DNA from: Flexibacter flexilis DSM 6793
GTDB lineage: Bacteria > Bacteroidota > Bacteroidia > Cytophagales > Flexibacteraceae
DNA: 64,000 nt
Direction of reading: 5' to 3'
NCBI RefSeq assembly: GCF_900112255.1
Contig: NZ_FOLE01000010.1
Coordinates: 1 to 64,000 of the forward strand
The notes under the pieces are model-generated. The model did not search any database. It worked only from the letters and a program-made list of their open reading frames with translations, and was not told where the DNA came from. Numbering within the stretch: position 1 is the first letter of the stretch; each line of letters starts with the position of its first letter. A program made the position numbers and the translations under genes. Below, piece by piece: positions 1 to 64,000 of this stretch.

Positions 1-342
1 GATAGTCCAAGTCCTGCTTTTTACGATTTGTATTTTATGAAAGTGGGCGGTATTGGCTTGCCGTATTTGCCCGAGACGGATAGTAGTTGGTTGGTAACGA
101 GCAGTAAGCCAGTTTTGAGCAGTGGCGCGAAGGTTAGTATCTACCCGAACCCCGCGCGAGATAAAGTGATGATAGAGAGCAAGGCGGGTAGCGTCATAGA
201 ACTGATGAGTGTTACGGGTCAGTTGTTGCAACGTGAGGTATCGCAGAGTGAGCAAACAGAAATGTCTTTGACCTCGCTTCACACAGGCATTTATGTACTC
301 AAAGTAGATGGGGTAAGTCATCCATTATCCGTGATTCATTAA
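1..342 (+). CDS. T9SS C-terminal-domain surface protein, 3' fragment
   Basis: The reading frame is open from the first base and ends at TAA 340-342, so the gene begins upstream of the window; the TTG at 28 is not a real start. About 113 residues are visible. The motif YPNPAR followed by a beta-rich tail containing TGIYVLKV is the type A sorting domain read by the type IX secretion system, so the protein is probably exported through the outer membrane and attached or released. Its first 37 residues nearly repeat the end of the next gene, but the sorting domain downstream of YPNPAR is different. Function of the missing body is unknown; by homology to the neighbour it is probably a large beta-propeller-like protein. 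Confidence 0.8.
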   Translation, partial: DSPSPAFYDLYFMKVGGIGLPYLPETDSSWLVTSSKPVLSSGAKVSIYPNPARDKVMIESKAGSVIELMSVTGQLLQREVSQSEQTEMSLTSLHTGIYVLKVDGVSHPLSVIH

Positions 343-408
343 CCAAGCCAAATGGGGCAAGGGACGTTTAGTTTCTTGCCCCATTTATTCAATTAAAAGA
401 CTAAGATT

Positions 409-1872
409 ATGCGAAGAAATCTACTATTGTTATTACTGCTGTTTTTAAGCAAAGTTGTTTATAGTCAATCGGTATTGTGGGAGAAGAAGTATGATATATA
501 TGATATGGATTATGCTGATGCGATAGTCCCGATGCCTCAATCCTCAAATTATTTGTTTACAGGTTCATTGTGCAAATTCGGCATAGACTGTAGTTATCGA
601 GGCTTGTATGTAGGGAAGTTGTTGTCGAATGGGGATACGGCATGGGTCAAGAATTTGAATATAATCACCTCGGAAGCAGCCTCAATTACGCAGGATAGAG
701 ATGGTGTTCATTATTGGATAGTAGCGCAGGAAGGTGCATTTGATTACCAGCAGCATTTGTTGAAGTTGGATAGTAACGGGGTAGTATTGGCGCATTATAC
801 ACACATGTATATGGTGGGGAATAATGGGAATGTTGTTTCCAATTGCAGGGGGAAGAGTATGAACAATGGGGACTTGTTAGTGGTGGGTCAGACGACGTTT
901 AGCAGCACCCCTAACATGGCATGGGATGCGTATGTAGGTCGTTATAGGGGCAATGGGGATTTGGTATGGGCCAAGTCATTTAATTTGGGTTATTACACGG
1001 AGGGCTATTATGTGGAGGGTATGGCCAATGGCCATTATTGGGTATCAGGCAGTGTGAATAGTTCGATATGGGGTATGGAGTTGGATACGAGTGGGAATGT
1101 GGTACGGCAGCATATTTTTTATACGCGCCCGACGTATGCGAAGATATATGCAGGCTATGTCCAACAATTTGTCAATCAGCAATATATTGTAACGATGGGC
1201 AATATAGGCTCCCCAACCAAAAAATTTTATGTAGGTCTGTATGATAAAAACTATGTAAAAAAATGGGGACATGAGGAATTAGGTGGTATTCAATTGCCTC
1301 ATATTACTTCAGATTCTTCGGTGGTGATAGCGGGAGCGCAGGTACCGCCCAATGGTACAGTATCCAAGGCCTTGTTGCGCAAAATATCTATAGATAGTAG
1401 TATAGTCTGGAATAATTATTATACGAGTGTATATAATAATACGGCAGTGGTATCCAATATCACCTTCACAGGCGACGGTGATGCTGTTTTTGCAGGTTAT
1501 ATAGATAGTCCCAGTCCTGCTTTTTACGATTTGTATTTTATGAAAGTGGGTGGTATCGGCTTGCCGTATTTGCCAGAGACGGATAGTAGTTGGTTGGTAA
1601 CGAGTAGCAAGCCAATCATTGGTAATTCATCCAAAGTTAGTATCTACCCGAACCCAGCGCGAGAGGTGCTTAATATTTCCTTTGCCGACTATGTGAAGAC
1701 GGGGAGTTTGGAGTTATGCAATAGTGTAGGCCAACGACTCAAATCTGTTACTTTGTCAGAAACGAATTTACTAATGCTATCGGTGGCAGACTTACCTGAA
1801 GGTATCTATCACTTGCGGCTAGTACAGGACGGCAAAGCTCCCCAATACCAACAAATTCGGCTTATAAAATAA
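409..1872 (+). CDS. T9SS-sorted secreted protein, paralog of the upstream gene
   Basis: 487 residues. A signal peptide covers roughly residues 1-20 (hydrophobic LLLLLLLFLSKVVYSQS, cleavage probably before QSVLW). The body has repeated patterns of the type GDTAWVK / GDLVWAKSF / GNVV, spaced like blades of a beta-propeller, with WVVA- and VVGQ-type strands, as in many Bacteroidota delta-60 or propeller-like surface proteins. The C-terminal 80 residues carry YPNPARE and GIYHLRL, a type IX secretion sorting domain. It sits 66 bp behind a paralog in the same orientation. No enzyme motif is visible; an adhesive or surface-layer role is inference only. Confidence 0.8.
   Translation: MRRNLLLLLLLFLSKVVYSQSVLWEKKYDIYDMDYADAIVPMPQSSNYLFTGSLCKFGIDCSYRGLYVGKLLSNGDTAWVKNLNIITSEAASITQDRDGVHYWIVAQEGAFDYQQHLLKLDSNGVVLAHYTHMYMVGNNGNVVSNCRGKSMNNGDLLVVGQTTFSSTPNMAWDAYVGRYRGNGDLVWAKSFNLGYYTEGYYVEGMANGHYWVSGSVNSSIWGMELDTSGNVVRQHIFYTRPTYAKIYAGYVQQFVNQQYIVTMGNIGSPTKKFYVGLYDKNYVKKWGHEELGGIQLPHITSDSSVVIAGAQVPPNGTVSKALLRKISIDSSIVWNNYYTSVYNNTAVVSNITFTGDGDAVFAGYIDSPSPAFYDLYFMKVGGIGLPYLPETDSSWLVTSSKPIIGNSSKVSIYPNPAREVLNISFADYVKTGSLELCNSVGQRLKSVTLSETNLLMLSVADLPEGIYHLRLVQDGKAPQYQQIRLIK
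1504..1614 (+). repeat. Tandem-paralog repeat, second copy of bases 1-111
   Basis: Bases 1504-1614 match bases 1-111 with only a few mismatches. A further near-identical stretch covers the YPNPAR codons (about 130-160 and 1634-1663). Identity collapses just after YPNPAR. This shows either a recent duplication or gene conversion limited to the body of the protein. Confidence 0.85.
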
Positions 1873-1946
1873 TAGTAAATGAATTGATATTCTTGTACAT
1901 ACGCACTGCTGTGCGTATCATTCATGATATTATAATTTACCCATAG

Positions 1947-1972
1947 AGACGCATTTTAATGCGTCTTTTTTT
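1947..1972 (+). terminator. Rho-independent terminator after the T9SS gene
   Basis: A perfect 9-bp stem (AGACGCATT with AATGCGTCT, 2-base loop) is followed by a run of T. A second inverted repeat without a T run lies just upstream at 1899-1918 (ATACGCAC / GTGCGTAT). Confidence 0.75.
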
Positions 1973-2016
1973 GATGTGGTAATAAAAAAGGAGCTATTTA
2001 TTAGCTCCTTTCTCGT

Positions 2017-2532
2017 TTAATATACGGCTGCGTAATTGATTTCGAAGACGATGTCGGAGGCCAAACCCTCTGTTACTTTCACAGGAAACACTTTCCCATC
2101 TCCATCAAAAGAATTAGCATAATACTTTCCTTTTTCCTTCACAAACACGGAGTATTCACCTTCGGGCAGATGCACGGCAAAACAACCGCTTTTCTTTGTC
2201 CAAACCGACGCAACCAATTTGGTTTTCGGTTTTTCGTAGAAATTATCATCTGTTTTAGAAATAAGGTCATTCATTTTCGTAACCTTAAAAATAAACACTT
2301 CGCGGGCTACGCTTTCGGTCTTTCCTGTGGGTTTTTGGTCAATAGTGGGCATCATATTTCCCGACTTGAACACCACTTTACCCGTAACGCCTTGTTTCAC
2401 CAACGGGCAGGGAAGCACGGTGCTTTTACTTGTTTTTTTAGTGGTCTTTTTGTTGGTTTGGGCGTTACTCCCCAACGCCAACAACAGTCCCACCATCACC
2501 CAAACCAACGAAATTTGAGAGCTACGTTTCAT
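2017..2532 (-). CDS. Small secreted protein, prealbumin-like fold possible
   Basis: 171 residues. A signal peptide is clear (KR, then VWVMVGLLLALGSNAQ with cleavage near AQ-TN), followed by a Lys/Thr-rich linker to about residue 40. The rest alternates short beta strands and contains GCFAVHLPEGEYSVFVKEKGKYYANSF, a pattern (G-x-F-x-x-x-L-P-x-G-x-Y) typical of carboxypeptidase-regulatory or transthyretin-like domains. It probably acts in the periplasm or at the surface. It lies 6 bp downstream of ftsY in the same direction, so it may be co-transcribed with it. No catalytic motif is seen. Confidence 0.65.
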   Translation of the reverse strand: MKRSSQISLVWVMVGLLLALGSNAQTNKKTTKKTSKSTVLPCPLVKQGVTGKVVFKSGNMMPTIDQKPTGKTESVAREVFIFKVTKMNDLISKTDDNFYEKPKTKLVASVWTKKSGCFAVHLPEGEYSVFVKEKGKYYANSFDGDGKVFPVKVTEGLASDIVFEINYAAVY

Positions 2533-2538
2533 GTTTTT

Positions 2539-3486
2539 CTATTTTTTGAAAAGAGAATCTACAAATTCATATTTGTTAAATAACTGTAAATCATCTATTT
2601 TCTCCCCAACCCCAATGTATTTTACAGGTATTTTGAACTGGTCAGAAATGCCAATCACTACGCCACCTTTGGCCGTGCCGTCAAGTTTGGTAACCGCCAA
2701 AGCCGTTACGTCGGTGGCTTTGGTAAACTCCTGCGCCTGCATAATGGCATTTTGACCTGTGCTGCCATCAAGTACCAACAACACTTCGTGCGGTGCATCT
2801 GCAATCACTTTTTGCATCACGCGCTTAATTTTACTTAGCTCGTTCATCAAGTTTACTTTGTTGTGCAAACGGCCTGCCGTATCGATAATCACCACGTCGG
2901 CATTTAGTTCTACGGCTTGTTTCACGGCATCAAACGCCACCGAAGCGGGGTCGGTGTTCATGCCATGCGAAATTACAGGCACGCCTGTACGCTCGCCCCA
3001 AAGTTTAAGTTGGTCAACGGCTGCCGCGCGGAACGTATCAGCTGCGCCAAGCACCACTTTTTTGCCTGCTTTATGGAATTGCGAGGCCAGTTTGCCAATG
3101 GTAGTGGTTTTGCCCACGCCATTTACGCCTACCACCATCATTACATAAGGTTTCTTTTCGGGTAAAGAAAAGGTGTAGTTGGGTTGCGGTTCTGCGGCCA
3201 ACAACTTCACGATTTCTTCTCTCAAAATTCTGTCCAGTTCGCTGGTATTCAAGTATTTGTTTTGTGCCACGCGCTCTTCTATGGACTGTATAATTTTCAA
3301 TGTCGTCTCAATACCCACATCAGAACTAACCAAAACCCCTTCCAACTCGTCCAGCACTTCGGCATCTACAGTAGATTTGCCCATGATGGCCTTGCCCAAC
3401 TTGGAAAAGAAACTTTCTTTGGTTTTTTCCAAACCTTTGTCCAAAGACTCTTTTTTGTCTTTGCTAAAAAAATCAAATAAACCCAT
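2539..3486 (-). CDS. ftsY: Signal recognition particle receptor FtsY
   Basis: 315 residues, short for the family because it lacks the long acidic A domain, as usual in Bacteroidota. An N-terminal helical bundle (about residues 15-100) precedes the SRP GTPase G domain. Visible motifs are the P-loop GVNGVGKTT (120-128), the insertion-box region DTFRAAA (150-156), DTAGR (202-206) and TKLDGTAKGG near 268. It binds the SRP-ribosome complex and delivers nascent chains to SecYEG at the inner membrane. The hydrophobic N-terminus MGLFDFF fits membrane association. It follows rpmG and the DUF4295 gene on the same strand, but a terminator lies between. Confidence 0.97.
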   Translation of the reverse strand: MGLFDFFSKDKKESLDKGLEKTKESFFSKLGKAIMGKSTVDAEVLDELEGVLVSSDVGIETTLKIIQSIEERVAQNKYLNTSELDRILREEIVKLLAAEPQPNYTFSLPEKKPYVMMVVGVNGVGKTTTIGKLASQFHKAGKKVVLGAADTFRAAAVDQLKLWGERTGVPVISHGMNTDPASVAFDAVKQAVELNADVVIIDTAGRLHNKVNLMNELSKIKRVMQKVIADAPHEVLLVLDGSTGQNAIMQAQEFTKATDVTALAVTKLDGTAKGGVVIGISDQFKIPVKYIGVGEKIDDLQLFNKYEFVDSLFKK

Positions 3487-3693
3487 AATTTTTACGGAAA
3501 CGCCGCGATTTTATGTGTGTTCGCTTGGCGATTGCTTAAATGTTCAAACAAACCCCGTGCCGTTGCACGTAGGCCAACCAGTATTTTGTAAACTCCTTAC
3601 AGAAGTGCAAATATTTGTTTTAAATTTTGTATTTCTAAAGCAAGAGTACAATTCACTGCGAAGTTAATTTAAAATCCACAAGAAGCAACACAA

Positions 3694-3723
3694 AAAAGTC
3701 CCTTTCTTGCAAAAGGGACTTTT
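3694..3723 (-). terminator. Terminator after the rpmG-DUF4295 pair
   Basis: An 11- to 12-bp stem (AAAAGTCCCTT with AAGGGACTTTT) has a U-rich 3' side when read on the minus strand. It lies between the DUF4295 stop and ftsY, so ftsY probably has its own promoter or depends on read-through. Confidence 0.75.
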
Positions 3724-3753
3724 CGGATTAGCCACTGAGGGCAAAATCTTTGA

Positions 3754-3915
3754 TTACTTGTTAGAAGCCAAGAATTCTTGAACTTGGTCAGCAGGTACGA
3801 TTTCCTCACGGAAAGTGTAAGCACCTGTTTTCGGTGACTTCACAGACTTGATAATTTTTGTGTAAGCCTTGCCTGCATCAGCTTTTTTCAGGGTTGCAAC
3901 TACTTTCTTTGCCAT
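3754..3915 (-). CDS. DUF4295 family small basic protein
   Basis: 53 residues starting MAKKVVATLKKADAG and ending EFLASNK. This short protein is a Bacteroidota hallmark that sits beside rpmG and ftsY; the family is annotated DUF4295 and its role is unknown, with a ribosome-associated job suggested by size, charge and neighbourhood. The stop of rpmG is separated from this start by only two bases, so the two are translated from one mRNA. Confidence 0.85.
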   Translation of the reverse strand: MAKKVVATLKKADAGKAYTKIIKSVKSPKTGAYTFREEIVPADQVQEFLASNK

Positions 3916-3917
3916 GA

Positions 3918-4100
3918 TTATTTAATCTCTTTGTGGATTGTATATTTCTTTAACACTGGGTTGTACTTTTTCAGTTCCAAACGCTCAGTAGTGTTTTTGC
4001 GGTTTTTTGTCGTGATATAGCGAGATGTACCCGACATACCGCTGTTTTTATGCTCAGTGCATTCGAGAATCACTTGGATTCGATTACCTTTTTTTGCCAT
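3918..4100 (-). CDS. rpmG: 50S ribosomal protein L33
   Basis: 60 residues, normal family length. The sequence [18 protein letters not shown] followed by [23 protein letters not shown] is the L33 signature (RYxTxKNRxNTxxRLELxKYxP). The zinc-binding Cys pairs of some L33 proteins are absent (a single Cys at position 14), so this is the C-minus form. rpmB (L28), often the upstream neighbour in this phylum, is not present here. Confidence 0.96.
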
Positions 4101-4131
4101 CGCAACAGTCTTGTTTTAAAATTTTGGAGCG

Positions 4132-4162
4132 CAAATATAGCTTTTATCTCAAACGAATCAAA
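4132..4162 (-). promoter_or_regulatory. Bacteroidota-type promoter for rpmG
   Basis: On the minus strand TTTG (4159-4162) is followed after 19 bp by TATATTTG (4132-4139), matching the phylum consensus TTTG / TAnnTTTG. It lies about 30 bp upstream of the rpmG start. Confidence 0.7.
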
Positions 4163-4261
4163 TTTCTACGACAATTTATTGCAGAAATTTTTTGTTTTTT
4201 TTATGTTATGAAAGCCAATGCGCTGTTATTCAGTTTTTTATTAAATTAATTTTTTGTCTTT

Positions 4262-5050
4262 TTAGACCAAAGTTTTTTGTTTGGCAATGGTTTGCCCCAC
4301 ACCGTCCCACAAATGTTTGCGCATTTGCAATGATTTTTCGACGGCTTCTTGTGCCTGCGCCCAGTGTTCGGCTTTCTCGCCGCAAAGATTTTGGGTCATT
4401 TCCAACGACAAATGGCTGTGGTGGTCGCCATCTACCTCGATGTGGCGTTCCAGATAATATTGGAAAATGCTAATATTTACCTCGAAATTAACGCATAAAT
4501 CCTTGATAATGTGGTGAAACATACTCGGAATCAAGTCTTCGCGCCCAAACGTAAACACAGCGGCTTGTACGTGTGCTTTGCCGCTTTGGATTACCTCAAA
4601 CGTATAGCGCACAAAATCGCGGGCGTGTGTAGGCACTTGCGCCGTTTCAAAGGCTTGTTCTAAAGATTGTCCATTTTGCAATGCTGCCAAAAACTGCATA
4701 ATCGGCTCGGTATCAGCACCACATTCTTGCATGGCTTCCAGATATAATTCAAAATGACTTTTGCGGTTTCCGTGTGCGTCCACGTCGGATTCTTCACCCG
4801 CCACGATTTCGTTAATCAAATAACGCACTTGCGCATCACCTTTCGGAAACCAAGGCACTGCCGTACAGGTCAGCGCATTTTGGAGGGTTTTGAGCAAAGA
4901 CATAAAATCCCACACCGCAAAAATGTGATGCTGCATAAAGAGGCGCAACTCTTCGGGTGTCTGGATTTGGGCATAAACGGGGTGCGTAATGATTTGCTGG
5001 CGCAATGGCTCTATGTCGGTTTGGAGCTTGCCGATGGCTTCGTTATTCAT
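4262..5050 (-). CDS. DUF3050 protein, heme oxygenase-like fold
   Basis: 262 residues from the ATG at 5050, chosen over an upstream in-frame ATG at 5122 because family members begin close to the sequence LQTDIEPLRQQIITHPVY. The all-helical pattern with MQHHIFAVWDFMSLLKTLQ, GEESDVD, and the C-terminal ERHIEVDGDHHSHLS is typical of DUF3050. These belong to the heme oxygenase / TENA-like superfamily, where the conserved His and Glu can bind a di-iron or other cofactor. Substrate unknown. It stands alone between rpmG and the dcw cluster. Confidence 0.75.
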   Translation of the reverse strand: MNNEAIGKLQTDIEPLRQQIITHPVYAQIQTPEELRLFMQHHIFAVWDFMSLLKTLQNALTCTAVPWFPKGDAQVRYLINEIVAGEESDVDAHGNRKSHFELYLEAMQECGADTEPIMQFLAALQNGQSLEQAFETAQVPTHARDFVRYTFEVIQSGKAHVQAAVFTFGREDLIPSMFHHIIKDLCVNFEVNISIFQYYLERHIEVDGDHHSHLSLEMTQNLCGEKAEHWAQAQEAVEKSLQMRKHLWDGVGQTIAKQKTLV

Positions 5051-5750
5051 GGGTAATATGCTGGTATTTAATATTTTATGATATAGTTTAAAGTCTTGCT
5101 TTAAGCCCTGCAAAGCTATCACAAAATCCGATAGAATGTATGTTTATTTTCCAAAACGATGGCCGCGCGTTGGTGTGGGAATCTATGCGAGATGCCACGC
5201 CTGTGGCGTTTTTCATATTACCAAACCGATTTACTACAAAAACACCAAGCCTAAAGGCTTTTTGTGATACGATTCTATAAATCCGTTAGGATTGAAGTAT
5301 TGGTAGCGGAAATGCGATAATATTCCGTTTTTAAATGTTGTAGCTATGAAATCTTTGAAATTTGTTTTAATACAAAAATGTTAAGCCTAAAGGCTTTTTG
5401 TGATACGATTTTATAAAATCCGTTAGGATTGAAATATTGGTAGTGAAAATACGGCATTTTCTGTTTTTAACGCCGTAGGCGTGAAATCTGTAATTACCAT
5501 ATATTTAAAAACGATAGTGACTATTTAAAACGGCTTCGGAATCCTCGAAGCTTTTATTTTCCTTCTTTTTTTGTCTGTTACGGCTAAATAATTAAATTTT
5601 TATAATCTCGATTAAAGAAGTATTAAAATTGGGAAATCCTTTGTAAATATCTGACTATCAGATATTATACAGATATTTTCTTTTTTGTGTTTTGATTGTC
5701 AGGGAGTTAATTAGGTTTTTCGGGATTTTTACTAAAATTTGTGTGCAAAA
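5051..5750. other. Gene-free stretch with interspersed repeats
   Basis: No supported coding sequence was found in about 700 bases upstream of the mraZ promoter. The left part carries GCCACGCCTGTGGC (about 5199-5212) and two copies of a module described separately. The right part is very AT-rich, with short palindromic pieces such as ATCTGACTATCAGAT near 5648. Confidence 0.6.
5247..5460 (+). repeat. Two tandem copies of a ~136-bp interspersed repeat module
   Basis: Copy 1 starts at 5247 and copy 2 at 5383. Each reads AAGCCTAAAGGCTTTTTGTG, then ATACGATT, then ATCCGTTAGGATTGAA, then TATTGGTAG. The second halves are degenerate (TGTTGTAGCTATGAAATC in copy 1 versus GCCGTAGGCGTGAAATC in copy 2). 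Internal inverted repeats (AAGCCTAAAGGCTT) suggest structured RNA or REP-like elements of the kind scattered through Cytophagales genomes. Confidence 0.75.
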
Positions 5751-5804
5751 TGGAGGAAAGTGGTAAAAAGTGGTTTGATTTGTTACTTATGATTTCTAAT
5801 TTTG
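5751..5804 (+). promoter_or_regulatory. MraZ operator overlapping the dcw promoter
   Basis: Three TGG boxes start at 5751, 5761 and 5771, exactly 10 bp apart, two of them inside AAAGTGG. This is the known MraZ-binding arrangement (direct repeats on one DNA face). A promoter, TTTG (5774-5777), 19 bp, TAATTTTG (5797-5804), overlaps the third box, so MraZ bound here would block RNA polymerase and autoregulate the cluster. Confidence 0.8.
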
Positions 5805-5847
5805 TATTTGTGCTTTTTCGTATAGGTAAAATATTATAAGAGCGATA

Positions 5848-6309
5848 ATGCTTTGTTTCTCAGGAGAATATGACTGCAAATTGGATGCAAAAGGCCGCTT
5901 GGTCTTGCCTGCACGCCTCAAAGCCAAGTTGCCAGAAGCACCCGCGCAAGTGTTGGTGGCTCTGCGTGGTTTTGAACCGTGTGTAGTGTTGTATCCGTTG
6001 CCCTCTTGGGAAAAAATAGCAGAAAAAGTATTGGCTCTCAACGAGTTTGAAGAAGAATATCGTTTGTTTCAGCGCAGTTTTTTGCGAGGCAGCACCGAAA
6101 TAGAACTTGACGGACAATCTCGTTTACTTTTACCCAAAACATTGCTCAATTATGCTCAACTGGAAGCCGACATCGTGGCCGTCGGGGTGGGAAATAGAAT
6201 AGAGCTTTGGAATTTGAAAAATTATGAGCAAAATCTGCTGCAAGACGCGAAGGTTTTTTCTCAAAAAGCACAAGAAATTTTAGGAAATGAAGCGGCTAAA
6301 TCTCTATAA
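5848..6309 (+). CDS. mraZ: Transcriptional regulator MraZ
   Basis: 153 residues, the usual length. Two AbrB-like SpoVT domains are visible. The first (about 5-50) holds EYDCKLDAKGRLVLPARLK, and the second (about 75-125) holds RGSTEIELDGQSRLLLPKTLL. MraZ forms a ring that binds repeated TGG-containing boxes upstream of its own operon. It is the first gene of the dcw cluster, 44 bp downstream of the promoter/operator. Confidence 0.96.
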   Translation: MLCFSGEYDCKLDAKGRLVLPARLKAKLPEAPAQVLVALRGFEPCVVLYPLPSWEKIAEKVLALNEFEEEYRLFQRSFLRGSTEIELDGQSRLLLPKTLLNYAQLEADIVAVGVGNRIELWNLKNYEQNLLQDAKVFSQKAQEILGNEAAKSL

Positions 6310-6369
6310 ACAAGCCAATAGGGGAGAGGCACTTCAAGTAAGAGTTTAATTGTTACGAAAAATACGAAA

Positions 6370-7287
6370 ATGAATACAGAAATGGCGTATCACGTGCCTG
6401 TGATGTTGGAGGAATGTATTAATGGACTGAATATCAGGCCAGACGGCGTGTACGTGGACGTTACTTTTGGCGGTGGCGGCCATTCGGCGGCTATCGTGGC
6501 CAAGCTCACGACGGGCAAACTTTATGCCTTCGACCAAGACGAAGATGCCCTCGAAAATACCAAAGGTTTTGATTCTAAGCGTTTTACGCTCATTGAGGCT
6601 AATTTTAGATACCTAAAGCGTTACTTGAAGCTGCACGGCGTTACCAAAATAGATGGTTTGTTGGCGGATTTGGGCATTTCCTCGCACCAAATAGACGCGC
6701 CCGAACGCGGTTTTTCTACCCGTTTTGATGGCAATTTGGATATGCGCATGAACCAAAACGACACACTGACGGCGGCCAAAATCATTAACACTTATTCGGA
6801 AGACAAACTGCACAAACTTTTCGGGATTTATGGCGAAGTGAAAAATGCCAAGACGTTGGCGGCTTTGGTCTATAAATCGCGCCTCAAGCAGCCTATCGAG
6901 ACGATACAGCAGTTCAAACAAGTGATTTCGGCGGTTGCGCCACGCGGCAAAGAACATAAATATTATGCACAAGTGTTTCAGGCTCTGCGTATTGAGGTAA
7001 ATCAGGAACTCGAAGCCCTACAAGAAATGCTTGAACAAGCCGCCGAGATTCTAAAGCCCGATGGCCGCTTGGTGGTGATGTCTTATCATTCGTTGGAAGA
7101 TAGATTAGTGAAAAATTACATTGCAAAAGGTAAATTTTTCGGAGAAGTTGAAAAAGATTTGTTTGGCAACGAACAAAAACCCTTGCAAAGCGTAACCCGC
7201 AAGCCCATCGAGGCGACGGAAGAAGAGTTGGCGCGAAATAATCGCGCACGTAGCGCAAAACTTCGTATTGCCGAAAAAATAGGATAA
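6370..7287 (+). CDS. rsmH: 16S rRNA (cytosine-1402-N4) methyltransferase RsmH
   Basis: 305 residues. The SAM-binding motif DVTFGGGGHS (about 29-38), DQDEDAL, LADLGISSHQID, the RGFSTRFDGNLDMRM block and the C-terminal SYHSLEDRLVKN and NNRARSAKLR are all diagnostic. It methylates the exocyclic amino group of C1402 in the decoding centre. The insertion between motifs is normal for the family. It is the second gene of the dcw cluster. Confidence 0.97.
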   Translation: MNTEMAYHVPVMLEECINGLNIRPDGVYVDVTFGGGGHSAAIVAKLTTGKLYAFDQDEDALENTKGFDSKRFTLIEANFRYLKRYLKLHGVTKIDGLLADLGISSHQIDAPERGFSTRFDGNLDMRMNQNDTLTAAKIINTYSEDKLHKLFGIYGEVKNAKTLAALVYKSRLKQPIETIQQFKQVISAVAPRGKEHKYYAQVFQALRIEVNQELEALQEMLEQAAEILKPDGRLVVMSYHSLEDRLVKNYIAKGKFFGEVEKDLFGNEQKPLQSVTRKPIEATEEELARNNRARSAKLRIAEKIG

Positions 7288-7291
7288 CACG

Positions 7292-7711
7292 ATGAAAAAT
7301 ACCCCTAAAAATATGCCCGCTAATCAATCTAAAGCTTCGTCGAAACCGTCGGGTGGTGGCGGTGTCAAACGCGAAAAAAGCGAAGGCAACAAAAGTATTT
7401 TTGGTTTTATTGATGGGTTGCTTCAGTTAGACGAGATTTTTGCCAACGGCATTCCTCCCAAATATTTGCCGCGTATCTTGTTTTTGGCTGCGTTGGGCAT
7501 TGTTTATATCGGAAACAGCCATTTTGCGAATAAAACCATTGTGCAACTCACCAAAGTAAAAGCCGAAACGGAGGATTTGCGCGTGGATTATACGTCCCTG
7601 AAAGCGGATTATATGTTGCGAAGCAAGCAATCGGAAGTAGCCAAAAGAGTGGCACCGATGGGCTTGGAGGAAAGTTCTGTTCCGCCTCAAAAAATAGAGT
7701 TAGAGGAATAG
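7292..7711 (+). CDS. ftsL: FtsL-like divisome protein
   Basis: 139 residues. A long basic cytoplasmic tail (about 1-55, rich in Lys, Ser, Gly) leads to one transmembrane helix (about 60-82, PRILFLAALGIVYIGNSHFA). A short periplasmic coiled coil follows with heptad-like VQLTKVKAETEDLRVDYTSLKADY. Topology, size and the slot between rsmH and ftsI identify it as the FtsL equivalent that pairs with FtsB and FtsQ to activate FtsWI; sequence similarity to FtsL is weak in this phylum. It starts 4 bp after rsmH. Confidence 0.8.
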   Translation: MKNTPKNMPANQSKASSKPSGGGGVKREKSEGNKSIFGFIDGLLQLDEIFANGIPPKYLPRILFLAALGIVYIGNSHFANKTIVQLTKVKAETEDLRVDYTSLKADYMLRSKQSEVAKRVAPMGLEESSVPPQKIELEE

Positions 7712-7735
7712 TAGTTTTTGATTAAGTATCTGAAA

Positions 7736-9853
7736 ATGAGCATTAAAAAAGATATTACGATTCGTGCAAGGATTGCATTTTTGGCCGTATTGGTTTTGGC
7801 CGTAGGCATTGTATATCGAATTTTTCATGTGCAATGGATTACGGGCGACAAATGGCGGGAAATGGGTCGTGCGCACGTGTTGCGTAACCGCGAAGTGCCT
7901 GCTACGCGCGGAAATATTTATTCGGACAATGGTAGTTTGTTGGCTACTTCTTTGCCTTATTATCGCTTGGCTTTCGACCCGACAGCCTGCGACAAGCAGA
8001 TTTTTAATGAAAAAATAGATTCTTTGTCTTTGGTGCTTTCGCAGTTTTTTAGAGATAAAAGTCCTGCCGAATATCGCCGCAAACTCGTAGATGCTCGCGC
8101 CCGAAAAGTACGTTATTTGTACCTGAACAGAGGCTTTAAACTTGATTATCAGCAAAAAAAGAAAATGATGAACTGGCCAATTTTCCGTTTGGGAAAAATA
8201 AAAGGCGGTGCGATTTTCGAGAAAGTATATAACCGCAAACGTCCGTTTGAGGAACTGGCCATGCGTACCATTGGCTACGTGAACGAAGACCATCAGGGCG
8301 CAGGGTTGGAATTTAGTTTTGATAAATTTTTGGCAGGCGTAAACGGACAAGCCTTGTACAGAAGATTGGCAGGCGGCCACTGGAAACCCGTAAACGATGG
8401 CAACGAAATTGAGCCACTCGACGGCAACGACATCAAAACCACGATTGACATTAATCTACAAGACGTTTCGGAGACGGCACTCAAAAAAGCCTTGCAATAT
8501 CACCGCGCTGACTTTGGTTGCGTGGCATTGATGGAGGTGGAAACAGGACATTTGAAAGCGGTAGTCAATTTGGGTAGCGACGGAAAAGGCAATTATGTAG
8601 AAAAAGAAAATTATGCGGTGGCAGGGCGTTTTGACCCAGGATCTACGTTTAAATTGGCTTCCTACATGGCTCTTTTGGAGGAAAATAAGATACAGTCCAC
8701 CGACACGATTCAGACAGGAAATGGCCGTTATCGTTTTTATGACCGCGACATGACCGACTCAAAACCAGGTGGTTATGGTGTTATTACGGTGCAAGATGCC
8801 TTTGAACGCTCTTCCAATGTGGCGGTTTCTAAACTGGTGGTGCGGCATTTTGGCGCAACGCCCCAACGTTTTTTGGAATATTTGAGCAAATTTGGTTTGG
8901 CCGAGCCGCTGGGTTTTCAGATGAAAGGCGAAGGAAAGCCGTACATCAAAAAAACGTCTGACCCGACATGGAGCGGTACTTCTTTGCCTTGGCTTTCAGT
9001 GGGTTACGAAATGTTGCTTTCCCCGTTGCATATCCTGACGTTTTATAATGCAGTGGCCAATAATGGCAAAATGATTCAGCCGATTATCGTAACGGAGGTG
9101 TCCAGAGCCGATGACGTGATAGAAACTTTTGAACCGATTGTCTTGCGCGATGAAATTTGTTCGGAAAAAACAATCGAAACGCTGCGCAGTATGTTGGAAG
9201 GTGTGGTAGAACGCGGCACGGCAAGCAATATTCGCAATGCGGATTATAAAATTGCAGGCAAAACGGGCACGGCGCAAAAACTCATAAACGGGCATTATAC
9301 CCAAAATTACTATACTTCGTTTGCGGGTTATTTTCCTGCCCACAAACCAAAATATAGTTGTATTGTGGTGATTGACAATCCGCAAGGGTTCAATTATTCG
9401 GGTAGTGATGTGGCCGCGCCAGTGTTTAAGGAAATTGCCGACAAAGTGTATGCGCGTGATATGCAAATGCACAAAATTCGTCCGCTCGAAAAAGGCAAAG
9501 ACGATGGCTCGTTCCCGCTCATTCAGGTTGGTAATTTCTCTGATTTGCATGAATTATGCGATAAAATGGGCATTTCCAATTACATGAACAAAACCATTGT
9601 CGAAGACGATAACAGCAAGGAATATTGGGTGCGCGCTGAGGCTTCTAACAAATCGGTGATGTGGCGTTTACGCAAAGTGGAGGATAATATAGTACCCGAC
9701 ACGCGCGGCATGACGCTTAAAGATGCCTTGTTTGTCTTAGAAAATAAAGGTTTGTTGGTGGAATTTACGGGGCGCGGACGAGTCTATACGCAATCTATTT
9801 CGCCAAATGCGCGAGTTTATCGCGGAAATACGATTTATTTACATTTAAAATAA
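7736..9853 (+). CDS. ftsI: Septal penicillin-binding protein (FtsI/PBP3) with PASTA domain
   Basis: 705 residues from ATG 7736; an upstream TTG at 7718 is less likely. One N-terminal membrane helix (about 9-30) is followed by a PBP dimerisation domain with the RGNIYSDNG motif. The transpeptidase domain holds STFK (S303, K306), SSN (359-361) and KTGTAQ (509-514). A PASTA domain ends the protein (about 645-705, DTRGMTLKDALFVLENKGL). It crosslinks septal peptidoglycan with FtsW. It lies in the cluster between ftsL and murE. Confidence 0.95.
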   Translation: MSIKKDITIRARIAFLAVLVLAVGIVYRIFHVQWITGDKWREMGRAHVLRNREVPATRGNIYSDNGSLLATSLPYYRLAFDPTACDKQIFNEKIDSLSLVLSQFFRDKSPAEYRRKLVDARARKVRYLYLNRGFKLDYQQKKKMMNWPIFRLGKIKGGAIFEKVYNRKRPFEELAMRTIGYVNEDHQGAGLEFSFDKFLAGVNGQALYRRLAGGHWKPVNDGNEIEPLDGNDIKTTIDINLQDVSETALKKALQYHRADFGCVALMEVETGHLKAVVNLGSDGKGNYVEKENYAVAGRFDPGSTFKLASYMALLEENKIQSTDTIQTGNGRYRFYDRDMTDSKPGGYGVITVQDAFERSSNVAVSKLVVRHFGATPQRFLEYLSKFGLAEPLGFQMKGEGKPYIKKTSDPTWSGTSLPWLSVGYEMLLSPLHILTFYNAVANNGKMIQPIIVTEVSRADDVIETFEPIVLRDEICSEKTIETLRSMLEGVVERGTASNIRNADYKIAGKTGTAQKLINGHYTQNYYTSFAGYFPAHKPKYSCIVVIDNPQGFNYSGSDVAAPVFKEIADKVYARDMQMHKIRPLEKGKDDGSFPLIQVGNFSDLHELCDKMGISNYMNKTIVEDDNSKEYWVRAEASNKSVMWRLRKVEDNIVPDTRGMTLKDALFVLENKGLLVEFTGRGRVYTQSISPNARVYRGNTIYLHLK

Positions 9854-9889
9854 AGTTAAGCTAACCTCGAATCTGTTAAATTTTTGATA

Positions 9890-11347
9890 GTGAAAACGTT
9901 ACAAGAATTATTATATAAAGTTCAGCTTTTAGCCACCGACGGCCACACCGACAAACCCGTTTCGGGGATTGCTTTCGACTCTCGCAGCGTAACAGAAGGC
10001 AATGTGTTTGTGGCAACCGTCGGCACACAAGTAGATGGACATCAGTATATTAGCAAAGCCATTGAAAAAGGAGCTACGGCCATTGTCTGCCAAACACTTC
10101 CCGAAACCCGCACCGAAGGCATTACGTACGTGCAGGTGCGCGATTCGGAAAAGGCTTTGGGTTTGATGGCTTCGCGTTTTTATGATAATCCGTCTGCCAA
10201 AATGAAAGTAGTGGGCATTACGGGAACAAACGGCAAAACAACAACCGTAACATTACTTTACCGCCTGTTCAGGGCATTGGGTTATAATGTGGGTTTGCTT
10301 TCTACGGTTCAAAATGAAATTAATGGCGAAGTGATTCCGTCCACGCATACCACGCCCGACGCTGTGCAACTCAATGCACTGATGGCCGAAATGGTGCGTA
10401 GAGGTTGCACGTATTGTTTCATGGAAGCCAGTTCGCACGCTATTGTACAACATCGTATTGCGGGTATTCAATTTGCGGGAGCGGCTTTTAGTAACATTAC
10501 GCACGACCATCTGGACTATCACCAAACTTTTGACAATTATATCAAAGCCAAAAAGCAACTTTTTGATGAGTTGCCCGTGCAGGCTTTCGCGTTGGTGAAC
10601 ATCGATGACAAACGCGGTCGCGTAATGGTTCAAAACACAAAGGCCAATATCAAAACCTATTCGTTACAAACAATGGCCGATTTTCGTGCGCGACTTATCA
10701 GCAATAGTTTGCACGGTTTGCATCTGGAAATCAACCAACAAGAAGTGTGGTTTCAGTTGATTGGCAATTTTAACGCTTACAATTTGTTGGCCGTGTATGG
10801 CGTGGCCGTTTCGTTGGGCGAAGACTCGGACGAGGTGTTGCGCGTGCTTTCGTCGTTGCCGTCGGCGGTGGGTCGTTTTGACCGCATCGTGTCGGCCAAT
10901 GGCATTACGGCGATTGTAGATTATGCCCATACGCCCGATGCTTTGCAAAATGTACTGGAAACAATAGCCGAATTACGCACTGGAAATGAGAAAGTTATAA
11001 CGATTGTGGGCTGTGGCGGCAACCGCGATAAAACCAAACGCCCCATTATGGCGGGTGTGGCTTGCCAGTTTAGCGACCACGTTATTTTGACTTCCGACAA
11101 TCCGCGCGACGAAGAACCCGAAGATATTTTGGCGCAAATGCAGGCTGGCGTTACGCCTTCCAACTTCCGCAAAACCCAAACCATCATAGACCGCGAAGAG
11201 GCCATTCGCAAGGCTTGCGCGATGGCGGCACCGCACGATATTGTGTTGGTGGCGGGCAAAGGGCACGAAACGTATCAGGAAATTAAGGGCGTGAAATACC
11301 CATTTGACGACAAAAAAATAATAGAAGCGATTTTTTCAACACTATAA
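9890..11347 (+). CDS. murE: UDP-N-acetylmuramoyl-tripeptide synthetase MurE
   Basis: 485 residues from GTG 9890 (reading [14 protein letters not shown]); a TTG two codons earlier is possible. The Mur ligase ATP-binding loop [11 protein letters not shown] and the central [27 protein letters not shown] and C-terminal DYAHTPDAL are present. [11 protein letters not shown] matches the DNPR meso-diaminopimelate recognition signature, so the added residue is mDAP, as expected for a Gram-negative. It acts in the cytoplasm on UDP-MurNAc-L-Ala-D-Glu. Note that murF is not in this cluster. Confidence 0.96.
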
Positions 11348-11367
11348 AACAAAAACAAGAAAACGTC

Positions 11368-12615
11368 ATGTTATATCACTTATTTGGTTATTTGGACGAA
11401 AAATTCGACTTCTTCGGAGCGGGTGTTTTCAAATATATTTCGTTTCGGGCGGTGGCGGCCATTATCGTGTCTTTGCTCATTACGTCGGTGTACGGCAAAC
11501 GCCTGATCAATTATTTGCGCTACAAGCAGGTAGGCGAGACGGTGCGCGATTTGGGTCTGGATGGCCAAGTTCAAAAACAAGGAACTCCCACGATGGGCGG
11601 CCTCATTATTTTGGCGGGTATTTTAGTGCCTACGTTGCTTTTTGCGCGTATCGAAAATATCTATATTATTTTGCTAATTGTATCTACTATTTGGCTGGGA
11701 ATGATTGGTTTTTTGGACGATTATATCAAAGTTTTTAAGAAAAATAAAGAAGGTTTGCACGGCAGATTTAAAATTGTTGGGCAAGTTGGTTTGGGTTTAA
11801 TTGTAGGTACTACTTTATATTTTCATAATGACGTACGTGTACGTGAATATACGTCTCAAAAAGTATCAGTTTCAGTAAAAGAAAATCAATCTTTTGCCCA
11901 AAAATTAGACCAAACAGCGGCCAAATCTTTTAAATATCAAGATAAAAAATCGTTGATTACAACGATTCCTTTCTTCAAAAATAATGAATTAGATTATAAA
12001 AAAATATTCAGCTTTTTGGGTGATTGGACGTGGGTTGGCTACGTGGTTTTGGTGATTTTTATTATCACTGCCGTTTCCAATGGCGCAAATATCACGGACG
12101 GTATAGACGGCCTTGCCGCAGGCGTTTCGGCTATTATTGGCCTTACGTTAGCGATTTTGGCTTACGTGTCAGGCAATATCGTATTCGCTGAGTATCTGGG
12201 GATTATGTACATTCCTAACTCTGGCGAAATGGTGATTTTCTGTGCGGCTTTTGTGGGCGCGTGTGTAGGCTTTTTGTGGTATAACTCGTATCCCGCACAA
12301 GTTTTTATGGGCGATACGGGCAGTTTGGCACTGGGTGGCGTAATTGCTGTCATTGCGTTGAGTATTCGCAAAGAATTGCTAATTCCGGTACTTTGTGGCG
12401 TATTTTTGGTAGAAAATTTATCAGTAATGATTCAAGTTTCTTATTTTAAATATACCAAAAAGAAATACGGTGAAGGACGCAGAATTTTTAAAATGTCGCC
12501 GTTGCATCATCATTACCAAAAACTTAATTATCACGAAGCAAAAATTGTTACAAGATTTTGGATTGTGGCGATAGTTTTAGCGGCCATTACGTTAGGAACA
12601 TTAAAATTACGATAA
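11368..12615 (+). CDS. mraY: Phospho-N-acetylmuramoyl-pentapeptide transferase MraY
   Basis: 415 residues, longer than the roughly 360 of E. coli MraY. About 50 extra residues lie in a periplasmic or cytoplasmic loop near 150-210 (from [14 protein letters not shown] to FFKNNEL), typical for Bacteroidota. About ten membrane helices are evident. Conserved motifs are [18 protein letters not shown], the [15 protein letters not shown] loop, [11 protein letters not shown] and the HHHYQ histidine cluster. It makes lipid I from UDP-MurNAc-pentapeptide and undecaprenyl phosphate. Confidence 0.97.
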
Positions 12616-12680
12616 AAAATAAATTTCGCTTTTTTTAAGTGAATTTGTTTAGTTAATTTTAACTAAAATAAAAGAAGAAA

Positions 12681-14042
12681 ATGAGTAAAATTGTTGTATT
12701 AGGAGCAGCAGAAAGCGGCGTTGGAGCGGCACTTTTGGCCAAAGCCAAAGGTTTTGAAGTATTCGTATCCGATGCGGCGCACATTAGCGACCGCTACAAA
12801 CAAGATTTGATAGATGCGCGTATTGCTTTCGAGGAAGGCGGCCACGATTTTGACGCGATTTTGTCGGCAGACGAAGTGGTGAAAAGTCCAGGTATTCCCG
12901 AAAAAGCTCCGATTATCAAGGCTTTACACGAAAAAAATATACCTGTCATTTCCGAATTGGAGTTTGGCGCACGCTTTACCAAAGCCAAATTTGTAGCCAT
13001 TACGGGCAGCAATGGCAAAACGACAACCACTTTGCTCACGTATCATTTGTTGCGCATGGCTGGCCTGAATGTGGGCTTGGCTGGCAACGTGGGGCAGAGC
13101 TTGGCGCGTCAAGTAATCGAAGACAAATTTGAGTATTATGTGCTGGAAGTGAGCAGTTTCCAACTCGACGGCATGTATCAATTTAAGGCTGATATTGCGA
13201 TTTTGACCAACATCACGCCCGACCACCTCGACCGCTACGAATACAAATTCCAAAATTATATCAATTCGAAGTTCAGGGTGTTGCAAAACATGGACAAGAG
13301 CGGCTACTTTATCACGTATCAGCAAGACGAAGTAGTACAAAATGAATTGGCTAACAGGACTTTACAAACGAATTTGTTGCCGATTTCGCTTGCCGAAAAG
13401 GTAGAAACAGGCGCATATTCCGACCACGACCAATTACATTTTATGTTGCCAAACGGTCAGCGTTTTTATGTGGCGCATACAAGCCTGACTATCAACGGAA
13501 AACACAATTATCTGAACGCGATGGGCGCGACTTTGGTGGCGGCTTTGTGGGGCGTTTCTCCCGAAAAAATAGAAGAAGGACTTAAAACTTTTCAAAATGC
13601 GCCGCACCGCTTGGAAGAAGTGGCCACTATTAACGGTGTGCGTTTTGTGAATGACTCTAAGGCCACGAACGTGGATTCGGTGAAATATGCCTTGGATAGT
13701 TTCAAACAACCTGTGGTGCTTATCGCGGGCGGTGTGGACAAAGGCAACGATTATTCTTTGATAGAAAATTTGGTCTTGGAAAAAGTGAAAGCGTTGGTGT
13801 GTATGGGCAAAGACAATGAGCCATTGCACAAGGCTTTTGACGGAAAAGTAACCAAAATCGTGGACACGTACAGCATCGCTGATGCCGTGCGGGAAGCAGC
13901 ACATTTGGCCGAAAATGGCGATGTGGTTTTGCTTTCGCCTGCGTGTGCCAGCTTCGATTTGTTCCGCAACTACGAAGACAGAGGCGACCAATTTAAGTTG
14001 CAAGTCAAGCATTTAGACGACGAGTCGTTGCATTCGCTGTAA
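12681..14042 (+). CDS. murD: UDP-N-acetylmuramoylalanine--D-glutamate ligase MurD
   Basis: 453 residues. Motifs in order are an N-terminal Rossmann GAAESGVGAALLAK, the P-loop GSNGKTTTT (near 112), LEVSSFQLD, NITPDHLDRY, FVNDSKATN and LLSPACASFDLFRNYEDRGDQF. It adds D-Glu to UDP-MurNAc-L-Ala in the cytoplasm. It is separated from mraY by 65 bp of AT-rich DNA; no terminator is visible. Confidence 0.97.
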   Translation: MSKIVVLGAAESGVGAALLAKAKGFEVFVSDAAHISDRYKQDLIDARIAFEEGGHDFDAILSADEVVKSPGIPEKAPIIKALHEKNIPVISELEFGARFTKAKFVAITGSNGKTTTTLLTYHLLRMAGLNVGLAGNVGQSLARQVIEDKFEYYVLEVSSFQLDGMYQFKADIAILTNITPDHLDRYEYKFQNYINSKFRVLQNMDKSGYFITYQQDEVVQNELANRTLQTNLLPISLAEKVETGAYSDHDQLHFMLPNGQRFYVAHTSLTINGKHNYLNAMGATLVAALWGVSPEKIEEGLKTFQNAPHRLEEVATINGVRFVNDSKATNVDSVKYALDSFKQPVVLIAGGVDKGNDYSLIENLVLEKVKALVCMGKDNEPLHKAFDGKVTKIVDTYSIADAVREAAHLAENGDVVLLSPACASFDLFRNYEDRGDQFKLQVKHLDDESLHSL

Positions 14043-14100
14043 ACAATGCGGCTTATTGGTGAGCCTGATTTTAATAAAAAGTATCTGAAAATTTACGACA

Positions 14101-15291
14101 ATGTTTGTTGAGTATAAAAAAGTAAAAGCATGGACAGACCGACACGCGAAAGGCGACCCAATGATTTGGATGGTCGTGATATTGCTTTCGTTGTTGGGGA
14201 TTTTGGTCGTATATAGTGCTATCAGTTCCTTGGCCTACAAGCGCATGATAAAAGGCAACGGAGGCGATAGCAGCACGGAGTATTATCTCGTAAAGCACTC
14301 ATTATTAGTGACTGGCGGGCTTGTGCTGATGTGGTTTGCACACAAAATAGACTATCGTTATTATGCCAAACTTGCGCGTTTGGCTCTTATTGTTTCTGTG
14401 CCTTTGCTGATTTATACCTATTTTTTTGGTTCGAGTGCCAACAATGCGAGCCGTTGGATAGTTATCCCTGTCATTAATCAAGGATTCCAGCCTTCGGATT
14501 TGGCCAAATTGGCTTTGATTTCGAGTGTGGCGGGAATGCTTGCCAAACGCCAACATAACATTGACGACCTCAAAGACGGCGTAATTCCTGTACTGGGTTG
14601 GTGTGGTGTGATTTGTGGCTGCATTGCCCTGACCAACTTTTCGACGGCCATCATGTTGTTTATGACGTGTATGTTGTTGCTGTTCATTGGTCGCGTGCCA
14701 ATGCGCTATTTGGCGGGTTTGGTGATTATCGGCATGTTGGTCGGGACGGTGGCATTTTTTGTGGGGCAACGTGGTCGCACGTTGGTGGCACGTATCGAAC
14801 GCTATCTTGACCCAAGCGAAGTAGAGCCGCAAGCCGAACAAGGATTTATTGCCATTGCCAACGGCGGAACTTTTGGACTCGGGCCGGGCAATAGTATGCA
14901 GAAAGATTTTTTGCCCGAAGCTTTTTCGGATATGATTTACGCGGTCATTATCGAAGAATATGGTATGGTGGGCGGTGTTTTTGTTTTGGGGCTGTATCTG
15001 CTTTTGCTCTATCGGGGCATGGTGGCCGCCCAAAACAGCAAAAATGCGTTTGGGGGGCTGCTGTCGGCGGGCTTGAGTTTTAGTTTGGCTATTCAGGCCA
15101 TGGTCAATATGGCCGTAGCCGTGGGGCTTTTCCCGATTACGGGACAGACTTTGCCGCTGTTGAGTATGGGCGGAACCTCGTTGCTCTTCACGGGACTTTC
15201 TTTTGGTATCATTTTAAGTGTAAGCAGGGGAGAAATTGACGAGAGTATTAATTTACCCGAAAAACCTCGCTTTGCTAATCAGAAAAAATAA
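14101..15291 (+). CDS. ftsW: SEDS peptidoglycan glycosyltransferase FtsW
   Basis: 396 residues with about ten membrane helices. SEDS signatures include the QPSDLAKLALI stretch (the QPSE-like motif), the periplasmic loop with RYLDPSEVEPQAEQGFIAIANGGTFGLGPGNS, the PEAFSDMIYAVIIEEYGMVGG motif with its catalytic-loop acidic residue, and the C-terminal TGQTLPLLSMGGTSLLFTGLSFG. It polymerises septal glycan with the PBP encoded upstream. Confidence 0.96.
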   Translation: MFVEYKKVKAWTDRHAKGDPMIWMVVILLSLLGILVVYSAISSLAYKRMIKGNGGDSSTEYYLVKHSLLVTGGLVLMWFAHKIDYRYYAKLARLALIVSVPLLIYTYFFGSSANNASRWIVIPVINQGFQPSDLAKLALISSVAGMLAKRQHNIDDLKDGVIPVLGWCGVICGCIALTNFSTAIMLFMTCMLLLFIGRVPMRYLAGLVIIGMLVGTVAFFVGQRGRTLVARIERYLDPSEVEPQAEQGFIAIANGGTFGLGPGNSMQKDFLPEAFSDMIYAVIIEEYGMVGGVFVLGLYLLLLYRGMVAAQNSKNAFGGLLSAGLSFSLAIQAMVNMAVAVGLFPITGQTLPLLSMGGTSLLFTGLSFGIILSVSRGEIDESINLPEKPRFANQKK

Positions 15292-15297
15292 AACAAA

Positions 15298-16383
15298 ATG
15301 CGTGTAATTATTAGCGGCGGAGGCACAGGCGGACATATTTATCCCGCTATCGCTATCGCCAATGCTTTAAAGGCCAAAAATCCTGCTACCGAAATTCTTT
15401 TCGTGGGAGCGCAAGGCCGTATGGAAATGCAAAAAGTACCTGCCGCAGGTTACGAAATTATTGGGCTGGATATTGCGGGTTTTCAACGCGAACTCACGCT
15501 CAAAAACTTGTCTTTCCCGATAAAAGTCGTAAAGAGTTTGTGGGCGGCTCGCCAAATCGTGAAAGATTTTCGGCCAGATGTAGCCGTTGGCGTGGGCGGT
15601 TATGCCAGTGGGCCTTTGTTGTGGGCGGCTTCGGGTTTGGGTGTGCCTACGCTCATTCAGGAGCAAAACTCGTATGCAGGTGTTACTAACAAGTTACTTT
15701 CCTCGAAGGCTGCCAAAATTTGTGTGGCTTATGAGGGCATGGATAAATTTTTTCCGAAAAATAAAATCATGTTTACAGGCAATCCTGTGCGCAGCGACAT
15801 TGTGAGCGTAACGGATAAAAATCCTGAAGCGTTGTCGTTTTTTGGATTAAATGCGTCTGCTCCAGTGCTTTTGGTGATTGGCGGTAGCTTGGGCGCACGC
15901 ACGCTCAACGAAAGCATGGAACAAGGTTTGGCAAAATTACAAGCGGCGGGCTGTCAGGTGATTTGGCAAACAGGAAAGCATTTTTCCGAACGAGCAAAAG
16001 CTGCTGCGCAGGCCTACGAGTCGGTGAAAGTGTTTGATTTTATTAATAGAATGGACTTGGCGTATTCGGCGGCAGACGTAGTGGTTTCGCGTGCGGGTGC
16101 GTTGTCGGTGTCGGAGTTGTGCTTGGTGCGCAAACCCGCGATTTTGGTGCCTTCGCCTAACGTGGCAGAAGACCACCAGACCAAAAATGCGATGGCTTTG
16201 GTGTCCAGAAAGGCGGCTTTGATGGTAACTGATGCGGCGGCTCGTCAGGAGTTGGTGGGGAAGGTCTTGGATTTGTTACAAAACACTGCTTTGCAACAAG
16301 AATTAAAACAAAACATTGCTACACTTGGCCGACCAGATGCTGCAAGCCAAATTGCAGACGAAGTTATTAACATTTCCAAATAA
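15298..16383 (+). CDS. murG: UDP-GlcNAc:lipid I transferase MurG
   Basis: 361 residues. The GT-B fold is marked by ISGGGTGGHIYPA at the N-terminus (first glycine-rich loop), GVGGYASGPLLWAA, LIQEQNSYAGVTNKLL, GNPVR, GGSLGARTLNE and the UDP-GlcNAc site RAGALSVSELCLV and PSPNVAEDHQTKNA. It converts lipid I to lipid II at the cytoplasmic membrane face. It starts 6 bp after ftsW. Confidence 0.97.
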   Translation: MRVIISGGGTGGHIYPAIAIANALKAKNPATEILFVGAQGRMEMQKVPAAGYEIIGLDIAGFQRELTLKNLSFPIKVVKSLWAARQIVKDFRPDVAVGVGGYASGPLLWAASGLGVPTLIQEQNSYAGVTNKLLSSKAAKICVAYEGMDKFFPKNKIMFTGNPVRSDIVSVTDKNPEALSFFGLNASAPVLLVIGGSLGARTLNESMEQGLAKLQAAGCQVIWQTGKHFSERAKAAAQAYESVKVFDFINRMDLAYSAADVVVSRAGALSVSELCLVRKPAILVPSPNVAEDHQTKNAMALVSRKAALMVTDAAARQELVGKVLDLLQNTALQQELKQNIATLGRPDAASQIADEVINISK

Positions 16384-16423
16384 CAAATTTTTAGTTTATA
16401 TTTTTTATAAATAACAGAACAAA

Positions 16424-17827
16424 ATGTTGTCAGTAGAACTTAAAAACCTTCAGAATATATATTTTATCGGAATTGGGGGGATCGGCATGAGTGCTTTGGC
16501 ACGCTGGTTTCAGCGTAATGGCTTTTTGGTTTCGGGTTACGACAAAACGCCAACGCCACTGACCGACCAGTTACAAAGCGAAGGAATTAAAGTGCATTTT
16601 GAAGACAATATTAAATTGATAGACCAAGCCATTTTGGGCAATCCGTTGCAAACTTTGGTGGTTTATACGCCAGCGATTCCCCCGACGCATACGGAACTGA
16701 CTTATTTCAAGACCAATGCTTTTACGCTAATGAAGCGTTCGCAAGTGTTGGGCTTGATTACGAAAGGTAATTTTACGGTGGGCGTGGCTGGAACGCACGG
16801 CAAAACGACTACGTCGTCGATGGTGGCGCATATTTTGCAGTACGCCGAGCGTGGTTGTACAGCGTTTTTGGGTGGAATTACGCAGAACTACGGCACAAAT
16901 TTATTATTGAGCGAAAAACCTGCCGAAGATTCGGTGGTAGTGGTGGAAGCCGATGAGTTTGACCGTTCGTTCTTGACGCTTTTCCCGACGATAGCCATTG
17001 TTACTTCTGCCGACCCAGACCATTTGGATATTTACGGCGACAAGCAGGCTTTGCAAAAATCGTTTGCCGATTATATTGGCCAAATCAAAAAGAATGGTTC
17101 TTTGATTATCAAAAAAGGACTTGAGTTGTCGTATCGCGTGCAAGATGGTGTGAAAATCAGTCATTTTGGACAGGAAGAAGGCGCAGAATATCGTGCTGTA
17201 AATTTGCGTGTGGAAAAACACAGATCAGTATTTGACCTTGTTGCGCCTGAAGGTGTACAGATAGATGGGATTCGTTTGCAAATGCCAGGGTTTCATAACA
17301 TAGATAATGCGACGGCTGCGGCGGCTTCAGCTTTGCAGATGGGTGTGCCTGCGGAAGTGATAAAGGCGGCTTTGGAGTGTTATAAAGGGGTGAAACGCCG
17401 CTTTGAGTATGTGGTGGAAAATGATAAAGTAGTTTATATTGATGATTATGCACACCACCCGACAGAGATTGAAGCATTTATTCGGTCTGTAAAAACATTA
17501 TATCAGGGTAAAAAACTTACAGTGATATTTCAGCCGCATTTATACACACGGACGCGCGATTTTGCGGAAGGTTTTGCACAGACATTGAGCATGGCCGACG
17601 AGCTTATCTTGTTGGATATTTATCCCGCGCGTGAATTACCGATAGAAGGGGTTAATTCTGATATGATTTTTGCTCAAATAAATTGTCCTAAAAAGGTGAG
17701 ATGTACTCTTTCTGAAGTTTTAGGACTTTTGAAAGATTGGCCAATAGAAGTATTGGCAACTGTTGGGGCAGGGGACATAGATACTTTGGTAAAACCAATT
17801 GGAGACTTATTCACAAAGGAATGTTAG
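16424..17827 (+). CDS. murC: UDP-N-acetylmuramate--L-alanine ligase MurC
   Basis: 467 residues. Motifs are the Rossmann loop FIGIGGIGMSALARW, the P-loop GVAGTHGKTTTSSM, VEADEFDRSFL, SADPDHLDIYGD, the RRFEYV stretch, DDYAHHPTEIEAFI and FQPHLYTRTRDF. It joins L-Ala to UDP-MurNAc. As in many Bacteroidota dcw clusters murB and ddlB do not follow it. Confidence 0.97.
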   Translation: MLSVELKNLQNIYFIGIGGIGMSALARWFQRNGFLVSGYDKTPTPLTDQLQSEGIKVHFEDNIKLIDQAILGNPLQTLVVYTPAIPPTHTELTYFKTNAFTLMKRSQVLGLITKGNFTVGVAGTHGKTTTSSMVAHILQYAERGCTAFLGGITQNYGTNLLLSEKPAEDSVVVVEADEFDRSFLTLFPTIAIVTSADPDHLDIYGDKQALQKSFADYIGQIKKNGSLIIKKGLELSYRVQDGVKISHFGQEEGAEYRAVNLRVEKHRSVFDLVAPEGVQIDGIRLQMPGFHNIDNATAAAASALQMGVPAEVIKAALECYKGVKRRFEYVVENDKVVYIDDYAHHPTEIEAFIRSVKTLYQGKKLTVIFQPHLYTRTRDFAEGFAQTLSMADELILLDIYPARELPIEGVNSDMIFAQINCPKKVRCTLSEVLGLLKDWPIEVLATVGAGDIDTLVKPIGDLFTKEC

Positions 17828-17838
17828 AGTTATCCACG
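17807..17838 (+). repeat. Two DnaA-box-like sequences in a 23-bp direct repeat
   Basis: TTATTCACAAAGGAA (17807) and TTATCCACGAAAGGAA (17830) straddle the murC stop. Both resemble the TTATCCACA DnaA box, with one mismatch each. A pair at 23-bp spacing could bind DnaA and link division-gene expression to replication, or be chance; no larger cluster is seen. Confidence 0.35.
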
Positions 17839-17919
17839 AAAGGAAATTTTCCTTGTGCAAAAATAAAATTCCCCTTTATTGAAAATCATTGATAAAATTA
17901 CACCATTTTTGTAAAAGAA

Positions 17920-18693
17920 ATGAACATAGGATTTGCTCAATCTAAAGTTAAACCAAGTGTTAAGGCCTTCTTTCTTCTAGTTGTTTTTTTTGTGTTGGTT
18001 GGTTTTGCAGGGAAACGCCAAACAAGCCGAGTGTGCAGGAATATAGAAGTAAGGATTGCTAATCAGTTGGAAAATCATTTTGTTGGAGAAAACGATGTTT
18101 TGGCCTTATTGTCGGCAGGACAAAATGATATGCTAACAGGTAAACGCTATAGTGAGATAAATCTGAAACGTTTAGAAAAAGAGGTAAAAAAGAATAAATT
18201 TGTAAACAGTGTACAAATCTCACACGACTATGCAGGGAACATGCTGGTGGAAGTCTCTCAGGCAAAGCCAGTAGCAAGGGTGTTGCGCAGTAAAGGCCGC
18301 GATTCGTATTTGGGTAGTATGGGCGAAATATTGCCTGTATCTCCTCGTTATACGGCGCGTGTTTTGTTGTTGGAAGGAGCGGGGGCACGCCGACTCACTA
18401 CTGTTAGTCTCAAAGAGGATGAGCAAGGAGGGAAGATTTTTGATTTGGTTAATTTTATTAACGACGACCCTTTTTGGCAAAAAATGATAGTGCATCTGTA
18501 CATAGATGAGTATGGCGACATTGTGATGTATCCGCAAATGGGCAAACAAATCATTGATTTTGGAAAACCCGATGATATAGAATTGAAATTTAGTAAACTG
18601 AGTACATTTTATAAGCAAATCGTTCCTGCCAAAGGTTGGAATTATTATAGCAAAGTGATACTTAAGTATAACAACCAAATTATTTGTGAATAA
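17920..18693 (+). CDS. ftsQ: Cell division protein FtsQ/DivIB
   Basis: 257 residues. A short cytoplasmic tail leads to one membrane helix (about 14-31, KAFFLLVVFFVLVGFAG). A POTRA-like domain follows (about 40-115, with LENHFVGENDVLALL and LEKEVKKNKFVNSVQIS), then the beta domain with YLGSMGEILPVSPRYTARVLLLEG. It scaffolds FtsB and FtsL in the periplasm. Identification rests on topology, the POTRA pattern and its position before ftsA and ftsZ. Confidence 0.9.
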   Translation: MNIGFAQSKVKPSVKAFFLLVVFFVLVGFAGKRQTSRVCRNIEVRIANQLENHFVGENDVLALLSAGQNDMLTGKRYSEINLKRLEKEVKKNKFVNSVQISHDYAGNMLVEVSQAKPVARVLRSKGRDSYLGSMGEILPVSPRYTARVLLLEGAGARRLTTVSLKEDEQGGKIFDLVNFINDDPFWQKMIVHLYIDEYGDIVMYPQMGKQIIDFGKPDDIELKFSKLSTFYKQIVPAKGWNYYSKVILKYNNQIICE

Positions 18694-18720
18694 CTCTTAT
18701 AACAAACAACCAGCCATGCT

Positions 18721-20067
18721 ATGCAAAACGATAAAATTGTAGTCGGCCTTGATATTGGCACAACCAAAGTATGCGCGATCGTCGGCAAACTTAATACAAA
18801 TGGCCAACTGGAAATTTTAGGTGTCGGCAAATCCGAATCTAAAGGAGTTGTAAATGGCAACGTTTTTAACATTGATAGAACCACTGATGCTATTATTGCA
18901 GCAGTGAAGGAGGCTGAGCAACAGTCTAATATCAATATTAAGGTGGTTAATGTGGGGATTGCGGGGCAACACGTCCGTAGTTTGCAACAACATGGTGTAT
19001 ATGTGCGTCCGCACAACGACGATGTTATTTCGGTTACTGATATAGAGAACCTGAACAGCAATATGTATCGGACTCTTGTACCTGCTGGCCGTAAAATTAT
19101 TCACGTAATACCGCAAGATTATTTGGTGGACTCTTTTATGCGCGTTCCTGACCCTGTGGGCTCGAACGGAAGTAAAATAGAAGCTGATTTTCAGGTAGTA
19201 ATGGCAGAAGTAGGGGCAATCAAAAACATAGAGTTGAGTGTAAAACGCGCTGGACTTATAATTGATGATAATGGTTTGATGTTAGAACCTATCGCCTCTT
19301 CAATGTCGGCACTGACAGAAGAAGAAAAAGAAACGGGTGTTGTTTTGGTGGACATCGGTGGAGGAACAACAGACGTTGCTGTTTTTTATAAAGATATTTT
19401 ACGCCATGTGGCTGTTATTCCATTTGGTGGCAATGTGATTACTGCTGATATTAAGACGGGTTGCATGGTGCTTGAATCGCAAGCCGAATTGCTCAAAACC
19501 CGTTTTGGCCATGCGTTGGAAGTAGAAGTGCATGAAAATAGCATTATTTCTATTCCTGGTTCTCAAAACCGCCAACCGAAGGAGGTATCAATGCGTAATT
19601 TAGCAAGCATTATTGAAGCACGTGTTGTGGAAATTATAGAATTAGTTCATCGCGAAATAATTTATTCGGGTTATGAGCGTTCGTTAATTGGCGGTATTGT
19701 TATTACAGGCGGTGGGGCGCAACTCAAAAATATGGTACAGTTGGTGGAACTGGTAACAGGTTTGCCGACGCGTATCGGAGAACCAACCCATCAGATTTGG
19801 TTTAAAGATGTGCACAAGATTAAAGACCCCATGTATGCTACGGCTGTTGGGCTTACTTTGGCAGGTTTTCAATCCTTTGATTCGCGTGTGAACAACTATC
19901 AGGCTCGTTATGGCCAAGAAGTAAAAAATCAGAATGTACCAGCACCTGCCGATGAAACTGCCTCCAAATCAGAAAAAAAACCTTCATTCTGGGATAAATT
20001 AAAAGAAAAATCGCTTAAAATTATCCTAGATGACGATATTAATAAAACAGATAATACTGATTATTAA
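18721..20067 (+). CDS. ftsA: Cell division protein FtsA
   Basis: 448 residues. Actin-like ATPase motifs are the phosphate 1 loop VVGLDIGTTKVCAIVG, the phosphate 2 loop VLVDIGGGTTDVAVF and the adenosine motif GGIVITGGGAQLKN. The 1C domain (SHS2) covers about 85-160. The C-terminal KPSFWDKLKEKSLKIIL is an amphipathic helix of the membrane-targeting type, followed by a short Asp/Asn-rich end. It tethers FtsZ filaments to the inner membrane. Confidence 0.97.
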   Translation: MQNDKIVVGLDIGTTKVCAIVGKLNTNGQLEILGVGKSESKGVVNGNVFNIDRTTDAIIAAVKEAEQQSNINIKVVNVGIAGQHVRSLQQHGVYVRPHNDDVISVTDIENLNSNMYRTLVPAGRKIIHVIPQDYLVDSFMRVPDPVGSNGSKIEADFQVVMAEVGAIKNIELSVKRAGLIIDDNGLMLEPIASSMSALTEEEKETGVVLVDIGGGTTDVAVFYKDILRHVAVIPFGGNVITADIKTGCMVLESQAELLKTRFGHALEVEVHENSIISIPGSQNRQPKEVSMRNLASIIEARVVEIIELVHREIIYSGYERSLIGGIVITGGGAQLKNMVQLVELVTGLPTRIGEPTHQIWFKDVHKIKDPMYATAVGLTLAGFQSFDSRVNNYQARYGQEVKNQNVPAPADETASKSEKKPSFWDKLKEKSLKIILDDDINKTDNTDY

Positions 20068-20132
20068 TAAAAACGCTACACTATTATATCTGCCTCTCTA
20101 ATTATTCAATCAAAAAAAATCAGATTGCGATT

Positions 20133-21746
20133 ATGAAAGAAAAAGTACACAGCTTCGAATTACCCGACCGCCATAAATCAATTATTAAAGTTGTTGGCGT
20201 TGGTGGAGGTGGCAGCAATGCAGTTAATTTTATGTATGGACAAGGCATCAAAGACGTAGAGTTTGTTGTCTGTAATACAGATTCTCAGGCCTTGGAGAAA
20301 AGCCCAGTGCCTACACGTTTGCAAATTGGTAAAGCACTTACCGAAGGACTTGGTGCGGGAGCGAATCCAACCAAAGGGCGCGACGCTGCCGTGGAAAGCG
20401 AAGACGATATTCGTGCAACTATTGCTATAGATAATACCAAAATGGTTTTCATCACGGCTGGAATGGGTGGCGGTACAGGTACTGGTGCTGCACCTGTTAT
20501 TGCTCGGGTGGCTAAAGAGCAGGGTTTGCTTACGGTTGGAATTGTAACCTCTCCGTTTGCTTTTGAAGGACCTCGCAAGCGTAAGCAAGCCGAAGTCGGA
20601 ATTTCGGAAATGAAAGAATACTGTGATACGGTATTGGTCATTTTGAATGATAAAATTCGTGAAATGTTTGGCAATATGTCTATTAAAGAGGCTTATGCTC
20701 AGGCAGATATGGTATTGACGACGGCTGCACGCAGTATTGCCGAAGTGATTACGCGTCATGCCGAAGTAAACGTGGATTTTGAAGACGTGAAAACCGTTAT
20801 GCAAAATTCGGGTACAGCTGTGTTGGGTTCGGCAGAAGTGTCGGGCGAAGATCGCGCTATTCGTGCGGCTCAACAGGCATTAGCTTCTCCTTTGCTGGAT
20901 AACAGAGAAATTAGAGGAGCGCAAAAAATATTGCTTTCTATTATATCTGGCGATTCTCCATCGATGACGATGGACGAGTTTGCTGCTATTTCTGAATATA
21001 TACAAGAGCAAGCAGGCGAAAACGCGGATATTATTTATGGTAACTCTATTGATCCTAGCCTTGGGGATAAGATCAGTGTTACTGTTATCGCGACAGGTTT
21101 TGAAGACGAGCATAGCAAAAAGGTAGAATTGGCAAAGGTGAAAGATTTGGATACGGGTCATATTGTGCTCCCAGTACATCGTACTCCGCCACCTACTCCG
21201 CCATCAGCAATGGAAGAAGGCAATAAAGTGCCTACGCCGTTGCCCGTAGCTCCTCTTGCTCAGGAGTTGCCAGTGTCAGAGCCTGTTCCTTTGGCTAATA
21301 CCGTATTGCCGCCTGTGGTGGTAGAGGATAATTTGCCTAAAAATGAACCAGTTGCTCCCAAAAATGAGCCTGTGGTAAGACCAGAAACTCCAAGAGAAGT
21401 ACTTCCCTTGGACGATAACATAAATATTCAGCCTGCCTCTCGTAACCCTTACGATCAGGGTCTTGTACAAAGTGAAAGAGAAAGAGAGTTGCAAAGACAA
21501 CTTTTTGAACTGAAAGCTCAACAGAGAAGAAAAGAGGTACTTGGTAATGCGGGGCATGGTCAGGAAATGCCAAGAGCTTGGGACAATGAAATGAAACAGA
21601 GTTTGGATCAGCCTGCCTATATGCGCCAGGAACGTAAATTAAACAATGTTCCTAATTCAAATCAAAGTAATGTTTCGCGCTATACACTTGGTGAAAACAA
21701 TGACTTGAGTAGCAATAACAAATACTTGAGTGATAACGTAGATTAG
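20133..21746 (+). CDS. ftsZ: Cell division GTPase FtsZ
   Basis: 537 residues. The GTPase core (about 15-330) holds VGGGGSNAVN, GMGGGTGTGAAP (tubulin signature near 108-119) and the T7 loop NVDFEDV. The C-terminal linker is long, about 190 residues rich in Pro, Glu, Asn and Gln, as in other Bacteroidota FtsZ proteins. The end (ARG/YTLGENNDLSS) does not show the classical DIPxFLR peptide, so the FtsA-binding tail is diverged or located at AYMRQERKLNNVP. Last gene of the dcw cluster. Confidence 0.97.
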   Translation: MKEKVHSFELPDRHKSIIKVVGVGGGGSNAVNFMYGQGIKDVEFVVCNTDSQALEKSPVPTRLQIGKALTEGLGAGANPTKGRDAAVESEDDIRATIAIDNTKMVFITAGMGGGTGTGAAPVIARVAKEQGLLTVGIVTSPFAFEGPRKRKQAEVGISEMKEYCDTVLVILNDKIREMFGNMSIKEAYAQADMVLTTAARSIAEVITRHAEVNVDFEDVKTVMQNSGTAVLGSAEVSGEDRAIRAAQQALASPLLDNREIRGAQKILLSIISGDSPSMTMDEFAAISEYIQEQAGENADIIYGNSIDPSLGDKISVTVIATGFEDEHSKKVELAKVKDLDTGHIVLPVHRTPPPTPPSAMEEGNKVPTPLPVAPLAQELPVSEPVPLANTVLPPVVVEDNLPKNEPVAPKNEPVVRPETPREVLPLDDNINIQPASRNPYDQGLVQSERERELQRQLFELKAQQRRKEVLGNAGHGQEMPRAWDNEMKQSLDQPAYMRQERKLNNVPNSNQSNVSRYTLGENNDLSSNNKYLSDNVD

Positions 21747-21765
21747 TTTAGTAAATTTTCTACAT

Positions 21766-21807
21766 AAAAAAGCCTCTTTTACTTCATTGTAAAGGAGGCT
21801 TTTTTAT
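21766..21807. terminator. Bidirectional terminator at the end of the dcw cluster
   Basis: AAAAAAGCCTC...TTTAC pairs with GTAAA...GAGGCTTTTTT around a 6-base loop, with T runs on both strands. It separates ftsZ from the convergent OmpA-family gene. Confidence 0.85.
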
Positions 21808-21815
21808 GGTATTTG

Positions 21816-22574
21816 CTAGAATATTAAGAATTGTACGCGACGGTTTTTGTGGCGATTGACTTCGCTAGTGTTAGGAACAAGCGGCATACTTTCGCCGTAA
21901 GGCATAATGGAAACGTGATTGTCGTCGATGCCTACGTGTATGAGCATTGTTCGGATTTCGTTGATGCGTTTCATCGAAAGTCGGAGATTGGATTCTGCCG
22001 TTCCGACGTCATCAGTATGGCCTTCGATTAGAATATGGTAGCCTAATAAACCGTACTCCAAAGCTTCCTGAAATTGTAAACTAGCCCCTACATCTACATC
22101 TGCTTTGCCCGAATCAAAATGGACAGGAGCCAGTACTAATTTAGGTTTTGTTCCATTTGTTCTATAATTTTTTACTTTATCGGGCGTTAGCGTAGCATCT
22201 GGTGGGGGTAAATCTTTACGAATTTTGACAGGCGAGGGGCTTGGCTCTGTACTGATAATCATCGGAATCCCGTTTTCCATAATAGTTTTAGTACTGGCCA
22301 CAGGCTGAGGAGGAGGAGGATTGGTGGCCAAACTTCTAGAGCCTCCAGGTGGGGTATAGCCTTTATTTTTCTTTTTTCTTTTCTGATTCGCACCATAAGC
22401 GGGCATCTTTTTGCAATGCTTTACGTTTTTTACGAATGGATGAAAGTGGTATATAAATGAAGAACCCCGAGTTTTCGCCCCATAGTCGTATAGCTGGCAG
22501 CCACTCATCAACAAGAGTAAGATTAATAATACATAATGCTTGTTTTTGGATGAGTAGTAATGGTCGTAGTTCAT
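21816..22574 (-). CDS. OmpA-family lipoprotein (Pal-like)
   Basis: 252 residues. A lipoprotein signal ends in LLLLLLMSGC, with Cys 26 as the lipidation site. A basic, proline-rich linker follows (about 60-150). The C-terminal OmpA domain (about 150-252) shows VHFDSGKADVDVGA, IEGHTDDVGTAESNLRLSMKRINEIRTML and NRRVQFLIF, the peptidoglycan mDAP-binding fold. It probably anchors the outer membrane to the cell wall. The long basic region KRKKKNKG is unusual for a periplasmic linker. Confidence 0.85.
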   Translation of the reverse strand: MNYDHYYSSKNKHYVLLILLLLMSGCQLYDYGAKTRGSSFIYHFHPFVKNVKHCKKMPAYGANQKRKKKNKGYTPPGGSRSLATNPPPPQPVASTKTIMENGIPMIISTEPSPSPVKIRKDLPPPDATLTPDKVKNYRTNGTKPKLVLAPVHFDSGKADVDVGASLQFQEALEYGLLGYHILIEGHTDDVGTAESNLRLSMKRINEIRTMLIHVGIDDNHVSIMPYGESMPLVPNTSEVNRHKNRRVQFLIF

Positions 22575-22766
22575 TGCAACAAATAAGATTAGGTAGATAA
22601 AGATAATAATTGTCGTTGGATATTATGCTTTTTGTGCAACAGCAGACCCAAAAATACCCTTTAGTTTTTATTAAATCAACTGTCATTCAGTGTTTTATGC
22701 CGATTCTGGATATTTTCGATTAAAACATGTGTAGTGTTTTTGATAAAAATTGACTTTTTTTAATAA

Positions 22767-22798
22767 AAAGCTCCGTCCTCAATAGAAGGCAGAGCTTT
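22767..22798 (-). terminator. Terminator after the LpoA-like gene
   Basis: On the minus strand AAAGCTC pairs with GAGCTTT, with an inner partial stem, followed by TTTT. It lies 20 bp beyond the stop of the 563-residue gene. Confidence 0.65.
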
Positions 22799-22817
22799 GC
22801 TCTTGTCATATGATAAA

Positions 22818-24509
22818 TTATTCTGGTTGGTTCACGAGTTTAAGATTAAGGTCTTCAATTTTAAAAATAGGAACAAACTGATTATCAGTTCCGCCTCTAT
22901 AATCGAATCCCGACAATAAAATTCCTTTCCTGTAAGATTCTGTGCGTAATTTGCTACGAAAGTCTTTGCCATAATCCGCAAATAATCCGCCAAAATACAT
23001 CATCAAGTCATAACCCTGAAATGCACGTATAGAAGGCATGATTTTTATTTTTTCTATGTACTTTTTCTTGAAACGTTTAACTTCTTCGTTGTCATCGTCG
23101 ATGTAAGTAGGATAGATAAAATGCGTATTTCGGCGTTGCCATTCCTCAAACGTAAAATCAGTGGATTGTAACCATGTATCATAGGTTATAATTGGAACTT
23201 TAAGGTGAAGTAGCCCCATTGCTCCCATTAACTGAATTTTAACCAAAGGTTCGTCGTTGGGTACAAAAATATGGCTTGTGGTACTGTCTATACCTGCCTG
23301 AAATAGGAACTTTACCAAATTAGCAGCGCTGTTTTTACCTACTTGTCGGTAAAGAGCTATGTTACGGCCTTCCGCTTCCATGAGTTTTTTGTATAAGTTG
23401 GCCATCATGGTATCTTTACTAGTTACCCCATAAATAATAGCTACTTTGTTGCCTTTCAGGTTTTTAGCAGAAAATTCCGCCACACGTTTGGTTTGTGTTT
23501 CGGCGGTAGCTTCGCTCATATAAGCCCATTGATTAGTAGAATCCCATTGGCGTTGGCTGGTAAGCGGATTGAGCAACATGATTTGTTTTTCTTGGGCAAA
23601 AGCGGCGATTTCGGCTGCTCCTTGCGGATAAATAGGACCCAATATCATGTCGGCTTTGCTCACCTCTGGCAAGGCCAAAAGGCTCTGGATTTTGCTTGCA
23701 TTCTTTTCCGTATCGTAAGCCATCAGATTGATGTTAATGTTTCGGCTGCTAGCCAACTCATCTATGGCCATTTTTATCCCAATATAAAAATCCAAAATTG
23801 GCTGATTGCTTCGATTCGCTGCTTTGTAATTCGTATTTTGGTGAGCGAATGGCAATAATGCTGCAATATTAAATGTTTGATTATTAGTGTTTTCTTGCGC
23901 GACAGTGGTTTTAAATTCACTGAAATTGAAGCCGTGTTGTAGTTTGTCTAACAATAATTTGTCAGCATCGCGGCTTGAAGAAGAAAGCCGATTGGCCAGC
24001 ATAAAGGCCAATGTCGCATCGGCGGCATATTTTTCTTGTAAAAAACGCAAGGTATCGGTCGGGGAGGGCGCGAGCAAACGCAATTTAGCATTGTTAAGGT
24101 CGGTTTTTAGCTCATCGGTATAAGCAAATTGCCAAAACTGCAAGGCTTTGCTCCATTGTTGGCGTTCGGCGGCAATTACACCCGCCAAATAATAGGCTTC
24201 GGTAATTTGTGGCCATTGCGGAAATTTCTGCAATAAATTTTCCACAGCTCCTTGCGCTTGCTTTAGTTCGTGTTGTTTGTAAAGCGTAAGAGAATACAAG
24301 TAGTTGGCTTGCGGAGCAAAGGTGTTGTTGGCCGAAATGGCAGTGAGTGGGCGCAGTGTTTCGAGTGTCTGGGCGTATGCTCCTTGCTCAAACAATGCCT
24401 GTGCTTGCTGCCAGCGTGTTTCTGGCGTAATTGAACTGGGGCTTTGTGCCAATAATACAACGGGGCTTGTAAGCCAACATATAAATAGCCAAAAGTATAG
24501 TTTATTCAT
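22818..24509 (-). CDS. TPR plus periplasmic-binding-fold protein, LpoA-like architecture
   Basis: 563 residues. A signal peptide covers about 1-21 (ending VVLLAQS). TPR-like helices cover about 28-140 (RWQQAQALFEQGAYAQTLETLRPL, YLYSLTLYKQHELKQAQGAVENLLQKFP). A type I periplasmic-binding fold covers about 205-560 (AALLPFAHQN, MILGPIYPQGAAEIAAFAQEKQIMLLNPLTS, KVAIIYG, HIFVPND, AFQGYDLMMYFGGL). No permease or ATPase genes flank it. TPR followed by a substrate-binding fold is the layout of LpoA, the outer membrane activator of PBP1A, but no lipobox is visible. An orphan amino-acid-binding protein is the alternative. Confidence 0.65.
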   Translation of the reverse strand: MNKLYFWLFICWLTSPVVLLAQSPSSITPETRWQQAQALFEQGAYAQTLETLRPLTAISANNTFAPQANYLYSLTLYKQHELKQAQGAVENLLQKFPQWPQITEAYYLAGVIAAERQQWSKALQFWQFAYTDELKTDLNNAKLRLLAPSPTDTLRFLQEKYAADATLAFMLANRLSSSSRDADKLLLDKLQHGFNFSEFKTTVAQENTNNQTFNIAALLPFAHQNTNYKAANRSNQPILDFYIGIKMAIDELASSRNININLMAYDTEKNASKIQSLLALPEVSKADMILGPIYPQGAAEIAAFAQEKQIMLLNPLTSQRQWDSTNQWAYMSEATAETQTKRVAEFSAKNLKGNKVAIIYGVTSKDTMMANLYKKLMEAEGRNIALYRQVGKNSAANLVKFLFQAGIDSTTSHIFVPNDEPLVKIQLMGAMGLLHLKVPIITYDTWLQSTDFTFEEWQRRNTHFIYPTYIDDDNEEVKRFKKKYIEKIKIMPSIRAFQGYDLMMYFGGLFADYGKDFRSKLRTESYRKGILLSGFDYRGGTDNQFVPIFKIEDLNLKLVNQPE

Positions 24510-24625
24510 TTCCTATCGGATAATAGATAAGTGAAAATAGTGTTATGCAAATGAGCCTGCAAAAATAGGCACAAATATCGTTGGTTTGCTGTATTTTTTT
24601 TAAGAAGGTTTTAAATAAATGGGGT

Positions 24626-24642
24626 ATTTTTTAAATAAATTC
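24626..24642 (+). repeat. Left attachment-site core (attL)
   Basis: The 17-bp sequence ATTTTTTAAATAAATTC is identical to 57093-57109 in the same orientation. It lies between the divergent host gene ending upstream and the integrase. Confidence 0.7.
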
Positions 24643-24723
24643 AATAAATTACAGTATGTGTCTGATTGTCAGCAACAGAAAATAGTATTAGTAAAGTAAA
24701 TGATTTGAATATCAGAATCTTAT

Positions 24724-24789
24724 AATTTACTCACTAATTTTACTCACTAAAATAGTATTATTGTGTTTGTTCAATTATTTAAACAAACA
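24724..24789 (+). promoter_or_regulatory. Arm-type integrase sites and a dyad before int
   Basis: Two direct 12-bp copies of TTTACTCACTAA lie head to tail at 24727-24750. A related pair occurs near the right end at 57011-57036 in the same orientation, and a rough inverted copy (AGTAAAGTAAAT) at about 24691. These fit integrase arm-binding sites. Just downstream is a perfect dyad, TGTTTGTT (24764-24771) and AACAAACA (24782-24789), 27 bp before the int start. Confidence 0.6.
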
Positions 24790-24816
24790 ATACTATGTTG
24801 ATGATCTCTAAAAAAA

Positions 24817-25965
24817 ATGACCATCTACACGTTTCATCGGTTGGAACAAAAAAACAAAAAAGGCGAAGCACCTATCTACGCGTACGTGATTCTGGACGGT
24901 GAAAAATCAGGTAATTTTGCCCTTGGGCTTGTCGCCAAACCCGAACTACTCGGCCAAATGCAATCACAAATCAATCTGGCCAAGCAAGCCATCACCGACA
25001 TACACACATTTTTGTCTATGTCTCAAAAATCGGTTGCAGCCAACGACATTAAAGACGAATACATACGTCGCAAACGAGGCAACACAATCAAAATCGTAGA
25101 AGTAAACAAGCCTGCGGCCGCTTCGCAAACGCCGTCGGAGGACATTTGTTTTTTTGACGTGGCAAGAAGGATGGGAAAGCCGCATTTTTACATTCAATGG
25201 TTTGAAAAATACGCCAAGCAACACCCCGAGTTTTCTACTAAAATCTCGGAAATTAGGCCACTGATAGACAATTATTTGTCTGTATTTCAGCAAAAAAATA
25301 CGGGCACGGCCAAAGTCTATTTTGGGCGAATCAAACAAGTAATTTTATTTGCAATCGACGAGGGATTAATCGTAAAAAATCCGTTACGCGGCATTGTGGT
25401 AAAGGCGAAAAAACGCGAAAAACTCACCTACCTAACACAAGAGGATTTGGAAAAAATCGAAAATTACGCCTTTGCCCCAAAAATCAAACCGTATGCAGAA
25501 ATATTCTTGTTTGCTTGCCAAACTGGTTTGTCGCTCTCTGATTGTGCAACAATTACGCAGGCTAATGTTGTAGCCTATGGGGAACGCCTGTACATCGTGG
25601 CTCGTAGAAAAAAAAGCAGTAGCGTGATTCGCACGCATTTGTCAGCCAAAGCGCATGGGCTTTGGCAAAAATATCAATATAATTTCAGTCAGTATTTTGA
25701 TGCTTTTGATGCAAAATTGTATAAAAAACAGCATAATCTTAGAATACAAGTTTTAATGAAAATAATTAGAGAAATTACAGGTGTAAAAAAAGTTACGTTT
25801 CACAAGGCACGCGCTACAAAAGCATTTGAGCTATTGAATCGGGGCGCAACCATAGACACGGTTTCGGCCACACTTGGCCACGCCAACACCGTAATTACAC
25901 AGCAGTATTACGCTGAATTATCACTGCAAACGCTTGATAATGCACTGGATAAGTTGGATAATTAG
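24817..25965 (+). CDS. int: Tyrosine recombinase / integrase
   Basis: 382 residues. An N-terminal Arm-type domain of the Bacteroidota kind (1-95) precedes a SAM-like core-binding domain (about 112-195) and the catalytic domain (about 205-375). Catalytic residues visible are H329 and R332 (HKAR), H355 (LGH) and Tyr364 or Tyr365 (TQQYY). The usual first arginine of TGLR is replaced by Ser239 in TGLSLSD, as known for IntDOT-like enzymes. It lies just inside attL and reads inward. It should catalyse integration and excision of the element. Confidence 0.93.
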   Translation: MTIYTFHRLEQKNKKGEAPIYAYVILDGEKSGNFALGLVAKPELLGQMQSQINLAKQAITDIHTFLSMSQKSVAANDIKDEYIRRKRGNTIKIVEVNKPAAASQTPSEDICFFDVARRMGKPHFYIQWFEKYAKQHPEFSTKISEIRPLIDNYLSVFQQKNTGTAKVYFGRIKQVILFAIDEGLIVKNPLRGIVVKAKKREKLTYLTQEDLEKIENYAFAPKIKPYAEIFLFACQTGLSLSDCATITQANVVAYGERLYIVARRKKSSSVIRTHLSAKAHGLWQKYQYNFSQYFDAFDAKLYKKQHNLRIQVLMKIIREITGVKKVTFHKARATKAFELLNRGATIDTVSATLGHANTVITQQYYAELSLQTLDNALDKLDN

Positions 25966-25968
25966 CAA

Positions 25969-26006
25969 AAAAACCGCGAGAATTAGTACAGTTCTCGCGG
26001 TTTTTG
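25969..26006 (+). terminator. Terminator after integrase
   Basis: AAAAACCGCGAGAA pairs perfectly with TTCTCGCGGTTTTT around a 9-base loop, ending in T residues. Confidence 0.85.
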
Positions 26007-26090
26007 TTTACCCTTGTAATCATACATTTTTTTTTGTGAAATTAGTTGCAAATTGCAGATAGACAGAAATCTAATGTATTTATTGGTAGG

Positions 26091-26121
26091 TTGTAATGAT
26101 ACAATAAAATGACTATATTTG
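26091..26121 (+). promoter_or_regulatory. Promoter of the toxin-antitoxin pair
   Basis: TTG (26091-26093), 20 bp, TATATTTG (26114-26121) matches the Bacteroidota promoter consensus and lies 25 bp before the antitoxin start. Confidence 0.65.
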
Positions 26122-26146
26122 TTTCAGTAATAACAGCAGATAAACG

Positions 26147-26308
26147 ATGAAAACACAAGATAAAGGTGATAATTCCCAAAAACTCAAAAATAAAAAATTG
26201 AGTGTATTGGAGCTTGCGGAAAAACATATCCCAAAAGGTAGATATACGGGGTTAGGTGCTATGGTACTCAAGCCTTATGAAAGAGCTAAGACTGGAAAAC
26301 GCAAATGA
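26147..26308 (+). CDS. Putative antitoxin of a VapBC-like module
   Basis: 53 residues, basic, beginning MKTQDKGDNSQKLKNKKLSV and ending YERAKTGKRK. Its TGA overlaps the ATG of the PIN-domain gene (ATGA), the classical coupling of type II toxin-antitoxin pairs. It is not clearly AbrB, Phd or RHH by eye. LSVLELAEKHIPKGRY may form the toxin-binding helix. Confidence 0.65.
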   Translation: MKTQDKGDNSQKLKNKKLSVLELAEKHIPKGRYTGLGAMVLKPYERAKTGKRK

Positions 26309-26718
26309 AATATCTTATTGATACAAATATTTTTATTTATATTTTTGAAAAAAAATATGATAAATTAAGCAGTAAACAGCGTAGCATTCTTAATAATGCA
26401 AAAAATGAATTCTACTTATCCGAAGCAAGCTACTTTGAAATAGCCATAAAGCGACGTATGGGTAAACCTGACTTTTCTCATATATCTGTTGCTCTCTTAG
26501 AAAGTGATAGGAAAGTATTAGGTATCAAACTTTTAAAACCAAAAACAGAACATTATTTGAATGTTGTTAATGTGGAAAAAGTTTTGACGAGTAATGGGAA
26601 GCCGCACGCCGACCCATTCGATTTACTCATTATCTCACAGGCTATAGTAGAGCAGTTCCCTGTTTTATCAACTGACAATTATTTTCCTGATTACAAGCAA
26701 ATTAAGGCTATTAGCTAA
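26305..26718 (+). CDS. PIN-domain ribonuclease toxin (VapC-like)
   Basis: 137 residues. The PIN-fold acidic residues are visible: D7 in LIDTNIFIYIF, E45 in EASYFEIAIK, the HADPFDLLIISQA block and D128 in LSTDNYF. VapC toxins cleave tRNA or rRNA when freed from the antitoxin. The pair sits directly inside the integrase, where it could stabilise the element in the host. Confidence 0.85.
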   Translation: MKYLIDTNIFIYIFEKKYDKLSSKQRSILNNAKNEFYLSEASYFEIAIKRRMGKPDFSHISVALLESDRKVLGIKLLKPKTEHYLNVVNVEKVLTSNGKPHADPFDLLIISQAIVEQFPVLSTDNYFPDYKQIKAIS

Positions 26719-26728
26719 CCCAAATAAA

Positions 26729-26765
26729 AACCCCCTCCAGCTTTTGCGTTTGGAGGGGGTTGTTT
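26729..26765. terminator. Terminator after the toxin gene, bidirectional
   Basis: AACCCCCTCCA pairs with TGGAGGGGGTT, flanked by A-rich and T-rich tails, between the plus-strand toxin and the minus-strand gene block. Confidence 0.8.
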
Positions 26766-26794
26766 TACTACAATTCAATTGCGCTGGCTTGAAA

Positions 26795-27067
26795 TTATTC
26801 CAGTGTACCATAAAATATGGCTGATAAACCATCTTCTAATAAAATTGCAATGCAAGGGAATTGTACAACTTCATGATACTTAAAATCATCACCAACATTT
26901 AATAACTCAGATATAAAATGAGCTTTTGTGCCTTTGGGATAAACCTTAAATTGTTTTATATCATTAGACGATATTTGCTTTGCCTCATTTTGTATTCTGT
27001 ATTTATCCTCATTTTGATTCAATCCCACTTGCAATGGAATAGATACAGTATAAAATCTTTTCGCCAT
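26795..27067 (-). CDS. Hypothetical protein, 90 aa
   Basis: I do not recognise this protein. It has no membrane segment, and a mixed alpha/beta pattern with GTKAHFISELLNVGDDFKYHEVVQFP. It is the last gene of the leftward minus-strand block and is separated from the next upstream gene by 11 bp. Confidence 0.55.
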   Translation of the reverse strand: MAKRFYTVSIPLQVGLNQNEDKYRIQNEAKQISSNDIKQFKVYPKGTKAHFISELLNVGDDFKYHEVVQFPCIAILLEDGLSAIFYGTLE

Positions 27068-27078
27068 ATCAGATATTT

Positions 27079-27669
27079 TTATTTGAATTTCACGGCATCG
27101 CCTGTATCCGAACCGCCAGCGTTGAACTTGATAACAAGCCCTTCGGCGTTTGGATATTCTTTTTTTGCCTTTTTGAGCAACTTATCGCGACACTTTGTGT
27201 ATTGCGCACTTCCAAGCGAAAATGAAGTTTTTACTGTGCCTAAATAATCTGTTGCAGCCGTTGGCTCACAATCTACGAATGTATAAACACCTTGAAATTG
27301 AGTAACACGTGCTTTAGATTTTTCGGCGTTCGGTACCGATTCTTTGAATTTAATAATAATGGCTTTGTCAGTACCACCGTTTACCAATTGAAACATAAGG
27401 CCGTCGGCTGTATAGTTTACTTTGCGTGCCTCACGAATAATGTAGTCGCGCACCGCCTGGTACTGTGCGCCAGAATTTTTGATGTCGCGGTCGTTGTGGC
27501 CTGTGGTGGCAATCTCCCCAACGGCCTCATATTCGGCCAATGGTTGCGAATCTGTGAAGATGAAGAAACCATTGATTTTGTTTGCGACGGCTTCCGCTTT
27601 AGGATTTTGCGCGTGTACTTGCCCAATGAAACCAACAGCCAATAGAATGGCTAATAAGACTTTTTTCAT
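27079..27669 (-). CDS. Exported protein with two tandem copies of one domain
   Basis: 196 residues from ATG 27669 (the upstream in-frame ATG at 27705 would spoil the signal peptide). A signal peptide runs to about residue 20 (LLAILLAVGFIGQVHAQ). Two repeats follow: about 34-105 (GFFIFTDSQPLAEYEAVGEI...ADGLMFQLVNGGTDKAIIIKFK) and 125-196 (GVYTFVDCEPTAATDYLGTV...AEGLVIKFNAGGSDTGDAVKFK). Similar domains occur in Bacteroidota chromosomal exported proteins, so this may be a cargo gene carried by the element, altering the surface of the lysogen. No enzymatic motif is seen. Confidence 0.7.
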   Translation of the reverse strand: MKKVLLAILLAVGFIGQVHAQNPKAEAVANKINGFFIFTDSQPLAEYEAVGEIATTGHNDRDIKNSGAQYQAVRDYIIREARKVNYTADGLMFQLVNGGTDKAIIIKFKESVPNAEKSKARVTQFQGVYTFVDCEPTAATDYLGTVKTSFSLGSAQYTKCRDKLLKKAKKEYPNAEGLVIKFNAGGSDTGDAVKFK

Positions 27670-27758
27670 AATAAAAGAGTAAATTTTAAAGTTAAAACTG
27701 CTCAAATATAAAACAATTTTTATGCCAAAATTAAATTTCCCAAAATTTTTGAATATGT

Positions 27759-27965
27759 CTATGTATAGCGTTTTTTACAATTACAATCTTGGCGGCCTTG
27801 CAAAGACCCTATATATTCATTGACAAAAAACCAGCCTTTACCATTGCACTTTGGGCATGGTTTTTCTGATTGGCGTTGAGCAGCCAAAAACGCATTAAGT
27901 GTTTCGGGCGTTTCTTTGTCCAGAGCCTCGTCAAGTTGTTTCGCAAGTTGTTTCAAATCTATCAT
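27759..27965 (-). CDS. Small zinc-ribbon protein, DnaJ-like cysteines
   Basis: 68 residues from ATG 27965. The C-terminal half has CPKCNGKGW and DCNCKKR, a CxxCxGxG zinc-binding pattern like that of DnaJ zinc fingers, after a helical N-terminus (LKQLAKQLDEALDKETPETLNAFLA). Its start overlaps the stop of the next gene upstream (ATGA), so the two are translationally coupled. Function unknown. Confidence 0.65.
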   Translation of the reverse strand: MIDLKQLAKQLDEALDKETPETLNAFLAAQRQSEKPCPKCNGKGWFFVNEYIGSLQGRQDCNCKKRYT

Positions 27966-28516
27966 AACAAAGCTAAAACAGTAATTACAATTGTGGTAGC
28001 GACAGCACCCACACCCAATCCACGCCAAAAGCCTTTGTTTTGTGCTTTGCGTTCGGCCTTTTCCCGTTCGCGGCTTTCTTGCGCAACCTGTTCGGCTGTT
28101 TTGTAAGTGATATTCACCGCACCCGTATCGTTCACGGCAATAGCCGCAACCATGCCCGTAGGAATATTCTCGTAGCTGTCGGCTAAGACTGTGCCACGCG
28201 GTGTAATGGTTTCGATGTCGGCACGGCCAGCGCGTAAGTCAATGCGTGTAGTTCTCACAATTTTCTTTTTTTCTGCACGCTTTCGCAAAGCAGTATCAGG
28301 CAAGGCTTGTACGAGCACTTTGTTTGGCTTTTCGATTTTGGCCGTATCAAATGGTACGGCCTTGATTTTGTCCACCAAAGCCGTATCGGTGCGCACAGGT
28401 TGCGGGCGTGTGCTTATGATTGCCTTTGTAGGATATTTATCTCTTTCCCAAACAAATACGCAAAAAAGCAACACACCACAAATTATAAATACAATATCTT
28501 GTTTGTTTAGCTTCAT
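27962..28516 (-). CDS. Membrane protein with a TM helix at each end
   Basis: 184 residues. TM helix 1 covers about 8-24 (IVFIICGVLLFCVFVW) and TM helix 2 about 165-184 (GLGVGAVATTIVITVLALL). The middle 140 residues are soluble, with a basic segment (RKRAEKKKIVRTTRIDLRAGR) and a charged coiled coil (QESREREKAERKAQ) just before TM2. The arrangement could bridge or deform the envelope in lysis, or be a virion membrane protein; neither can be shown. Overlaps the zinc-ribbon gene start and touches the zincin gene. Confidence 0.6.
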   Translation of the reverse strand: MKLNKQDIVFIICGVLLFCVFVWERDKYPTKAIISTRPQPVRTDTALVDKIKAVPFDTAKIEKPNKVLVQALPDTALRKRAEKKKIVRTTRIDLRAGRADIETITPRGTVLADSYENIPTGMVAAIAVNDTGAVNITYKTAEQVAQESREREKAERKAQNKGFWRGLGVGAVATTIVITVLALL

Positions 28517-29565
28517 TACTTATTGATGGTTTTTTTCTTAAATTCAGCAAGAAACTTTTTGAAAAGCGGAGCAATTTTTTTCATTTCTGCCTCATTCAAA
28601 TACACACTTGATGGATATGCGATCTTGCTTTTTACCAACAAAAAATTTTCAATTTCTTGTTTTTTCAACTCCCAAAAAACAAATACTTCAAAAGCACGCG
28701 CCCAAATTTCTGCTCGGCGCAAATAGTAGTCGCTTGTACTATTGTTCTTTTTCAAAAACACAAGCAATCGCTCATAATACTTAGAATGAACCTCATTAGG
28801 CTTTGACCAGATTATTTTTTCGAGAATGTCGTCGGCCAATGTTCGCATTTTACCGCTTACTTCAAGCCTATCTTTTCTCGTGCTAATTCCACCTGTGATG
28901 CTATACTCCTTTATGTTTTTTTCTAAAAACTTCCCCGCAAAAAAATCTAAAAAGTGCCCGTATTCGTGCGCTAACGAACCAATACCACCCGACTGAATCA
29001 TTTTATCAAACTTTGAGCCGTCGGCATCTCTGTGATACCTTGCAAGATTGATTAGCTCATTGGTAGGCTCGTAGTGCGCGTTAGCCTTTGGAATACCCCG
29101 CGCACCAAACGTAACAGTCAGGTTATTGCCAATACCAATGTTGTTGTTGAATTTCAGCACTTTGTTCAAGTCCTCTAAGGCAATATGCAACGCGGCCAAA
29201 TAGTTTTGACGGTCTTCGAGCGTTACCCAATTACCCCAACCAAACTGTTTAATGCCAAATGATTTTTGTAATGAATCGGGCGAAACGATTTCAAGTTTTC
29301 CAAGCTCTTTTTCATTTAGGCGCGGTTCACGCAGCTTGTGCCAATAATGAGCATAATCAGTGGCACGCCAGTGGGTGTCCGCGCGGCTGCCCGCCACGAT
29401 GTCAGCACTTATCCGAGCAGCCGAAAAGCCGTCCATTGTATTTTTTTTCTTTAACAGTTCTTTTGCTTCCTTATAGCGATTTTTTGCAAAAAAATCAGGG
29501 TGGGCAATTTTGCCCTCACGTGTTTTTAACCGCGCGGAAGTTGGTCTAAATTTCAGTGTTTTCAT
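28516..29565 (-). CDS. LPD1-type polyvalent protein with zincin motif
   Basis: 349 residues from ATG 29565. The region about 95-215 carries FGIKQFGWGNWVTLEDRQNYLAALHIAL, then VTFGARGIPKANAHYEPTNELINLARY, then GIGSLAHEYGHFLDFFAG. This matches the Large Polyvalent Protein-associated Domain 1 pattern, whose HExxH (H200, E201, H204) is a zinc metalloprotease motif. Polyvalent proteins are known to be co-injected with phage or conjugative DNA to protect it in the new host. An MDGF motif at 44 matches a recurring element motif (see findings). Its 3' neighbour is the two-TM gene. Confidence 0.75.
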   Translation of the reverse strand: MKTLKFRPTSARLKTREGKIAHPDFFAKNRYKEAKELLKKKNTMDGFSAARISADIVAGSRADTHWRATDYAHYWHKLREPRLNEKELGKLEIVSPDSLQKSFGIKQFGWGNWVTLEDRQNYLAALHIALEDLNKVLKFNNNIGIGNNLTVTFGARGIPKANAHYEPTNELINLARYHRDADGSKFDKMIQSGGIGSLAHEYGHFLDFFAGKFLEKNIKEYSITGGISTRKDRLEVSGKMRTLADDILEKIIWSKPNEVHSKYYERLLVFLKKNNSTSDYYLRRAEIWARAFEVFVFWELKKQEIENFLLVKSKIAYPSSVYLNEAEMKKIAPLFKKFLAEFKKKTINK

Positions 29566-29941
29566 CTTTCTTTTCCTCCAGATTACGTTTTCCGAACAAA
29601 CCCGCGACGCCCGAAAATGCCAAAGCTGCCATGTACTGCTCAAATGTAATTTTGTTTTTTAGGAATATGTAGGTTGAAAATAAGGCAAATAGCACCCCAA
29701 ATAACGTACTTCCTTTTTGCGAAAAAACATTTGATAACGCAATCCTGTACGGCTGTTTAAGATACCATTCAGCCAGCTTTCCATTGAGAATTAGCGGAAC
29801 GAAAAACGAAATCAAACACGTTACAAGTGCAGTCAATGACGAGTCTATCAGATTGACATTAAGTAAGATGCTTCGTATAGATACGATTATGCCAAAAAGA
29901 GACGAAAGTCCAGATTCAAAATTATAGTTCTGATGATTCAT
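29546..29941 (-). CDS. Multi-spanning membrane protein, holin candidate
   Basis: 131 residues from ATG 29941. Three or four hydrophobic segments are visible (about 12-30, 36-56, 79-96 and 101-117, e.g. LTALVTCLISFFVPLIL and STLFGVLFALFSTYIFL), with a charged C-terminal tail ENLEEKKDENTEI. Size and topology fit a phage holin, and a lysozyme lies in the same block, but no family is recognised. Overlaps the LPD1 gene by 20 bp. Confidence 0.5.
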   Translation of the reverse strand: MNHQNYNFESGLSSLFGIIVSIRSILLNVNLIDSSLTALVTCLISFFVPLILNGKLAEWYLKQPYRIALSNVFSQKGSTLFGVLFALFSTYIFLKNKITFEQYMAALAFSGVAGLFGKRNLEEKKDENTEI

Positions 29942-29986
29942 AATAAAAAGTTTAGCCAGCACCAGTGTTAGTAGTGCTGGCACTGG

Positions 29987-30328
29987 TTACATTAAATTGT
30001 CAGGCTGCGCAACAGATGCTGTTGGAAGGCCCGTTGTCCAATCAAGCCAAGTGTTATACTGAGCTTCCGTAAGTGTGATTAGTTCGGATCTATCTTGCTC
30101 ATCAAACATTGTTTTGTCTTCATTCCACAATACCGTCATATCAACATAATATATTTTTGGCGTGGTGTTATATTTTTCACACACTGGCGCATATCCGAAC
30201 TGGTATGGACAACCTACACGATTAGCAAAAATCAATTCTTTTGCACAGGCATCGGCATAAGCAGCCGATTCACTCGTATAATTTACCGAATCAAATACGA
30301 ATAATTTTTTATCTGAATTTGTAGTCAT
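29987..30328 (-). CDS. Hypothetical phage-type protein, 113 aa
   Basis: The C-terminal LITLTEAQYNTWLDWTTGLP resembles the short tail seen in small phage fibre-assembly-like proteins of Bacteroidota (ITxEEYNALxxA type). It lies 2 bp from the lectin-like gene, so a role as fibre chaperone or attachment accessory is a reasonable guess. No membrane segment. Confidence 0.5.
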   Translation of the reverse strand: MTTNSDKKLFVFDSVNYTSESAAYADACAKELIFANRVGCPYQFGYAPVCEKYNTTPKIYYVDMTVLWNEDKTMFDEQDRSELITLTEAQYNTWLDWTTGLPTASVAQPDNLM

Positions 30329-30329
30329 T

Positions 30330-31031
30330 TTATAAAAATTTAGTTATTAATTCATTTTCTATCGAAATCTTGCGGTCGTTCATTCCGCCATTCATTAGCA
30401 CAACGTAAGCAATGTACCCATTGAATGTTAAATTTAGGTTAGCCAGCATGTTACCTATACAGTTTATAAATGCTTTTGGCATAATGTCTGCATTAATTCT
30501 AATCACCTCAATGCCATTAATTCTTATCGCTGTGTTAGTAATTGTAATGACGCACTTGTTAGTGCCTATTACTTCATTTGCCGCAGAGGTTAAGCTCACA
30601 CCATTCTTATCGACCATACCTACTGTCGCTGTAATTATTGGTGCGTCGGAAAAAAATCCTCCGAGTTCCATTCCAGCCATATAGCTCACAAGCTGGGAGC
30701 CAAAACTATGTTGCTGAATCACAAACATTGCGGTAAAGTCGCCGATCACTGAATTCCATGTGGCGGAAGTCAAATAACTAATTGACGCACTAATCGCAGT
30801 TCCAGAGCCAATACATTTGTGCGTAGGCCAATGTGAGGTGATTAGTTTGGGTCGATAGGCAAAAGAGCTTTGCGTAAAAACATTGCCAACCCTATCCGTA
30901 TAGCTTGCGATTCGGCTACCGTCTGTGCCAACAATGTCATCTGGGACAACCCAAACAACAGGCGACTGGCTGGCAATCAACTCATCAAGCGATATAGCAC
31001 CACCAAGCAAGCTATTATAATATCTTCTCAT
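30330..31031 (-). CDS. Concanavalin/LamG-like putative receptor-binding protein
   Basis: 233 residues from ATG 31031. The N-terminal MRRYYNSLLGG and the segment VVWVVPDDIVG...YTDRVGNVFTQSSFAYRPKLI match the opening of LamG/ConA-like domains in phage fibres (xxWxD..SGN..N.xQ...RPxL). The rest is a beta sandwich with few charges. The best guess is a host-binding spike or fibre domain. It follows the 182-residue fibre-like gene by one base and precedes a possible accessory gene. Confidence 0.55.
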   Translation of the reverse strand: MRRYYNSLLGGAISLDELIASQSPVVWVVPDDIVGTDGSRIASYTDRVGNVFTQSSFAYRPKLITSHWPTHKCIGSGTAISASISYLTSATWNSVIGDFTAMFVIQQHSFGSQLVSYMAGMELGGFFSDAPIITATVGMVDKNGVSLTSAANEVIGTNKCVITITNTAIRINGIEVIRINADIMPKAFINCIGNMLANLNLTFNGYIAYVVLMNGGMNDRKISIENELITKFL

Positions 31032-31032
31032 G

Positions 31033-31581
31033 CTAATACGTCCAGTAGCCAATATCTTCATCGTCAATCAAACAACCAAGCACTTTCACTTTTCCCGCAG
31101 CAATGGCAATGGTTTTGTTACCCGACAAATCTTCATCGGTTGCGGGTAGCAATACATTTCGCGAAATGCTATCATTATTTTTTATGATAACCGTCATAGT
31201 TTTTCCGTTATAACGCTCATTGATAGCAAGTTGAATATTGCCAGTGCTTGTATTGTTAATAGTTATCTTTTGCGAAAGATAGGCTATGTTTGTTGTGCCA
31301 TTGGATGCCACTCCAGACACAAATCCTGTTGGAATTACGGCTTGCCAATGCGTGTTTTCAATGCCTCCGAACAGGGCGTAATATTGCATATGGTCAGCAA
31401 CATAACACAGCGTAGCAGCTTCTTTTCGGCAATCCTCAGGAATTGCATCGCGTTCTTCGATTGTAGCTACAAACCAAGCCCCGCCCCGCACGCGGTCGCT
31501 GTCCACGCCTACTTTTTTAGGGTTGCCCTTGATTTGCAATTCGCTCAATAAATATGTTCCGCCGTCAATTTCGTTTGCCAT
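31033..31581 (-). CDS. Fibre/spike-like protein
   Basis: 182 residues from ATG 31581, which overlaps the stop of the ATPase gene by one base. The N-terminal MANEIDGGTYLLSELQIKGNPKKVGVDSDRVRGGAWFVATIEERDAIPEDCRKEAATLCYV resembles the short collar repeats of Bacteroidota phage fibres, which contain ATIAERDAIP and ...GMLCYV. The C-terminal half is beta-rich with a trimeric look (TINNTSTGNIQLAINERYNGKTMTVIIKN). It probably forms the stalk on which the lectin-like protein is mounted. Confidence 0.6.
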   Translation of the reverse strand: MANEIDGGTYLLSELQIKGNPKKVGVDSDRVRGGAWFVATIEERDAIPEDCRKEAATLCYVADHMQYYALFGGIENTHWQAVIPTGFVSGVASNGTTNIAYLSQKITINNTSTGNIQLAINERYNGKTMTVIIKNNDSISRNVLLPATDEDLSGNKTIAIAAGKVKVLGCLIDDEDIGYWTY

Positions 31582-32414
31582 TATTCTTCGTCTTTGATTG
31601 GTTTGCAACGATTAAATATATCCCATTCGCCGTGTTGCCCGTATCGGTTTTTATTGCCAACAGTTGAGGCAACGCCGTTGTCCATTGTGATATGGCAATC
31701 CAGCTCGTGCGGCCATTCCTGAGAGCCTCGAAAATTACCTTGCTTAGTCGCTTGTGAAATAATCACAAAACTTGTTTCGGGGTATTTTCTTTTAATTTCG
31801 CGCCAATAATCTATTTTTAATCCTATATTGTCTTTGCTATCTATAAAGATACATTTGTAATTATTTGGATTAATGGCCGCTAAAGACACAGCAAAATCTA
31901 AGTTTGGAGATTTTATTTTTAAATCATTGATTTTTTGCGCTAACGTCCCTGTATCAAATTCCTCTGATGTAACATATACTGTTTTGCCATAATTTGCGGC
32001 GAGGAAATCAGCCAATGGCAACATATATGTTGTTTTGCCGCAACCCTGCTTGCCGTGCGCTAAAATCGAAAATGCACGCTTTGTGGGCTTACCAATCACA
32101 GAAGCATACTTCTCAGGCAATGTAATTGTTTCGTGGTTCACGCTCTTTGCCTCCGCCAATGACATCACTTCTTTTTCAGGCTTTTTTTCCTTAACACGCA
32201 CGCCTTCCATTGTGCTATTTTTGAGCTTTTGCAAGGCTTTTTTTACATTGTCAGAAAGCTCAATTTCGATGAACGCGCTGCTTTCTTTTTGCAATTTTTG
32301 CGAAATTTTTCTAAGAACTTCGTGCGGACTTTTGGCGAGCATATTAGCTACTTCCTTATATTTTTTATAAGGCATAGTAGTTTTATTCAAGGCTAATATA
32401 TCATCGATTTGCAT
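31581..32414 (-). CDS. RadA/RecA-like ATPase
   Basis: 277 residues. A helical N-terminus (1-95) precedes the ATPase core. Walker A is GKQGCGKT (121-128) and a Walker B-like strand is CIFIDSKDN. The segment FVIISQATKQGNFRGSQEWPHELDCHITM strongly resembles RadA (SQVTKxGxxxGxxxLEHxVD). It could act in recombination, genome handling or, since no terminase is seen, as the packaging motor. The packaging role is inference. It overlaps the ParB-domain gene by 14 bp. Confidence 0.7.
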   Translation of the reverse strand: MQIDDILALNKTTMPYKKYKEVANMLAKSPHEVLRKISQKLQKESSAFIEIELSDNVKKALQKLKNSTMEGVRVKEKKPEKEVMSLAEAKSVNHETITLPEKYASVIGKPTKRAFSILAHGKQGCGKTTYMLPLADFLAANYGKTVYVTSEEFDTGTLAQKINDLKIKSPNLDFAVSLAAINPNNYKCIFIDSKDNIGLKIDYWREIKRKYPETSFVIISQATKQGNFRGSQEWPHELDCHITMDNGVASTVGNKNRYGQHGEWDIFNRCKPIKDEE

Positions 32415-34296
32415 ATTTTTTCAGTTTATTACTGACGTATTGGCGGCCTGTTTTGGCAGCTTTTTTTACAACTTTCTTTCCTGCAATGTAGCCTTTTTTT
32501 GCTACCTTTTCGCCAATTTCATAGCTTTTTTTTGCTGCTTTTTTCGCCAATTTAACCAGCCTTTCATCGAACAAATCAGTGAACTTCGTGGCGCGGTGAG
32601 AGGCTTTTTTTGTCAATTTACGTTTGCGTTTTGGCTTTTTCTTCAAACCGAACAAAGCCTGTTGGGTAGATTCTGAAATGTGAATATTTCGCTCAATTTG
32701 TTCGCGCTCTTTTTCCAGCCGTTTTGCGTAATCAAGTCGTAATTTTCGCTCCGCATCCGTAACAATTTTTTTAGTATTAGATTTCGCAGCCAACTGCTCA
32801 CGCAACTCTTGCAATTCTTTGTCAATTTGCGCAATTCGTTGCATTTCGTCCGAAAATTTACCATCTGATAAGCTAACAGATTTTCCGCAACCATTTTGCC
32901 CACATTCGGGAAATAGTTTACCACCGCGTGCCAGTCGCGCACGGACAAGTGCTAAAAACTCATCTTTATTCGTGTCGCGGTTCGAAGTATCGCCGTATAA
33001 ATAATAAAAGCATTCATCTTCTTGGGCATTGGTCATTTGGGGCTTTTCTCGGCGAAGCAACCCAACCCATTGGGCTTTCGTTTCGAGATATGGGTACTGG
33101 TTCACAGACTCACCACTCAAAGCCATGATAAACAAGCCTTTTGGGTTTAAAAATGAATAGGCTTCAAGTTTGGCGTGTTTGCCTTTGAAAGCGCGTTCAA
33201 TTTCTGCTTTACTTGCTTTCTCAATACCAAGTTTCCCCGAACCATCGCGCATAAGTATGTAAGCATCAATATCTTCTACGATACTTTCCTGATTCGCGCT
33301 TCGGTTTGCATCAACACGCGCAAACTGTATGGCTTGTGCCTCTGTGCCGTTGAAGTAGCGTGCAGGAATTACTTTTTCGCCGCGTCGCTTCATTCCCTCC
33401 AAGCGGCTATGTCCAGAAATTACATAGGTTTTAGCAGCTTTAGAATCTTTCCAAACTACAATTGGGTCAAACCGATTTGGGTCATAATTTTCAGCCACGC
33501 TTCGCGCCGAAAGTTCGGAAAACGCATCTTTTCGATTTTGAAATCGCTCTGTATCTGTACGAATTTCTTTAACTGGCAAAAATGCAGCCGCACAATTCAA
33601 ATCATTGTACTCAATTTTGGCATCAGAACCAGCCTTTGCAACCGTGATTTTTTTCACCAAATTGACTGTGCTTTGAGGCTTTCCGTAGCTTCTAAATTTT
33701 GGTTCTTTTGGCTTTGGTGTTGGTGCGTTTTTTGGCGTTAGAGCTACTTTTTTTTTTGAAACAGTAGCCACTACTTTTTTAGTTTTTTCAGGCTTTGCGG
33801 ATTTAGTTTTTTTCTTCACAAATTCCGAAACATAACTTTTAGCAGATAATTTTCCCGAAGACAATTTAGCAATTTGATTTTTGACAAAATTTTTAGCTAA
33901 ATCGTACTTTTTAGGGCGCGAAACCCACGTTTGGTCACACACAAGCCAAGTAAACACATGGTTAAAGTCTTTCTTTAAGTCGCCTGTTATCTTCGACTTA
34001 TGAAATTCTTTACTAATTTTTAATTTGAAAGTTTTCCCATCGTCGGTAAACGTTACATTTTCTGGATAAACCTTATTAACAATTTTGGCGATTTCGGCAA
34101 AAGCGGCATTGTCAGCACGTTTACTCGCACGCACTTTGGCCAATTTTGAAGCACCAGCTTTAATATTGGCTTTATTGTTTTCGGTTTTTTGCTCCAACTT
34201 GCGCAATAGTTCTCGCATTGGTTGAATCATATTGGCAGGCGTGGCAGGGCTTTTAATGCCAAGCTTTAAGGCTTCTATTTCAGATTGTAAGCTCAT
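32401..34296 (-). CDS. ParB-domain polyvalent protein with histone-like tail
   Basis: 631 residues. The N-terminal 130 residues are helical, followed by a Lys/Pro-rich linker. A ParB/Sulfiredoxin-like domain (about 235-345) has the catalytic-type box VISGHSRLEGMKRRG (GHSR 295-298) and DxNRSANQES. A helical region follows, with a cysteine pair around CGQNGCGK (about 470). The last 110 residues are extremely basic (KKKPKRKRKLTKKASHR, then KKAAKKSYEIGEKVAKKG repeats), like histone H1 tails. ParB-fold domains of phage polyvalent proteins can be nucleases or CTPases. The tail suggests it coats or condenses genome DNA. Confidence 0.75.
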   Translation of the reverse strand: MSLQSEIEALKLGIKSPATPANMIQPMRELLRKLEQKTENNKANIKAGASKLAKVRASKRADNAAFAEIAKIVNKVYPENVTFTDDGKTFKLKISKEFHKSKITGDLKKDFNHVFTWLVCDQTWVSRPKKYDLAKNFVKNQIAKLSSGKLSAKSYVSEFVKKKTKSAKPEKTKKVVATVSKKKVALTPKNAPTPKPKEPKFRSYGKPQSTVNLVKKITVAKAGSDAKIEYNDLNCAAAFLPVKEIRTDTERFQNRKDAFSELSARSVAENYDPNRFDPIVVWKDSKAAKTYVISGHSRLEGMKRRGEKVIPARYFNGTEAQAIQFARVDANRSANQESIVEDIDAYILMRDGSGKLGIEKASKAEIERAFKGKHAKLEAYSFLNPKGLFIMALSGESVNQYPYLETKAQWVGLLRREKPQMTNAQEDECFYYLYGDTSNRDTNKDEFLALVRARLARGGKLFPECGQNGCGKSVSLSDGKFSDEMQRIAQIDKELQELREQLAAKSNTKKIVTDAERKLRLDYAKRLEKEREQIERNIHISESTQQALFGLKKKPKRKRKLTKKASHRATKFTDLFDERLVKLAKKAAKKSYEIGEKVAKKGYIAGKKVVKKAAKTGRQYVSNKLKKYANR

Positions 34297-34715
34297 TTTG
34301 ATTGAATTATTTCAGGTTGTGGTTGTCCTTTTTTTGCCAATACTTTAGAAACATCAATAAGTTTGTCGCCATCTTGTCTTCGAAGGTTCAGATACATACC
34401 ATCATCAACAGATTGTACAATAAGAATATACTGATTATCATTACTATTCATACTGGTGCTGTTGCCCCACTCAATAGTTGCGCCTTTCTGATTATTTAAT
34501 TCTCCATTTGGCATCCTTTGAACCAGAGAAAAGCCAAATAATTTACGATTTGTATCCCAAGCCCAATTGACAAAGAAATTATCCGAAACATACATTCCCC
34601 CAGATGAATTACTTGTAATTTCATCGTATTGGTTGCTATTTTTAGCAGCAGCAGAAGCAGTCAATGCAGCCGCAATACCCAATAATACAATTCCACCTAT
34701 TAGTATTTTTTTCAT
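34293..34715 (-). CDS. Single-TM or exported small protein
   Basis: 140 residues. An N-terminal hydrophobic helix (about 4-24, LIGGIVLLGIAAALTASAAA) could be an uncleaved anchor or a signal peptide. The rest is a small beta domain (SGGMYVSDNFFVNWAWDTNRKLFGFSLVQ). The N-terminus MKKILIGGIVLLG resembles other single-TM proteins in this block, consistent with proteins of an internal membrane. It overlaps the ParB gene (ATGA). Confidence 0.55.
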   Translation of the reverse strand: MKKILIGGIVLLGIAAALTASAAAKNSNQYDEITSNSSGGMYVSDNFFVNWAWDTNRKLFGFSLVQRMPNGELNNQKGATIEWGNSTSMNSNDNQYILIVQSVDDGMYLNLRRQDGDKLIDVSKVLAKKGQPQPEIIQSK

Positions 34716-34719
34716 AGTA

Positions 34720-34905
34720 TTACCTTATTTTAGTACCCGTTCCATCAAAATCTCCAGTATCAGAATTAAAATAAAAATGCCGATTACCCACACTGATACG
34801 TGTGTACTGCGCTGAAAAAGAAACAGAAAAATTCCCTACAATTGGGTCATCTTTAATTTCAATTTCGGTAATTTTTCTAAATTTACTTTTTCCTCTTTTT
34901 GCCAT
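34720..34905 (-). CDS. Small basic beta protein, 61 aa
   Basis: Begins MAKRGKSKFRKITEIEIKDD and ends in a strand-turn pattern (FYFNSDTGDFDGTGTKIR). Its start codon lies inside the -1 frame extension of the lysozyme gene, so frameshifting ribosomes would terminate 23 bases inside it. Unknown function. Confidence 0.55.
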   Translation of the reverse strand: MAKRGKSKFRKITEIEIKDDPIVGNFSVSFSAQYTRISVGNRHFYFNSDTGDFDGTGTKIR

Positions 34906-35011
34906 TGAATGTCTTAGTTACAAATGCGTTAATCTCTTTTCGCTTCCAATAGGCGAGGCCGCCAATGGCCGCAATAGCAATCGTAATAGCTATTGCGGCT
35001 GCGGCTTTTTT
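34883..35011 (-). other. Programmed -1 frameshift signal and TM-helix extension of the lysozyme
   Basis: Reading the minus strand, the lysozyme frame runs GGA AAA AAG, which contains the slippery heptamer A_AAA_AAG (35005-35011) in the correct phase. A 5-nt spacer (35000-35004) leads to a perfect 11-bp hairpin: GCCGCAATAGC (34989-34999) with GCTATTGCGGC (34968-34978) and a 10-nt loop. The zero-frame stop TAG (34990-34992) lies in the stem. After a -1 shift 40 codons stay open to TAA at 34883-34885. They begin AAAAIAITIAIAAIGGLAYW, a clean membrane helix, followed by KRK and a basic tail. The extension has no start codon of its own. The layout is that of the dnaX frameshift signal. Confidence 0.85.
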
Positions 35012-35544
35012 CCGTCGGGGGAATAGACAAAATCATTGAGTCGGTTGAGCCAACCATCCAAAAACCCAGCTTTTGAAGCCGAAGCCTGCGCAATGGCGCG
35101 AAAATGTTCTTCACGCGCTTTGTGAAGTACGACAAACGTATTAGCAGAATCTTTGGCGTTGAGCGCGGCCAAAGTTTTTTGGCCAATAACGCCGTCAGCC
35201 GTCAGCCCTAATGCTTGTTGTGCTTTGCGGACGGCCGTAACAGGTCCAGAACCCCACGCCCAATCTGCCAATAGTTCGGCCACTGACTGATTCTTGATTT
35301 GGTCGCCTTTCACTTTGTCCCAATAATTTTTTTTGAAAATATTGGCAGCCGTTTCTTGCGATATAGCTTTGATTTCGGCAACTGTTGGGCAACGCCCAAA
35401 GTATTGCTTGTAGCCTATAGCAGAAACGCCCATGTTCGTACCAATTAGCTTGCCATCGCAATAATTAGCAGTGTCGTTTGGTAGGTTTTGAAAACCGCCT
35501 TCCCATTTCAGGGTTTTTTGAAAAGCAAGAACATGATTAGCCAT
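34990..35544 (-). CDS. GH108-family endolysin with peptidoglycan-binding domain
   Basis: 184 residues in the zero frame. The N-terminal GH108 domain (about 3-95) has FQKTLKWEGG with the catalytic Glu at 15, then NMGVSAIGYKQYFG and NYWDKVKGDQI. A PG_binding_3 domain follows (about 98-150, LADWAWGSGPVTAVRKAQQALGLTADGVIGQKTLAALN). There is no signal peptide. An LDGW motif at 162-165 precedes the end. A -1 frameshift near codon 180 would give a 220-residue form with a C-terminal membrane anchor. It should cleave glycan strands for lysis or, in anchored form, during entry. It starts 8 bp inside the upstream gene's end. Confidence 0.92.
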   Translation of the reverse strand: MANHVLAFQKTLKWEGGFQNLPNDTANYCDGKLIGTNMGVSAIGYKQYFGRCPTVAEIKAISQETAANIFKKNYWDKVKGDQIKNQSVAELLADWAWGSGPVTAVRKAQQALGLTADGVIGQKTLAALNAKDSANTFVVLHKAREEHFRAIAQASASKAGFLDGWLNRLNDFVYSPDGKKPQPQ

Positions 35545-36589
35545 CGATAATATCCCAGAAAATTACGTTAGCTAATTCAGTGGAGGTCTTGATACCATTG
35601 TCAGCCACAGCCAAAACAGTGCCTGTATTGTCATCTACTGATAACAATTTTCCGATTGCAGTATTGGAGGGCAGCAATTCCGAAGCATTGTGGGCTTCGT
35701 TCCAAACGTAAGCTGTTCGGTCAAGCACTACCATTTTTTCGGGCAAACCTGACATACCCACGTAAGCGGCTTGCGCACCACTTGGTCGGGGCGAAGAGCC
35801 GAATGCAGCTTGTAGTAAATCTTCACGGTCTATCGAATTGATTGCCCCCGAAAATACCCAACCCGTGCGGTTGTCGGATAAGCGAATTTTTGCCCAACGA
35901 GTAGAAGAATCCCCTGGCTTAATGTCGGTGGATATACCTAACAAATTGCCAATTTTTTGGCCTGTGGAAAAGCTGGCCAACGTAGTAGATTCAGCGTATG
36001 GCTTCATTTTGACAGATGTAGCGGTTTTGGCAACAGCGTACTTGTTTGCAAAAAAGAAGTTGTCCACTTCGTCCACGTATCGGGAATCAGCCATATTGCT
36101 GGTGCTTGCAGTAGTCGAAGCAGGCAAGGCCGCTTGTGTTTGCGGCGCAACTGCTCCAGCCAATATCCGTGTAAAATCAGCTTGTGCCACTGTATTGCCC
36201 ATGCCCAATAATTTCAAGGCGTTATAAGTACCATCGCCGAAAACACCGTCAGCACCACCACTTGCACTAATGAGTGCGGCGGGCGAGCCACCAAGTGCCA
36301 ATATTGCTTTTTGCATCTCTTTCACTTTCAGGTTTTTGTCGCCATACTTAACTGGCCAAGTGCCTGCGGGCAAGCTACTGCCACCCGATGAACTACCCGA
36401 AGTGCTCGGTTTAGTGGGATTGCTTGTAGTGGTAGGTGTGGCAGGAGCAGCAGTATTGCCATTGACACCAGACTTTACCGCTTTATACAGTAAAATCCCA
36501 CCACCGCCAACGACAGCAAGGTAAGCCGCAATTCCAAGACCTCTTGAAATCCATACTTCTGGAGTTGCTCTATTATTATTCTTAGCCAT
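35537..36589 (-). CDS. Membrane-anchored peptidoglycan-binding and SH3 protein
   Basis: 350 residues. One TM helix (about 15-34, LGIAAYLAVVGGGGILLYKAV) is followed by a Thr/Ser/Pro linker (45-75). A PG_binding_1-like domain (about 80-145) has LKVKEMQKAILALGG...GGADGVFGDGTYNALK. A second Thr-rich linker leads to a bacterial SH3-like domain (about 185-250, VKMKPYAESTTLASFSTGQKIG...RWAKIRLSDNRTGWVFSG). The layout suits a virion membrane protein reaching into the host cell wall. It shares the MAK(K/N) N-terminus and TM design with the annexin-like neighbour. Confidence 0.7.
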   Translation of the reverse strand: MAKNNNRATPEVWISRGLGIAAYLAVVGGGGILLYKAVKSGVNGNTAAPATPTTTSNPTKPSTSGSSSGGSSLPAGTWPVKYGDKNLKVKEMQKAILALGGSPAALISASGGADGVFGDGTYNALKLLGMGNTVAQADFTRILAGAVAPQTQAALPASTTASTSNMADSRYVDEVDNFFFANKYAVAKTATSVKMKPYAESTTLASFSTGQKIGNLLGISTDIKPGDSSTRWAKIRLSDNRTGWVFSGAINSIDREDLLQAAFGSSPRPSGAQAAYVGMSGLPEKMVVLDRTAYVWNEAHNASELLPSNTAIGKLLSVDDNTGTVLAVADNGIKTSTELANVIFWDIIDG

Positions 36590-36596
36590 AGCTATT

Positions 36597-37046
36597 TTAT
36601 TTCTTTTGGTTCAAAATCATAATCCATTGGTCGTAATACTCATTTCCCCAAATACTGCTTAGTTCGTCACGTGCCACTTCATTCAGGTTTTGGCCTTTGG
36701 TAAGGCGTGAAAATGCGGCCATTACTTCCTTATAAGTTTTAGCATCAGGGATTTCACGAGCGACCTGCAAAACGCCTTCCTCGTCTGTACCATCTGGTAC
36801 ATAGTCTTGCCCAGACGGTTGAAATGCTATCATCAGGCGAGCAGCGTAATTGGCTGGCGTAGCGTATTCCGATGTTTGATTTTCAGTGTTTTCTTGCCGA
36901 ATTTCCGCCACCGTGTTACGAGTAAGTCTGTACACGCCATAGCCTGCACCTGTAAAAACGAGGCCTAAAGCCGTCCACCCAGCAGCTACTTTTAAAGCAG
37001 CAAACGGGTCTTCGCGGCCTGTACGATTTTTTTTATCTTTGGCCAT
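36597..37046 (-). CDS. Single-TM protein with annexin-like repeat
   Basis: 149 residues. A basic start (MAKDKKNRTGRED) leads to one TM helix (about 22-42, AGWTALGLVFTGAGYGVYRL). The C-terminal domain DGTDEEGVLQVAREIPDAKTYKEVMAAFSRL...LNEVARDELSSIWG follows the annexin repeat pattern (GTDEExxxxxL....xxxxxxAFxxLxGxxLxxxLxxELS). Annexins bind membranes through calcium. Here it may contact lipid in a virion or host membrane. The family assignment rests on pattern only. Confidence 0.5.
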   Translation of the reverse strand: MAKDKKNRTGREDPFAALKVAAGWTALGLVFTGAGYGVYRLTRNTVAEIRQENTENQTSEYATPANYAARLMIAFQPSGQDYVPDGTDEEGVLQVAREIPDAKTYKEVMAAFSRLTKGQNLNEVARDELSSIWGNEYYDQWIMILNQKK

Positions 37047-37055
37047 ACTGCTATT

Positions 37056-37181
37056 TTATTTAGCGGCCATCTGTACAGCCGTCTTTGTTACTGCGCTTGT
37101 TTCGTACTTGGACAGCAGTTTTTTGATGCCGTCACTGCCCAAATCGTCGTGAAGTGCTTGCAATTGTTTTTGCAATTTCAT
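37056..37181 (-). CDS. Very small protein, 41 aa
   Basis: The frame reads MKLQKQLQALHDDLGSDGIK and ends AVTKTAVQMAAK. It fills the gap between the annexin-like gene and the coiled-coil gene exactly (5 bp after the upstream stop), as expected for a real gene in this compact block. Helical and amphipathic; function unknown. Confidence 0.55.
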   Translation of the reverse strand: MKLQKQLQALHDDLGSDGIKKLLSKYETSAVTKTAVQMAAK

Positions 37182-37185
37182 CGCT

Positions 37186-37914
37186 TCAACTGTTGGGAGA
37201 TTCGTCTGTATCGTGATTGGTGTTTTCATCTTTTTGACTGTTTATCATTGAGTTGTAAAATACATCTATGGTTTCAGCACCACGCGGCGTAGAAGCCCAA
37301 ACATTGATTACTTGTAAGACTTTTTCGCGCGTCAATTCTTCGGGATACATGATACACAGACATTCGCCTAAGTCTATATATTTTTGTTGTTCGGGAGTTA
37401 TAGCAGGAGCAGCAGGGAGCGCACCCATTGTTTGCGGTTTCATAAACCCATCAAGCATGTTGGATATTTTTGGCGTAAGATTTTCCACCAACTTTCCACC
37501 CGCATCAGAAAGCATTCCAGCCATTATTTTCCGAGACGAAACTGATTCTTTTTCAGCTTCATAGTCAGCGACTTGCTCTTCCAGTTCTTCAATTTCCTTA
37601 TTTAGCTCTTTGATTTTGGCCAAATGCTCTAATTGTTGTGATTCAAAGCGTTTTACCGAATCTTCCAAAGCAGCTACACGCTGTTTCTCTTGAAAAGCGC
37701 GAATGCCTGCCTGTATTTGCTCTTGAATGTATTGCGGACTTACTTGTGCAACTGTCTGAATACCAGACATTGTACTTCCAGCAGTATTTATTTTTTCAAA
37801 CAAGGCTGTTTTAGCAGCCGCACCAATACTTTCTTCACCAATAGCAGCTTCTATTTCTTCAAATTCTTTGTCAGTTATCCGAAATGAGTATGTACCTTTA
37901 TTTTCCTTTTGCAT
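37186..37914 (-). CDS. Coiled-coil protein, 242 aa
   Basis: An N-terminal alpha/beta start (GTYSFRITDKEFEEIEAAIGEE) precedes a long coiled coil (about 80-125, FESQQLEHLAKIKELNKEIEELEEQVADYEAEKE). A segment NLTPKISNMLDGFMKPQTMGALPAAP follows and then a helical C-terminus ending in an acidic tail. The LDGF motif (near 153) matches the recurring element motif. It could be a scaffold or spacer protein. Its upstream region carries repeated GTTTACA boxes. Confidence 0.55.
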   Translation of the reverse strand: MQKENKGTYSFRITDKEFEEIEAAIGEESIGAAAKTALFEKINTAGSTMSGIQTVAQVSPQYIQEQIQAGIRAFQEKQRVAALEDSVKRFESQQLEHLAKIKELNKEIEELEEQVADYEAEKESVSSRKIMAGMLSDAGGKLVENLTPKISNMLDGFMKPQTMGALPAAPAITPEQQKYIDLGECLCIMYPEELTREKVLQVINVWASTPRGAETIDVFYNSMINSQKDENTNHDTDESPNS

Positions 37915-37918
37915 ATCT

Positions 37919-37968
37919 GTTTACAATTGTTTACATTTACAGTGTTTTTGTAAACATCTTGGTTTACA
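37919..37968 (-). promoter_or_regulatory. Cluster of GTTTACA boxes upstream of the coiled-coil gene
   Basis: GTTTACA occurs at 37919, 37929 and 37962, and its complement TGTAAAC at 37949, within 50 bp of non-coding DNA. Such clustering in one of the few intergenic gaps of the block suggests an operator or internal promoter for the downstream half of the operon. Confidence 0.4.
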
Positions 37969-37973
37969 GCAAA

Positions 37974-38303
37974 TTACAATGATTTTACCGATTCTATAAT
38001 CAGTCGCACGGCCCGAACTGTTGCGACTGATTCCCCGTTGTTTACAATTGTTAGCGAACCTGTGTGTTCGCATTGCTGCACATTCGTAGAATCTACGGTT
38101 TTATAAACACCAGAACTTGACGTAACAATTACATTTTCAGGAACTTGTGTCAAGAAAAAATAATCATTGCTACCTTCCACGACAAAAGATTCTCCAGCCG
38201 CAACCTGCACGCAAACAAACTGATAATTGAATTTATCGGCTTTTTTGCGTTTGATGATTTCGGGTGCTGCACCATTAAAAATATAGGATAAATCGTCTAT
38301 CAT
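37974..38303 (-). CDS. Small beta-rich protein, candidate structural, 109 aa
   Basis: Mostly strands: FNYQFVCVQVAAGESFVVEGSNDYFFLTQVPENVIVTSSSG, then HTGSLTIVNNGESVATVRAVRLIIES. No membrane segment and no enzyme motif. It belongs to a run of four overlapping genes of similar size and composition next to the candidate capsid gene, so a minor capsid or spike-base role is plausible. Confidence 0.5.
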   Translation of the reverse strand: MIDDLSYIFNGAAPEIIKRKKADKFNYQFVCVQVAAGESFVVEGSNDYFFLTQVPENVIVTSSSGVYKTVDSTNVQQCEHTGSLTIVNNGESVATVRAVRLIIESVKSL

Positions 38304-38608
38304 TGTTCTTCGGTCAAATGGTGATACAGTACAATGTCAAGCTGATAAGCGCACGCGCCAAAATTGCCGTTGTCTGTGTAGTCAATCGAATAGCTTTTCC
38401 CTGGAAAAAAGACCGATTCGGGCAATGCCACGACAAATTCGTCCATCAAATCGTCGGGCGTGCCGTTTAGTTGATGTTCAGAAAAATTGGTGTTCGGGTT
38501 GAGTTTGCTTTCCGCAAAAGCATCTGGATACAAGTCCGTCATTCTGACATCTTGCTGATACACAACGCCAAAGCCTATTTCTATCACTGAAAGTTTTCCG
38601 ACTATCAT
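38300..38608 (-). CDS. Small beta-rich protein, candidate structural, 102 aa
   Basis: Strand-rich with VVALPESVFFPGKSYSIDYTDNG and YQLDIVLYHHLTEEQ. Overlaps both neighbours by 4 bp, which implies coupled translation in fixed ratio. Family not recognised. Confidence 0.5.
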   Translation of the reverse strand: MIVGKLSVIEIGFGVVYQQDVRMTDLYPDAFAESKLNPNTNFSEHQLNGTPDDLMDEFVVALPESVFFPGKSYSIDYTDNGNFGACAYQLDIVLYHHLTEEQ

Positions 38609-39060
38609 AGTTGAGACACGTTTACGGCAATGTTGCCAAGATTAGGATTCAACGACTTGTAGAGGTTATAATCTTGTGCATAACCCGTCAAAGCATCGGT
38701 AACAGTTTCAGTACCAACTAACAAAAATCCACCAGTTAGGCCGTTGTACACAAATTGAGGCGTTCCGAACGAAGCAGGTTGTGCATAATAACAATGCTGA
38801 CCAGCACCCGCAGAAAACAAGACTTTATTTTTAAACGACTCAACACGCTGATTTGCAAGTGTTAAAATAAAACTTTCGCCTGACTCACCATCTGGCGCAA
38901 CACCATAGTAGATGCGATTCACTTGCATTATTTCACCCAAACCACGCGCAACAACAGCCATTTGTTCAACTTTATCTACATTACGCGGAACTTGATAAAC
39001 GGTGTTACTGTGCTGACCAGATTTGTTCACAACTATACTAACTACTCGAACTTTTGTCAT
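38605..39060 (-). CDS. Beta-rich protein, candidate structural, 151 aa
   Basis: Begins MTKVRVVSIVVNKSGQHSNT and ends GNIAVNVSQL; composition is Gly, Val, Asn, Ser-rich with few charges, as in viral capsid-type proteins. SESFILTLANQRVESFKNKVLFSAGAGQ may be strand-loop-strand. No known family seen. Coupled to both neighbours by 4-bp overlaps. Confidence 0.5.
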   Translation of the reverse strand: MTKVRVVSIVVNKSGQHSNTVYQVPRNVDKVEQMAVVARGLGEIMQVNRIYYGVAPDGESGESFILTLANQRVESFKNKVLFSAGAGQHCYYAQPASFGTPQFVYNGLTGGFLLVGTETVTDALTGYAQDYNLYKSLNPNLGNIAVNVSQL

Positions 39061-39461
39061 GACCTGTTGCGGAGAACTTTAAAAACAAAATACAATTCTG
39101 TGGCTTCGTAAGTCACTAAAGCATTAGCTTTATCGGTGTACTCAATATCAATTGATGACATTGAAGTAATTGTATATATTTCTGGTGAACCTGCTTTTGA
39201 ACCAAAAATTGTTTTATGACGTGCATCTGGCGCAACCGTAGGGGAAGCCACTAATAATGATGCAGGATATTCGCGAGGTAAAAATTCTTTCCCTCCAATT
39301 TTTAGACTAACACTGCCGCGTGCGTATGGTTGTGTTGCATTTTTCGCAGCTAAAGCCACGCTGTACACACCACTAACATCAGAAGGTAGCGTATTAGAAA
39401 TACGCACTGTGTCGTTTTCTAACGTGGTCAATGGAATAACGTATTCTTCAAGATTTAGCAT
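39057..39461 (-). CDS. Beta-rich protein, candidate structural, 134 aa
   Basis: Single-domain beta pattern: EEYVIPLTTLENDTVRISNTLP, YSVALAAKNATQPYARGSVSLKIGGK and STIDIEYTDKANALVTYEATELYFVFKVL. It might be a small jelly roll. It is the first gene after the terminator that follows the candidate capsid gene. Confidence 0.5.
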   Translation of the reverse strand: MLNLEEYVIPLTTLENDTVRISNTLPSDVSGVYSVALAAKNATQPYARGSVSLKIGGKEFLPREYPASLLVASPTVAPDARHKTIFGSKAGSPEIYTITSMSSIDIEYTDKANALVTYEATELYFVFKVLRNRS

Positions 39462-39493
39462 AGTATATAGTAATTCAAGTGCTTACTCGTTTG

Positions 39494-39531
39494 AAAAAAA
39501 AGGCTGTTTTTTTGTGATAAAACAGCCTTTT
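39494..39531 (-). terminator. Terminator just after the candidate capsid gene
   Basis: On the minus strand AAAAGGCTGTTT pairs with AAACAGCCTTTT around a short loop, followed by TTTT. It would lower transcription of the downstream genes relative to the 219-residue gene, a common way to make the major capsid protein most abundant. Confidence 0.75.
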
Positions 39532-39556
39532 CTTGTTTTATCTATTCTATGCTTTT

Positions 39557-40216
39557 TTATCCTAAGAAAAGGATACCCAAATCAACACGGCCAACCAAAT
39601 GGGCAGGAATTGACGATGAAACGATGCGCAACGTAACGCCAAGGTCAGTGCCTGCTTTGGCAAGCATTGGGCTTGTGAAATAGTGCGTACCAGCAGGATT
39701 TGGCGAATTTGGAACTGTGTGGAACAAACGAGCTGACAAATCCTTGACAGCTTTAGAATCACCTGCTGTCAAATCAACTAAACCATTCAACACAGAAGCA
39801 TCGGCCACATTATAATCACCAATGGCCACATTATCAGCAGCTTGTTCGGCTGTGAGCAAGCTCATTGAATAAATAATACATGGCTCTGTTGAAGAAATTT
39901 TATTTCCTTGAACGTTGGTAATACCTGGGCGAATAATGTCGCCGCTCTCAAAGAAGTTGATTGTAGCATTTTGAATAGCTGCACCAGATGGGTTGATTTG
40001 TTTGGCCGAAAACAATTTGTTATCACGCACTTTTTTCAAACCAGCAGCCACTTCTTTTAAGAGAGTGTACAAAGTAGTATCAACAATTTGCGAAGGGTCG
40101 CAATGAACCGTGAAGTTTGCCGTGCCCTCAATTGGTCTGATGTCAAATTCTCCAGAAATGGCCGAACCCCCAATTGTTTCAAGGGCTAATTGCTTTAATT
40201 GACTTGGATTATACAT
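39557..40216 (-). CDS. Candidate major capsid protein
   Basis: 219 residues, unknown family. After a short N-terminal helix (MYNPSQLKQLALETIGG) strands dominate: SGEFDIRPIEGTANFTVHCD, AAIQNATINFFESGD, CIIYSMSLL, then GTHYFTSPMLAKAGTDLGVTLRIVSSSIPAHLVGRVDLGILFLG. Low charge, no TM segment and no catalytic motif. Reasons for the call: strong isolated gene followed by a terminator, placement between the membrane protein and small beta proteins, and absence of any HK97-like gene. It is too short for most double jelly rolls, so a single jelly roll is more likely. Structure prediction would decide. Confidence 0.4.
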   Translation of the reverse strand: MYNPSQLKQLALETIGGSAISGEFDIRPIEGTANFTVHCDPSQIVDTTLYTLLKEVAAGLKKVRDNKLFSAKQINPSGAAIQNATINFFESGDIIRPGITNVQGNKISSTEPCIIYSMSLLTAEQAADNVAIGDYNVADASVLNGLVDLTAGDSKAVKDLSARLFHTVPNSPNPAGTHYFTSPMLAKAGTDLGVTLRIVSSSIPAHLVGRVDLGILFLG

Positions 40217-40280
40217 TTTTTGATGATGATTTAAAATACAAATTAGTAATGATTTAATTACACAATATTAGGTTTTGAGA

Positions 40281-40925
40281 TTACCCAATATTTTTGAATT
40301 TTCTCTTGGGACTACCCATTGTTACTGGCATACCACCCATTGTTGTTGGAAGTTTACCCATTGTTACAGGCATGCCATTCATTGGCTTACTGTCGTAATT
40401 GTTGGCGGCCAACCATTGTTGCGCCTGTTCGGGCGTGGTTGGAATGGTCGTCGGAACTACGGTCGGGGTGCTTGGCAGATACGTGTTGTACGGTAATCGG
40501 CCCAAGCCATTCACGGAAGCCGCCGCAGCCGCACGAGCCGCCGCACCTGAACCAATCCCCAATTTTTCTGCTGCACTTGGGGCATATTTGTCAATGAATA
40601 CACTTTGACCTGCTCCGCTGGTAAGCTGTTTCAAATTGGCTTTGGCTTCTTCTTTGAACGAACCATCGGTAACGGGCTTGTCGTTAGCTCCTGCGGCCAT
40701 CACGCCGCTACCAATAGCACCTACGCCAGCAGTGGCAAGCATTGGCTCATTGAAATACCACGCAGCAACCGACGCAACTAAACCCAGCCCCAAAGCATAG
40801 CGGCCAACGGCTGCGCCAACAAGCACGCCCGCAGCTCCTGCGCCAACATGATAAGCGGTATCTGTAGCTTTCATGCGCTTAGTGGCTGTACCGCCACTTT
40901 TTCCTTTTTTGTTATCTTTTGGCAT
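40281..40925 (-). CDS. Glycine/alanine-rich membrane protein with C-terminal repeats
   Basis: 214 residues. A basic start (MPKDNKKGKSGG) is followed by two or three hydrophobic segments (about 27-47, GAGAAGVLVGAAVGRYALGL; 49-60; 62-82). A soluble region comes next with AAASVNGLGRLPYN. The C-terminus has the near-repeat GMPVTMGKLP / GMPVTMGSPK and a basic end. NGLG and MNGM match the recurring element motif. It is probably an integral virion membrane protein. It lies 12 bp from the large transglutaminase-like gene. Confidence 0.55.
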   Translation of the reverse strand: MPKDNKKGKSGGTATKRMKATDTAYHVGAGAAGVLVGAAVGRYALGLGLVASVAAWYFNEPMLATAGVGAIGSGVMAAGANDKPVTDGSFKEEAKANLKQLTSGAGQSVFIDKYAPSAAEKLGIGSGAAARAAAAASVNGLGRLPYNTYLPSTPTVVPTTIPTTPEQAQQWLAANNYDSKPMNGMPVTMGKLPTTMGGMPVTMGSPKRKFKNIG

Positions 40926-40937
40926 TGTTATAATTGA

Positions 40938-43325
40938 TTAAATTCTTAATTTTTTACTTTTTTGAGAGGTTGGTTTTTTGTTTTTTGCAGACTTTTTTTT
41001 GCTGCCAGCCGCACGGCTTAAAGCAGAAGTCCAGTCTTCACCATCTTTGCGAATGGATTTCGCTTTTTTGGCAATTTTACCAATATCGGCTTGCCCCAAA
41101 CCATTCATTGTGCCGCTTGACTTTCGTTGTGACTTACCTTTGTCTTTGCTGCTGCTGATAATAGCCACTGTAATTGCGGCTAACGCAGCCCCACCGACTA
41201 CATACAGAACTGTATTTCCTGTTTTTTCAACATCTCCAGCGTTATTTGTTTTGCCGTCAGAGCCTGCGGGTGGCAAGGCTTGCGGTGTTGTCGCAGGCAA
41301 TGTACTTGCTGCTGGTGCAGTGCTTGCAGGTGGTGCTTGAGCCGTTTGCGTTGCTTGTGCAGTGCTTGCAGGTTGCGCCGTTGGTACTGCTGTACTTGCC
41401 ACCGTTGAAGCAACGTTAGCAACAGCACTTTGAGCCGCACAAATGGATAGTTGTGTATTGTAAAAAGACATTGCCGCACTGTCTATGTCAGCATTTCCCG
41501 TCGGAATTGGTTTTTGTGGCGGAACGCATTGCCCAGATGCAGATAGGGGCTTTTTGAATGTAGTCAGCATTGTGCAGGCAGTGCCAATAAGACCAGATGC
41601 CGCAGCAATGACAACGGTTGCCGAAACAGGTTCGCCCATTGTTTGGCTGCCAGCAATCGGATTGCCGTTTTTGTCTGTAATTGCGGGCAATGCGCCTGGC
41701 GCATGAATCCCCATAGCCTGTAATGGTAGAATGTAGCGTCTTTCATCAACACCCAAATTTCCTCCTGTGTGTAAATATGGCTTTGCCAAGTAACCGTATT
41801 CATACAAAAACTGATTACGGCGTGCCTCATCCCAACCTGGTTTCAACCCAACAGATTCTATGTACTTGAATGGCACTTTATTGCCATTAATGTCTTTGGT
41901 ATAATACACTGAGTTCCAAGCAGGAGTAGCAGCATCAGTGTACGAGCCATATATGTGAACTAACAGGTTTTCATATACTTTTCCCCAATCATACGCAGGG
42001 TTAGCTTTCCATTGTCCATTGACTTGGACAATTGGCTGGAAACCTGCTTCTTTGCCCGCACCCCAAATTTTGTCGTCGAGCGCACCGCACAGTAACGCTA
42101 ATTCCGCAGGCGTAAGAATTATTGCCTTATCCAAGGCATATTCTTGTTCGTCCTCAAACTCATTGTTATTCAGCGTGCTTGCATCCATTGGAACAACATA
42201 CGAACCGCCCCAACCTTTATTACCTTTGCCGTTTAGAATAGCCTTTTTCAAATTGTGGCGTTTGCCGCCCATTTGCCAGAATTTTTCTTCGAGAAAATCC
42301 AAAGCATTTTTGGCTTTGTCCCAAGAATCAGCAGACAAGCCTTTCGACATTGCTTGTTCTTTGGTCAAATACCCCCATTTGGCGCGTTCGGCAAAATTGA
42401 ATAAATCAACCTTCATCGCGGCAAGAACACCGTTGCGGACAGTGATTGTAGCAGGGTTTGTGTAGCGATTCACCAAGCGAATCACTTTTCCAGCACCGTC
42501 CGTAAATTCTTTGATGGTAAATTTAATGCCGTCTCGAACTTCGTCGCGCACGTTGCGGAAAAGCTGACCAGCAGCCGTATTACCAATTTGATTCACGACT
42601 TGCGTTACACCGCTCCCGACTGCATTGGCAGCATTGCTAATGCCACTACCTACTGCATTGGCAGCATCACTAATCCAACCATTCATTTGCTGAGGTTGAT
42701 TGCAACCACAATCAGGATTGCCTGGACAACCAAGTGTATTTGTATTAGGCAAACCGCCAAGCTCTTGTAATTCTGCCATATAGGTATCGTCTATATCGTA
42801 ATAATCATATTCTTTGTTAAACTCATGACAAACAGGGTCGATTATTATCGTTTTCCTGCCGTCAGGAACTACCACGTAGATGTGTTGGTAGTCATTCTTT
42901 TTGTCAATTTGTACGGCATTCAAATTATTTGAACGACGTATGTAGTGAGGTATTCTCAGATTTGTTAATACACTGGAAATGAAGGTAGTGTAGCAATCAC
43001 AATCAACACCCGTTATTCTGTCGCGCCACATTGCGTAAGGCCGCCGCACCTGCTCAACTCCTTTTTTATCTTCCTGATACTGAACGTAATGGAATAAAAA
43101 AGTCCATATATTTTGACAAGTTTCGTATAGGTTTTTTCCTTGCAAAACAGGCGCAATGCGCTCGGTTTGGTATAGTGTCCGATAGATTATATCTTTCATA
43201 TAATCTACTGTTTTGCTGGTGGTTAAGCCCTCTTTTACATGAGTAATTACCACATCTTCGGCAGGGCCAAAAAATTGGTCGAACCGCTCACCGCCAGCCG
43301 CTAATACACGTTTGCCTACCCTCAT
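40938..43325 (-). CDS. Large protein with transglutaminase-like domain and C-terminal TM
   Basis: 795 residues from ATG 43325 (5 bp after the upstream stop; the longer in-frame start at 43448 would lie within the upstream gene). A transglutaminase-like Cys-His-Asp site is visible: C109 in TGVDCDCYTTFISSVL, H148 in YQHIYVVV and D163 in TIIIDPVCHE. Then come a Cys-rich stretch (CPGNPDCGCN), MNGWISDAANAVGSG repeats, a large middle domain, and a Thr/Ala/Pro/Gln linker (about 600-690). One TM helix (VLYVVGGAALAAITVAII) and a very basic tail with MNGLGQADIGK finish it. It may process, crosslink or anchor virion proteins. Confidence 0.7.
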   Translation of the reverse strand: MRVGKRVLAAGGERFDQFFGPAEDVVITHVKEGLTTSKTVDYMKDIIYRTLYQTERIAPVLQGKNLYETCQNIWTFLFHYVQYQEDKKGVEQVRRPYAMWRDRITGVDCDCYTTFISSVLTNLRIPHYIRRSNNLNAVQIDKKNDYQHIYVVVPDGRKTIIIDPVCHEFNKEYDYYDIDDTYMAELQELGGLPNTNTLGCPGNPDCGCNQPQQMNGWISDAANAVGSGISNAANAVGSGVTQVVNQIGNTAAGQLFRNVRDEVRDGIKFTIKEFTDGAGKVIRLVNRYTNPATITVRNGVLAAMKVDLFNFAERAKWGYLTKEQAMSKGLSADSWDKAKNALDFLEEKFWQMGGKRHNLKKAILNGKGNKGWGGSYVVPMDASTLNNNEFEDEQEYALDKAIILTPAELALLCGALDDKIWGAGKEAGFQPIVQVNGQWKANPAYDWGKVYENLLVHIYGSYTDAATPAWNSVYYTKDINGNKVPFKYIESVGLKPGWDEARRNQFLYEYGYLAKPYLHTGGNLGVDERRYILPLQAMGIHAPGALPAITDKNGNPIAGSQTMGEPVSATVVIAAASGLIGTACTMLTTFKKPLSASGQCVPPQKPIPTGNADIDSAAMSFYNTQLSICAAQSAVANVASTVASTAVPTAQPASTAQATQTAQAPPASTAPAASTLPATTPQALPPAGSDGKTNNAGDVEKTGNTVLYVVGGAALAAITVAIISSSKDKGKSQRKSSGTMNGLGQADIGKIAKKAKSIRKDGEDWTSALSRAAGSKKKSAKNKKPTSQKSKKLRI

Positions 43326-43330
43326 AGCCG

Positions 43331-43822
43331 TTACACTTTTACGGAGAGTTCCTCGTATTGCGTAGGAACTTCCACCGCAACACCGCCTACAATTGCCCGA
43401 AAACTTGTCGCAATGACAAGCACAGTTCCGCTTTTTATCGCGTTCCAAATTGCTGTTCCAGATGCTAGTAGTGTTGTCAATGGCATTTTTATTTCAAACG
43501 TCGGAAAGTCGTTTGGAGACTGGATTTGCGCAGAAGCTGGTATAGTAATTAGTGTCGGATTAGCGTTGGACGTGCCAAGTTCTGCACCATCTTTTTTTGC
43601 AGTCAGCACGCGCACAAATGGATAGGAAATTTGAATGGATTTAAGGGTGGGATTTTTGATAATAACATTGGTCTTAATCGTAAGCCCGCCGAATAAAGTG
43701 CCTGAAAACGAACTTGACGTTTCCACTACAATTTCATTACCCAAATTAAGGTAGCCGCCAGCTTTAACGGCCAAAAAGCCAAGCCCTAATATACTACCAA
43801 TCCATAACCACGTTTTTTTCAT
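43331..43822 (-). CDS. LEA14/WHy-like protein with N-terminal membrane anchor
   Basis: 163 residues. One TM helix (about 4-25, WLWIGSILGLGFLAVKAGGYL) precedes a beta-sandwich: GTLFGGLTIKTNVIIKNPTLKSIQISYPFVRV matches the LEA14/WHy pattern (NPxxxxIxIxxxxxxV), with later PNDFPTFEIKMPL. Such domains are common in Bacteroidota exported proteins. First gene of the leftward structural operon, so it may be a virion membrane component. Confidence 0.6.
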   Translation of the reverse strand: MKKTWLWIGSILGLGFLAVKAGGYLNLGNEIVVETSSSFSGTLFGGLTIKTNVIIKNPTLKSIQISYPFVRVLTAKKDGAELGTSNANPTLITIPASAQIQSPNDFPTFEIKMPLTTLLASGTAIWNAIKSGTVLVIATSFRAIVGGVAVEVPTQYEELSVKV

Positions 43823-43885
43823 TTCCGACCGCTTAATTACTATTTAATTGAGGGTGGAAAGTTGAGAATAAAAAAAATATACCGT

Positions 43886-43915
43886 CAGGCATTTGCCGCA
43901 AAAACAGGCATTTGC
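43886..43915 (-). promoter_or_regulatory. Direct repeats upstream of the structural operon
   Basis: CAGGCATTTGC is repeated perfectly at 43886-43896 and 43905-43915, 19 bp apart. The pair lies about 65-95 bp upstream of the first structural gene. A promoter-like TATATTTT (minus strand) is next to it at about 43877. A late-gene activator or repressor site is likely. Confidence 0.5.
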
Positions 43916-43935
43916 GGAATTTTAATTAAAAACAA

Positions 43936-43973
43936 TAAAAAACCTGTAAACGCAGGTTGTTTACAGGTTTTTT
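43936..43973. terminator. Terminator separating early and structural blocks
   Basis: AAAAACCTGTAAAC pairs with GTTTACAGGTTTTT around a 7-base loop, with A and T tails on both sides. It isolates the structural operon from the upstream minus-strand genes, so the former needs its own promoter. Confidence 0.8.
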
Positions 43974-43978
43974 GTTGT

Positions 43979-44230
43979 TCAAATCATGTTTTTTTCTCGC
44001 AAAATCGTGACACATTGGTTGTAATCCAACAAATGATAATTGCAAAAATCAGACAAAAATACTGGCGGTTTCGCCTTCGGGTTCATCAATTCTGAATTAG
44101 ATTGATTAAGTTTTTTGATTCGTGCATAAATCAATTGTTCGCGTACTTCTCGTATCTTTTGGCCTGCTTTTTCATTTTTACAATTTAATAATTGACAGAC
44201 AATTTTTAAAGTCACGGGAATATTTTCCAT
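43979..44230 (-). CDS. Small basic protein, possible regulator, 83 aa
   Basis: Reads MENIPVTLKIVCQLLNCKNEKAGQKIREVREQL at the start; the alternation of helices and basic residues is compatible with a winged helix or HTH DNA-binding protein, but no family is recognised. It sits immediately upstream of the structural operon and its repeat-containing control region, the place where a late regulator is often found. Confidence 0.45.
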   Translation of the reverse strand: MENIPVTLKIVCQLLNCKNEKAGQKIREVREQLIYARIKKLNQSNSELMNPKAKPPVFLSDFCNYHLLDYNQCVTILREKNMI

Positions 44231-44232
44231 AA

Positions 44233-44793
44233 TTATAATGATAATGATAATGATTCAAGATAATCCATCAGTTGTTTGACAATTGGATGTAATGACCCGT
44301 TATTTAAGTCAGTAACATAAGCAATTATCTCGTCTTTAGCCTCAATTACCTCTGGCTTTTTCATATTAGAAAGAACAGTATTCCTTAATGCAGAAATCTG
44401 TTTTTCGGCTTCCAATCGCAAAACTTGATGGTGGGAAAACATAGCGATATAGGCCAAATTTCCACACGAAGTAGCGTTTAATTTCTGTAAAATTTCCAAA
44501 TCGGTTAAATCAATATCATCAATAAGAGTGCCAAGCCTAATCCCGCCATCAATAAGAATGCCAAAATTCATCCCGTCATCAATAAGGCTTTTCGTTGCAA
44601 CATCAACGTATTGAGCCGCTATTTCCAATGGAAAAAATAAGACCATAGGCCCTAACTCTTGGAGATAATATAAGGGGAATTTTAATCCAAACTCATTAAA
44701 GTTTTCAAAAGGTTCTAAAAAACCATTTTTTTTGTCGTAAAAGCGATAAAATTTTGCTTTTTGGTCTTCCGACATTTCAGATAATCGTAACAT
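44233..44793 (-). CDS. Hypothetical protein, 186 aa
   Basis: All-helical appearance. FRLGTLIDDIDLTDLEILQKL and the near-duplicate DDGMNFGILIDGGIRLGTLIDD stand out as internal repeats. It lies 2 bp from the next gene. No family recognised. Confidence 0.5.
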   Translation of the reverse strand: MLRLSEMSEDQKAKFYRFYDKKNGFLEPFENFNEFGLKFPLYYLQELGPMVLFFPLEIAAQYVDVATKSLIDDGMNFGILIDGGIRLGTLIDDIDLTDLEILQKLNATSCGNLAYIAMFSHHQVLRLEAEKQISALRNTVLSNMKKPEVIEAKDEIIAYVTDLNNGSLHPIVKQLMDYLESLSLSL

Positions 44794-44834
44794 ACACTTT
44801 TGTTTTAAATTGAATGTTTTCTAAGCCTATGAAA

Positions 44835-44921
44835 TAAGAGTGAACGGAGTCATTTCAACCGTAACAGTATCCTTACACGATTCTACGCAGTGACCACTGT
44901 GAGCGTCTTTTTTCACTCTTA
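44835..44921. ncRNA. Structured intergenic element, possible small RNA
   Basis: A 174-bp gap (44794-44967) contains a 9-bp inverted repeat (TAAGAGTGA at 44835, TCACTCTTA at 44913) enclosing a small hairpin (CAGTG AC CACTG, 44888-44899). The strand cannot be decided. It could be an mRNA leader structure or a small RNA. Confidence 0.3.
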
Positions 44922-44967
44922 AAATAAATTCCAATATCAGTGAGATATTTGTTATTTTAACGTTATG

Positions 44968-45777
44968 TTACCACCGACAATCGTTGCAGGTGGACGGCTG
45001 ACCTAATTCACGTCCCTCAAACGTAAAATAAAAATCATCTTCTGACCTTCCCCAAAACTTTTTAAGTTCTTGGCTTAGTTGCAAAGCCCTTAAATAATTA
45101 TCTGGGTAAAATTCTGCTACTGCTGCAAAGTCTTTAGGATTCATATTTTTGCAAGGCAAACAGTTATTGTGGCTAAATATTCTTTTGCCATTTTCGTCTT
45201 TTATATCGTAAATTTTGGGATACCAACCTATGTGTTTTTTTACAATATCAAAGCACCATTCATCTGTAAAGCTACCAATAGTGTAATGTTTTTCAGGAGT
45301 AAACATATCAACCTGCATTACTTTTTGTTGCCTTTCGCCACGCCTTTTTAATTCGTGTTTGACATACCCAACTAAATCGTATTTTATACCATTTTCAAAA
45401 CAGTAAACAGCCATTGGTATTATTTTCAAATTCTTACTGCAAGGGCTATTTATTGGGTGTGGTATAAGGTTTTGCTCTTTAAAGTATCGAAGTATTGAAT
45501 TGCTTGTAATCTTCACTTTTACATTATCAAAATGCTTTCTTGCATACCTAATACCATCAGCAACAAATTGAAAAGTATCTGGTGAGTGTTCGGCAAAATG
45601 TGCATAAAATAAATGTAATTCAGCAGGTTTTGCTTTGGATTCAATTAAATCACAAAGCACAGCCATTGAGTTAATCCCACCAGAAAGACCAACCATTATT
45701 TTTTGACCAAAGTACGGCACACAACAAGGAGTTTGATGCAAGGTATTGCTGACAAAAATGCTATCAACTTTCTTCAT
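44968..45777 (-). CDS. PP-loop ATPase, PAPS-reductase-like family
   Basis: 269 residues. The PP-loop reads MVGLSGGINSMAVL (about 32-45); canonical SGGxDS has Asp where this has Asn. Other features are HLFYAHFAEHSPDTFQFV, CSKNLKIIPM, and a C-terminal cysteine set (NNCLPCKNM and CNDCRW) that could hold a metal or Fe-S cluster. Phage members of this family are often labelled phosphoadenosine phosphosulfate reductase, but many act in nucleotide or DNA modification. With two DNA methylases nearby, DNA modification is the more attractive guess. Confidence 0.75.
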   Translation of the reverse strand: MKKVDSIFVSNTLHQTPCCVPYFGQKIMVGLSGGINSMAVLCDLIESKAKPAELHLFYAHFAEHSPDTFQFVADGIRYARKHFDNVKVKITSNSILRYFKEQNLIPHPINSPCSKNLKIIPMAVYCFENGIKYDLVGYVKHELKRRGERQQKVMQVDMFTPEKHYTIGSFTDEWCFDIVKKHIGWYPKIYDIKDENGKRIFSHNNCLPCKNMNPKDFAAVAEFYPDNYLRALQLSQELKKFWGRSEDDFYFTFEGRELGQPSTCNDCRW

Positions 45778-45792
45778 TTTTACAAAATATTA

Positions 45793-46107
45793 TCAATCAT
45801 AATCCCTTGAACGGGAAAAATTTCTATCAATCCAAATTCCTAATTTATCAGGGCATGGGATACAAACGCACCATCGAAAATATGGTAATAAACCAATTAC
45901 ACCTATACCCCAGTGCGTACTTGCTACTATTGCAATTTCAAATTCCAAACTATCAATTGTCCACACAGTGAAAAATAACCAGCGAAAACAAAAATTACTG
46001 GTACTTTGTTCGTCTGCTTTTATGTACTCAAACACAGGCACTAATGAAAAAATATCCATACTGTACCATTTTTGTTTTTTGTTAATTCCTAATAAGTATT
46101 TACTCAT
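45793..46107 (-). CDS. Small protein with hydrophobic and Cys/Trp-rich segments, 104 aa
   Basis: I do not recognise it. Hydrophobic stretches RWLFFTVWTIDSLEFEIAIVAS and GIGVIGLLPYFRWCVCIPCP may be buried strands or one membrane segment. Its start overlaps the stop of the upstream gene by 4 bp. Confidence 0.45.
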   Translation of the reverse strand: MSKYLLGINKKQKWYSMDIFSLVPVFEYIKADEQSTSNFCFRWLFFTVWTIDSLEFEIAIVASTHWGIGVIGLLPYFRWCVCIPCPDKLGIWIDRNFSRSRDYD

Positions 46108-46358
46108 GTCTCTATTAGTTTTAATTTTTCAGAAAATTGCTGTAATTCTTTGCAAAAATTGTTTACTTCGTCAATAGGGATAGTAATAGATGACTCACTT
46201 CCTGTATTGCCGAATATTTGAACTACAGTTACTCCTAATGATGTTTTTCTATCACTTTTATACATAGTAGCCCTGTCAAATATGCCTCCTTTTTTTAACT
46301 CAAAAGTGATGTCACTTCTATATTCTGTTGGTGCTTGAAATGAATGTGTTAATTCCAT
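46104..46358 (-). CDS. Hypothetical protein, 84 aa
   Basis: Start chosen at ATG 46358 (MELTHSFQAPTEYRSDITFE) because the upstream extension overlaps the neighbouring gene. Beta-rich with KTSLGVTVVQIFGNTG and a helical end EVNNFCKELQQFSEKLKLIET. Family unknown. Confidence 0.5.
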   Translation of the reverse strand: MELTHSFQAPTEYRSDITFELKKGGIFDRATMYKSDRKTSLGVTVVQIFGNTGSESSITIPIDEVNNFCKELQQFSEKLKLIET

Positions 46359-46365
46359 AATTATT

Positions 46366-46785
46366 TTAAAATAAATTCCAACCCTTATTCCATTTTTCCC
46401 AATAATCTTGGTACGTGGACATTGCCGCATAATATTCTTCAACAGAAATGCAATTACCTAATTCGGTAATTAAAGAAAATTCCCCGTGCTTTTCAATATA
46501 CGTTCCTGGTGCAAAGGATTTATGACGAATATTCAAACCCAATTCAAAGTATTGATAAGCCTGGTCCATTGTCATATTTTCCACTACGCGCCCCGTACTT
46601 ATCCACCATTTATGTTGCTTATCAAGACTTTCAATGATTAATACTCGTGCATACAGATGACTTGTTACAACACCTACAAAACTCCCTTCTATTAAATATT
46701 TTGGTTGAAAAACGACCGTTTTTCCAATTGGGATTTCGTCGGTATGCGTATGTTTGCTATAAAATTGATGTGGATAAAATTTCAT
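46366..46785 (-). CDS. Hypothetical protein, 139 aa
   Basis: The pattern EIPIGKTVVFQPKYLIEGSFVGVVTSHLYARVLIIE and aromatic-rich end YQDYWEKWNKGWNLF give no known family. A small beta-barrel (SH3/Tudor-like) N-terminal half is possible. Seven bases from its downstream neighbour. Confidence 0.5.
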   Translation of the reverse strand: MKFYPHQFYSKHTHTDEIPIGKTVVFQPKYLIEGSFVGVVTSHLYARVLIIESLDKQHKWWISTGRVVENMTMDQAYQYFELGLNIRHKSFAPGTYIEKHGEFSLITELGNCISVEEYYAAMSTYQDYWEKWNKGWNLF

Positions 46786-46787
46786 AA

Positions 46788-47003
46788 TTATCTTATAATA
46801 AAATCAGAACCGTTATCATCCATTTCGTAAGGGATATTTAAGTTTTTTAAAACCCCGTCAATATCCATATTACATAAGCAACAATCAAAAAATGGAGAAT
46901 CATTATCTACATCTTCGTCAATCTTAAAACCAAAATGCTCAAAAAATTGACGTTGTGTTTCTATTTCAATTTCACCATTGTTTGCAACAATTGTTACGCA
47001 CAT
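46788..47003 (-). CDS. Hypothetical protein, 71 aa
   Basis: Acidic small protein; DEDVDNDSPFFDCCLCNMDIDG includes a CCxC cluster. It lies 2 bp from the neighbouring start. Function unknown. Confidence 0.45.
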   Translation of the reverse strand: MCVTIVANNGEIEIETQRQFFEHFGFKIDEDVDNDSPFFDCCLCNMDIDGVLKNLNIPYEMDDNGSDFIIR

Positions 47004-47005
47004 AG

Positions 47006-47155
47006 CTAATTAAATTTGTTAAAATTCTTATAAAAAAACTCGGCATCATTTTTATTAAATGGAGCTTTTTTTGTGGCATTTATATCTTTTTTAATATTAT
47101 AATTGTCCACAATCATAACAATAAATACGATTACACAAAATATAATAAGTGGCAT
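47006..47155 (-). CDS. Very small single-TM protein, 49 aa
   Basis: Starts at ATG 47155 with MPLIIFCVIVFIVMIVDNYN, one membrane helix, followed by a basic cytoplasmic tail. It fills the gap between two genes with a 2-bp spacing to the next start, which supports it as real. Confidence 0.5.
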   Translation of the reverse strand: MPLIIFCVIVFIVMIVDNYNIKKDINATKKAPFNKNDAEFFYKNFNKFN

Positions 47156-47179
47156 ATAAATTACGATTTAATGTAGGGT

Positions 47180-47503
47180 TTAATTTTCGTCTTCATATTC
47201 ATAACTAATTATTGGGTTTATGCGTTGTAATTCATCCAAAATTTCTTCGGCGGTAAACTCTTCTCCAAATTCATTAATCATTGGTAAAATTGAGTTTCGG
47301 GGAGACAAGCAAGATTGCTCTATCCACTTACCTGTATTGCATCGCCAATAGCTTTCAAACGAATTTAAAGAAATGTTGCTTTTATGCGGATTATTCGGGT
47401 TATTGGCTTGGTCTCCAATGACTCTATCCCAAAATCCTTCTTTACAATAAAATCGGGTAAAAACAACCCAACCTTCTTGCAATTTCTCTGTTTTTATAGC
47501 CAT
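47180..47503 (-). CDS. Hypothetical protein, 107 aa
   Basis: Soluble, Trp- and Asn-rich; WVVFTRFYCKEGFWDRVIGDQ and EEFTAEEILDELQRINPII. No family recognised. It starts 3 bp after the stop of the Cys-containing small gene upstream. Confidence 0.5.
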   Translation of the reverse strand: MAIKTEKLQEGWVVFTRFYCKEGFWDRVIGDQANNPNNPHKSNISLNSFESYWRCNTGKWIEQSCLSPRNSILPMINEFGEEFTAEEILDELQRINPIISYEYEDEN

Positions 47504-47506
47504 ACA

Positions 47507-47734
47507 TTAAGAGTTTAATAGATGATACTCCGAATACTTTATTTTTTTGCAATAGACCACAATTTCAATGCAATCAGGGCAATTTACTTTTTCGTTTGTG
47601 GTTTGACTTGCCTCATATCCTAACAAATTATCTCCAGCCAAATCTTGGCCGCACAAGGCATAATCTTTTTGTCCAAATCCTAAAAAATGAACAAGTTGTT
47701 TACCGTCTTGTGTTATTTTTTCGCGTGTTGCCAT
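47507..47734 (-). CDS. Small putative zinc-binding protein, 75 aa
   Basis: Pattern HFLGFGQKDYALCGQDLAG followed by VNCPDCIEIVVYCKKIKYSE suggests a two-part zinc site (H...C...CxxC), as seen in short phage proteins of Bacteroidota that share the xHxLxxxxxxLCGxxLxGD...CPxCxxxL layout. No known activity. Confidence 0.55.
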   Translation of the reverse strand: MATREKITQDGKQLVHFLGFGQKDYALCGQDLAGDNLLGYEASQTTNEKVNCPDCIEIVVYCKKIKYSEYHLLNS

Positions 47735-47902
47735 ACGTTATTCATTCAATAAGTGTACAAGGCTTTAATTACGTTTTCGTCAAGGTCGTTCATGCTAATC
47801 TTTTACCTCTGACATACACGTTGTTTTTTACAATTTTTAAACACATAAATTTACATTATTTTTTCTGTTTATACCTATATTTTACGATTTTTTTTAATAA
47901 AA

Positions 47903-47929
47903 AAAAACCGCGTGTGAGTGCGGTTTTTT
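47903..47929. terminator. Terminator downstream of the frameshifted phage gene
   Basis: AAAAACCGC pairs with GCGGTTTTT around an 8-base loop, with A and T runs on both sides, 26 bp beyond the stop of the frameshifted gene (minus strand). Confidence 0.75.
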
Positions 47930-47954
47930 GGGGTGTTGGATATATTTTCGAGAG

Positions 47955-48597
47955 TTAAAAATTATCACTTCTGTAGTTGTAATATTCGCTTCTTTTTCCA
48001 CAAACATCGCACGAATAAACACCTTCGCTATCGCAAGTAAAATTGCAACTGTGAGCATCAATAGCATAATCCTCGTTCTCCATTACAGGAATTTTATATA
48101 AAATTTCCTCAGACCAGCCAATAATTTGACCTTGAAACGGTTTATCAAACCATGCCAAAAAATCGTCAAGCGAAAGCCCGTCATTATTGGCCAATGTTTC
48201 AATGGAATATCCTGTAATTATTTCCCCGTTTTGCGAAACAATAAACTCTTTATGGTCGCCTCGTATTACTAATTCTATATCATAGATTTGAGTGATAGTA
48301 ATATCTGGAGCAATGGTAATCTGCTTACTCCGATATGGTTTCCCTGACCAAACATGCGGGCTAAATTTGTCGCCTTCGCGCCATCGTTGTCCCTTGCGAA
48401 TAGTAGTATTTTTAACATCGCAAATTGTGGTATCTAAATCTACAACGTAATCAGTAGTTGTTCCCAGCGCATCACTCCAATCACCTGTTTTTTTTTCGGT
48501 AAATGGCATTGTAAATTTTTTCAACAAAAAAAGTTGGTTGTCCTGCTTTTGGGTGGTTTGCAGGATATTGTCTTGAAAATGAAATTACTCTACTCAT
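47955..48597 (-). pseudogene. Conserved phage protein split by a frameshift in an A9 run
   Basis: Frame 1 starts at ATG 48597 and reads MSRVISFSRQYPANHPKAGQ then PTFFVEKIYNAIYRKKNR before TGA. Frame 2 continues with TGDWSDALGT and NTTIRKGQRWREGDKFSPHVWSGKP, then YRSKQITIAPDI, to 47955. I remember the two parts as one Bacteroidota phage family (N-terminal SFSRxFPxxHPKAGxPTxFVEKI, central HTIRxGxRWxxGDKFSPRxWSGKPYxSKQ). The frames join at nine A residues at about 48488-48496, and loss of one A, or +1 slippage, would restore a protein of about 214 residues. Function unknown. Confidence 0.65.
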
Positions 48598-48656
48598 AAT
48601 TTTTTCGGGGGTTTAGCCCGCACTTTTGCACGGGCTTGGGGGTTTAATTAATTTTG

Positions 48657-49139
48657 TCAAGAGTTGTGTACTTTCAATATTTCAACAGCTTTTTCCTTTG
48701 CTACCAAAAGAGCTTCGGCAATACAATACCATTTTGCAGCAGCGTTTAAATCATTCTCTTTATGTTGAAACGTACTGCCGAAATTGTTTGCCTTTACAAT
48801 TTCGGCATCTAAGTAATCAAGGAATAAATTAACATTGCCCAATCTTTGCTCAATTTCAGCCATCAGAATATTTCTTGACCATTTAGCCCCTTTTTCATAA
48901 GCTAACCCACATTGGATTTCCATCAGAGTATCGGGGTAGCACATATTGGGAAATGTGGTCATTTTTTGAGCCTGTACTTTTATGGCTTCGTCAGACAATT
49001 TGTCTAAAGATTGATTGATTGAAGGGCTGTAACTTGCAAGAAATTCGTCTATGTCTGAGTCTTTATGCGAAATATAGCCTTGTTGCTTATGCCACTCCAT
49101 GTAAGCATGAAGCATTTTACGTTGTTCTTCCATGAGCAT
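48657..49139 (-). CDS. Hypothetical protein, 160 aa
   Basis: Start taken at ATG 49139 (MLMEEQRKMLHAYMEWHKQQGY), overlapping the methylase gene's end by 23 bp; the ATG at 49133 is an alternative. Soluble and helical, with LAYEKGAKWSRNILMAEIEQRL. Family not recognised. Confidence 0.5.
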   Translation of the reverse strand: MLMEEQRKMLHAYMEWHKQQGYISHKDSDIDEFLASYSPSINQSLDKLSDEAIKVQAQKMTTFPNMCYPDTLMEIQCGLAYEKGAKWSRNILMAEIEQRLGNVNLFLDYLDAEIVKANNFGSTFQHKENDLNAAAKWYCIAEALLVAKEKAVEILKVHNS

Positions 49140-49947
49140 ATTGGATTGATTGAAATATTCTGTAAGCAACTTGTGGCACTATGGCATTACCAAGTCCTTT
49201 AAGTTGATGTCTGTGTAGCCCGTCGGGTATCCCATCATGATTTCTACAAAGGCTGGGTTTAACGGGCCAGGTTCTCCAATGATTACGCCATAACAATTCA
49301 GATTGATTGTCTCGCGTTTCAGTTGTGAGGGTGAACCTTGGTTGTAAGAATCGTTCACCGTGGGCGTTGGTAGTATTGCCCTCGACAAAATCACTTCTAA
49401 ATTGCGATGTTTGTCGTTCTTGCGCCGTTCTGAAATGGCTGCCGTCATTTGCGCCCGCGGCGTGGGCAACGAACCATATTCGCTTACGCTCGTGGGGTGC
49501 GCCTGCCCCCGAAGCTGGAATTTCCAATATGAGGGTGTGATAGCCGAGACTTTCCAAGTCAGCAAGTATTTGTTTGATGACCAATCCGTTTTCAGCAGTA
49601 AGGATTCCAGAAACGTTTTCTGCCACGACGTATAACGGTTTGATTTCATCGATAACTCGTAACATTTCTGGCCACAAGTGGCGGTCGTCGTTTCGGGCAT
49701 TTCGTTTTCCCGCGACTGAAAAAGGTTGGCAGGGGAAGCCTCCAGATAATACCGTGATTTTGTTTTCATAAATTTTTGCGTCAAAATCAAAAATGTTAAA
49801 ATGCTTTCGGGTATTGGGGTAGCGAAGACTTAATAAGTCTTGGCAATAAGTATCGATTTCGCACTGAAATACATTGTGCCAACCCATCATTGCGGCCGGG
49901 TAATCAAATCCGCCAATGCCTGAGAATAGTGAGCCGTGTGTAATCAT
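49117..49947 (-). CDS. DNA (cytosine-5) methyltransferase
   Basis: 276 residues from ATG 49947, giving MITHGSLFSGIGGFDYPAAM. C5-methylase motifs in order: I (FSGIGGFD), the catalytic GGFPCQPFSVAGKR (motif IV), ENVSGIL (motif VI), HERKRIWFVAHA (motif VIII) and GLGNAIVPQVAYRIF (motif X). The target recognition region is very short. Phage Dcm-type enzymes protect DNA against restriction. Its start overlaps the end of the N6-methylase gene (ATGA). A 203-codon ORF overlaps it almost completely in another frame. Confidence 0.93.
   Translation of the reverse strand: MITHGSLFSGIGGFDYPAAMMGWHNVFQCEIDTYCQDLLSLRYPNTRKHFNIFDFDAKIYENKITVLSGGFPCQPFSVAGKRNARNDDRHLWPEMLRVIDEIKPLYVVAENVSGILTAENGLVIKQILADLESLGYHTLILEIPASGAGAPHERKRIWFVAHAAGANDGSHFRTAQERQTSQFRSDFVEGNTTNAHGERFLQPRFTLTTETRDNQSELLWRNHWRTWPVKPSLCRNHDGIPDGLHRHQLKGLGNAIVPQVAYRIFQSIQYAHGRTT
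49179..49790 (-). other. Overlapping +1 frame ORF inside the C5-methylase gene
   Basis: A 203-codon ORF lies wholly inside the methylase gene. It includes EASPANLFQSRE, GQKCYELS, LPTPR, LPTPTVNDSYNQGSP and LNPAFVEIMMGYPTGYTDIN. The last motif resembles the (L)NPxFVExMMGFPxGWTD element that, to my memory, precedes motif X in many phage cytosine methylases. Dual coding is therefore possible but not proven; many such ORFs are shadows of a conserved frame. Confidence 0.4.
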
Positions 49948-50597
49948 GCTAATCTGAGTTGTGCAAAATGCTGTTTGTACCACTTAATCGAGTCGTTCAA
50001 AAAGGTCAAATCCTTTTTGATACCAAGCCACCGCAATCCCATTTCTCTGGCGGCAATTGCCGATGCACCGCTGCCACTGTTCGGGTCAATTACCCGTTCC
50101 CCTGGTTTTGCAAAATCGTTGAAAACCAATTTGTAAAGCTGGACGGGTTTTTGATGTGGGTGAATTTTTGGGTAATTCTCGTGTCGGACGCAGCCATTCC
50201 AAAGCACTTCATATTTGATGAGCGGATACTTCGTAATGCTGGTGTAAGCCAATTCGCCCGCCGAACCGTGTTGGGTTTTTGGGTTAATGCCTTTGTCCCA
50301 AAAAATCAAATTGTTGGTAGGTGGCAGCAAGTCGCAATAATAATTCCAGCCCCAAAATATTTGATTAGTGGAAATGCGCGTAGCCAAATCAATATATTCC
50401 GAATCAGGCCGCGAATCATTAAACTTATGATTCAATTTATTGTGCTTGTGATGCTTGTCCTTTTTCCAATTTTGGCCAATGCCATAGGGCGGGTCGCAAC
50501 ACGCCAAATCGAATACCTTTTCTCCAAACTGAGACATTACTTTTTTGTTGTCGCCCAACACAAATGAAACGTATTTATCTTCAAACAAAATATCCAT
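49944..50597 (-). CDS. DNA (adenine-N6) methyltransferase
   Basis: 217 residues. Motif IV is DLACCDPPYGIGQ (DPPY at about 34-37) and motif I DPNSGSGASAIAAREMG is near 165, so the order is that of beta-class enzymes. PHQKPVQLYKLVFNDFAKPGERVI is the typical link. The usual acidic residue after motif I (GIExD) reads GIKKD here. It probably methylates adenine or modifies the element's DNA. Next to the C5-methylase and DnaB; no restriction endonuclease is seen, so it is a solitary methylase. Confidence 0.9.
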   Translation of the reverse strand: MDILFEDKYVSFVLGDNKKVMSQFGEKVFDLACCDPPYGIGQNWKKDKHHKHNKLNHKFNDSRPDSEYIDLATRISTNQIFWGWNYYCDLLPPTNNLIFWDKGINPKTQHGSAGELAYTSITKYPLIKYEVLWNGCVRHENYPKIHPHQKPVQLYKLVFNDFAKPGERVIDPNSGSGASAIAAREMGLRWLGIKKDLTFLNDSIKWYKQHFAQLRLA

Positions 50598-50598
50598 A

Positions 50599-50868
50599 TC
50601 ATTTGTGAGTTTTTAGCGTTTTATTCGACAAAATGTAAACTGATGTGTCAGTGCTTTGTATCACAAGTTTTGTGGAATTTTTGCCAAATTTTAGCTGTTT
50701 TGCAACTATTTTATTGACCGTATCCAGTGCGCAAGTAATGCCATCGTTTACGCCTTTTTTGTAGGCTTGTTGTGAAAGTTGTTCTGACCGAAAAACAAAA
50801 CCAATAAGCAGTGATAATAAAGCTATCACAATCAATAATAGGGTAGAAGTTTTTGGTAAAATTAACAT
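50599..50868 (-). CDS. Small single-TM protein, 89 aa
   Basis: One N-terminal TM helix (about 7-26, TLLLIVIALLSLLIGFVF) followed by a soluble helix (EQLSQQAYKKGVNDGITCALDTVNKIVAKQL). Topology resembles phage spanin-like or regulatory membrane peptides. No family recognised. Confidence 0.5.
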   Translation of the reverse strand: MLILPKTSTLLLIVIALLSLLIGFVFRSEQLSQQAYKKGVNDGITCALDTVNKIVAKQLKFGKNSTKLVIQSTDTSVYILSNKTLKTHK

Positions 50869-51119
50869 TGGAATAAAGATTTATTGCCGTAAGGCGATTG
50901 TAAATTATTTTCAAAATTATCATCAAGTACCCATTCGATAATTTCTTGAAATGCAATGGTTTTAGCCCATTCAGGCGAAAATTCAGATGAATATTTTCGA
51001 TACAAACAATGATAATAATTTTGCGCAGCATAATGCTCTTGTTCAAAAAAATCATCGTCATCTATTTCTTTTTTAGCAAAAAATTCAGCTAAAAATTGAA
51101 TTTTATTTTCTTGTGTCAT
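50862..51119 (-). CDS. Hypothetical acidic protein, 85 aa
   Basis: Helical, with FLAEFFAKKEIDDDDFFEQE and aromatic residues. Overlaps the downstream gene by 7 bp and lies 3 bp from the dnaB stop. Function unknown; a DnaB-associated role cannot be shown. Confidence 0.5.
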   Translation of the reverse strand: MTQENKIQFLAEFFAKKEIDDDDFFEQEHYAAQNYYHCLYRKYSSEFSPEWAKTIAFQEIIEWVLDDNFENNLQSPYGNKSLFQC

Positions 51120-51122
51120 AAA

Positions 51123-52610
51123 TCAAAAAGGGGGTTTATCATTTTCAAATGAACTGATAGAATTAGAATTATCAGGGATTTTTGGCAAGGCTTCGGGCGG
51201 GCGTTCTGACGGCCACGCCGTCGCTGTCTCAAATGGTTTCGGCCACGCTGCAAAAACGTCGTCGCTCAAATCACTGAATTTTGAGTGTTTACCCGAAAAT
51301 CGGGTGTTCACGGTGTCCAAATCGCCGTTACGATGCTTGGCAATAATCACTTCGGCTGTGCCTATGGTGCTGGTGCCGTTTTCGTCCACTGTTATTCCGT
51401 AGTATTCGGGGCGATACAAGAAAACTACCATGTCGGCATCTTGCTCAATCGAACCCGATTCACGCAAATCCGAAAGCATAGGGCGTTTTTCGGTGCGGCT
51501 CTCCACGGCGCGGCTCAACTGCGAAAGGGCAATGACGGGCACGTCCAAGTCTTTGGCCAACATTTTCAAGCCCCGACTGATTGACCCTATATCTTGCTCT
51601 CTGTTGGATTGACGGCCTTTGCTCTCTGGGACAGATACAAGTTGCATATAATCAATTATGATTTCGTGCAAGCCGTAAGTCTCTTTGATTCGTCGCGCTT
51701 TAGCCGCAATTTGCAATACGGTTAGACCTGCTGAATCGTCGATGTATATCGGCAATTCAGAAATGCGGCCAGCTTCACGATAGACTTTTGCCCATTCGGG
51801 TTCGGTCAATTCGCCTTTGCGAAAACAAGCTGAATCAAGCTCCAACTCGTTAGCATAAATCCTTGAAACCAGTTGAAGTGCTGACATTTCCAATGAAAAC
51901 AAAGCAATTTTTTTGCCCATCTTGGCTGCGTTGATAGCCATGGTTACAATCATGGCCGTTTTGCCCATGCCTGGGCGAGCCGCCAAAACAATCAAATCGG
52001 TATTCTGCCAACCCGACGTAATGCGATCGAGTGAGGTCAGGCCTGAGGGTACACCTGTGAGGCCGTCGGGGATCTGTGATTTGGATTTCAGGTCTTCTAT
52101 GAAAAGATTAGAAAGCGTAACCATTGTTTGTACTTTTTTCGCCAAAAAGCCATTGAGCACTTCAAACAATTGCTTTTCTGCGCGGTCAAGCTGCACGAAT
52201 ACATCTTCTGTCTCGTCAAATGCCGCGTCTTTCATACTATCAGCCACCCGAATCATGTTGCGGCGTAAGGATTTTTCCGCCAAAATGCGGGCATGCGCTT
52301 CAATGTTCGCAGCCGAATGCACATTGCTCGTACAAGCAAGTATGTATGACAACCCACCAGCCTCATTAAACAAGCCAAGTGCTTTTAACTTTTCGCTAAC
52401 AGTCAGTATGTCAATCTTTTGCCTATCAACAGCCAGCGCAAAAATGGCCGCAAAAATCGCACGGTTACGCTTGTCGTGAAAGCAATCATCGTTCAGAAAG
52501 TCGGCCACGACCAGCCACGCATCAGATTCGACGAGCAGCGCACCAATTACGGCGGCTTCGAGGTCTTGCGCTTCGGGATAGCGAGGAGCAGGTTCATTTT
52601 TTTTGGCCAT
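51123..52610 (-). CDS. dnaB: Replicative DNA helicase DnaB
   Basis: 495 residues. The N-terminal primase-interaction domain (about 12-110) and RecA-like C-terminal domain are present. Walker A is ARPGMGKTAM (211-220); FSLEMSALQLVSRI, IIDYMQLV (Walker B), LSQLSRAVE and DLRESGSIEQDADMVVFLYR also match. It unwinds the element's DNA at forks. No primase or polymerase is encoded in the window, so host enzymes must complete the replisome. Confidence 0.96.
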   Translation of the reverse strand: MAKKNEPAPRYPEAQDLEAAVIGALLVESDAWLVVADFLNDDCFHDKRNRAIFAAIFALAVDRQKIDILTVSEKLKALGLFNEAGGLSYILACTSNVHSAANIEAHARILAEKSLRRNMIRVADSMKDAAFDETEDVFVQLDRAEKQLFEVLNGFLAKKVQTMVTLSNLFIEDLKSKSQIPDGLTGVPSGLTSLDRITSGWQNTDLIVLAARPGMGKTAMIVTMAINAAKMGKKIALFSLEMSALQLVSRIYANELELDSACFRKGELTEPEWAKVYREAGRISELPIYIDDSAGLTVLQIAAKARRIKETYGLHEIIIDYMQLVSVPESKGRQSNREQDIGSISRGLKMLAKDLDVPVIALSQLSRAVESRTEKRPMLSDLRESGSIEQDADMVVFLYRPEYYGITVDENGTSTIGTAEVIIAKHRNGDLDTVNTRFSGKHSKFSDLSDDVFAAWPKPFETATAWPSERPPEALPKIPDNSNSISSFENDKPPF

Positions 52611-53272
52611 CAGAACTTAATTTTCTTTTCGTTTTTCTGGATAAAAGTCATGTACCAGTGGTTGGCCTGTTCGCTTGTAAATCCTGATTTTTGGGCATCT
52701 TCCACGTACTTTAATATTTCGGGAAGGGTGCGGAAAGGCTGGTCGTATCGGTCTAAGCTAATGAGCTTGGCTGCGGGGCCTGTTGGGAGAGGCACAGCCG
52801 AAGCCGTGCCAATAGGTCTTGTTGTCGCGGTCGGGAGCAAAAACACGCCAGAACTTGCATCTACGGCCACCGTTTCGGGTGGCTTATACGCAGAATCTAC
52901 GATTTCCTGCCAACACGCATAAGGTGTGCGGCCAGCTTCATCTACATACTTCACTTGCTTGTCATACGCGGCCGTATATTCTACACGCAATGGTTTCATT
53001 ATGAACAACAATGTATCTTTAGACTTATCTGCTGGGTCGGGTGTTAGATAAAATTCAATAGAATGCAAGTTAGCTGGAGAATACCTTTGGCCGTAGGCGA
53101 ATAATCGCCTAAAAATGTCTCGCATCAACTCGTTTTTATCGGCTTTTTCTTGGCCGCCCTTTGGCTTTGAATAGCCAGTTTCTTCTTTCAGAACATTATT
53201 TCGCCAAACTTTATATATCCACATATATGTTCCGCGCTCAAATTTTCCACGATAGGTTATAAAACTGCTCAT
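52610..53272 (-). CDS. Hypothetical protein beside dnaB, 220 aa
   Basis: Basic N-terminus with aromatic residues (ITYRGKFERGTYMWIYKVWRNN) and a low-complexity centre (FLLPTATTRPIGTASAVPLPTG). Position immediately before dnaB suggests a helicase loader or initiator, but no ATPase or HTH motif is seen. Its stop overlaps the dnaB start by one base. Confidence 0.5.
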   Translation of the reverse strand: MSSFITYRGKFERGTYMWIYKVWRNNVLKEETGYSKPKGGQEKADKNELMRDIFRRLFAYGQRYSPANLHSIEFYLTPDPADKSKDTLLFIMKPLRVEYTAAYDKQVKYVDEAGRTPYACWQEIVDSAYKPPETVAVDASSGVFLLPTATTRPIGTASAVPLPTGPAAKLISLDRYDQPFRTLPEILKYVEDAQKSGFTSEQANHWYMTFIQKNEKKIKF

Positions 53273-53661
53273 AAGCCATTGATTGTAATGTAGTTCGACA
53301 ATTCACAATAGGCGGCTTCTCGCTTGGCCGCCGTGGCCGCAAAGGCCGTGGCTGTATCGGTATCCCGCATGATTTCGTATTGCGCCTGACCGTAGCGTGC
53401 TGCCACGATTTCAGAAGCATACATTTCTGATTCATCAGCTTTGCTCGAGAACGTACGCAAAAGCTTTACGACCTTCTGGCGCGAGTCAATACTTGAAGTG
53501 ATGTTGCAGCGTTCGGTGTCAAACTCAATCGTGATTGTTTGGCGTTTGGCGGGGTCTATGGGCAGCAAAAACGTAGAAGGAATGAATTTTTCGCGGGCAC
53601 AATCTTTCTGTTTACGACCTGTAAACAGGCCTGTAAACATTTGTCTTATCGTTGAAAACAT
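53269..53661 (-). CDS. Hypothetical protein, 130 aa
   Basis: Starts MFSTIRQMFTGLFTGRKQKD; central strands RQTITIEFDTERCNITSSI and a helical C-terminus AATAAKREAAYCELSNYITINGL. Unknown family. Overlaps its downstream neighbour by 4 bp. Confidence 0.5.
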   Translation of the reverse strand: MFSTIRQMFTGLFTGRKQKDCAREKFIPSTFLLPIDPAKRQTITIEFDTERCNITSSIDSRQKVVKLLRTFSSKADESEMYASEIVAARYGQAQYEIMRDTDTATAFAATAAKREAAYCELSNYITINGL

Positions 53662-53676
53662 GATTTTTAGGGGGAT

Positions 53677-53698
53677 AAGGCGTACTTGTGTACGCCTT
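53677..53698 (-). other. Perfect hairpin between two small genes
   Basis: AAGGCGTAC pairs with GTACGCCTT around a TTGT loop. No T run follows, so it is more likely an mRNA stability or processing element than a terminator. Confidence 0.4.
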
Positions 53699-53706
53699 GT
53701 GAATGA

Positions 53707-54048
53707 TTAAATGTTGAGATTGATAGGGGATTGGGCATCTACTTTCTCCTTTTTATAAGGAAGAAGCCCATTCTTTTCTTGATACCAAGAAGCAATTTCA
53801 AATGCAATGGAATCAATGTCGGTTTGACAAATTTGCTTTTTGTCCAATACCCTTTCACTGCAATTATTATATTGTTCGTCGTAAAACACTGTGATATCCA
53901 AATCAAAAGTATCTTTTCTAACAGTAAATTTTATGTCAGTGAACATGATTGTAATACGAGGGTCGCATTCACGTATTGCCAATTCAATCAATTGATTAAG
54001 CCCAAAAATGTCTGTGTTGAGCGGCGGGGCAGTTGTTTTCTTAGCCAT
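53707..54048 (-). CDS. Hypothetical protein, 113 aa
   Basis: Mixed alpha/beta: LNQLIELAIRECDPRITIMFTDIKFTVRKDTFDLDITVFYD. No known motif. Overlaps its upstream neighbour by 8 bp. Confidence 0.5.
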   Translation of the reverse strand: MAKKTTAPPLNTDIFGLNQLIELAIRECDPRITIMFTDIKFTVRKDTFDLDITVFYDEQYNNCSERVLDKKQICQTDIDSIAFEIASWYQEKNGLLPYKKEKVDAQSPINLNI

Positions 54049-54487
54049 TGTGCACCTCCTCCGCAGGCATTTCTTCCGTTGATTCGGTCAGTGCGATAAA
54101 TCCTTCGTAATTGGATAAGGTGATACTTGCAATTTTTGCAGTTGAATCTTTAAATTCTTCCGCATAATCGTAGGCTTCGGCAAACGTGTCGGAAAAAAAC
54201 ACTTCTTGCGTATAAGACTTACGCACTTTTGAACCGTCCAGTGTCATGTTTTCATACAAATACTTGATAATATAAGCGTGCTTACCTATGCCCGAAACCG
54301 AAAAATACTTGACGGGTTTAGCCGACTTCACGGAGAAATTGTGCACCAGCTTTTTTTGGACCTGCTCCTGAAAATGAAAAACTACGGCCGCTTCCGAATC
54401 GGTTACAGAAATTGCCTCTACGAGCATTGTCTTGCTGAATTTTGTGTTCGCTCTATAAAAATAGACGACGCTATAATATTTTTTCAT
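54041..54487 (-). CDS. Hypothetical protein, 148 aa
   Basis: Start at ATG 54487 (MKKYYSVVYFYRANTKFSKT). Two similar halves are visible: TMLVEAISVTDSEAAVVFHFQEQV and QEVFFSDTFAEAYDYAEEFKDS. This pattern, short strand-helix repeats that mention site- and time-specific turns, is common in small single-strand DNA-associated phage proteins of Bacteroidota (DUF4494-like), but the match is tentative. Confidence 0.5.
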   Translation of the reverse strand: MKKYYSVVYFYRANTKFSKTMLVEAISVTDSEAAVVFHFQEQVQKKLVHNFSVKSAKPVKYFSVSGIGKHAYIIKYLYENMTLDGSKVRKSYTQEVFFSDTFAEAYDYAEEFKDSTAKIASITLSNYEGFIALTESTEEMPAEEVHNG

Positions 54488-54500
54488 GGTGAGATGTGTG

Positions 54501-54689
54501 TTAAAAATTAATGTCTGTGACAATAAAATCTTCATTACAATCTGGACAAGTAACTTGTTTGTCGCAATTTTCTGCGCGGTGGTCATCGCCAAGTATTTCA
54601 CTAACTTGTGGCAATATATCCACGTAACTATCGCATATTGGGCAATTGCACATAACCTCTACAGAGGTATTTGCTGTTGTTGATTTCAT
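54501..54689 (-). CDS. Small zinc-ribbon protein, 62 aa
   Basis: ATG 54689 is chosen because the longer frame upstream is low-quality and overlaps the repeat region. Two CxxC knuckles are visible (CNCPICDSYVD and VTCPDCNEDF), so one zinc ion is likely. First gene of the rightmost early block. Confidence 0.6.
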   Translation of the reverse strand: MKSTTANTSVEVMCNCPICDSYVDILPQVSEILGDDHRAENCDKQVTCPDCNEDFIVTDINF

Positions 54690-55008
54690 GGTGAGAATTG
54701 AAGAAAAATTGTGTGATTGTGAATGTGTTGCAGCCAACGGGCGTTGGGCGGTCAAAAAACTTGTTTCGCGCTTTTTGTACAAGAACATAGTACATAGAAC
54801 ATCAGTACAGAAACATATTGAACATTTGAACATTTTTGATTGATTTGAGATAAAGCCTAAAGGCCGTTTACAGTACAGTACCGTTTTCAAAAAAAAATCA
54901 AGAAAAGACGTAGTTCTCCCCCCAGTGCTAAGAATCGTATTTTTTTGCGATTTTAGACCGTATTAATTTGCCTTAACATTGCGCACTGCTTCGGCACTGG
55001 GTGATATG
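54690..55008. other. Non-coding region, candidate replication origin or early control region
   Basis: No supported gene in 319 bases. It holds a GAACAT repeat array (54783-54833), an AT-rich stretch with poly-A near 54885-54900, and short inverted elements (GCCTAAAGGC at 54856-54865, the same core as in the chromosomal repeat at 5247). Confidence 0.4.
54783..54833 (+). repeat. GAACAT repeat array
   Basis: GAACAT occurs at 54783, 54797, 54820 and 54828, with GAAACAT at about 54810, in one 51-bp stretch of the same orientation. Two copies are also preceded by AGTACA. It resembles short iterons or an operator array. Confidence 0.45.
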
Positions 55009-55197
55009 TTACTTTAATCTGTCAATTGATAAAGACCTGTGTAGCCTCTCCAAATGACGTTGTTCATGCACTATTCTCCGTTGTTGTGCAGGACTTGCGT
55101 CTTGCATCTGTTCGTACTTTTCGGCAATTTTTTCGGCGATTAAAGCCATTAAGCCGTAATGAGCTTGGTTTAGCCTAATTTCCAACTCGAATAGCAT
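55009..55197 (-). CDS. Small helical protein, 62 aa
   Basis: Helical, charged (LMALIAEKIAEKYEQMQDASPAQQRRIVHEQRHLERLHRSL). Overlaps the neighbour's 3' end by 23 bp. Function unknown. Confidence 0.45.
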   Translation of the reverse strand: MLFELEIRLNQAHYGLMALIAEKIAEKYEQMQDASPAQQRRIVHEQRHLERLHRSLSIDRLK

Positions 55198-55381
55198 AAC
55201 CTTTGCCTCTCATAATTGCAAGAAAATCAAATAACTTTCGATTTTCTTGCTCGGTAACGAAAAAAGTCTTACCTTGGCTTCTCATAAGAATTATTACCCT
55301 CTGAGCCGAATACGTTCCAGCGTATAGGCTCTTTTTTTTTGTAAATAATCGGCCAAAAAGAACGTTTCGCGGCATGGCCAC
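55175..55381 (-). CDS. Small basic protein, 68 aa
   Basis: MAMPRNVLFGRLFTKKKSLY start, very basic; SAQRVIILMRSQGKTFFVTEQENRKLFDFLA follows. Unknown family; the size and charge fit a DNA-binding accessory. Confidence 0.45.
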   Translation of the reverse strand: MAMPRNVLFGRLFTKKKSLYAGTYSAQRVIILMRSQGKTFFVTEQENRKLFDFLAIMRGKGYAIRVGN

Positions 55382-55469
55382 AAGTGCCGCATTGCATACG
55401 TTGTTAGCATTGCCGACAACGTATAAGGTCTGTTAAAACCAAAATTAATCTATGAATAAAATCTGCTCA

Positions 55470-55583
55470 CTATGGCAGTGTGCCAGCTCTTGGCGGAAAG
55501 TAATCGTCGTCGTCTTTTGGCCTGAGATACTCCAAACCAATAAACACAACTACAATTATTCCCACTACAATTAAAATCCCCAT
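55470..55583 (-). CDS. Very small single-TM protein, 37 aa
   Basis: ATG 55583 gives MGILIVVGIIVVVFIGLEYL, one clean membrane helix, then an acidic tail with KDDDDYFPP. It is the only reading frame between the small basic gene and the tRNA cluster. Confidence 0.5.
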   Translation of the reverse strand: MGILIVVGIIVVVFIGLEYLRPKDDDDYFPPRAGTLP

Positions 55584-55612
55584 TGTCTAATAACGATTTA
55601 GTAAAATATTTG

Positions 55613-55689
55613 TGGTTAGGTGGGACTTGAACCCACGACAAGGCATCTTAATTATTCCTAAAAAAATGCGCCGTCCACCGTGCTAACCT
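55613..55689 (-). tRNA. tRNA-like gene, degenerate
   Basis: The T arm is perfect (GTGGG TTCAAGT CCCAC) and is followed by CTAACCA. A matching GGTTAG lies about 75 nt upstream (an alternative 7-bp partner TGGTTGG lies farther, at 55706-55712). D and anticodon stems are irregular, so the amino acid cannot be assigned. It is possibly a degenerate or unusual phage tRNA. Confidence 0.5.
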
Positions 55690-55739
55690 CCAGCCTATAA
55701 TGCGGCCAACCATTGAAAGTATTTCTACCTTACCTCTGT

Positions 55740-55811
55740 TGCGGGGACAGGACTCGAACCTGTGACCTCTGGGTTATGAGCCCAACAAGCTACCAACTGC
55801 TCTACCCCGCA
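55740..55811 (-). tRNA. tRNA-Met (anticodon CAT)
   Basis: 72-nt cloverleaf. Acceptor TGCGGGG pairs with CCCCGCA, D arm GAGC/GCTT, anticodon stem TTGGG/CCCAG with loop CTCATAA, and T arm ACAGG TTCGAGT CCTGT. The acceptor end is fully paired, unlike initiator tRNA, so an elongator Met or Ile2-type tRNA (if the C34 is modified) is expected. Confidence 0.9.
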
Positions 55812-55924
55812 ATAATTGTGGGTCTTTCCCCACCGTCAGGCTTTTCTACAACACACATACGTCCGAATGATAAGTGCAATTGCCAGCTACACTTATACTG
55901 ATATTCGGCTCTCTCCAAATATGG

Positions 55925-56027
55925 GCCGTAAATTGGGATTGAACCAATGCCCCCATACCTTTCCCGCGTACTTTGGCATAACCCAGCCATTTAAGCAAGT
56001 CAGAGGAAGCCACACCAGCACTACGGC
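55925..56027 (-). tRNA. tRNA-like element, long or degenerate
   Basis: Acceptor GCCGTAG can pair with TTACGGC, with one G-T pair, about 103 nt apart. The T arm is perfect (ATTGG TTCAATC CCAAT). The interior does not fold as a standard D and anticodon arm by eye. It may be a type II tRNA with long variable arm, or a tRNA relic. Confidence 0.5.
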
Positions 56028-56164
56028 CTATCACAAACTAAAGAACTTATTGCGGACTTTTCCGCCTTGTATTAGCCAACACGACAACGCGCTGACCAAT
56101 AAATACAAACAACACACACTAAAAAAAAACCACTAAATACACTTTAACCAAACAATTCAGGTAC

Positions 56165-56380
56165 TTATACTTCAACTACTTTTTTCAAAGCCTTTACTAA
56201 TTTCTTCGTTTGTGCCACGCTCATTTTTTTGTGACCAATTATAAAAATGGCATAATCTCTACTCAGTTTTGTTTCTTTACAAAAAGCGTCAATCACAGCA
56301 GTTTTGTCTGAGCGTCGTTTTATGCGATTGTACCGCTCAAACACACTGTTATTATCAATGGCACGATTTTCGCTACTCAT
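56165..56380 (-). CDS. Small putative DNA-binding regulator, 71 aa
   Basis: The helical sequence SDKTAVIDAFCKETKLSRDYAIFIIGHKKMSVAQTKKLVKALKK looks like a compact HTH. It is divergent from the Xre repressor gene across a 129-bp control region, the classic place for a Cro-like antagonist. The identity is inference from position. Confidence 0.5.
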   Translation of the reverse strand: MSSENRAIDNNSVFERYNRIKRRSDKTAVIDAFCKETKLSRDYAIFIIGHKKMSVAQTKKLVKALKKVVEV

Positions 56381-56396
56381 AATTCAATTGTATTTC

Positions 56397-56482
56397 ACTT
56401 GTTTTTTAATTAGCTTTGACCGTGTTTTTACCGTGTCATTTAACTTGTACAAATATCAAGTATAAAAAAGTAAAAAACAAGT
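56397..56482. promoter_or_regulatory. Operator region between divergent regulators
   Basis: ACTTGT-type half sites recur: ACTTGTTTTT (56398), the dyad ACTTG...CAAGT (56443-56461, 9-bp spacer) and AAAACAAGT (56474-56482, inverted). This is a plausible lysogeny switch operator bound by the Xre repressor. Confidence 0.5.
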
Positions 56483-56509
56483 AATCACTTTAAAAAAAAG
56501 CAAAAAAAT

Positions 56510-57007
56510 ATGAATAAAAAAACTATTGGTTTGATAATCAAGGATTTGAGAACTAAAAATAAGATGAAGCAAAAGGATGTTGCGCAAGCAATCGGCGTTA
56601 CATCTGCTGCAATATCTGATTACGAGGTAGGTAAATCCAATCCGAGTGATGAAAAAATAGAGCTGTTGGCCACACTTTTTAAAGTGCCAATAGATTTTTT
56701 TTATGAAAAACAAAAAACAAGTAAACTAAACTTGAATCAAGTGCCTGAAATGGGAGACTGGAAGGAGGAGATAAAAGAGGAAATCAGGGCTATGCGTGAG
56801 AAAATGCAAGATGAAATTGATTTTTACCGAAACGAGTTGAGCTATTTTAAAGACGCATTGAAAGAAGCACATGAGCAACTTCGTGCCAAAGACCGATTCA
56901 TTGAAAACTTGTTTGAAAAGTCGGGAAAGCCTAAAGTAAGTAAAGAGCCTCGTAGAGAGTATTTTTTGGATTTGGGTGCGCAAGTTGCTGTTGCTCAAAG
57001 AGCCTAA
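56510..57007 (+). CDS. Xre-family repressor
   Basis: 165 residues. An N-terminal HTH (about 5-60) reads IGLIIKDLRTKNKMKQKDVAQAIGVTSAAISDYEVGKSNPSDEKIELLATLF. A C-terminal coiled coil (about 95-140, EIKEEIRAMREKMQDEIDFYRNELSYFKDALKEAHEQL) should make dimers or larger assemblies. There is no LexA/CI peptidase domain, so induction would need another signal. It is the last gene before the right end of the element and divergent from the 71-residue gene. Likely the lysogeny repressor. Confidence 0.85.
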   Translation: MNKKTIGLIIKDLRTKNKMKQKDVAQAIGVTSAAISDYEVGKSNPSDEKIELLATLFKVPIDFFYEKQKTSKLNLNQVPEMGDWKEEIKEEIRAMREKMQDEIDFYRNELSYFKDALKEAHEQLRAKDRFIENLFEKSGKPKVSKEPRREYFLDLGAQVAVAQRA

Positions 57008-57010
57008 AAA

Positions 57011-57036
57011 AATTTACTCACTAACTTTACTTACTA
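57011..57036 (+). promoter_or_regulatory. Right-end arm-type integrase sites
   Basis: AATTTACTCACTAACTTTAC followed by TTACTAT matches the left-end pair at 24724-24750 in the same orientation at about 23 of 26 positions. It lies 57 bp inside the right core. Confidence 0.6.
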
Positions 57037-57092
57037 TATTTTGCACAAGCTGCAAAATGAGGCTGATAATCAGTGTATTGTATTTGTTGTGA

Positions 57093-57109
57093 ATTTTTTA
57101 AATAAATTC
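57093..57109 (+). repeat. Right attachment-site core (attR)
   Basis: Perfect 17-bp copy of the left core, lying between the repressor and the host ABM-domain gene. Joining flanks suggests a bacterial site that was intergenic. Confidence 0.7.
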
Positions 57110-57181
57110 TGTTTGTTTTGGTTAAATGAATGCAAGCCCGCAAATTTGGCCAATATTTTTACCTGAAATTTATCCAAAACT

Positions 57182-57487
57182 ATGATAGTACGCATCGTTC
57201 GTATGACTTTCCGCCCCGAAGAGGTGGCTTCTTTCCTGAATATTTTTGAGGAATCAAAACGTTATATTCGCTCTTTTGAGGGCTGCCGACATCTGGAATT
57301 GCACCGCGACCCGCAAAATGATGCCGTTTTTTATACATACAGCCACTGGGATTCGGAAAATGATTTGAATACTTACCGCGATTCTGAGCTTTTTGGCCGC
57401 ACTTGGAAGGCTACCAAAGTCCTTTTTGCAGACAAACCGATGGCGTTTTCGCTTTCGCACCAACAAACCGTAGAACCGTTATCTTAA
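57182..57487 (+). CDS. ABM-domain protein (antibiotic biosynthesis monooxygenase fold)
   Basis: 101 residues. MIVRIVRMTFRPEEVASFLNIFEESK...RSFEGCRHLELHRDPQNDAVFYTYSHWDSENDLNTYRDSELF matches the dimeric alpha/beta barrel of ABM/DUF305-like proteins, with the characteristic FxxxF...C...E...S.W.s...L..Y pattern. Members oxidise small aromatics or degrade heme, or are regulatory. Substrate unknown. It starts 72 bp beyond the right core. Confidence 0.8.
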   Translation: MIVRIVRMTFRPEEVASFLNIFEESKRYIRSFEGCRHLELHRDPQNDAVFYTYSHWDSENDLNTYRDSELFGRTWKATKVLFADKPMAFSLSHQQTVEPLS

Positions 57488-57497
57488 TTCATTTTTT

Positions 57498-58652
57498 ATG
57501 AGAGAATTTGATGCTCCTGCTACTTACTGGACTTGGCTCAGGCCACTGATTTTTTTCTGTGTAACCTTGATTACTACCACATTAGCGGGGGCAGAATCGG
57601 TGTCTGGACGTTTTTTTGACCTCGAACAGGGCATCGACTGGGCGCATTTCCAAATGGGGTTTGAATATTCCATTCCGTTTTTGGCTATCCTGACGGCGCA
57701 CGAGTTCGGGCATTATTTCTTTGCCAAACACTATAAAGCCGACGTAACATTGCCGTTTTATATTCCTTTGTGGTTTGGTTCGGGTTCGTTTTCTATCGGC
57801 ACGATGGGCGCGTTTATTCGCATTCGGTCGGCTTTGCGTTCGCGTCAAGAGTATTTTGATGTGGGCATTGCTGGACCCTTGGCGGGTTTTGTGGTGGCGT
57901 TGGGCGTTATTGCCTATGGCTTTTTGTATTTGCCGCCGCCCGAATATATTTTTACCATTCATCCCGAATACAAACAGTTTGGTTTGGATTATGCCAGTGT
58001 CGTGTATCAAAATATGCCTGAAGGTCAGTTGCTTTTGGGTGATAATCTTATTTTTTGGTTTTTTAAAACGTATGTTGCCGATCCCAGCCGCCTGCCCAAT
58101 CCTTACGAAATGTTGCATTATCCGTACTTGTTGGCGGGGTATATTGCTTTGTTTTTTACGGCCATGAACCTCATTCCGATTGGCCAACTCGATGGCGGAC
58201 ATATTTTGTACGGGCTGATTGGTCGCCACAAGCATTTCCAAATTGCGCGTGTGCTGTTTGTGTTGTTTGTTTTTTATGCGGGGCTGAACGTGCCACGTAT
58301 TTTGTTTTATAGCTTTCAGGAAGATTCTTGGTGGATGCAATTGGTGGCAGAAGTGGCGTATTTGGGCTATTTGATTATGGCTTTTGAAAAAATGTTTGGT
58401 GAAGAAATTCGGCCAACGGTTTATTTGGGCTTGGCCGTTATGGCTTTGCAAGTGGCTGTAACACAATTTTTTCCGTATATTGAAGGTTATGCGGGTTGGT
58501 TGTTGTTTGGCTTGTTGATTGGTCGCATGATTGGCGTGGCGCATCCGCCAGCTCCCGACGAGAGCCCACTGGATTTCAAACGCAAGGTTTTGGGGTGGAT
58601 TACGCTCATTATCTTTGTGTTATGCTTTAGTCCCAAGCCTTTTATTTTGTAG
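57498..58652 (+). CDS. Site-2 protease family zinc metalloprotease (M50)
   Basis: 384 residues with about eight membrane helices. The zinc motif AHEFGH is near residue 69-74, GPLAGF near 127-132, and the second metal ligand region NLIPIGQLDGGHI near 224-236. It lacks PDZ domains, as in the Bacteroidota and cyanobacterial EGY-type group. These intramembrane proteases release regulators or clear membrane fragments; the target is unknown. It starts 10 bp after the ABM gene, so the two are probably co-transcribed. Confidence 0.9.
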   Translation: MREFDAPATYWTWLRPLIFFCVTLITTTLAGAESVSGRFFDLEQGIDWAHFQMGFEYSIPFLAILTAHEFGHYFFAKHYKADVTLPFYIPLWFGSGSFSIGTMGAFIRIRSALRSRQEYFDVGIAGPLAGFVVALGVIAYGFLYLPPPEYIFTIHPEYKQFGLDYASVVYQNMPEGQLLLGDNLIFWFFKTYVADPSRLPNPYEMLHYPYLLAGYIALFFTAMNLIPIGQLDGGHILYGLIGRHKHFQIARVLFVLFVFYAGLNVPRILFYSFQEDSWWMQLVAEVAYLGYLIMAFEKMFGEEIRPTVYLGLAVMALQVAVTQFFPYIEGYAGWLLFGLLIGRMIGVAHPPAPDESPLDFKRKVLGWITLIIFVLCFSPKPFIL

Positions 58653-58739
58653 AGAAGTAAGAGTGTGTTGGTTTTGAAATATTTTGCTTCCTAATGTGGA
58701 AAATAAATATTTGTTGCCCTTTTTATGAAAATGAAAATA

Positions 58740-58767
58740 TTGCCTTTGGGTATTTTTTATACTTTTG
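58740..58767 (+). promoter_or_regulatory. Promoter candidate for the dihydroorotase-like gene
   Basis: TACTTTTG (58760-58767) fits the Bacteroidota -7 consensus TAnnTTTG, with TTG 17 bp upstream at 58740-58742. It lies 28 bp before the GTG start. Confidence 0.5.
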
Positions 58768-58795
58768 AACCAACAAATTTCAATTCAGAGAAGCT

Positions 58796-60052
58796 GTGAA
58801 AATTCTTATCAAATCTGCACTTATTGCCGATAAGCTATCGCCGCATTATGGCGAACATCGGTGCGTACTCATCGAAAACGGAACAATTGTTTCCATTACC
58901 GAACAAGCCGTAGCCGCTGACAAAGTAATAGATGGCTCAGAGGCTGTACTTTCTGTGGGTTGGTGCGATATGCGCAGCCGTAGCGGCGAACCTGGACACG
59001 AGAGCCGTGAAGACATTGCTAGCCTTTGTGCGGCAGCGGCTATTGGTGGTTTTACGGATGTGGCCGTGTTACCAGACACCCAACCCGTCGTACAGCACAA
59101 AGAGCAAATCAGTTATTTAAAGTATCTTTCTGCTGCCCACCTGACTCAATTACACCCGATTGCAGCCATTACGCAGGATTGCAAAGGTGAAAAATTAACT
59201 GAAATGTATGATCTGCATCAGGCGGGAGCCGTGGCATTTTCGGACGCAAGGTCGGTGAGCAGTTCGGACATTGTCCTGAAAACATTGCAGTATTTGCAAA
59301 AAATTGATGGGCTATTAGTCAACAAACCAGAAGACCGCAATTTGTCGCGCTTCACGAATATGCACGAAGGCACGTACAGCACGATGCTTGGCCTGAAAGG
59401 TGTACCTGTTTTATCCGAAACATTGCACATCGCCCGCGATTTGCATTTGCTTGAATATACAGGCGGAAAGCTGCATTTCTCTCTGATTTCTAGTGCAGAA
59501 AGTGTAAAACTCATTCGCGAAGCCAAGCAAAAAGGTTTGTCCGTAACTTGCGATGTGGCCGCGCACCAACTAGCTTTTACGGATGCTGATTTGACCGATT
59601 TTAATACCAATCTGAAAGTAAATCCTCCGTTCCGCACGGCGCAAGACGTAGCCGCATTGGTAGAAGGTCTGGCTGATGGTACGATAGACGTAGTGGTTTC
59701 TGATCACACGCCATTAGACCCAGAAAGCAAAGAACTAGAATTTGATATGGCCGAATTTGGCATTTCGAGCATGGAAACGACGGCAGCGACGCTGTTGAGC
59801 TACGGGCACTTGACCATAGAACAATTTATTGATAAAATCGCCATCAATCCGCGTGCGCTATTGGGGTTACCGCAAGTACACATCGCTAAAGGTTGGCCTG
59901 CTTGTCTTACACTTTTTGCTCCAGATCAAGAATGGACATTTAGTTTGGATAAAAGTGTGAGCAAATCCCGTAACAATCCTTTCGACCAAAAAGTATTGAA
60001 AGGGAAAGTGTTAGCTACCTTCAATAAAGGTCAATTTGTGATACAAGGCTAA
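58796..60052 (+). CDS. Dihydroorotase homologue lacking metal-binding histidines
   Basis: 418 residues from GTG 58796, with amidohydrolase layout. The metal motif, usually DxHxHxRxPG, reads DMRSRSGEPG (58-67), with both His replaced by Arg. The C-terminal VSDHTPLDPESKELEFDMAEFGISSMET is well kept. Such inactive dihydroorotases are known partners that scaffold aspartate transcarbamoylase. Alternatively it is a diverged enzyme of another amidohydrolase reaction. If truly inactive, an active pyrC must exist elsewhere. Confidence 0.8.
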   Translation: MKILIKSALIADKLSPHYGEHRCVLIENGTIVSITEQAVAADKVIDGSEAVLSVGWCDMRSRSGEPGHESREDIASLCAAAAIGGFTDVAVLPDTQPVVQHKEQISYLKYLSAAHLTQLHPIAAITQDCKGEKLTEMYDLHQAGAVAFSDARSVSSSDIVLKTLQYLQKIDGLLVNKPEDRNLSRFTNMHEGTYSTMLGLKGVPVLSETLHIARDLHLLEYTGGKLHFSLISSAESVKLIREAKQKGLSVTCDVAAHQLAFTDADLTDFNTNLKVNPPFRTAQDVAALVEGLADGTIDVVVSDHTPLDPESKELEFDMAEFGISSMETTAATLLSYGHLTIEQFIDKIAINPRALLGLPQVHIAKGWPACLTLFAPDQEWTFSLDKSVSKSRNNPFDQKVLKGKVLATFNKGQFVIQG

Positions 60053-60075
60053 GGCTTTTAATATTTTACATAAAC

Positions 60076-60113
60076 AAAAAACAGACTGACCAAATTAGAC
60101 CAGTCTGTTTTTT
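60076..60113. terminator. Bidirectional terminator
   Basis: AAAAAACAGACTG pairs with CAGTCTGTTTTTT around a 12-base loop, between the convergent dihydroorotase-like and PrnB-like genes. Confidence 0.85.
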
Positions 60114-60134
60114 GTTATTTATACCTGTTTATAA

Positions 60135-61289
60135 TTATTTCATTGCTTCTTCCAAAGCGTCAATAGAAGCAACATTCAGTGCTAATACATGAGACAGAAT
60201 GTCTATGGTATAACCGCCGCTGCCGTGTGAGCGTTGCGCTTCTTGCGGCGGCTGGCTTTGGCCTGCATGCTGGCTTTTGTAAGATTCTTCCGCTATTTTT
60301 TTATGTGGCATACGGAAGCTTTTGAGCATATTACACACACCCAATAGCATTTTAGCAGAATTTTTGGCACACAAATACTCTTGCGAATCTCTATTGTCTT
60401 TGGTTGTTTCTAATGCACTAATTGTTTTTTGAAGCAAAGATGGTTTTCCTTCAAACCTATCATATAATTCTCGTACAAATGGCTGATTAAAAGCAAGATA
60501 TGCTTTTTTGAATTCTACATACTTTGAGTCTGTTATTTCTGAGCTCCACAACAAATGGTCGAATAAAAACATAGGCATTTCCACGGCACCTGGCCCGTAA
60601 TAAGAATCACCTTTCCAAATAATTGGGTCGTAGTATAAGCGTAATTCTTGGGCAAAATAATGAGGAGAAACATAGCGTTTGGCTTGCACAATCCCACTAA
60701 TAACACCCGTAAAGGCTTCTGAAGCAGCTTGTCCAATTTCAGCAAATTGAGCATCTAAGGGGTCTGACTCATGCATTTCTTCCAAATGGTGGATACTTTC
60801 AATAAGCGGGCGCATGGCCATTTGTACGCTTTGAATGAGGGCTATTTCGTCAGGTGTGCCTGTATAGGTACGCAATCTGTCGCCCGAAGGATTCCAAATA
60901 GTATAATGAAAAAGTGTATCACGTGGGGGCATGTTTGTTTTTTCGCCCAAAATCCCTAATACGGGTTCTAATTCTGGGACTTTCTCCACGGGCTCTACGC
61001 CATGCCGTTTAAGCGACCCCAAAAACAAGCCAATATCCCGCATACAAGCTAACATTTCGGGAAAATCGAAAAAATTAACCAAATCGGGTGTAGGCAAGTA
61101 TCGCCGCAAGAGGGCTACGATCCCTTCCACGTCTTTATTTTTGTTAAGCGTGGGCAACTCTTTGATGGCTTGATCTATCCCCAAAGGGTCTAAGGTACTT
61201 ACATACCAACATTCTTGATGCCAGCATTCAGCTTGTCGCCAGCCGTATTCTACTATTTGAGTAGTAATTGTGCTTGTTTTTGGAGTCAT
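60135..61289 (-). CDS. PrnB-like (DUF1864) protein, putative heme dioxygenase superfamily
   Basis: 384 residues, helical. The stretch NMPPRDTLFHYTIWNPSGDRLRTYTGTPDE and YVSPHYFAQELRLYYDPIIWKGDSYYGPGAVEMP...FLFDHLLW matches, from memory, the PrnB/DUF1864 family. Its best-known member, PrnB of pyrrolnitrin biosynthesis, shares the tryptophan/indoleamine dioxygenase fold. No pyrrolnitrin genes are nearby, so the substrate here is unknown. The conserved proximal His of the family could be within PHYFAQE. Confidence 0.6.
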   Translation of the reverse strand: MTPKTSTITTQIVEYGWRQAECWHQECWYVSTLDPLGIDQAIKELPTLNKNKDVEGIVALLRRYLPTPDLVNFFDFPEMLACMRDIGLFLGSLKRHGVEPVEKVPELEPVLGILGEKTNMPPRDTLFHYTIWNPSGDRLRTYTGTPDEIALIQSVQMAMRPLIESIHHLEEMHESDPLDAQFAEIGQAASEAFTGVISGIVQAKRYVSPHYFAQELRLYYDPIIWKGDSYYGPGAVEMPMFLFDHLLWSSEITDSKYVEFKKAYLAFNQPFVRELYDRFEGKPSLLQKTISALETTKDNRDSQEYLCAKNSAKMLLGVCNMLKSFRMPHKKIAEESYKSQHAGQSQPPQEAQRSHGSGGYTIDILSHVLALNVASIDALEEAMK

Positions 61290-61314
61290 GAAACGGATTA
61301 AGATTGAAATTAGC

Positions 61315-61710
61315 TTAATTGAGCAGCCAATTTAAACAATCTTCTTCATTTCCAAATGTTGTAATTGATAAAAATCCGACTTTCGCCTCATTATTTACTT
61401 TTTCTACGGTTGCCTTTGCAAATACGTCAGGAGAAACCAACGCTGCAACTTTCACCATACCAATGCTTTCTACTTCTGGAAACCATTCAAGTACCAAATA
61501 GTCTTGTACGTCTTTCGACAAAACTTTTAAATCGCGGTGATCACTCAAATGCACTTTGTAGCTTTTTTCTTTAATCAAATCTGTCATAAATGCACAACCC
61601 GCGCGTACTTCGTCAGGTTTTAAAAAGCCCATCCATTTAGCGTAGAGAACTCCATTTTCGCGTTCTACTATTTCGCAATAAGGCTGCTTGAATACGGTAA
61701 CATCTGCCAT
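61315..61710 (-). CDS. Small protein of unknown function, STAS-like pattern
   Basis: 131 residues from ATG 61710 (MADVTVFKQPYCEIVEREN). The pattern NGVLYAKWMGFLKPDEVRAGCAFMTDLIKEKSYKVHLSDHRDLKVLSKDVQDYL resembles Bacteroidota STAS/SpoIIAA-like domains (xxWxGxVxxEEYRxGxExxLDLIKExxxxxxLxDxRxLGxxxxEDxxWV). No catalytic motif. 25 bp from the PrnB-like start, so possibly co-transcribed. Confidence 0.65.
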   Translation of the reverse strand: MADVTVFKQPYCEIVERENGVLYAKWMGFLKPDEVRAGCAFMTDLIKEKSYKVHLSDHRDLKVLSKDVQDYLVLEWFPEVESIGMVKVAALVSPDVFAKATVEKVNNEAKVGFLSITTFGNEEDCLNWLLN

Positions 61711-62137
61711 AAAAAATGATTTTAAATTTTGTTCGCTAATTTTTGTGCAAGATAATACCCTCAAAAACCTTCTTACAAATCGTATTTGGTCTTATATTGC
61801 TCAAGTAAGATTATATATTATAAAGTGCTAATGCAATACCAAGATAATACTAATCTGCATTATACTTATTTAGTTTTCAGGGTTAAAGACAAAAGTTTCT
61901 CTTTCGTAAGAGACGTTTAGGCAGGTAATATTCTGTCTATTTATTCTTTAACTTCTTGTATTTTTGCGCTTTTCTGCTTAACATAACTGTTATAACATTC
62001 AATCTTATGCCTATTTATTCGATAAGCTAATATAATAATACCGCATTGTAGGCGATCTTCTACCACAAGAATTACAAAAATTGAGTACATTTGAGCTATA
62101 ATTTATTCCCAAAATTTTAAAGCCTTTTTGTAACGCA
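61711..62137. other. 427-bp intergenic region before recN
   Basis: AT-rich and without a supported gene. A promoter-like TACATTTG (62086-62093, TAnnTTTG) lies 45 bp before recN. No repeats or terminators stand out. Confidence 0.5.
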
Positions 62138-63802
62138 ATGCTTACTCATTTGCTCATCAAAAATTACGCGCTTATCAGAGAGTTGGAGCTTATGCCCAAC
62201 CGCGAACTCAATGTCATTACGGGCGAAACAGGCGCAGGTAAATCCATTATGTTGGGAGCTATCGGCTTGCTGCTCGGCAACCGCGCCGACACCAAAGCCC
62301 TTTTTGACCAAACTGAAAAATGTATTATAGAAGGCACTTTCGAAGTAGCGGGCTACGATATGGCCGAACTTTTCGAAGAGGCCGAAATAGATTACGATGA
62401 TACTTGCCTGATTCGCAGGGAAATATCACCGTCGGGCAAGTCGCGCACCTTTATCAATGACACCCCCGTAAACCTCGACGTGCTGCGCCGCGTGGGGGCG
62501 CAACTCATGGACATTCACTCCCAGCACGACACTTTGCAACTCGGTTCGGCGGCTTTCCAAATCGGAATTGTGGACAATTACGCCCAAAACAAAGCACACC
62601 GACAAGCTTACACCCAGACTTTTACGGCATGGAAACAAGCAGAAACACGTCTGAAATCGCTGCGCGACCAAGCCGCGCAAGCCCAAAAAGAATCTGATTA
62701 CAATCAATTTTTGTTGGATGAACTACTGGCCGCCAAACTTGCGCCCAACGAGCAGACGGAGCTGGAGCAAGAACAAAATTTGCTGGAAAACGCCGAAGAC
62801 ATCAAGCTCAAATTACAGCAAGCCATCGCCTATCTCACTGAAGGTGAGGATGCTCCTGTAGTGCCGCGCCTAAAAATAGTGCAGCAGCTTCTGGACAAAC
62901 TCGGCCATTTTTCGGAGAATTATCGCACACTCGCCCAACGCCTACAAGCCTGTTTTGCAGAAGCCCGCGACATTGCCGACGAAATAGAAGGCGAAGAACA
63001 AAGCATTGAGGTTGATAACGAACGTATCGCTTTCGTGCAGGAGCGTTTGGATTTGATTTATCATTTGCAGAAGAAACACGGCGCGAACAGCACCAAAGAA
63101 CTGCTGGACATTCAGGCCGAATTAGAACAAAAAGTAGGGCTGCTGTTGAGCTTAGACGAAGATATTTCCGAAGCCGAAAAGCAAACACAAACACTTCAGA
63201 AACAAGCCATTAACATCGCTCAAACGCTCACCGAAACGCGCACAGCAGCCATAGAACCCATCGAAACAGAACTTAAAAATTTGTTTAGGGAAGTGGGAAT
63301 GCCCAACGCGACTATCAAAATAAAATTGGAAGTGGCCGCCAGCCTCACGCCCAACGGCGCGGACATGGTTACGTTCTTGTTTTCAGCTAATAAAGGCGTT
63401 GCGCCACAGGAATTAAAAAATGTGGCGTCGGGCGGTGAATTTTCCCGTTTGATGCTGCTTATCAAATATATTTTGGCAGGAAAAACCGCACTACCAACCA
63501 TTATTTTTGATGAAATTGATACGGGAATTTCGGGCGAAATTGCCATTAAAGTGGGCGGAATTATGCAGCAAATGGGCAAAAAACATCAGATAATTGCCAT
63601 TACCCATTTGCCACAAATTGCGGCACGCGGCAAAGCACATTATTATGTGTATAAAGATAATTCGGGCGAAAAAACGGTAAGTAAAATCCGACAATTAAAA
63701 CCAAGTGAACAAATCGTCGAAATTGCACAAATGATTAGCGGTGAGCCGCCTTCGCCAGCGAGTTTAGACCACGCGCGCGAACTATTGGAAATGAGTCATT
63801 GA
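62138..63802 (+). CDS. recN: DNA repair ATPase RecN
   Basis: 554 residues, an SMC-like protein. Walker A GETGAGKSIMLGAI (about 30-43), the flanking LLIKNYALIRELEL start and MDIHSQHDTLQL are typical. Long coiled-coil arms cover about 150-370. The C-terminal half has FLFSANKG, ASGGEFSRLMLLIKYIL (ABC signature), the Walker B IIFDEIDTGISGE and ITHLPQIAARG. It organises double-strand break ends before RecA loading. Confidence 0.97.
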   Translation: MLTHLLIKNYALIRELELMPNRELNVITGETGAGKSIMLGAIGLLLGNRADTKALFDQTEKCIIEGTFEVAGYDMAELFEEAEIDYDDTCLIRREISPSGKSRTFINDTPVNLDVLRRVGAQLMDIHSQHDTLQLGSAAFQIGIVDNYAQNKAHRQAYTQTFTAWKQAETRLKSLRDQAAQAQKESDYNQFLLDELLAAKLAPNEQTELEQEQNLLENAEDIKLKLQQAIAYLTEGEDAPVVPRLKIVQQLLDKLGHFSENYRTLAQRLQACFAEARDIADEIEGEEQSIEVDNERIAFVQERLDLIYHLQKKHGANSTKELLDIQAELEQKVGLLLSLDEDISEAEKQTQTLQKQAINIAQTLTETRTAAIEPIETELKNLFREVGMPNATIKIKLEVAASLTPNGADMVTFLFSANKGVAPQELKNVASGGEFSRLMLLIKYILAGKTALPTIIFDEIDTGISGEIAIKVGGIMQQMGKKHQIIAITHLPQIAARGKAHYYVYKDNSGEKTVSKIRQLKPSEQIVEIAQMISGEPPSPASLDHARELLEMSH

Positions 63803-63810
63803 TTAAGTAA

Positions 63811-64000
63811 CTAACTGTTTATCATGAAATTATAGCAAATAAAACTTTGGAAAATTTCTTTCGTTTCATTTTCAAGATTCCAGTTTTTGTCTTCCGTACC
63901 CACCCAAATCAGGCGCAAAGTTTTGGTATCAGCAGCCACAAAATATTCTCTATGAGCGTATTTTGTGGCTGTTTTTTTGTCCAAAATAATATACGAAATA
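63811..64000 (-). CDS. Partial gene cut by the window, 3' end
   Basis: On the minus strand the frame is open from the window edge and ends at the TAG read from 63813-63811, giving about 63 visible residues, including KKTATKYAHREYFVAADTKT and LRLIWVGTEDKNWNLEN. The gene's 5' part lies beyond base 64000. The sequence suggests a beta-rich protein but no family is recognised; it ends 8 bp past the recN stop in a convergent arrangement. Confidence 0.55.
   Translation of the reverse strand, partial: ISYIILDKKTATKYAHREYFVAADTKTLRLIWVGTEDKNWNLENETKEIFQSFICYNFMINS

Follow-up and report, generated by a model that had tools for sequence, protein, structure and literature searches.

In Escherichia coli dnaX, a -1 frameshift at A_AAA_AAG, with a short spacer and a stem of about 11 bp, yields two products in a host that has only tRNA-Lys(UUU), and this sole tRNA-Lys makes AAG slippery. 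The dnaX shift gives a truncated product, and a Shine-Dalgarno-like stimulator is present upstream. Programmed -1 shifts also make tail chaperones, capsid or transposase variants in tailed phages (lambda G/GT among them) and in insertion sequences (IS elements). Among virion-associated muramidases, we know of no recoding for P15 of phage PRD1. As far as the available text of its source goes, P15 belongs to a membrane-containing phage, acts in lysis and is associated with the virion (PMC6356626). The available text on the phage-encoded endolysins of Enc34, M4Lys and Siskin describes a C-terminal membrane domain and states that the Enc34 type can lyse without a holin (PMC8943055). In Enc34, from the tailed phages, the domain has two helices and is part of a single ORF (PHA02564 domain), and the word "frameshift" is absent from the main text of that article (PMC8943055). 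The initial annotation of the locus described here knew of no phage endolysin controlled by frameshifting; the literature that we searched (titles and abstract openings, with subscription papers mostly outside) likewise announces none.

The window, that is, the whole 64,000-nucleotide stretch of Flexibacter flexilis DSM 6793 DNA analysed here, contains on its minus strand a gene (34990..35544) whose 184-aa zero-frame product is a GH108 lysozyme (N-acetylmuramidase) with PG_binding_3. The protein matches PF05838 (E 2.5e-18, 66.8 bits against a gathering score of 21.2), PF09374 (E 5.9e-11) and, among the PHROGs, the endolysin family phrog_315 (5.2e-34). Glu E15 near the N terminus is invariant in 12 aligned proteins, and we take it to be the catalytic Glu. 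The 3' end of the gene reads, on the minus strand and in the zero frame, GTC TAT TCC CCC GAC GGA AAA AAG CCG CAG CCG CAA TAG. It contains the heptamer A_AAA_AAG in the zero frame (35005..35011, minus strand; a homopolymer run of 6 A), followed on the same strand by a 5-nt spacer (35000..35004) and a perfect 11-bp hairpin with a 10-nt loop (34968..34999; arms 34999-34989 and 34978-34968), the 5' arm of which holds the zero-frame stop TAG (34990..34992). Compared with shuffled sequences, the hairpin has a z of -3.14 over 91 nt, with 0 of 200 shuffles as stable, and of -2.61 over 70 nt.

The -1 frame extension (34883..35005, minus strand) encodes the predicted membrane helix AAAAIAITIAIAAIGGLAYW and a basic tail in 40 codons plus TAA. 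This frame is open for 9 codons before the slip and for 40 codons after it (35005-34886), it ends at TAA 34885-34883, and a TGA stands shortly upstream of the slip. The open -1 frame, AAAAIAITIAIAAIGGLAYWKRKEINAFVTKTFNGKKRKK, contains no ATG, GTG or TTG. The predicted products are thus 184 aa in the zero frame and 220 aa after a -1 frameshift. All the elements named in the initial annotation are present in the sequence, from the in-frame heptamer, the 5-nt spacer and the stop-holding hairpin to the 40-codon -1 frame with its membrane helix, its basic tail and no start codon of its own, and the 220 residues that it gave for the frameshift form agree with our computed length. The host genome has one tRNA-Lys, with anticodon UUU, among 46 tRNA hits (one of these hits was not called by ARAGORN).

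We conclude that this provirus gene is very probably recoded by -1 programmed ribosomal frameshifting, such that one gene would supply both a free and an anchored enzyme. Ribosomes that do not slip would end at TAG and produce the 184-aa soluble muramidase, while a fraction would slip back one base on A_AAA_AAG, aided by the hairpin 5 nt downstream, and would add the C-terminal membrane helix and basic tail to give the 220-aa form. We infer that such slipping occurs. The free form would serve exit, as an endolysin, and the anchored form would sit in a tailless virion's membrane and open the wall at entry; its presence in the virion membrane and its use for entry are plausible. The basic tail suggests a tail-in orientation in the membrane, which would leave the enzyme on the outer side although no export signal is known for it.

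The lysozyme gene lies in an integrated element that extends from integrase to repressor (window 24817-57007). The integrase (24817..25965, plus strand; phrog_1, E 6.7e-29) is near one edge of the element and a repressor-like regulator (56510..57007, plus strand; phrog_8, E 1.6e-17) is near the other. A scan of 30 window proteins against the PHROGs returned the integrase, the repressor, a DnaB-like replicative helicase (51123..52610, minus strand; phrog_19, E 3.9e-106), methyltransferases and an ATPase (31581..32414, minus strand; best match phrog_6891, E 2.3e-16), and no terminase or portal was matched among these 30. The ATPase is found in 37 of 390 genomes, its own included. The scan also gave a virion structural match for 31033-31608 (E 8.6e-6), and the element carries a PAPS-reductase-like gene (44968-45777; phrog_424).

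The genes described next lie upstream of the lysozyme on the same, minus strand. Its immediate neighbour (35537..36589) encodes a 350-aa protein that has a hydrophobic segment at its N terminus and matches SH3 and PG-binding families weakly, below the cut-off, and phmmer matches it to 17 ORFs in relatives. The next gene (36597..37046) encodes a 149-aa protein with a hydrophobic segment that is also a conserved neighbour (16 ORFs in relatives by phmmer). The same gene run includes a 242-aa coiled-coil protein (37186..37914) with weak head/tail PHROG matches (E 0.0085 and worse). Further upstream are a 219-aa protein (39557..40216), a 214-aa hydrophobic protein (40281..40925; one relative by phmmer) and, on the far side of the latter, an 836-aa hallmark protein (40938..43448) that we followed across the order by its profile. 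The hallmark protein has no Pfam match; its C...H...D pattern hints at a transglutaminase-like fold.

The 219-aa protein is probably a single jelly-roll capsid protein, as judged from its predicted model. An iterated profile finds it in 34 of the 45 loci searched (two of them identical) and in four more besides. Its AlphaFold (AF2) model is strand-rich (pLDDT 75.5, pTM 0.72), and the best PDB match is 6oj0_A, from the Sulfolobus polyhedral virus 1 (SPV1) reconstruction (E 4.5e-4, TM 0.40/0.46), with an rmsd of 4.0 over 144 residues and a Z of 7.8, which is within the usual background. Because a Z below 8 is close to background, the capsid identity is probable and not proved; the lack of other capsid families in the fold-search lists is uninformative. 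The absence of terminase and portal matches among the 30 proteins scanned, the probable capsid protein and the hydrophobic proteins beside the lysozyme together make a tailless, membrane-containing virion plausible. The hallmark protein has no tblastn match in 50,697 phage records, and the window element possibly represents an undescribed provirus family. Two viral contigs were matched in a search with the 836-aa protein.

The hallmark protein is common to the window element and a second locus, L046 (loci are referred to by L numbers). Within the order, a profile built from the two proteins has matches in 41 of 390 genomes, the window's own included, often covering only the N-terminal part of the protein. 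We took the 40 loci downstream of these matches together with the window, L046 and L047, and searched the 43 loci with profiles for three kinds of hydrolase, GH108 and two others. At least one of these enzymes is encoded in 24 of the 43 (18 GH108, 3 SLT, 3 glucosaminidase); contig ends truncate several loci, where an absent hydrolase means little. In nine of the 24 (window, L083, L084, L085, L087, L089, L105, L110, L122), covering three unrelated enzyme families, a membrane helix follows in the -1 frame, always after a canonical heptamer. Five others (L046, L047, L088, L100, L119) have a membrane helix fused in frame. The remaining ten (L086, L091, L094, L095, L096, L097, L099, L103, L107, L121, with L095 and L096 both counted despite identical ends) have no attached helix, and the anchor is therefore not obligatory. 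Helices near some of these ten are separate genes with their own ATG. We rejected L103 and L107 as -1 cases, since their downstream ORF starts with an ATG that overlaps the lysozyme end, as in ordinary overlapping genes. For L119, L121 and L122, membership of the family is based on the 836-aa profile only, as the search for the 219-aa protein found no homologue in them.

Among the GH108 enzymes, a match is present in 10 of 98 related genomes, the window's own included, and a scan of genome contigs returned one unrelated GH108 locus (L039). The nearest relative found for the window lysozyme (46% identity; L021, part of L031) has T_TTT_TTT in frame, followed by a -1 membrane helix with a KKK tail; an ATG precedes the tail by nine codons. 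Four GH108 relatives from one other family of the order (L083, L084, L085 and L087) are only 28-30% identical to the window gene and keep A_AAA_AAG with a -1 membrane helix. The helix is fused in frame in five GH108 relatives, L045, L046, L047, L088 and L100 (the first three form the locus pairs L032/L045, L036/L046 and L027/L047). Besides the lysozyme, L031 and L045 have at least four other genes in common (271/253, 144/140, 149/149 and 118/108 aa), which means that the same slot is filled by a -1 helix in L031 and by an in-frame helix in L045. The relatives' -1 helices and in-frame fusions support the proposal of the initial annotation that one gene may make a soluble and a membrane-anchored lysozyme. 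They also supply the conservation of heptamer and -1 helix among homologues for which it called, not only with A_AAA_AAG in the four relatives above but also with A_AAA_AAA (L264, L265), T_TTT_TTT (L031, L266) and G_GGA_AAG (L155).

L031 and L045 represent a second provirus type, found in different families of the order and rich in small membrane proteins. Its L045 member has a HerA/DUF87-like ATPase, with DUF87 at its cut-off, and the 144-aa neighbour of this element type has no match in viral contigs.

The same arrangement occurs on enzymes that are unrelated to GH108. The SLT transglycosylases of L089 (PF01464, E 6.1e-9) and L110 (E 1e-9) and the N-acetylglucosaminidases of L105 (PF01832, E 5.9e-29) and L122 (E 7.8e-27) end in A_AAA_AAC followed by a -1 helix, and their four elements have no GH108 match. 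In L089, L105 and L110 the hydrolase gene has the same position as the window lysozyme, directly after a gene homologous to that of the 350-aa protein. The sister elements L089, L105, L110, L119, L121 and L122, with SLT or glucosaminidase in place of GH108, are a case of enzyme swapping; the helix is in the -1 frame in 4/6 and in frame in 1/6.

At the level of the class, 395 genomes were searched and 33 places were returned, of which 25 were classified; the other eight were the window's own gene, four seen before and three without a locus. L240/L264 and L246/L265 have A_AAA_AAA and a -1 helix, and L251/L266 has a T10 run and a -1 tail that is marginal as a helix (KD15 0.61). In L247/L267 (L267 9342-10034, reverse-complement coordinates) the lysozyme ends in a T11 run and a membrane helix lies in the +1 (or -2) frame, through another kind of slippage or an indel. 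The elements of L264-L267 all encode both the 836-aa and the 219-aa protein; we fetched these four loci because their tails were shifted, and they are left out of the tally of nine, five and ten. Six more of the 25 lysozymes have a clearly hydrophobic in-frame end, as judged from the tail sequence only. ATG-less membrane helices are also seen in the +1 frame after the stop in L266 (11254-11847) and L083 (11626-12360; both in reverse-complement coordinates), and these may be chance or further recoding.

Searches of IMG/VR and of phage isolates with the lysozyme gave mostly distant GH108 proteins, below 50% identity among the matches listed (except the self-match of L155). L155 (IMG/VR; 1-8604 of a 10,578-bp contig) encodes a GH108 lysozyme with G_GGA_AAG, a GC-rich hairpin one nt downstream of the heptamer and a -1 helix without a start codon. 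Matches to its capsid protein come from 53 phage records (Vibrio and Pseudoalteromonas), and many of the 20 records listed are annotated as double jelly roll, which makes the contig corticovirus-like. L040 and L041 were discarded as frameshift relatives: their lysozymes have plain ends and the contigs look like tailed phages. In all, 106 loci were classified (26 of the 35 entries from one search, where the remaining nine comprised four genes already known and five entries lacking a locus, plus 80 kept of 215 confirmed).

Altogether there are 14 -1 cases, the nine of the tally and five others, against one +1 case (L267/L247). A canonical X_XXY_YYZ heptamer is present in 14/14: A_AAA_AAG in five, A_AAA_AAC in four, A_AAA_AAA and T_TTT_TTT in two each and G_GGA_AAG in one. 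The shift falls between the enzyme domain and the helix in all but L266 and L267, in which the slip site overlaps the beginning of the helix. Both frames were inspected in the 24 genes of the tally: nine have their helix in -1, and no +1 helix lacks a start codon of its own; as the class-level classification covered the -1 frame only, the count of directions is clean only in these 24 genes (9 vs 0). Runs of A or T of at least 9 are present in half of the cases (7/14), with A9-A10 or T10 in L083, L084, L085, L122, L264, L265 and L266. Shorter runs of 6 (window, L105, L110), 7 (L087, L031) and 8 (L089) are found in six, and L155 has no homopolymer.

These data bear on whether the gene is instead a lysozyme-helix fusion that recently gained or lost one base, with loss of the anchored form, or whether the record is wrong because of a sequencing error in the A run. 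Homopolymers are hot spots for indels, fusions in frame do exist in relatives and L267 is shifted in the opposite direction, all of which would fit such an event; the runs of at least 9 in half of the cases would fit it too. The window run is only 6 A, however, and L155 shifts without any homopolymer. Moreover, all nine shifts in the 24 two-frame genes are -1, at canonical heptamers and after an intact domain, in three enzyme families, and L083, L084, L085 and L087 keep the domain, the heptamer and the -1 helix even though L084, L085 and L087 are only 68%, 38% and 44% identical to L083. The -1 direction, the canonical heptamers and the site after an intact enzyme domain favour ribosomal frameshifting over indels, and we consider a broken fusion or a faulty record highly improbable.

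The runs also raise the possibility that slippage of the RNA polymerase on A or T stretches, and not of the ribosome, yields the mixed products. The seven cases with A9-A10 or T10 would suit such a mechanism, but runs of 6-8 are short for polymerase slippage and L155 offers no run at all; with its 6 A and a positioned hairpin, the window gene is a poor candidate. Transcriptional slippage is in our estimate very unlikely. Local hairpins of -12 kcal/mol or lower are predicted in the window, L083, L084, L087, L089, L105, L110 and L155, an intermediate one (-10.7 kcal/mol) in L031 and structures weaker than -7 kcal/mol in L085, L122, L264, L265 and L266. The idea that all relatives share the hairpin was thus rejected, with 5/14 weak, and in shuffle tests on seven cases only the window has a z below -2.

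Start codons in the open -1 frame vary among the cases. None of ATG, GTG and TTG is present in five (window, L084, L087, L155, L264), so we rejected the idea that all -1 tails are start-free. Six have only GTG or TTG, including L089, L105, L110 and L122, which makes 11/14 free of ATG. An ATG is present in three, upstream of the slip in L031 and L083 and within the tail in L265. Small membrane genes often follow endolysins, and every -1 helix after the stop in the 106 classified loci, L155 apart, had a start codon near by; the -1 helix could on this basis be a separate, holin-like membrane protein made by internal initiation or reinitiation, and the ATG, GTG and TTG codons just listed would serve it. 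The five start-free frames speak against a separate protein, as do the relatives in which a helix of this type continues the lysozyme frame, and we regard it as highly unlikely. Ribosomal frameshifting is, in turn, supported by the recurrence of the -1 helix after different heptamers, by the in-frame fusions and by the same layout on two unrelated hydrolases.

As a control, we examined 933 ORFs from a crude gene caller in 938 kb, mostly the relatives' loci. An in-frame X_XXY_YYZ within the last 75 nt, with a -1 frame that continues past the stop, is present in 85 of the 933. Twelve of these have a -1 tail of 15-70 aa with a membrane helix, and 11 of the twelve are wall hydrolases (seven GH108, four of other families); the sole other ORF (window 47596-47958, plus strand) is unrelated. 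The control missed L085 and L266, which fall below the hydropathy cut-off, and L084, which the crude caller did not call. ATG-less short -1 tails with a helix are found in 9/32 ORFs with a heptamer vs 16/239 without, and 8/9 are hydrolases; the heptamer-helix enrichment under these strict filters is modest.

A further question is what the anchored form would do. The frameshift could be real and the anchored form could serve only to time lysis at the host membrane, with no part in the virion. The C-terminal membrane domains of Enc34 and M4Lys, which according to the available text mediate holin-independent lysis (PMC8943055), lend weight to such a role. The lysozyme gene adjoins genes for predicted membrane proteins and a probable capsid protein, and one -1 case is a corticovirus-like genome; corticovirus relatives are membrane-containing. 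Neither observation against a pure lysis role is decisive, and we hold that role to be possible, though on balance doubtful.

A broader reading is that a slippery heptamer and a short membrane anchor form a portable module, placed on at least three unrelated peptidoglycan hydrolases of an undescribed, tailless and probably membrane-containing provirus family and, independently, in a corticovirus-like virus, with one gene giving an exit enzyme and an entry enzyme in the virion membrane. We put the chances of this broader reading at about even. If true, a small tailless virus would obtain its exit and entry enzymes from one gene, and the presence of the arrangement on GH108, SLT and glucosaminidase enzymes alike points to a general rule in this virus group. 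Gene finders limited to a single frame would report only the short lysozyme, and the anchor would be overlooked.

The window gene resembles dnaX in its heptamer, short spacer, downstream stem of about 11 bp and two predicted products from one gene, and in a host whose sole tRNA-Lys has the anticodon UUU. It differs in that its shift would extend the protein with a membrane anchor, whereas the dnaX shift truncates. The parallel that the initial annotation drew with dnaX thus holds for heptamer, spacer and stem and falls short upstream, where dnaX has its Shine-Dalgarno-like stimulator and none is visible at the window site (no purine-rich hexamer in 30 nt, by eye). Like lambda G/GT and the IS elements, the locus would use a programmed -1 shift in a phage or mobile-element gene, and L155 has the very heptamer of lambda G/GT, G_GGA_AAG; the lambda and IS products, however, are not known to include wall hydrolases with a membrane anchor. 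The Enc34-type endolysins, as described in the available text of their source, are like the predicted 220-aa form in being wall hydrolases with a C-terminal membrane anchor, but theirs is a two-helix domain in frame and the window has a single helix in the -1 frame. PRD1 P15, to the extent covered by its source, is comparable as a virion-associated muramidase that a membrane-containing phage uses for lysis. Both frameshifting and membrane-anchored endolysins have precedents, and what would be new here, as far as the literature searched goes, is a frameshift that chooses between a free and an anchored hydrolase, on three enzyme families.
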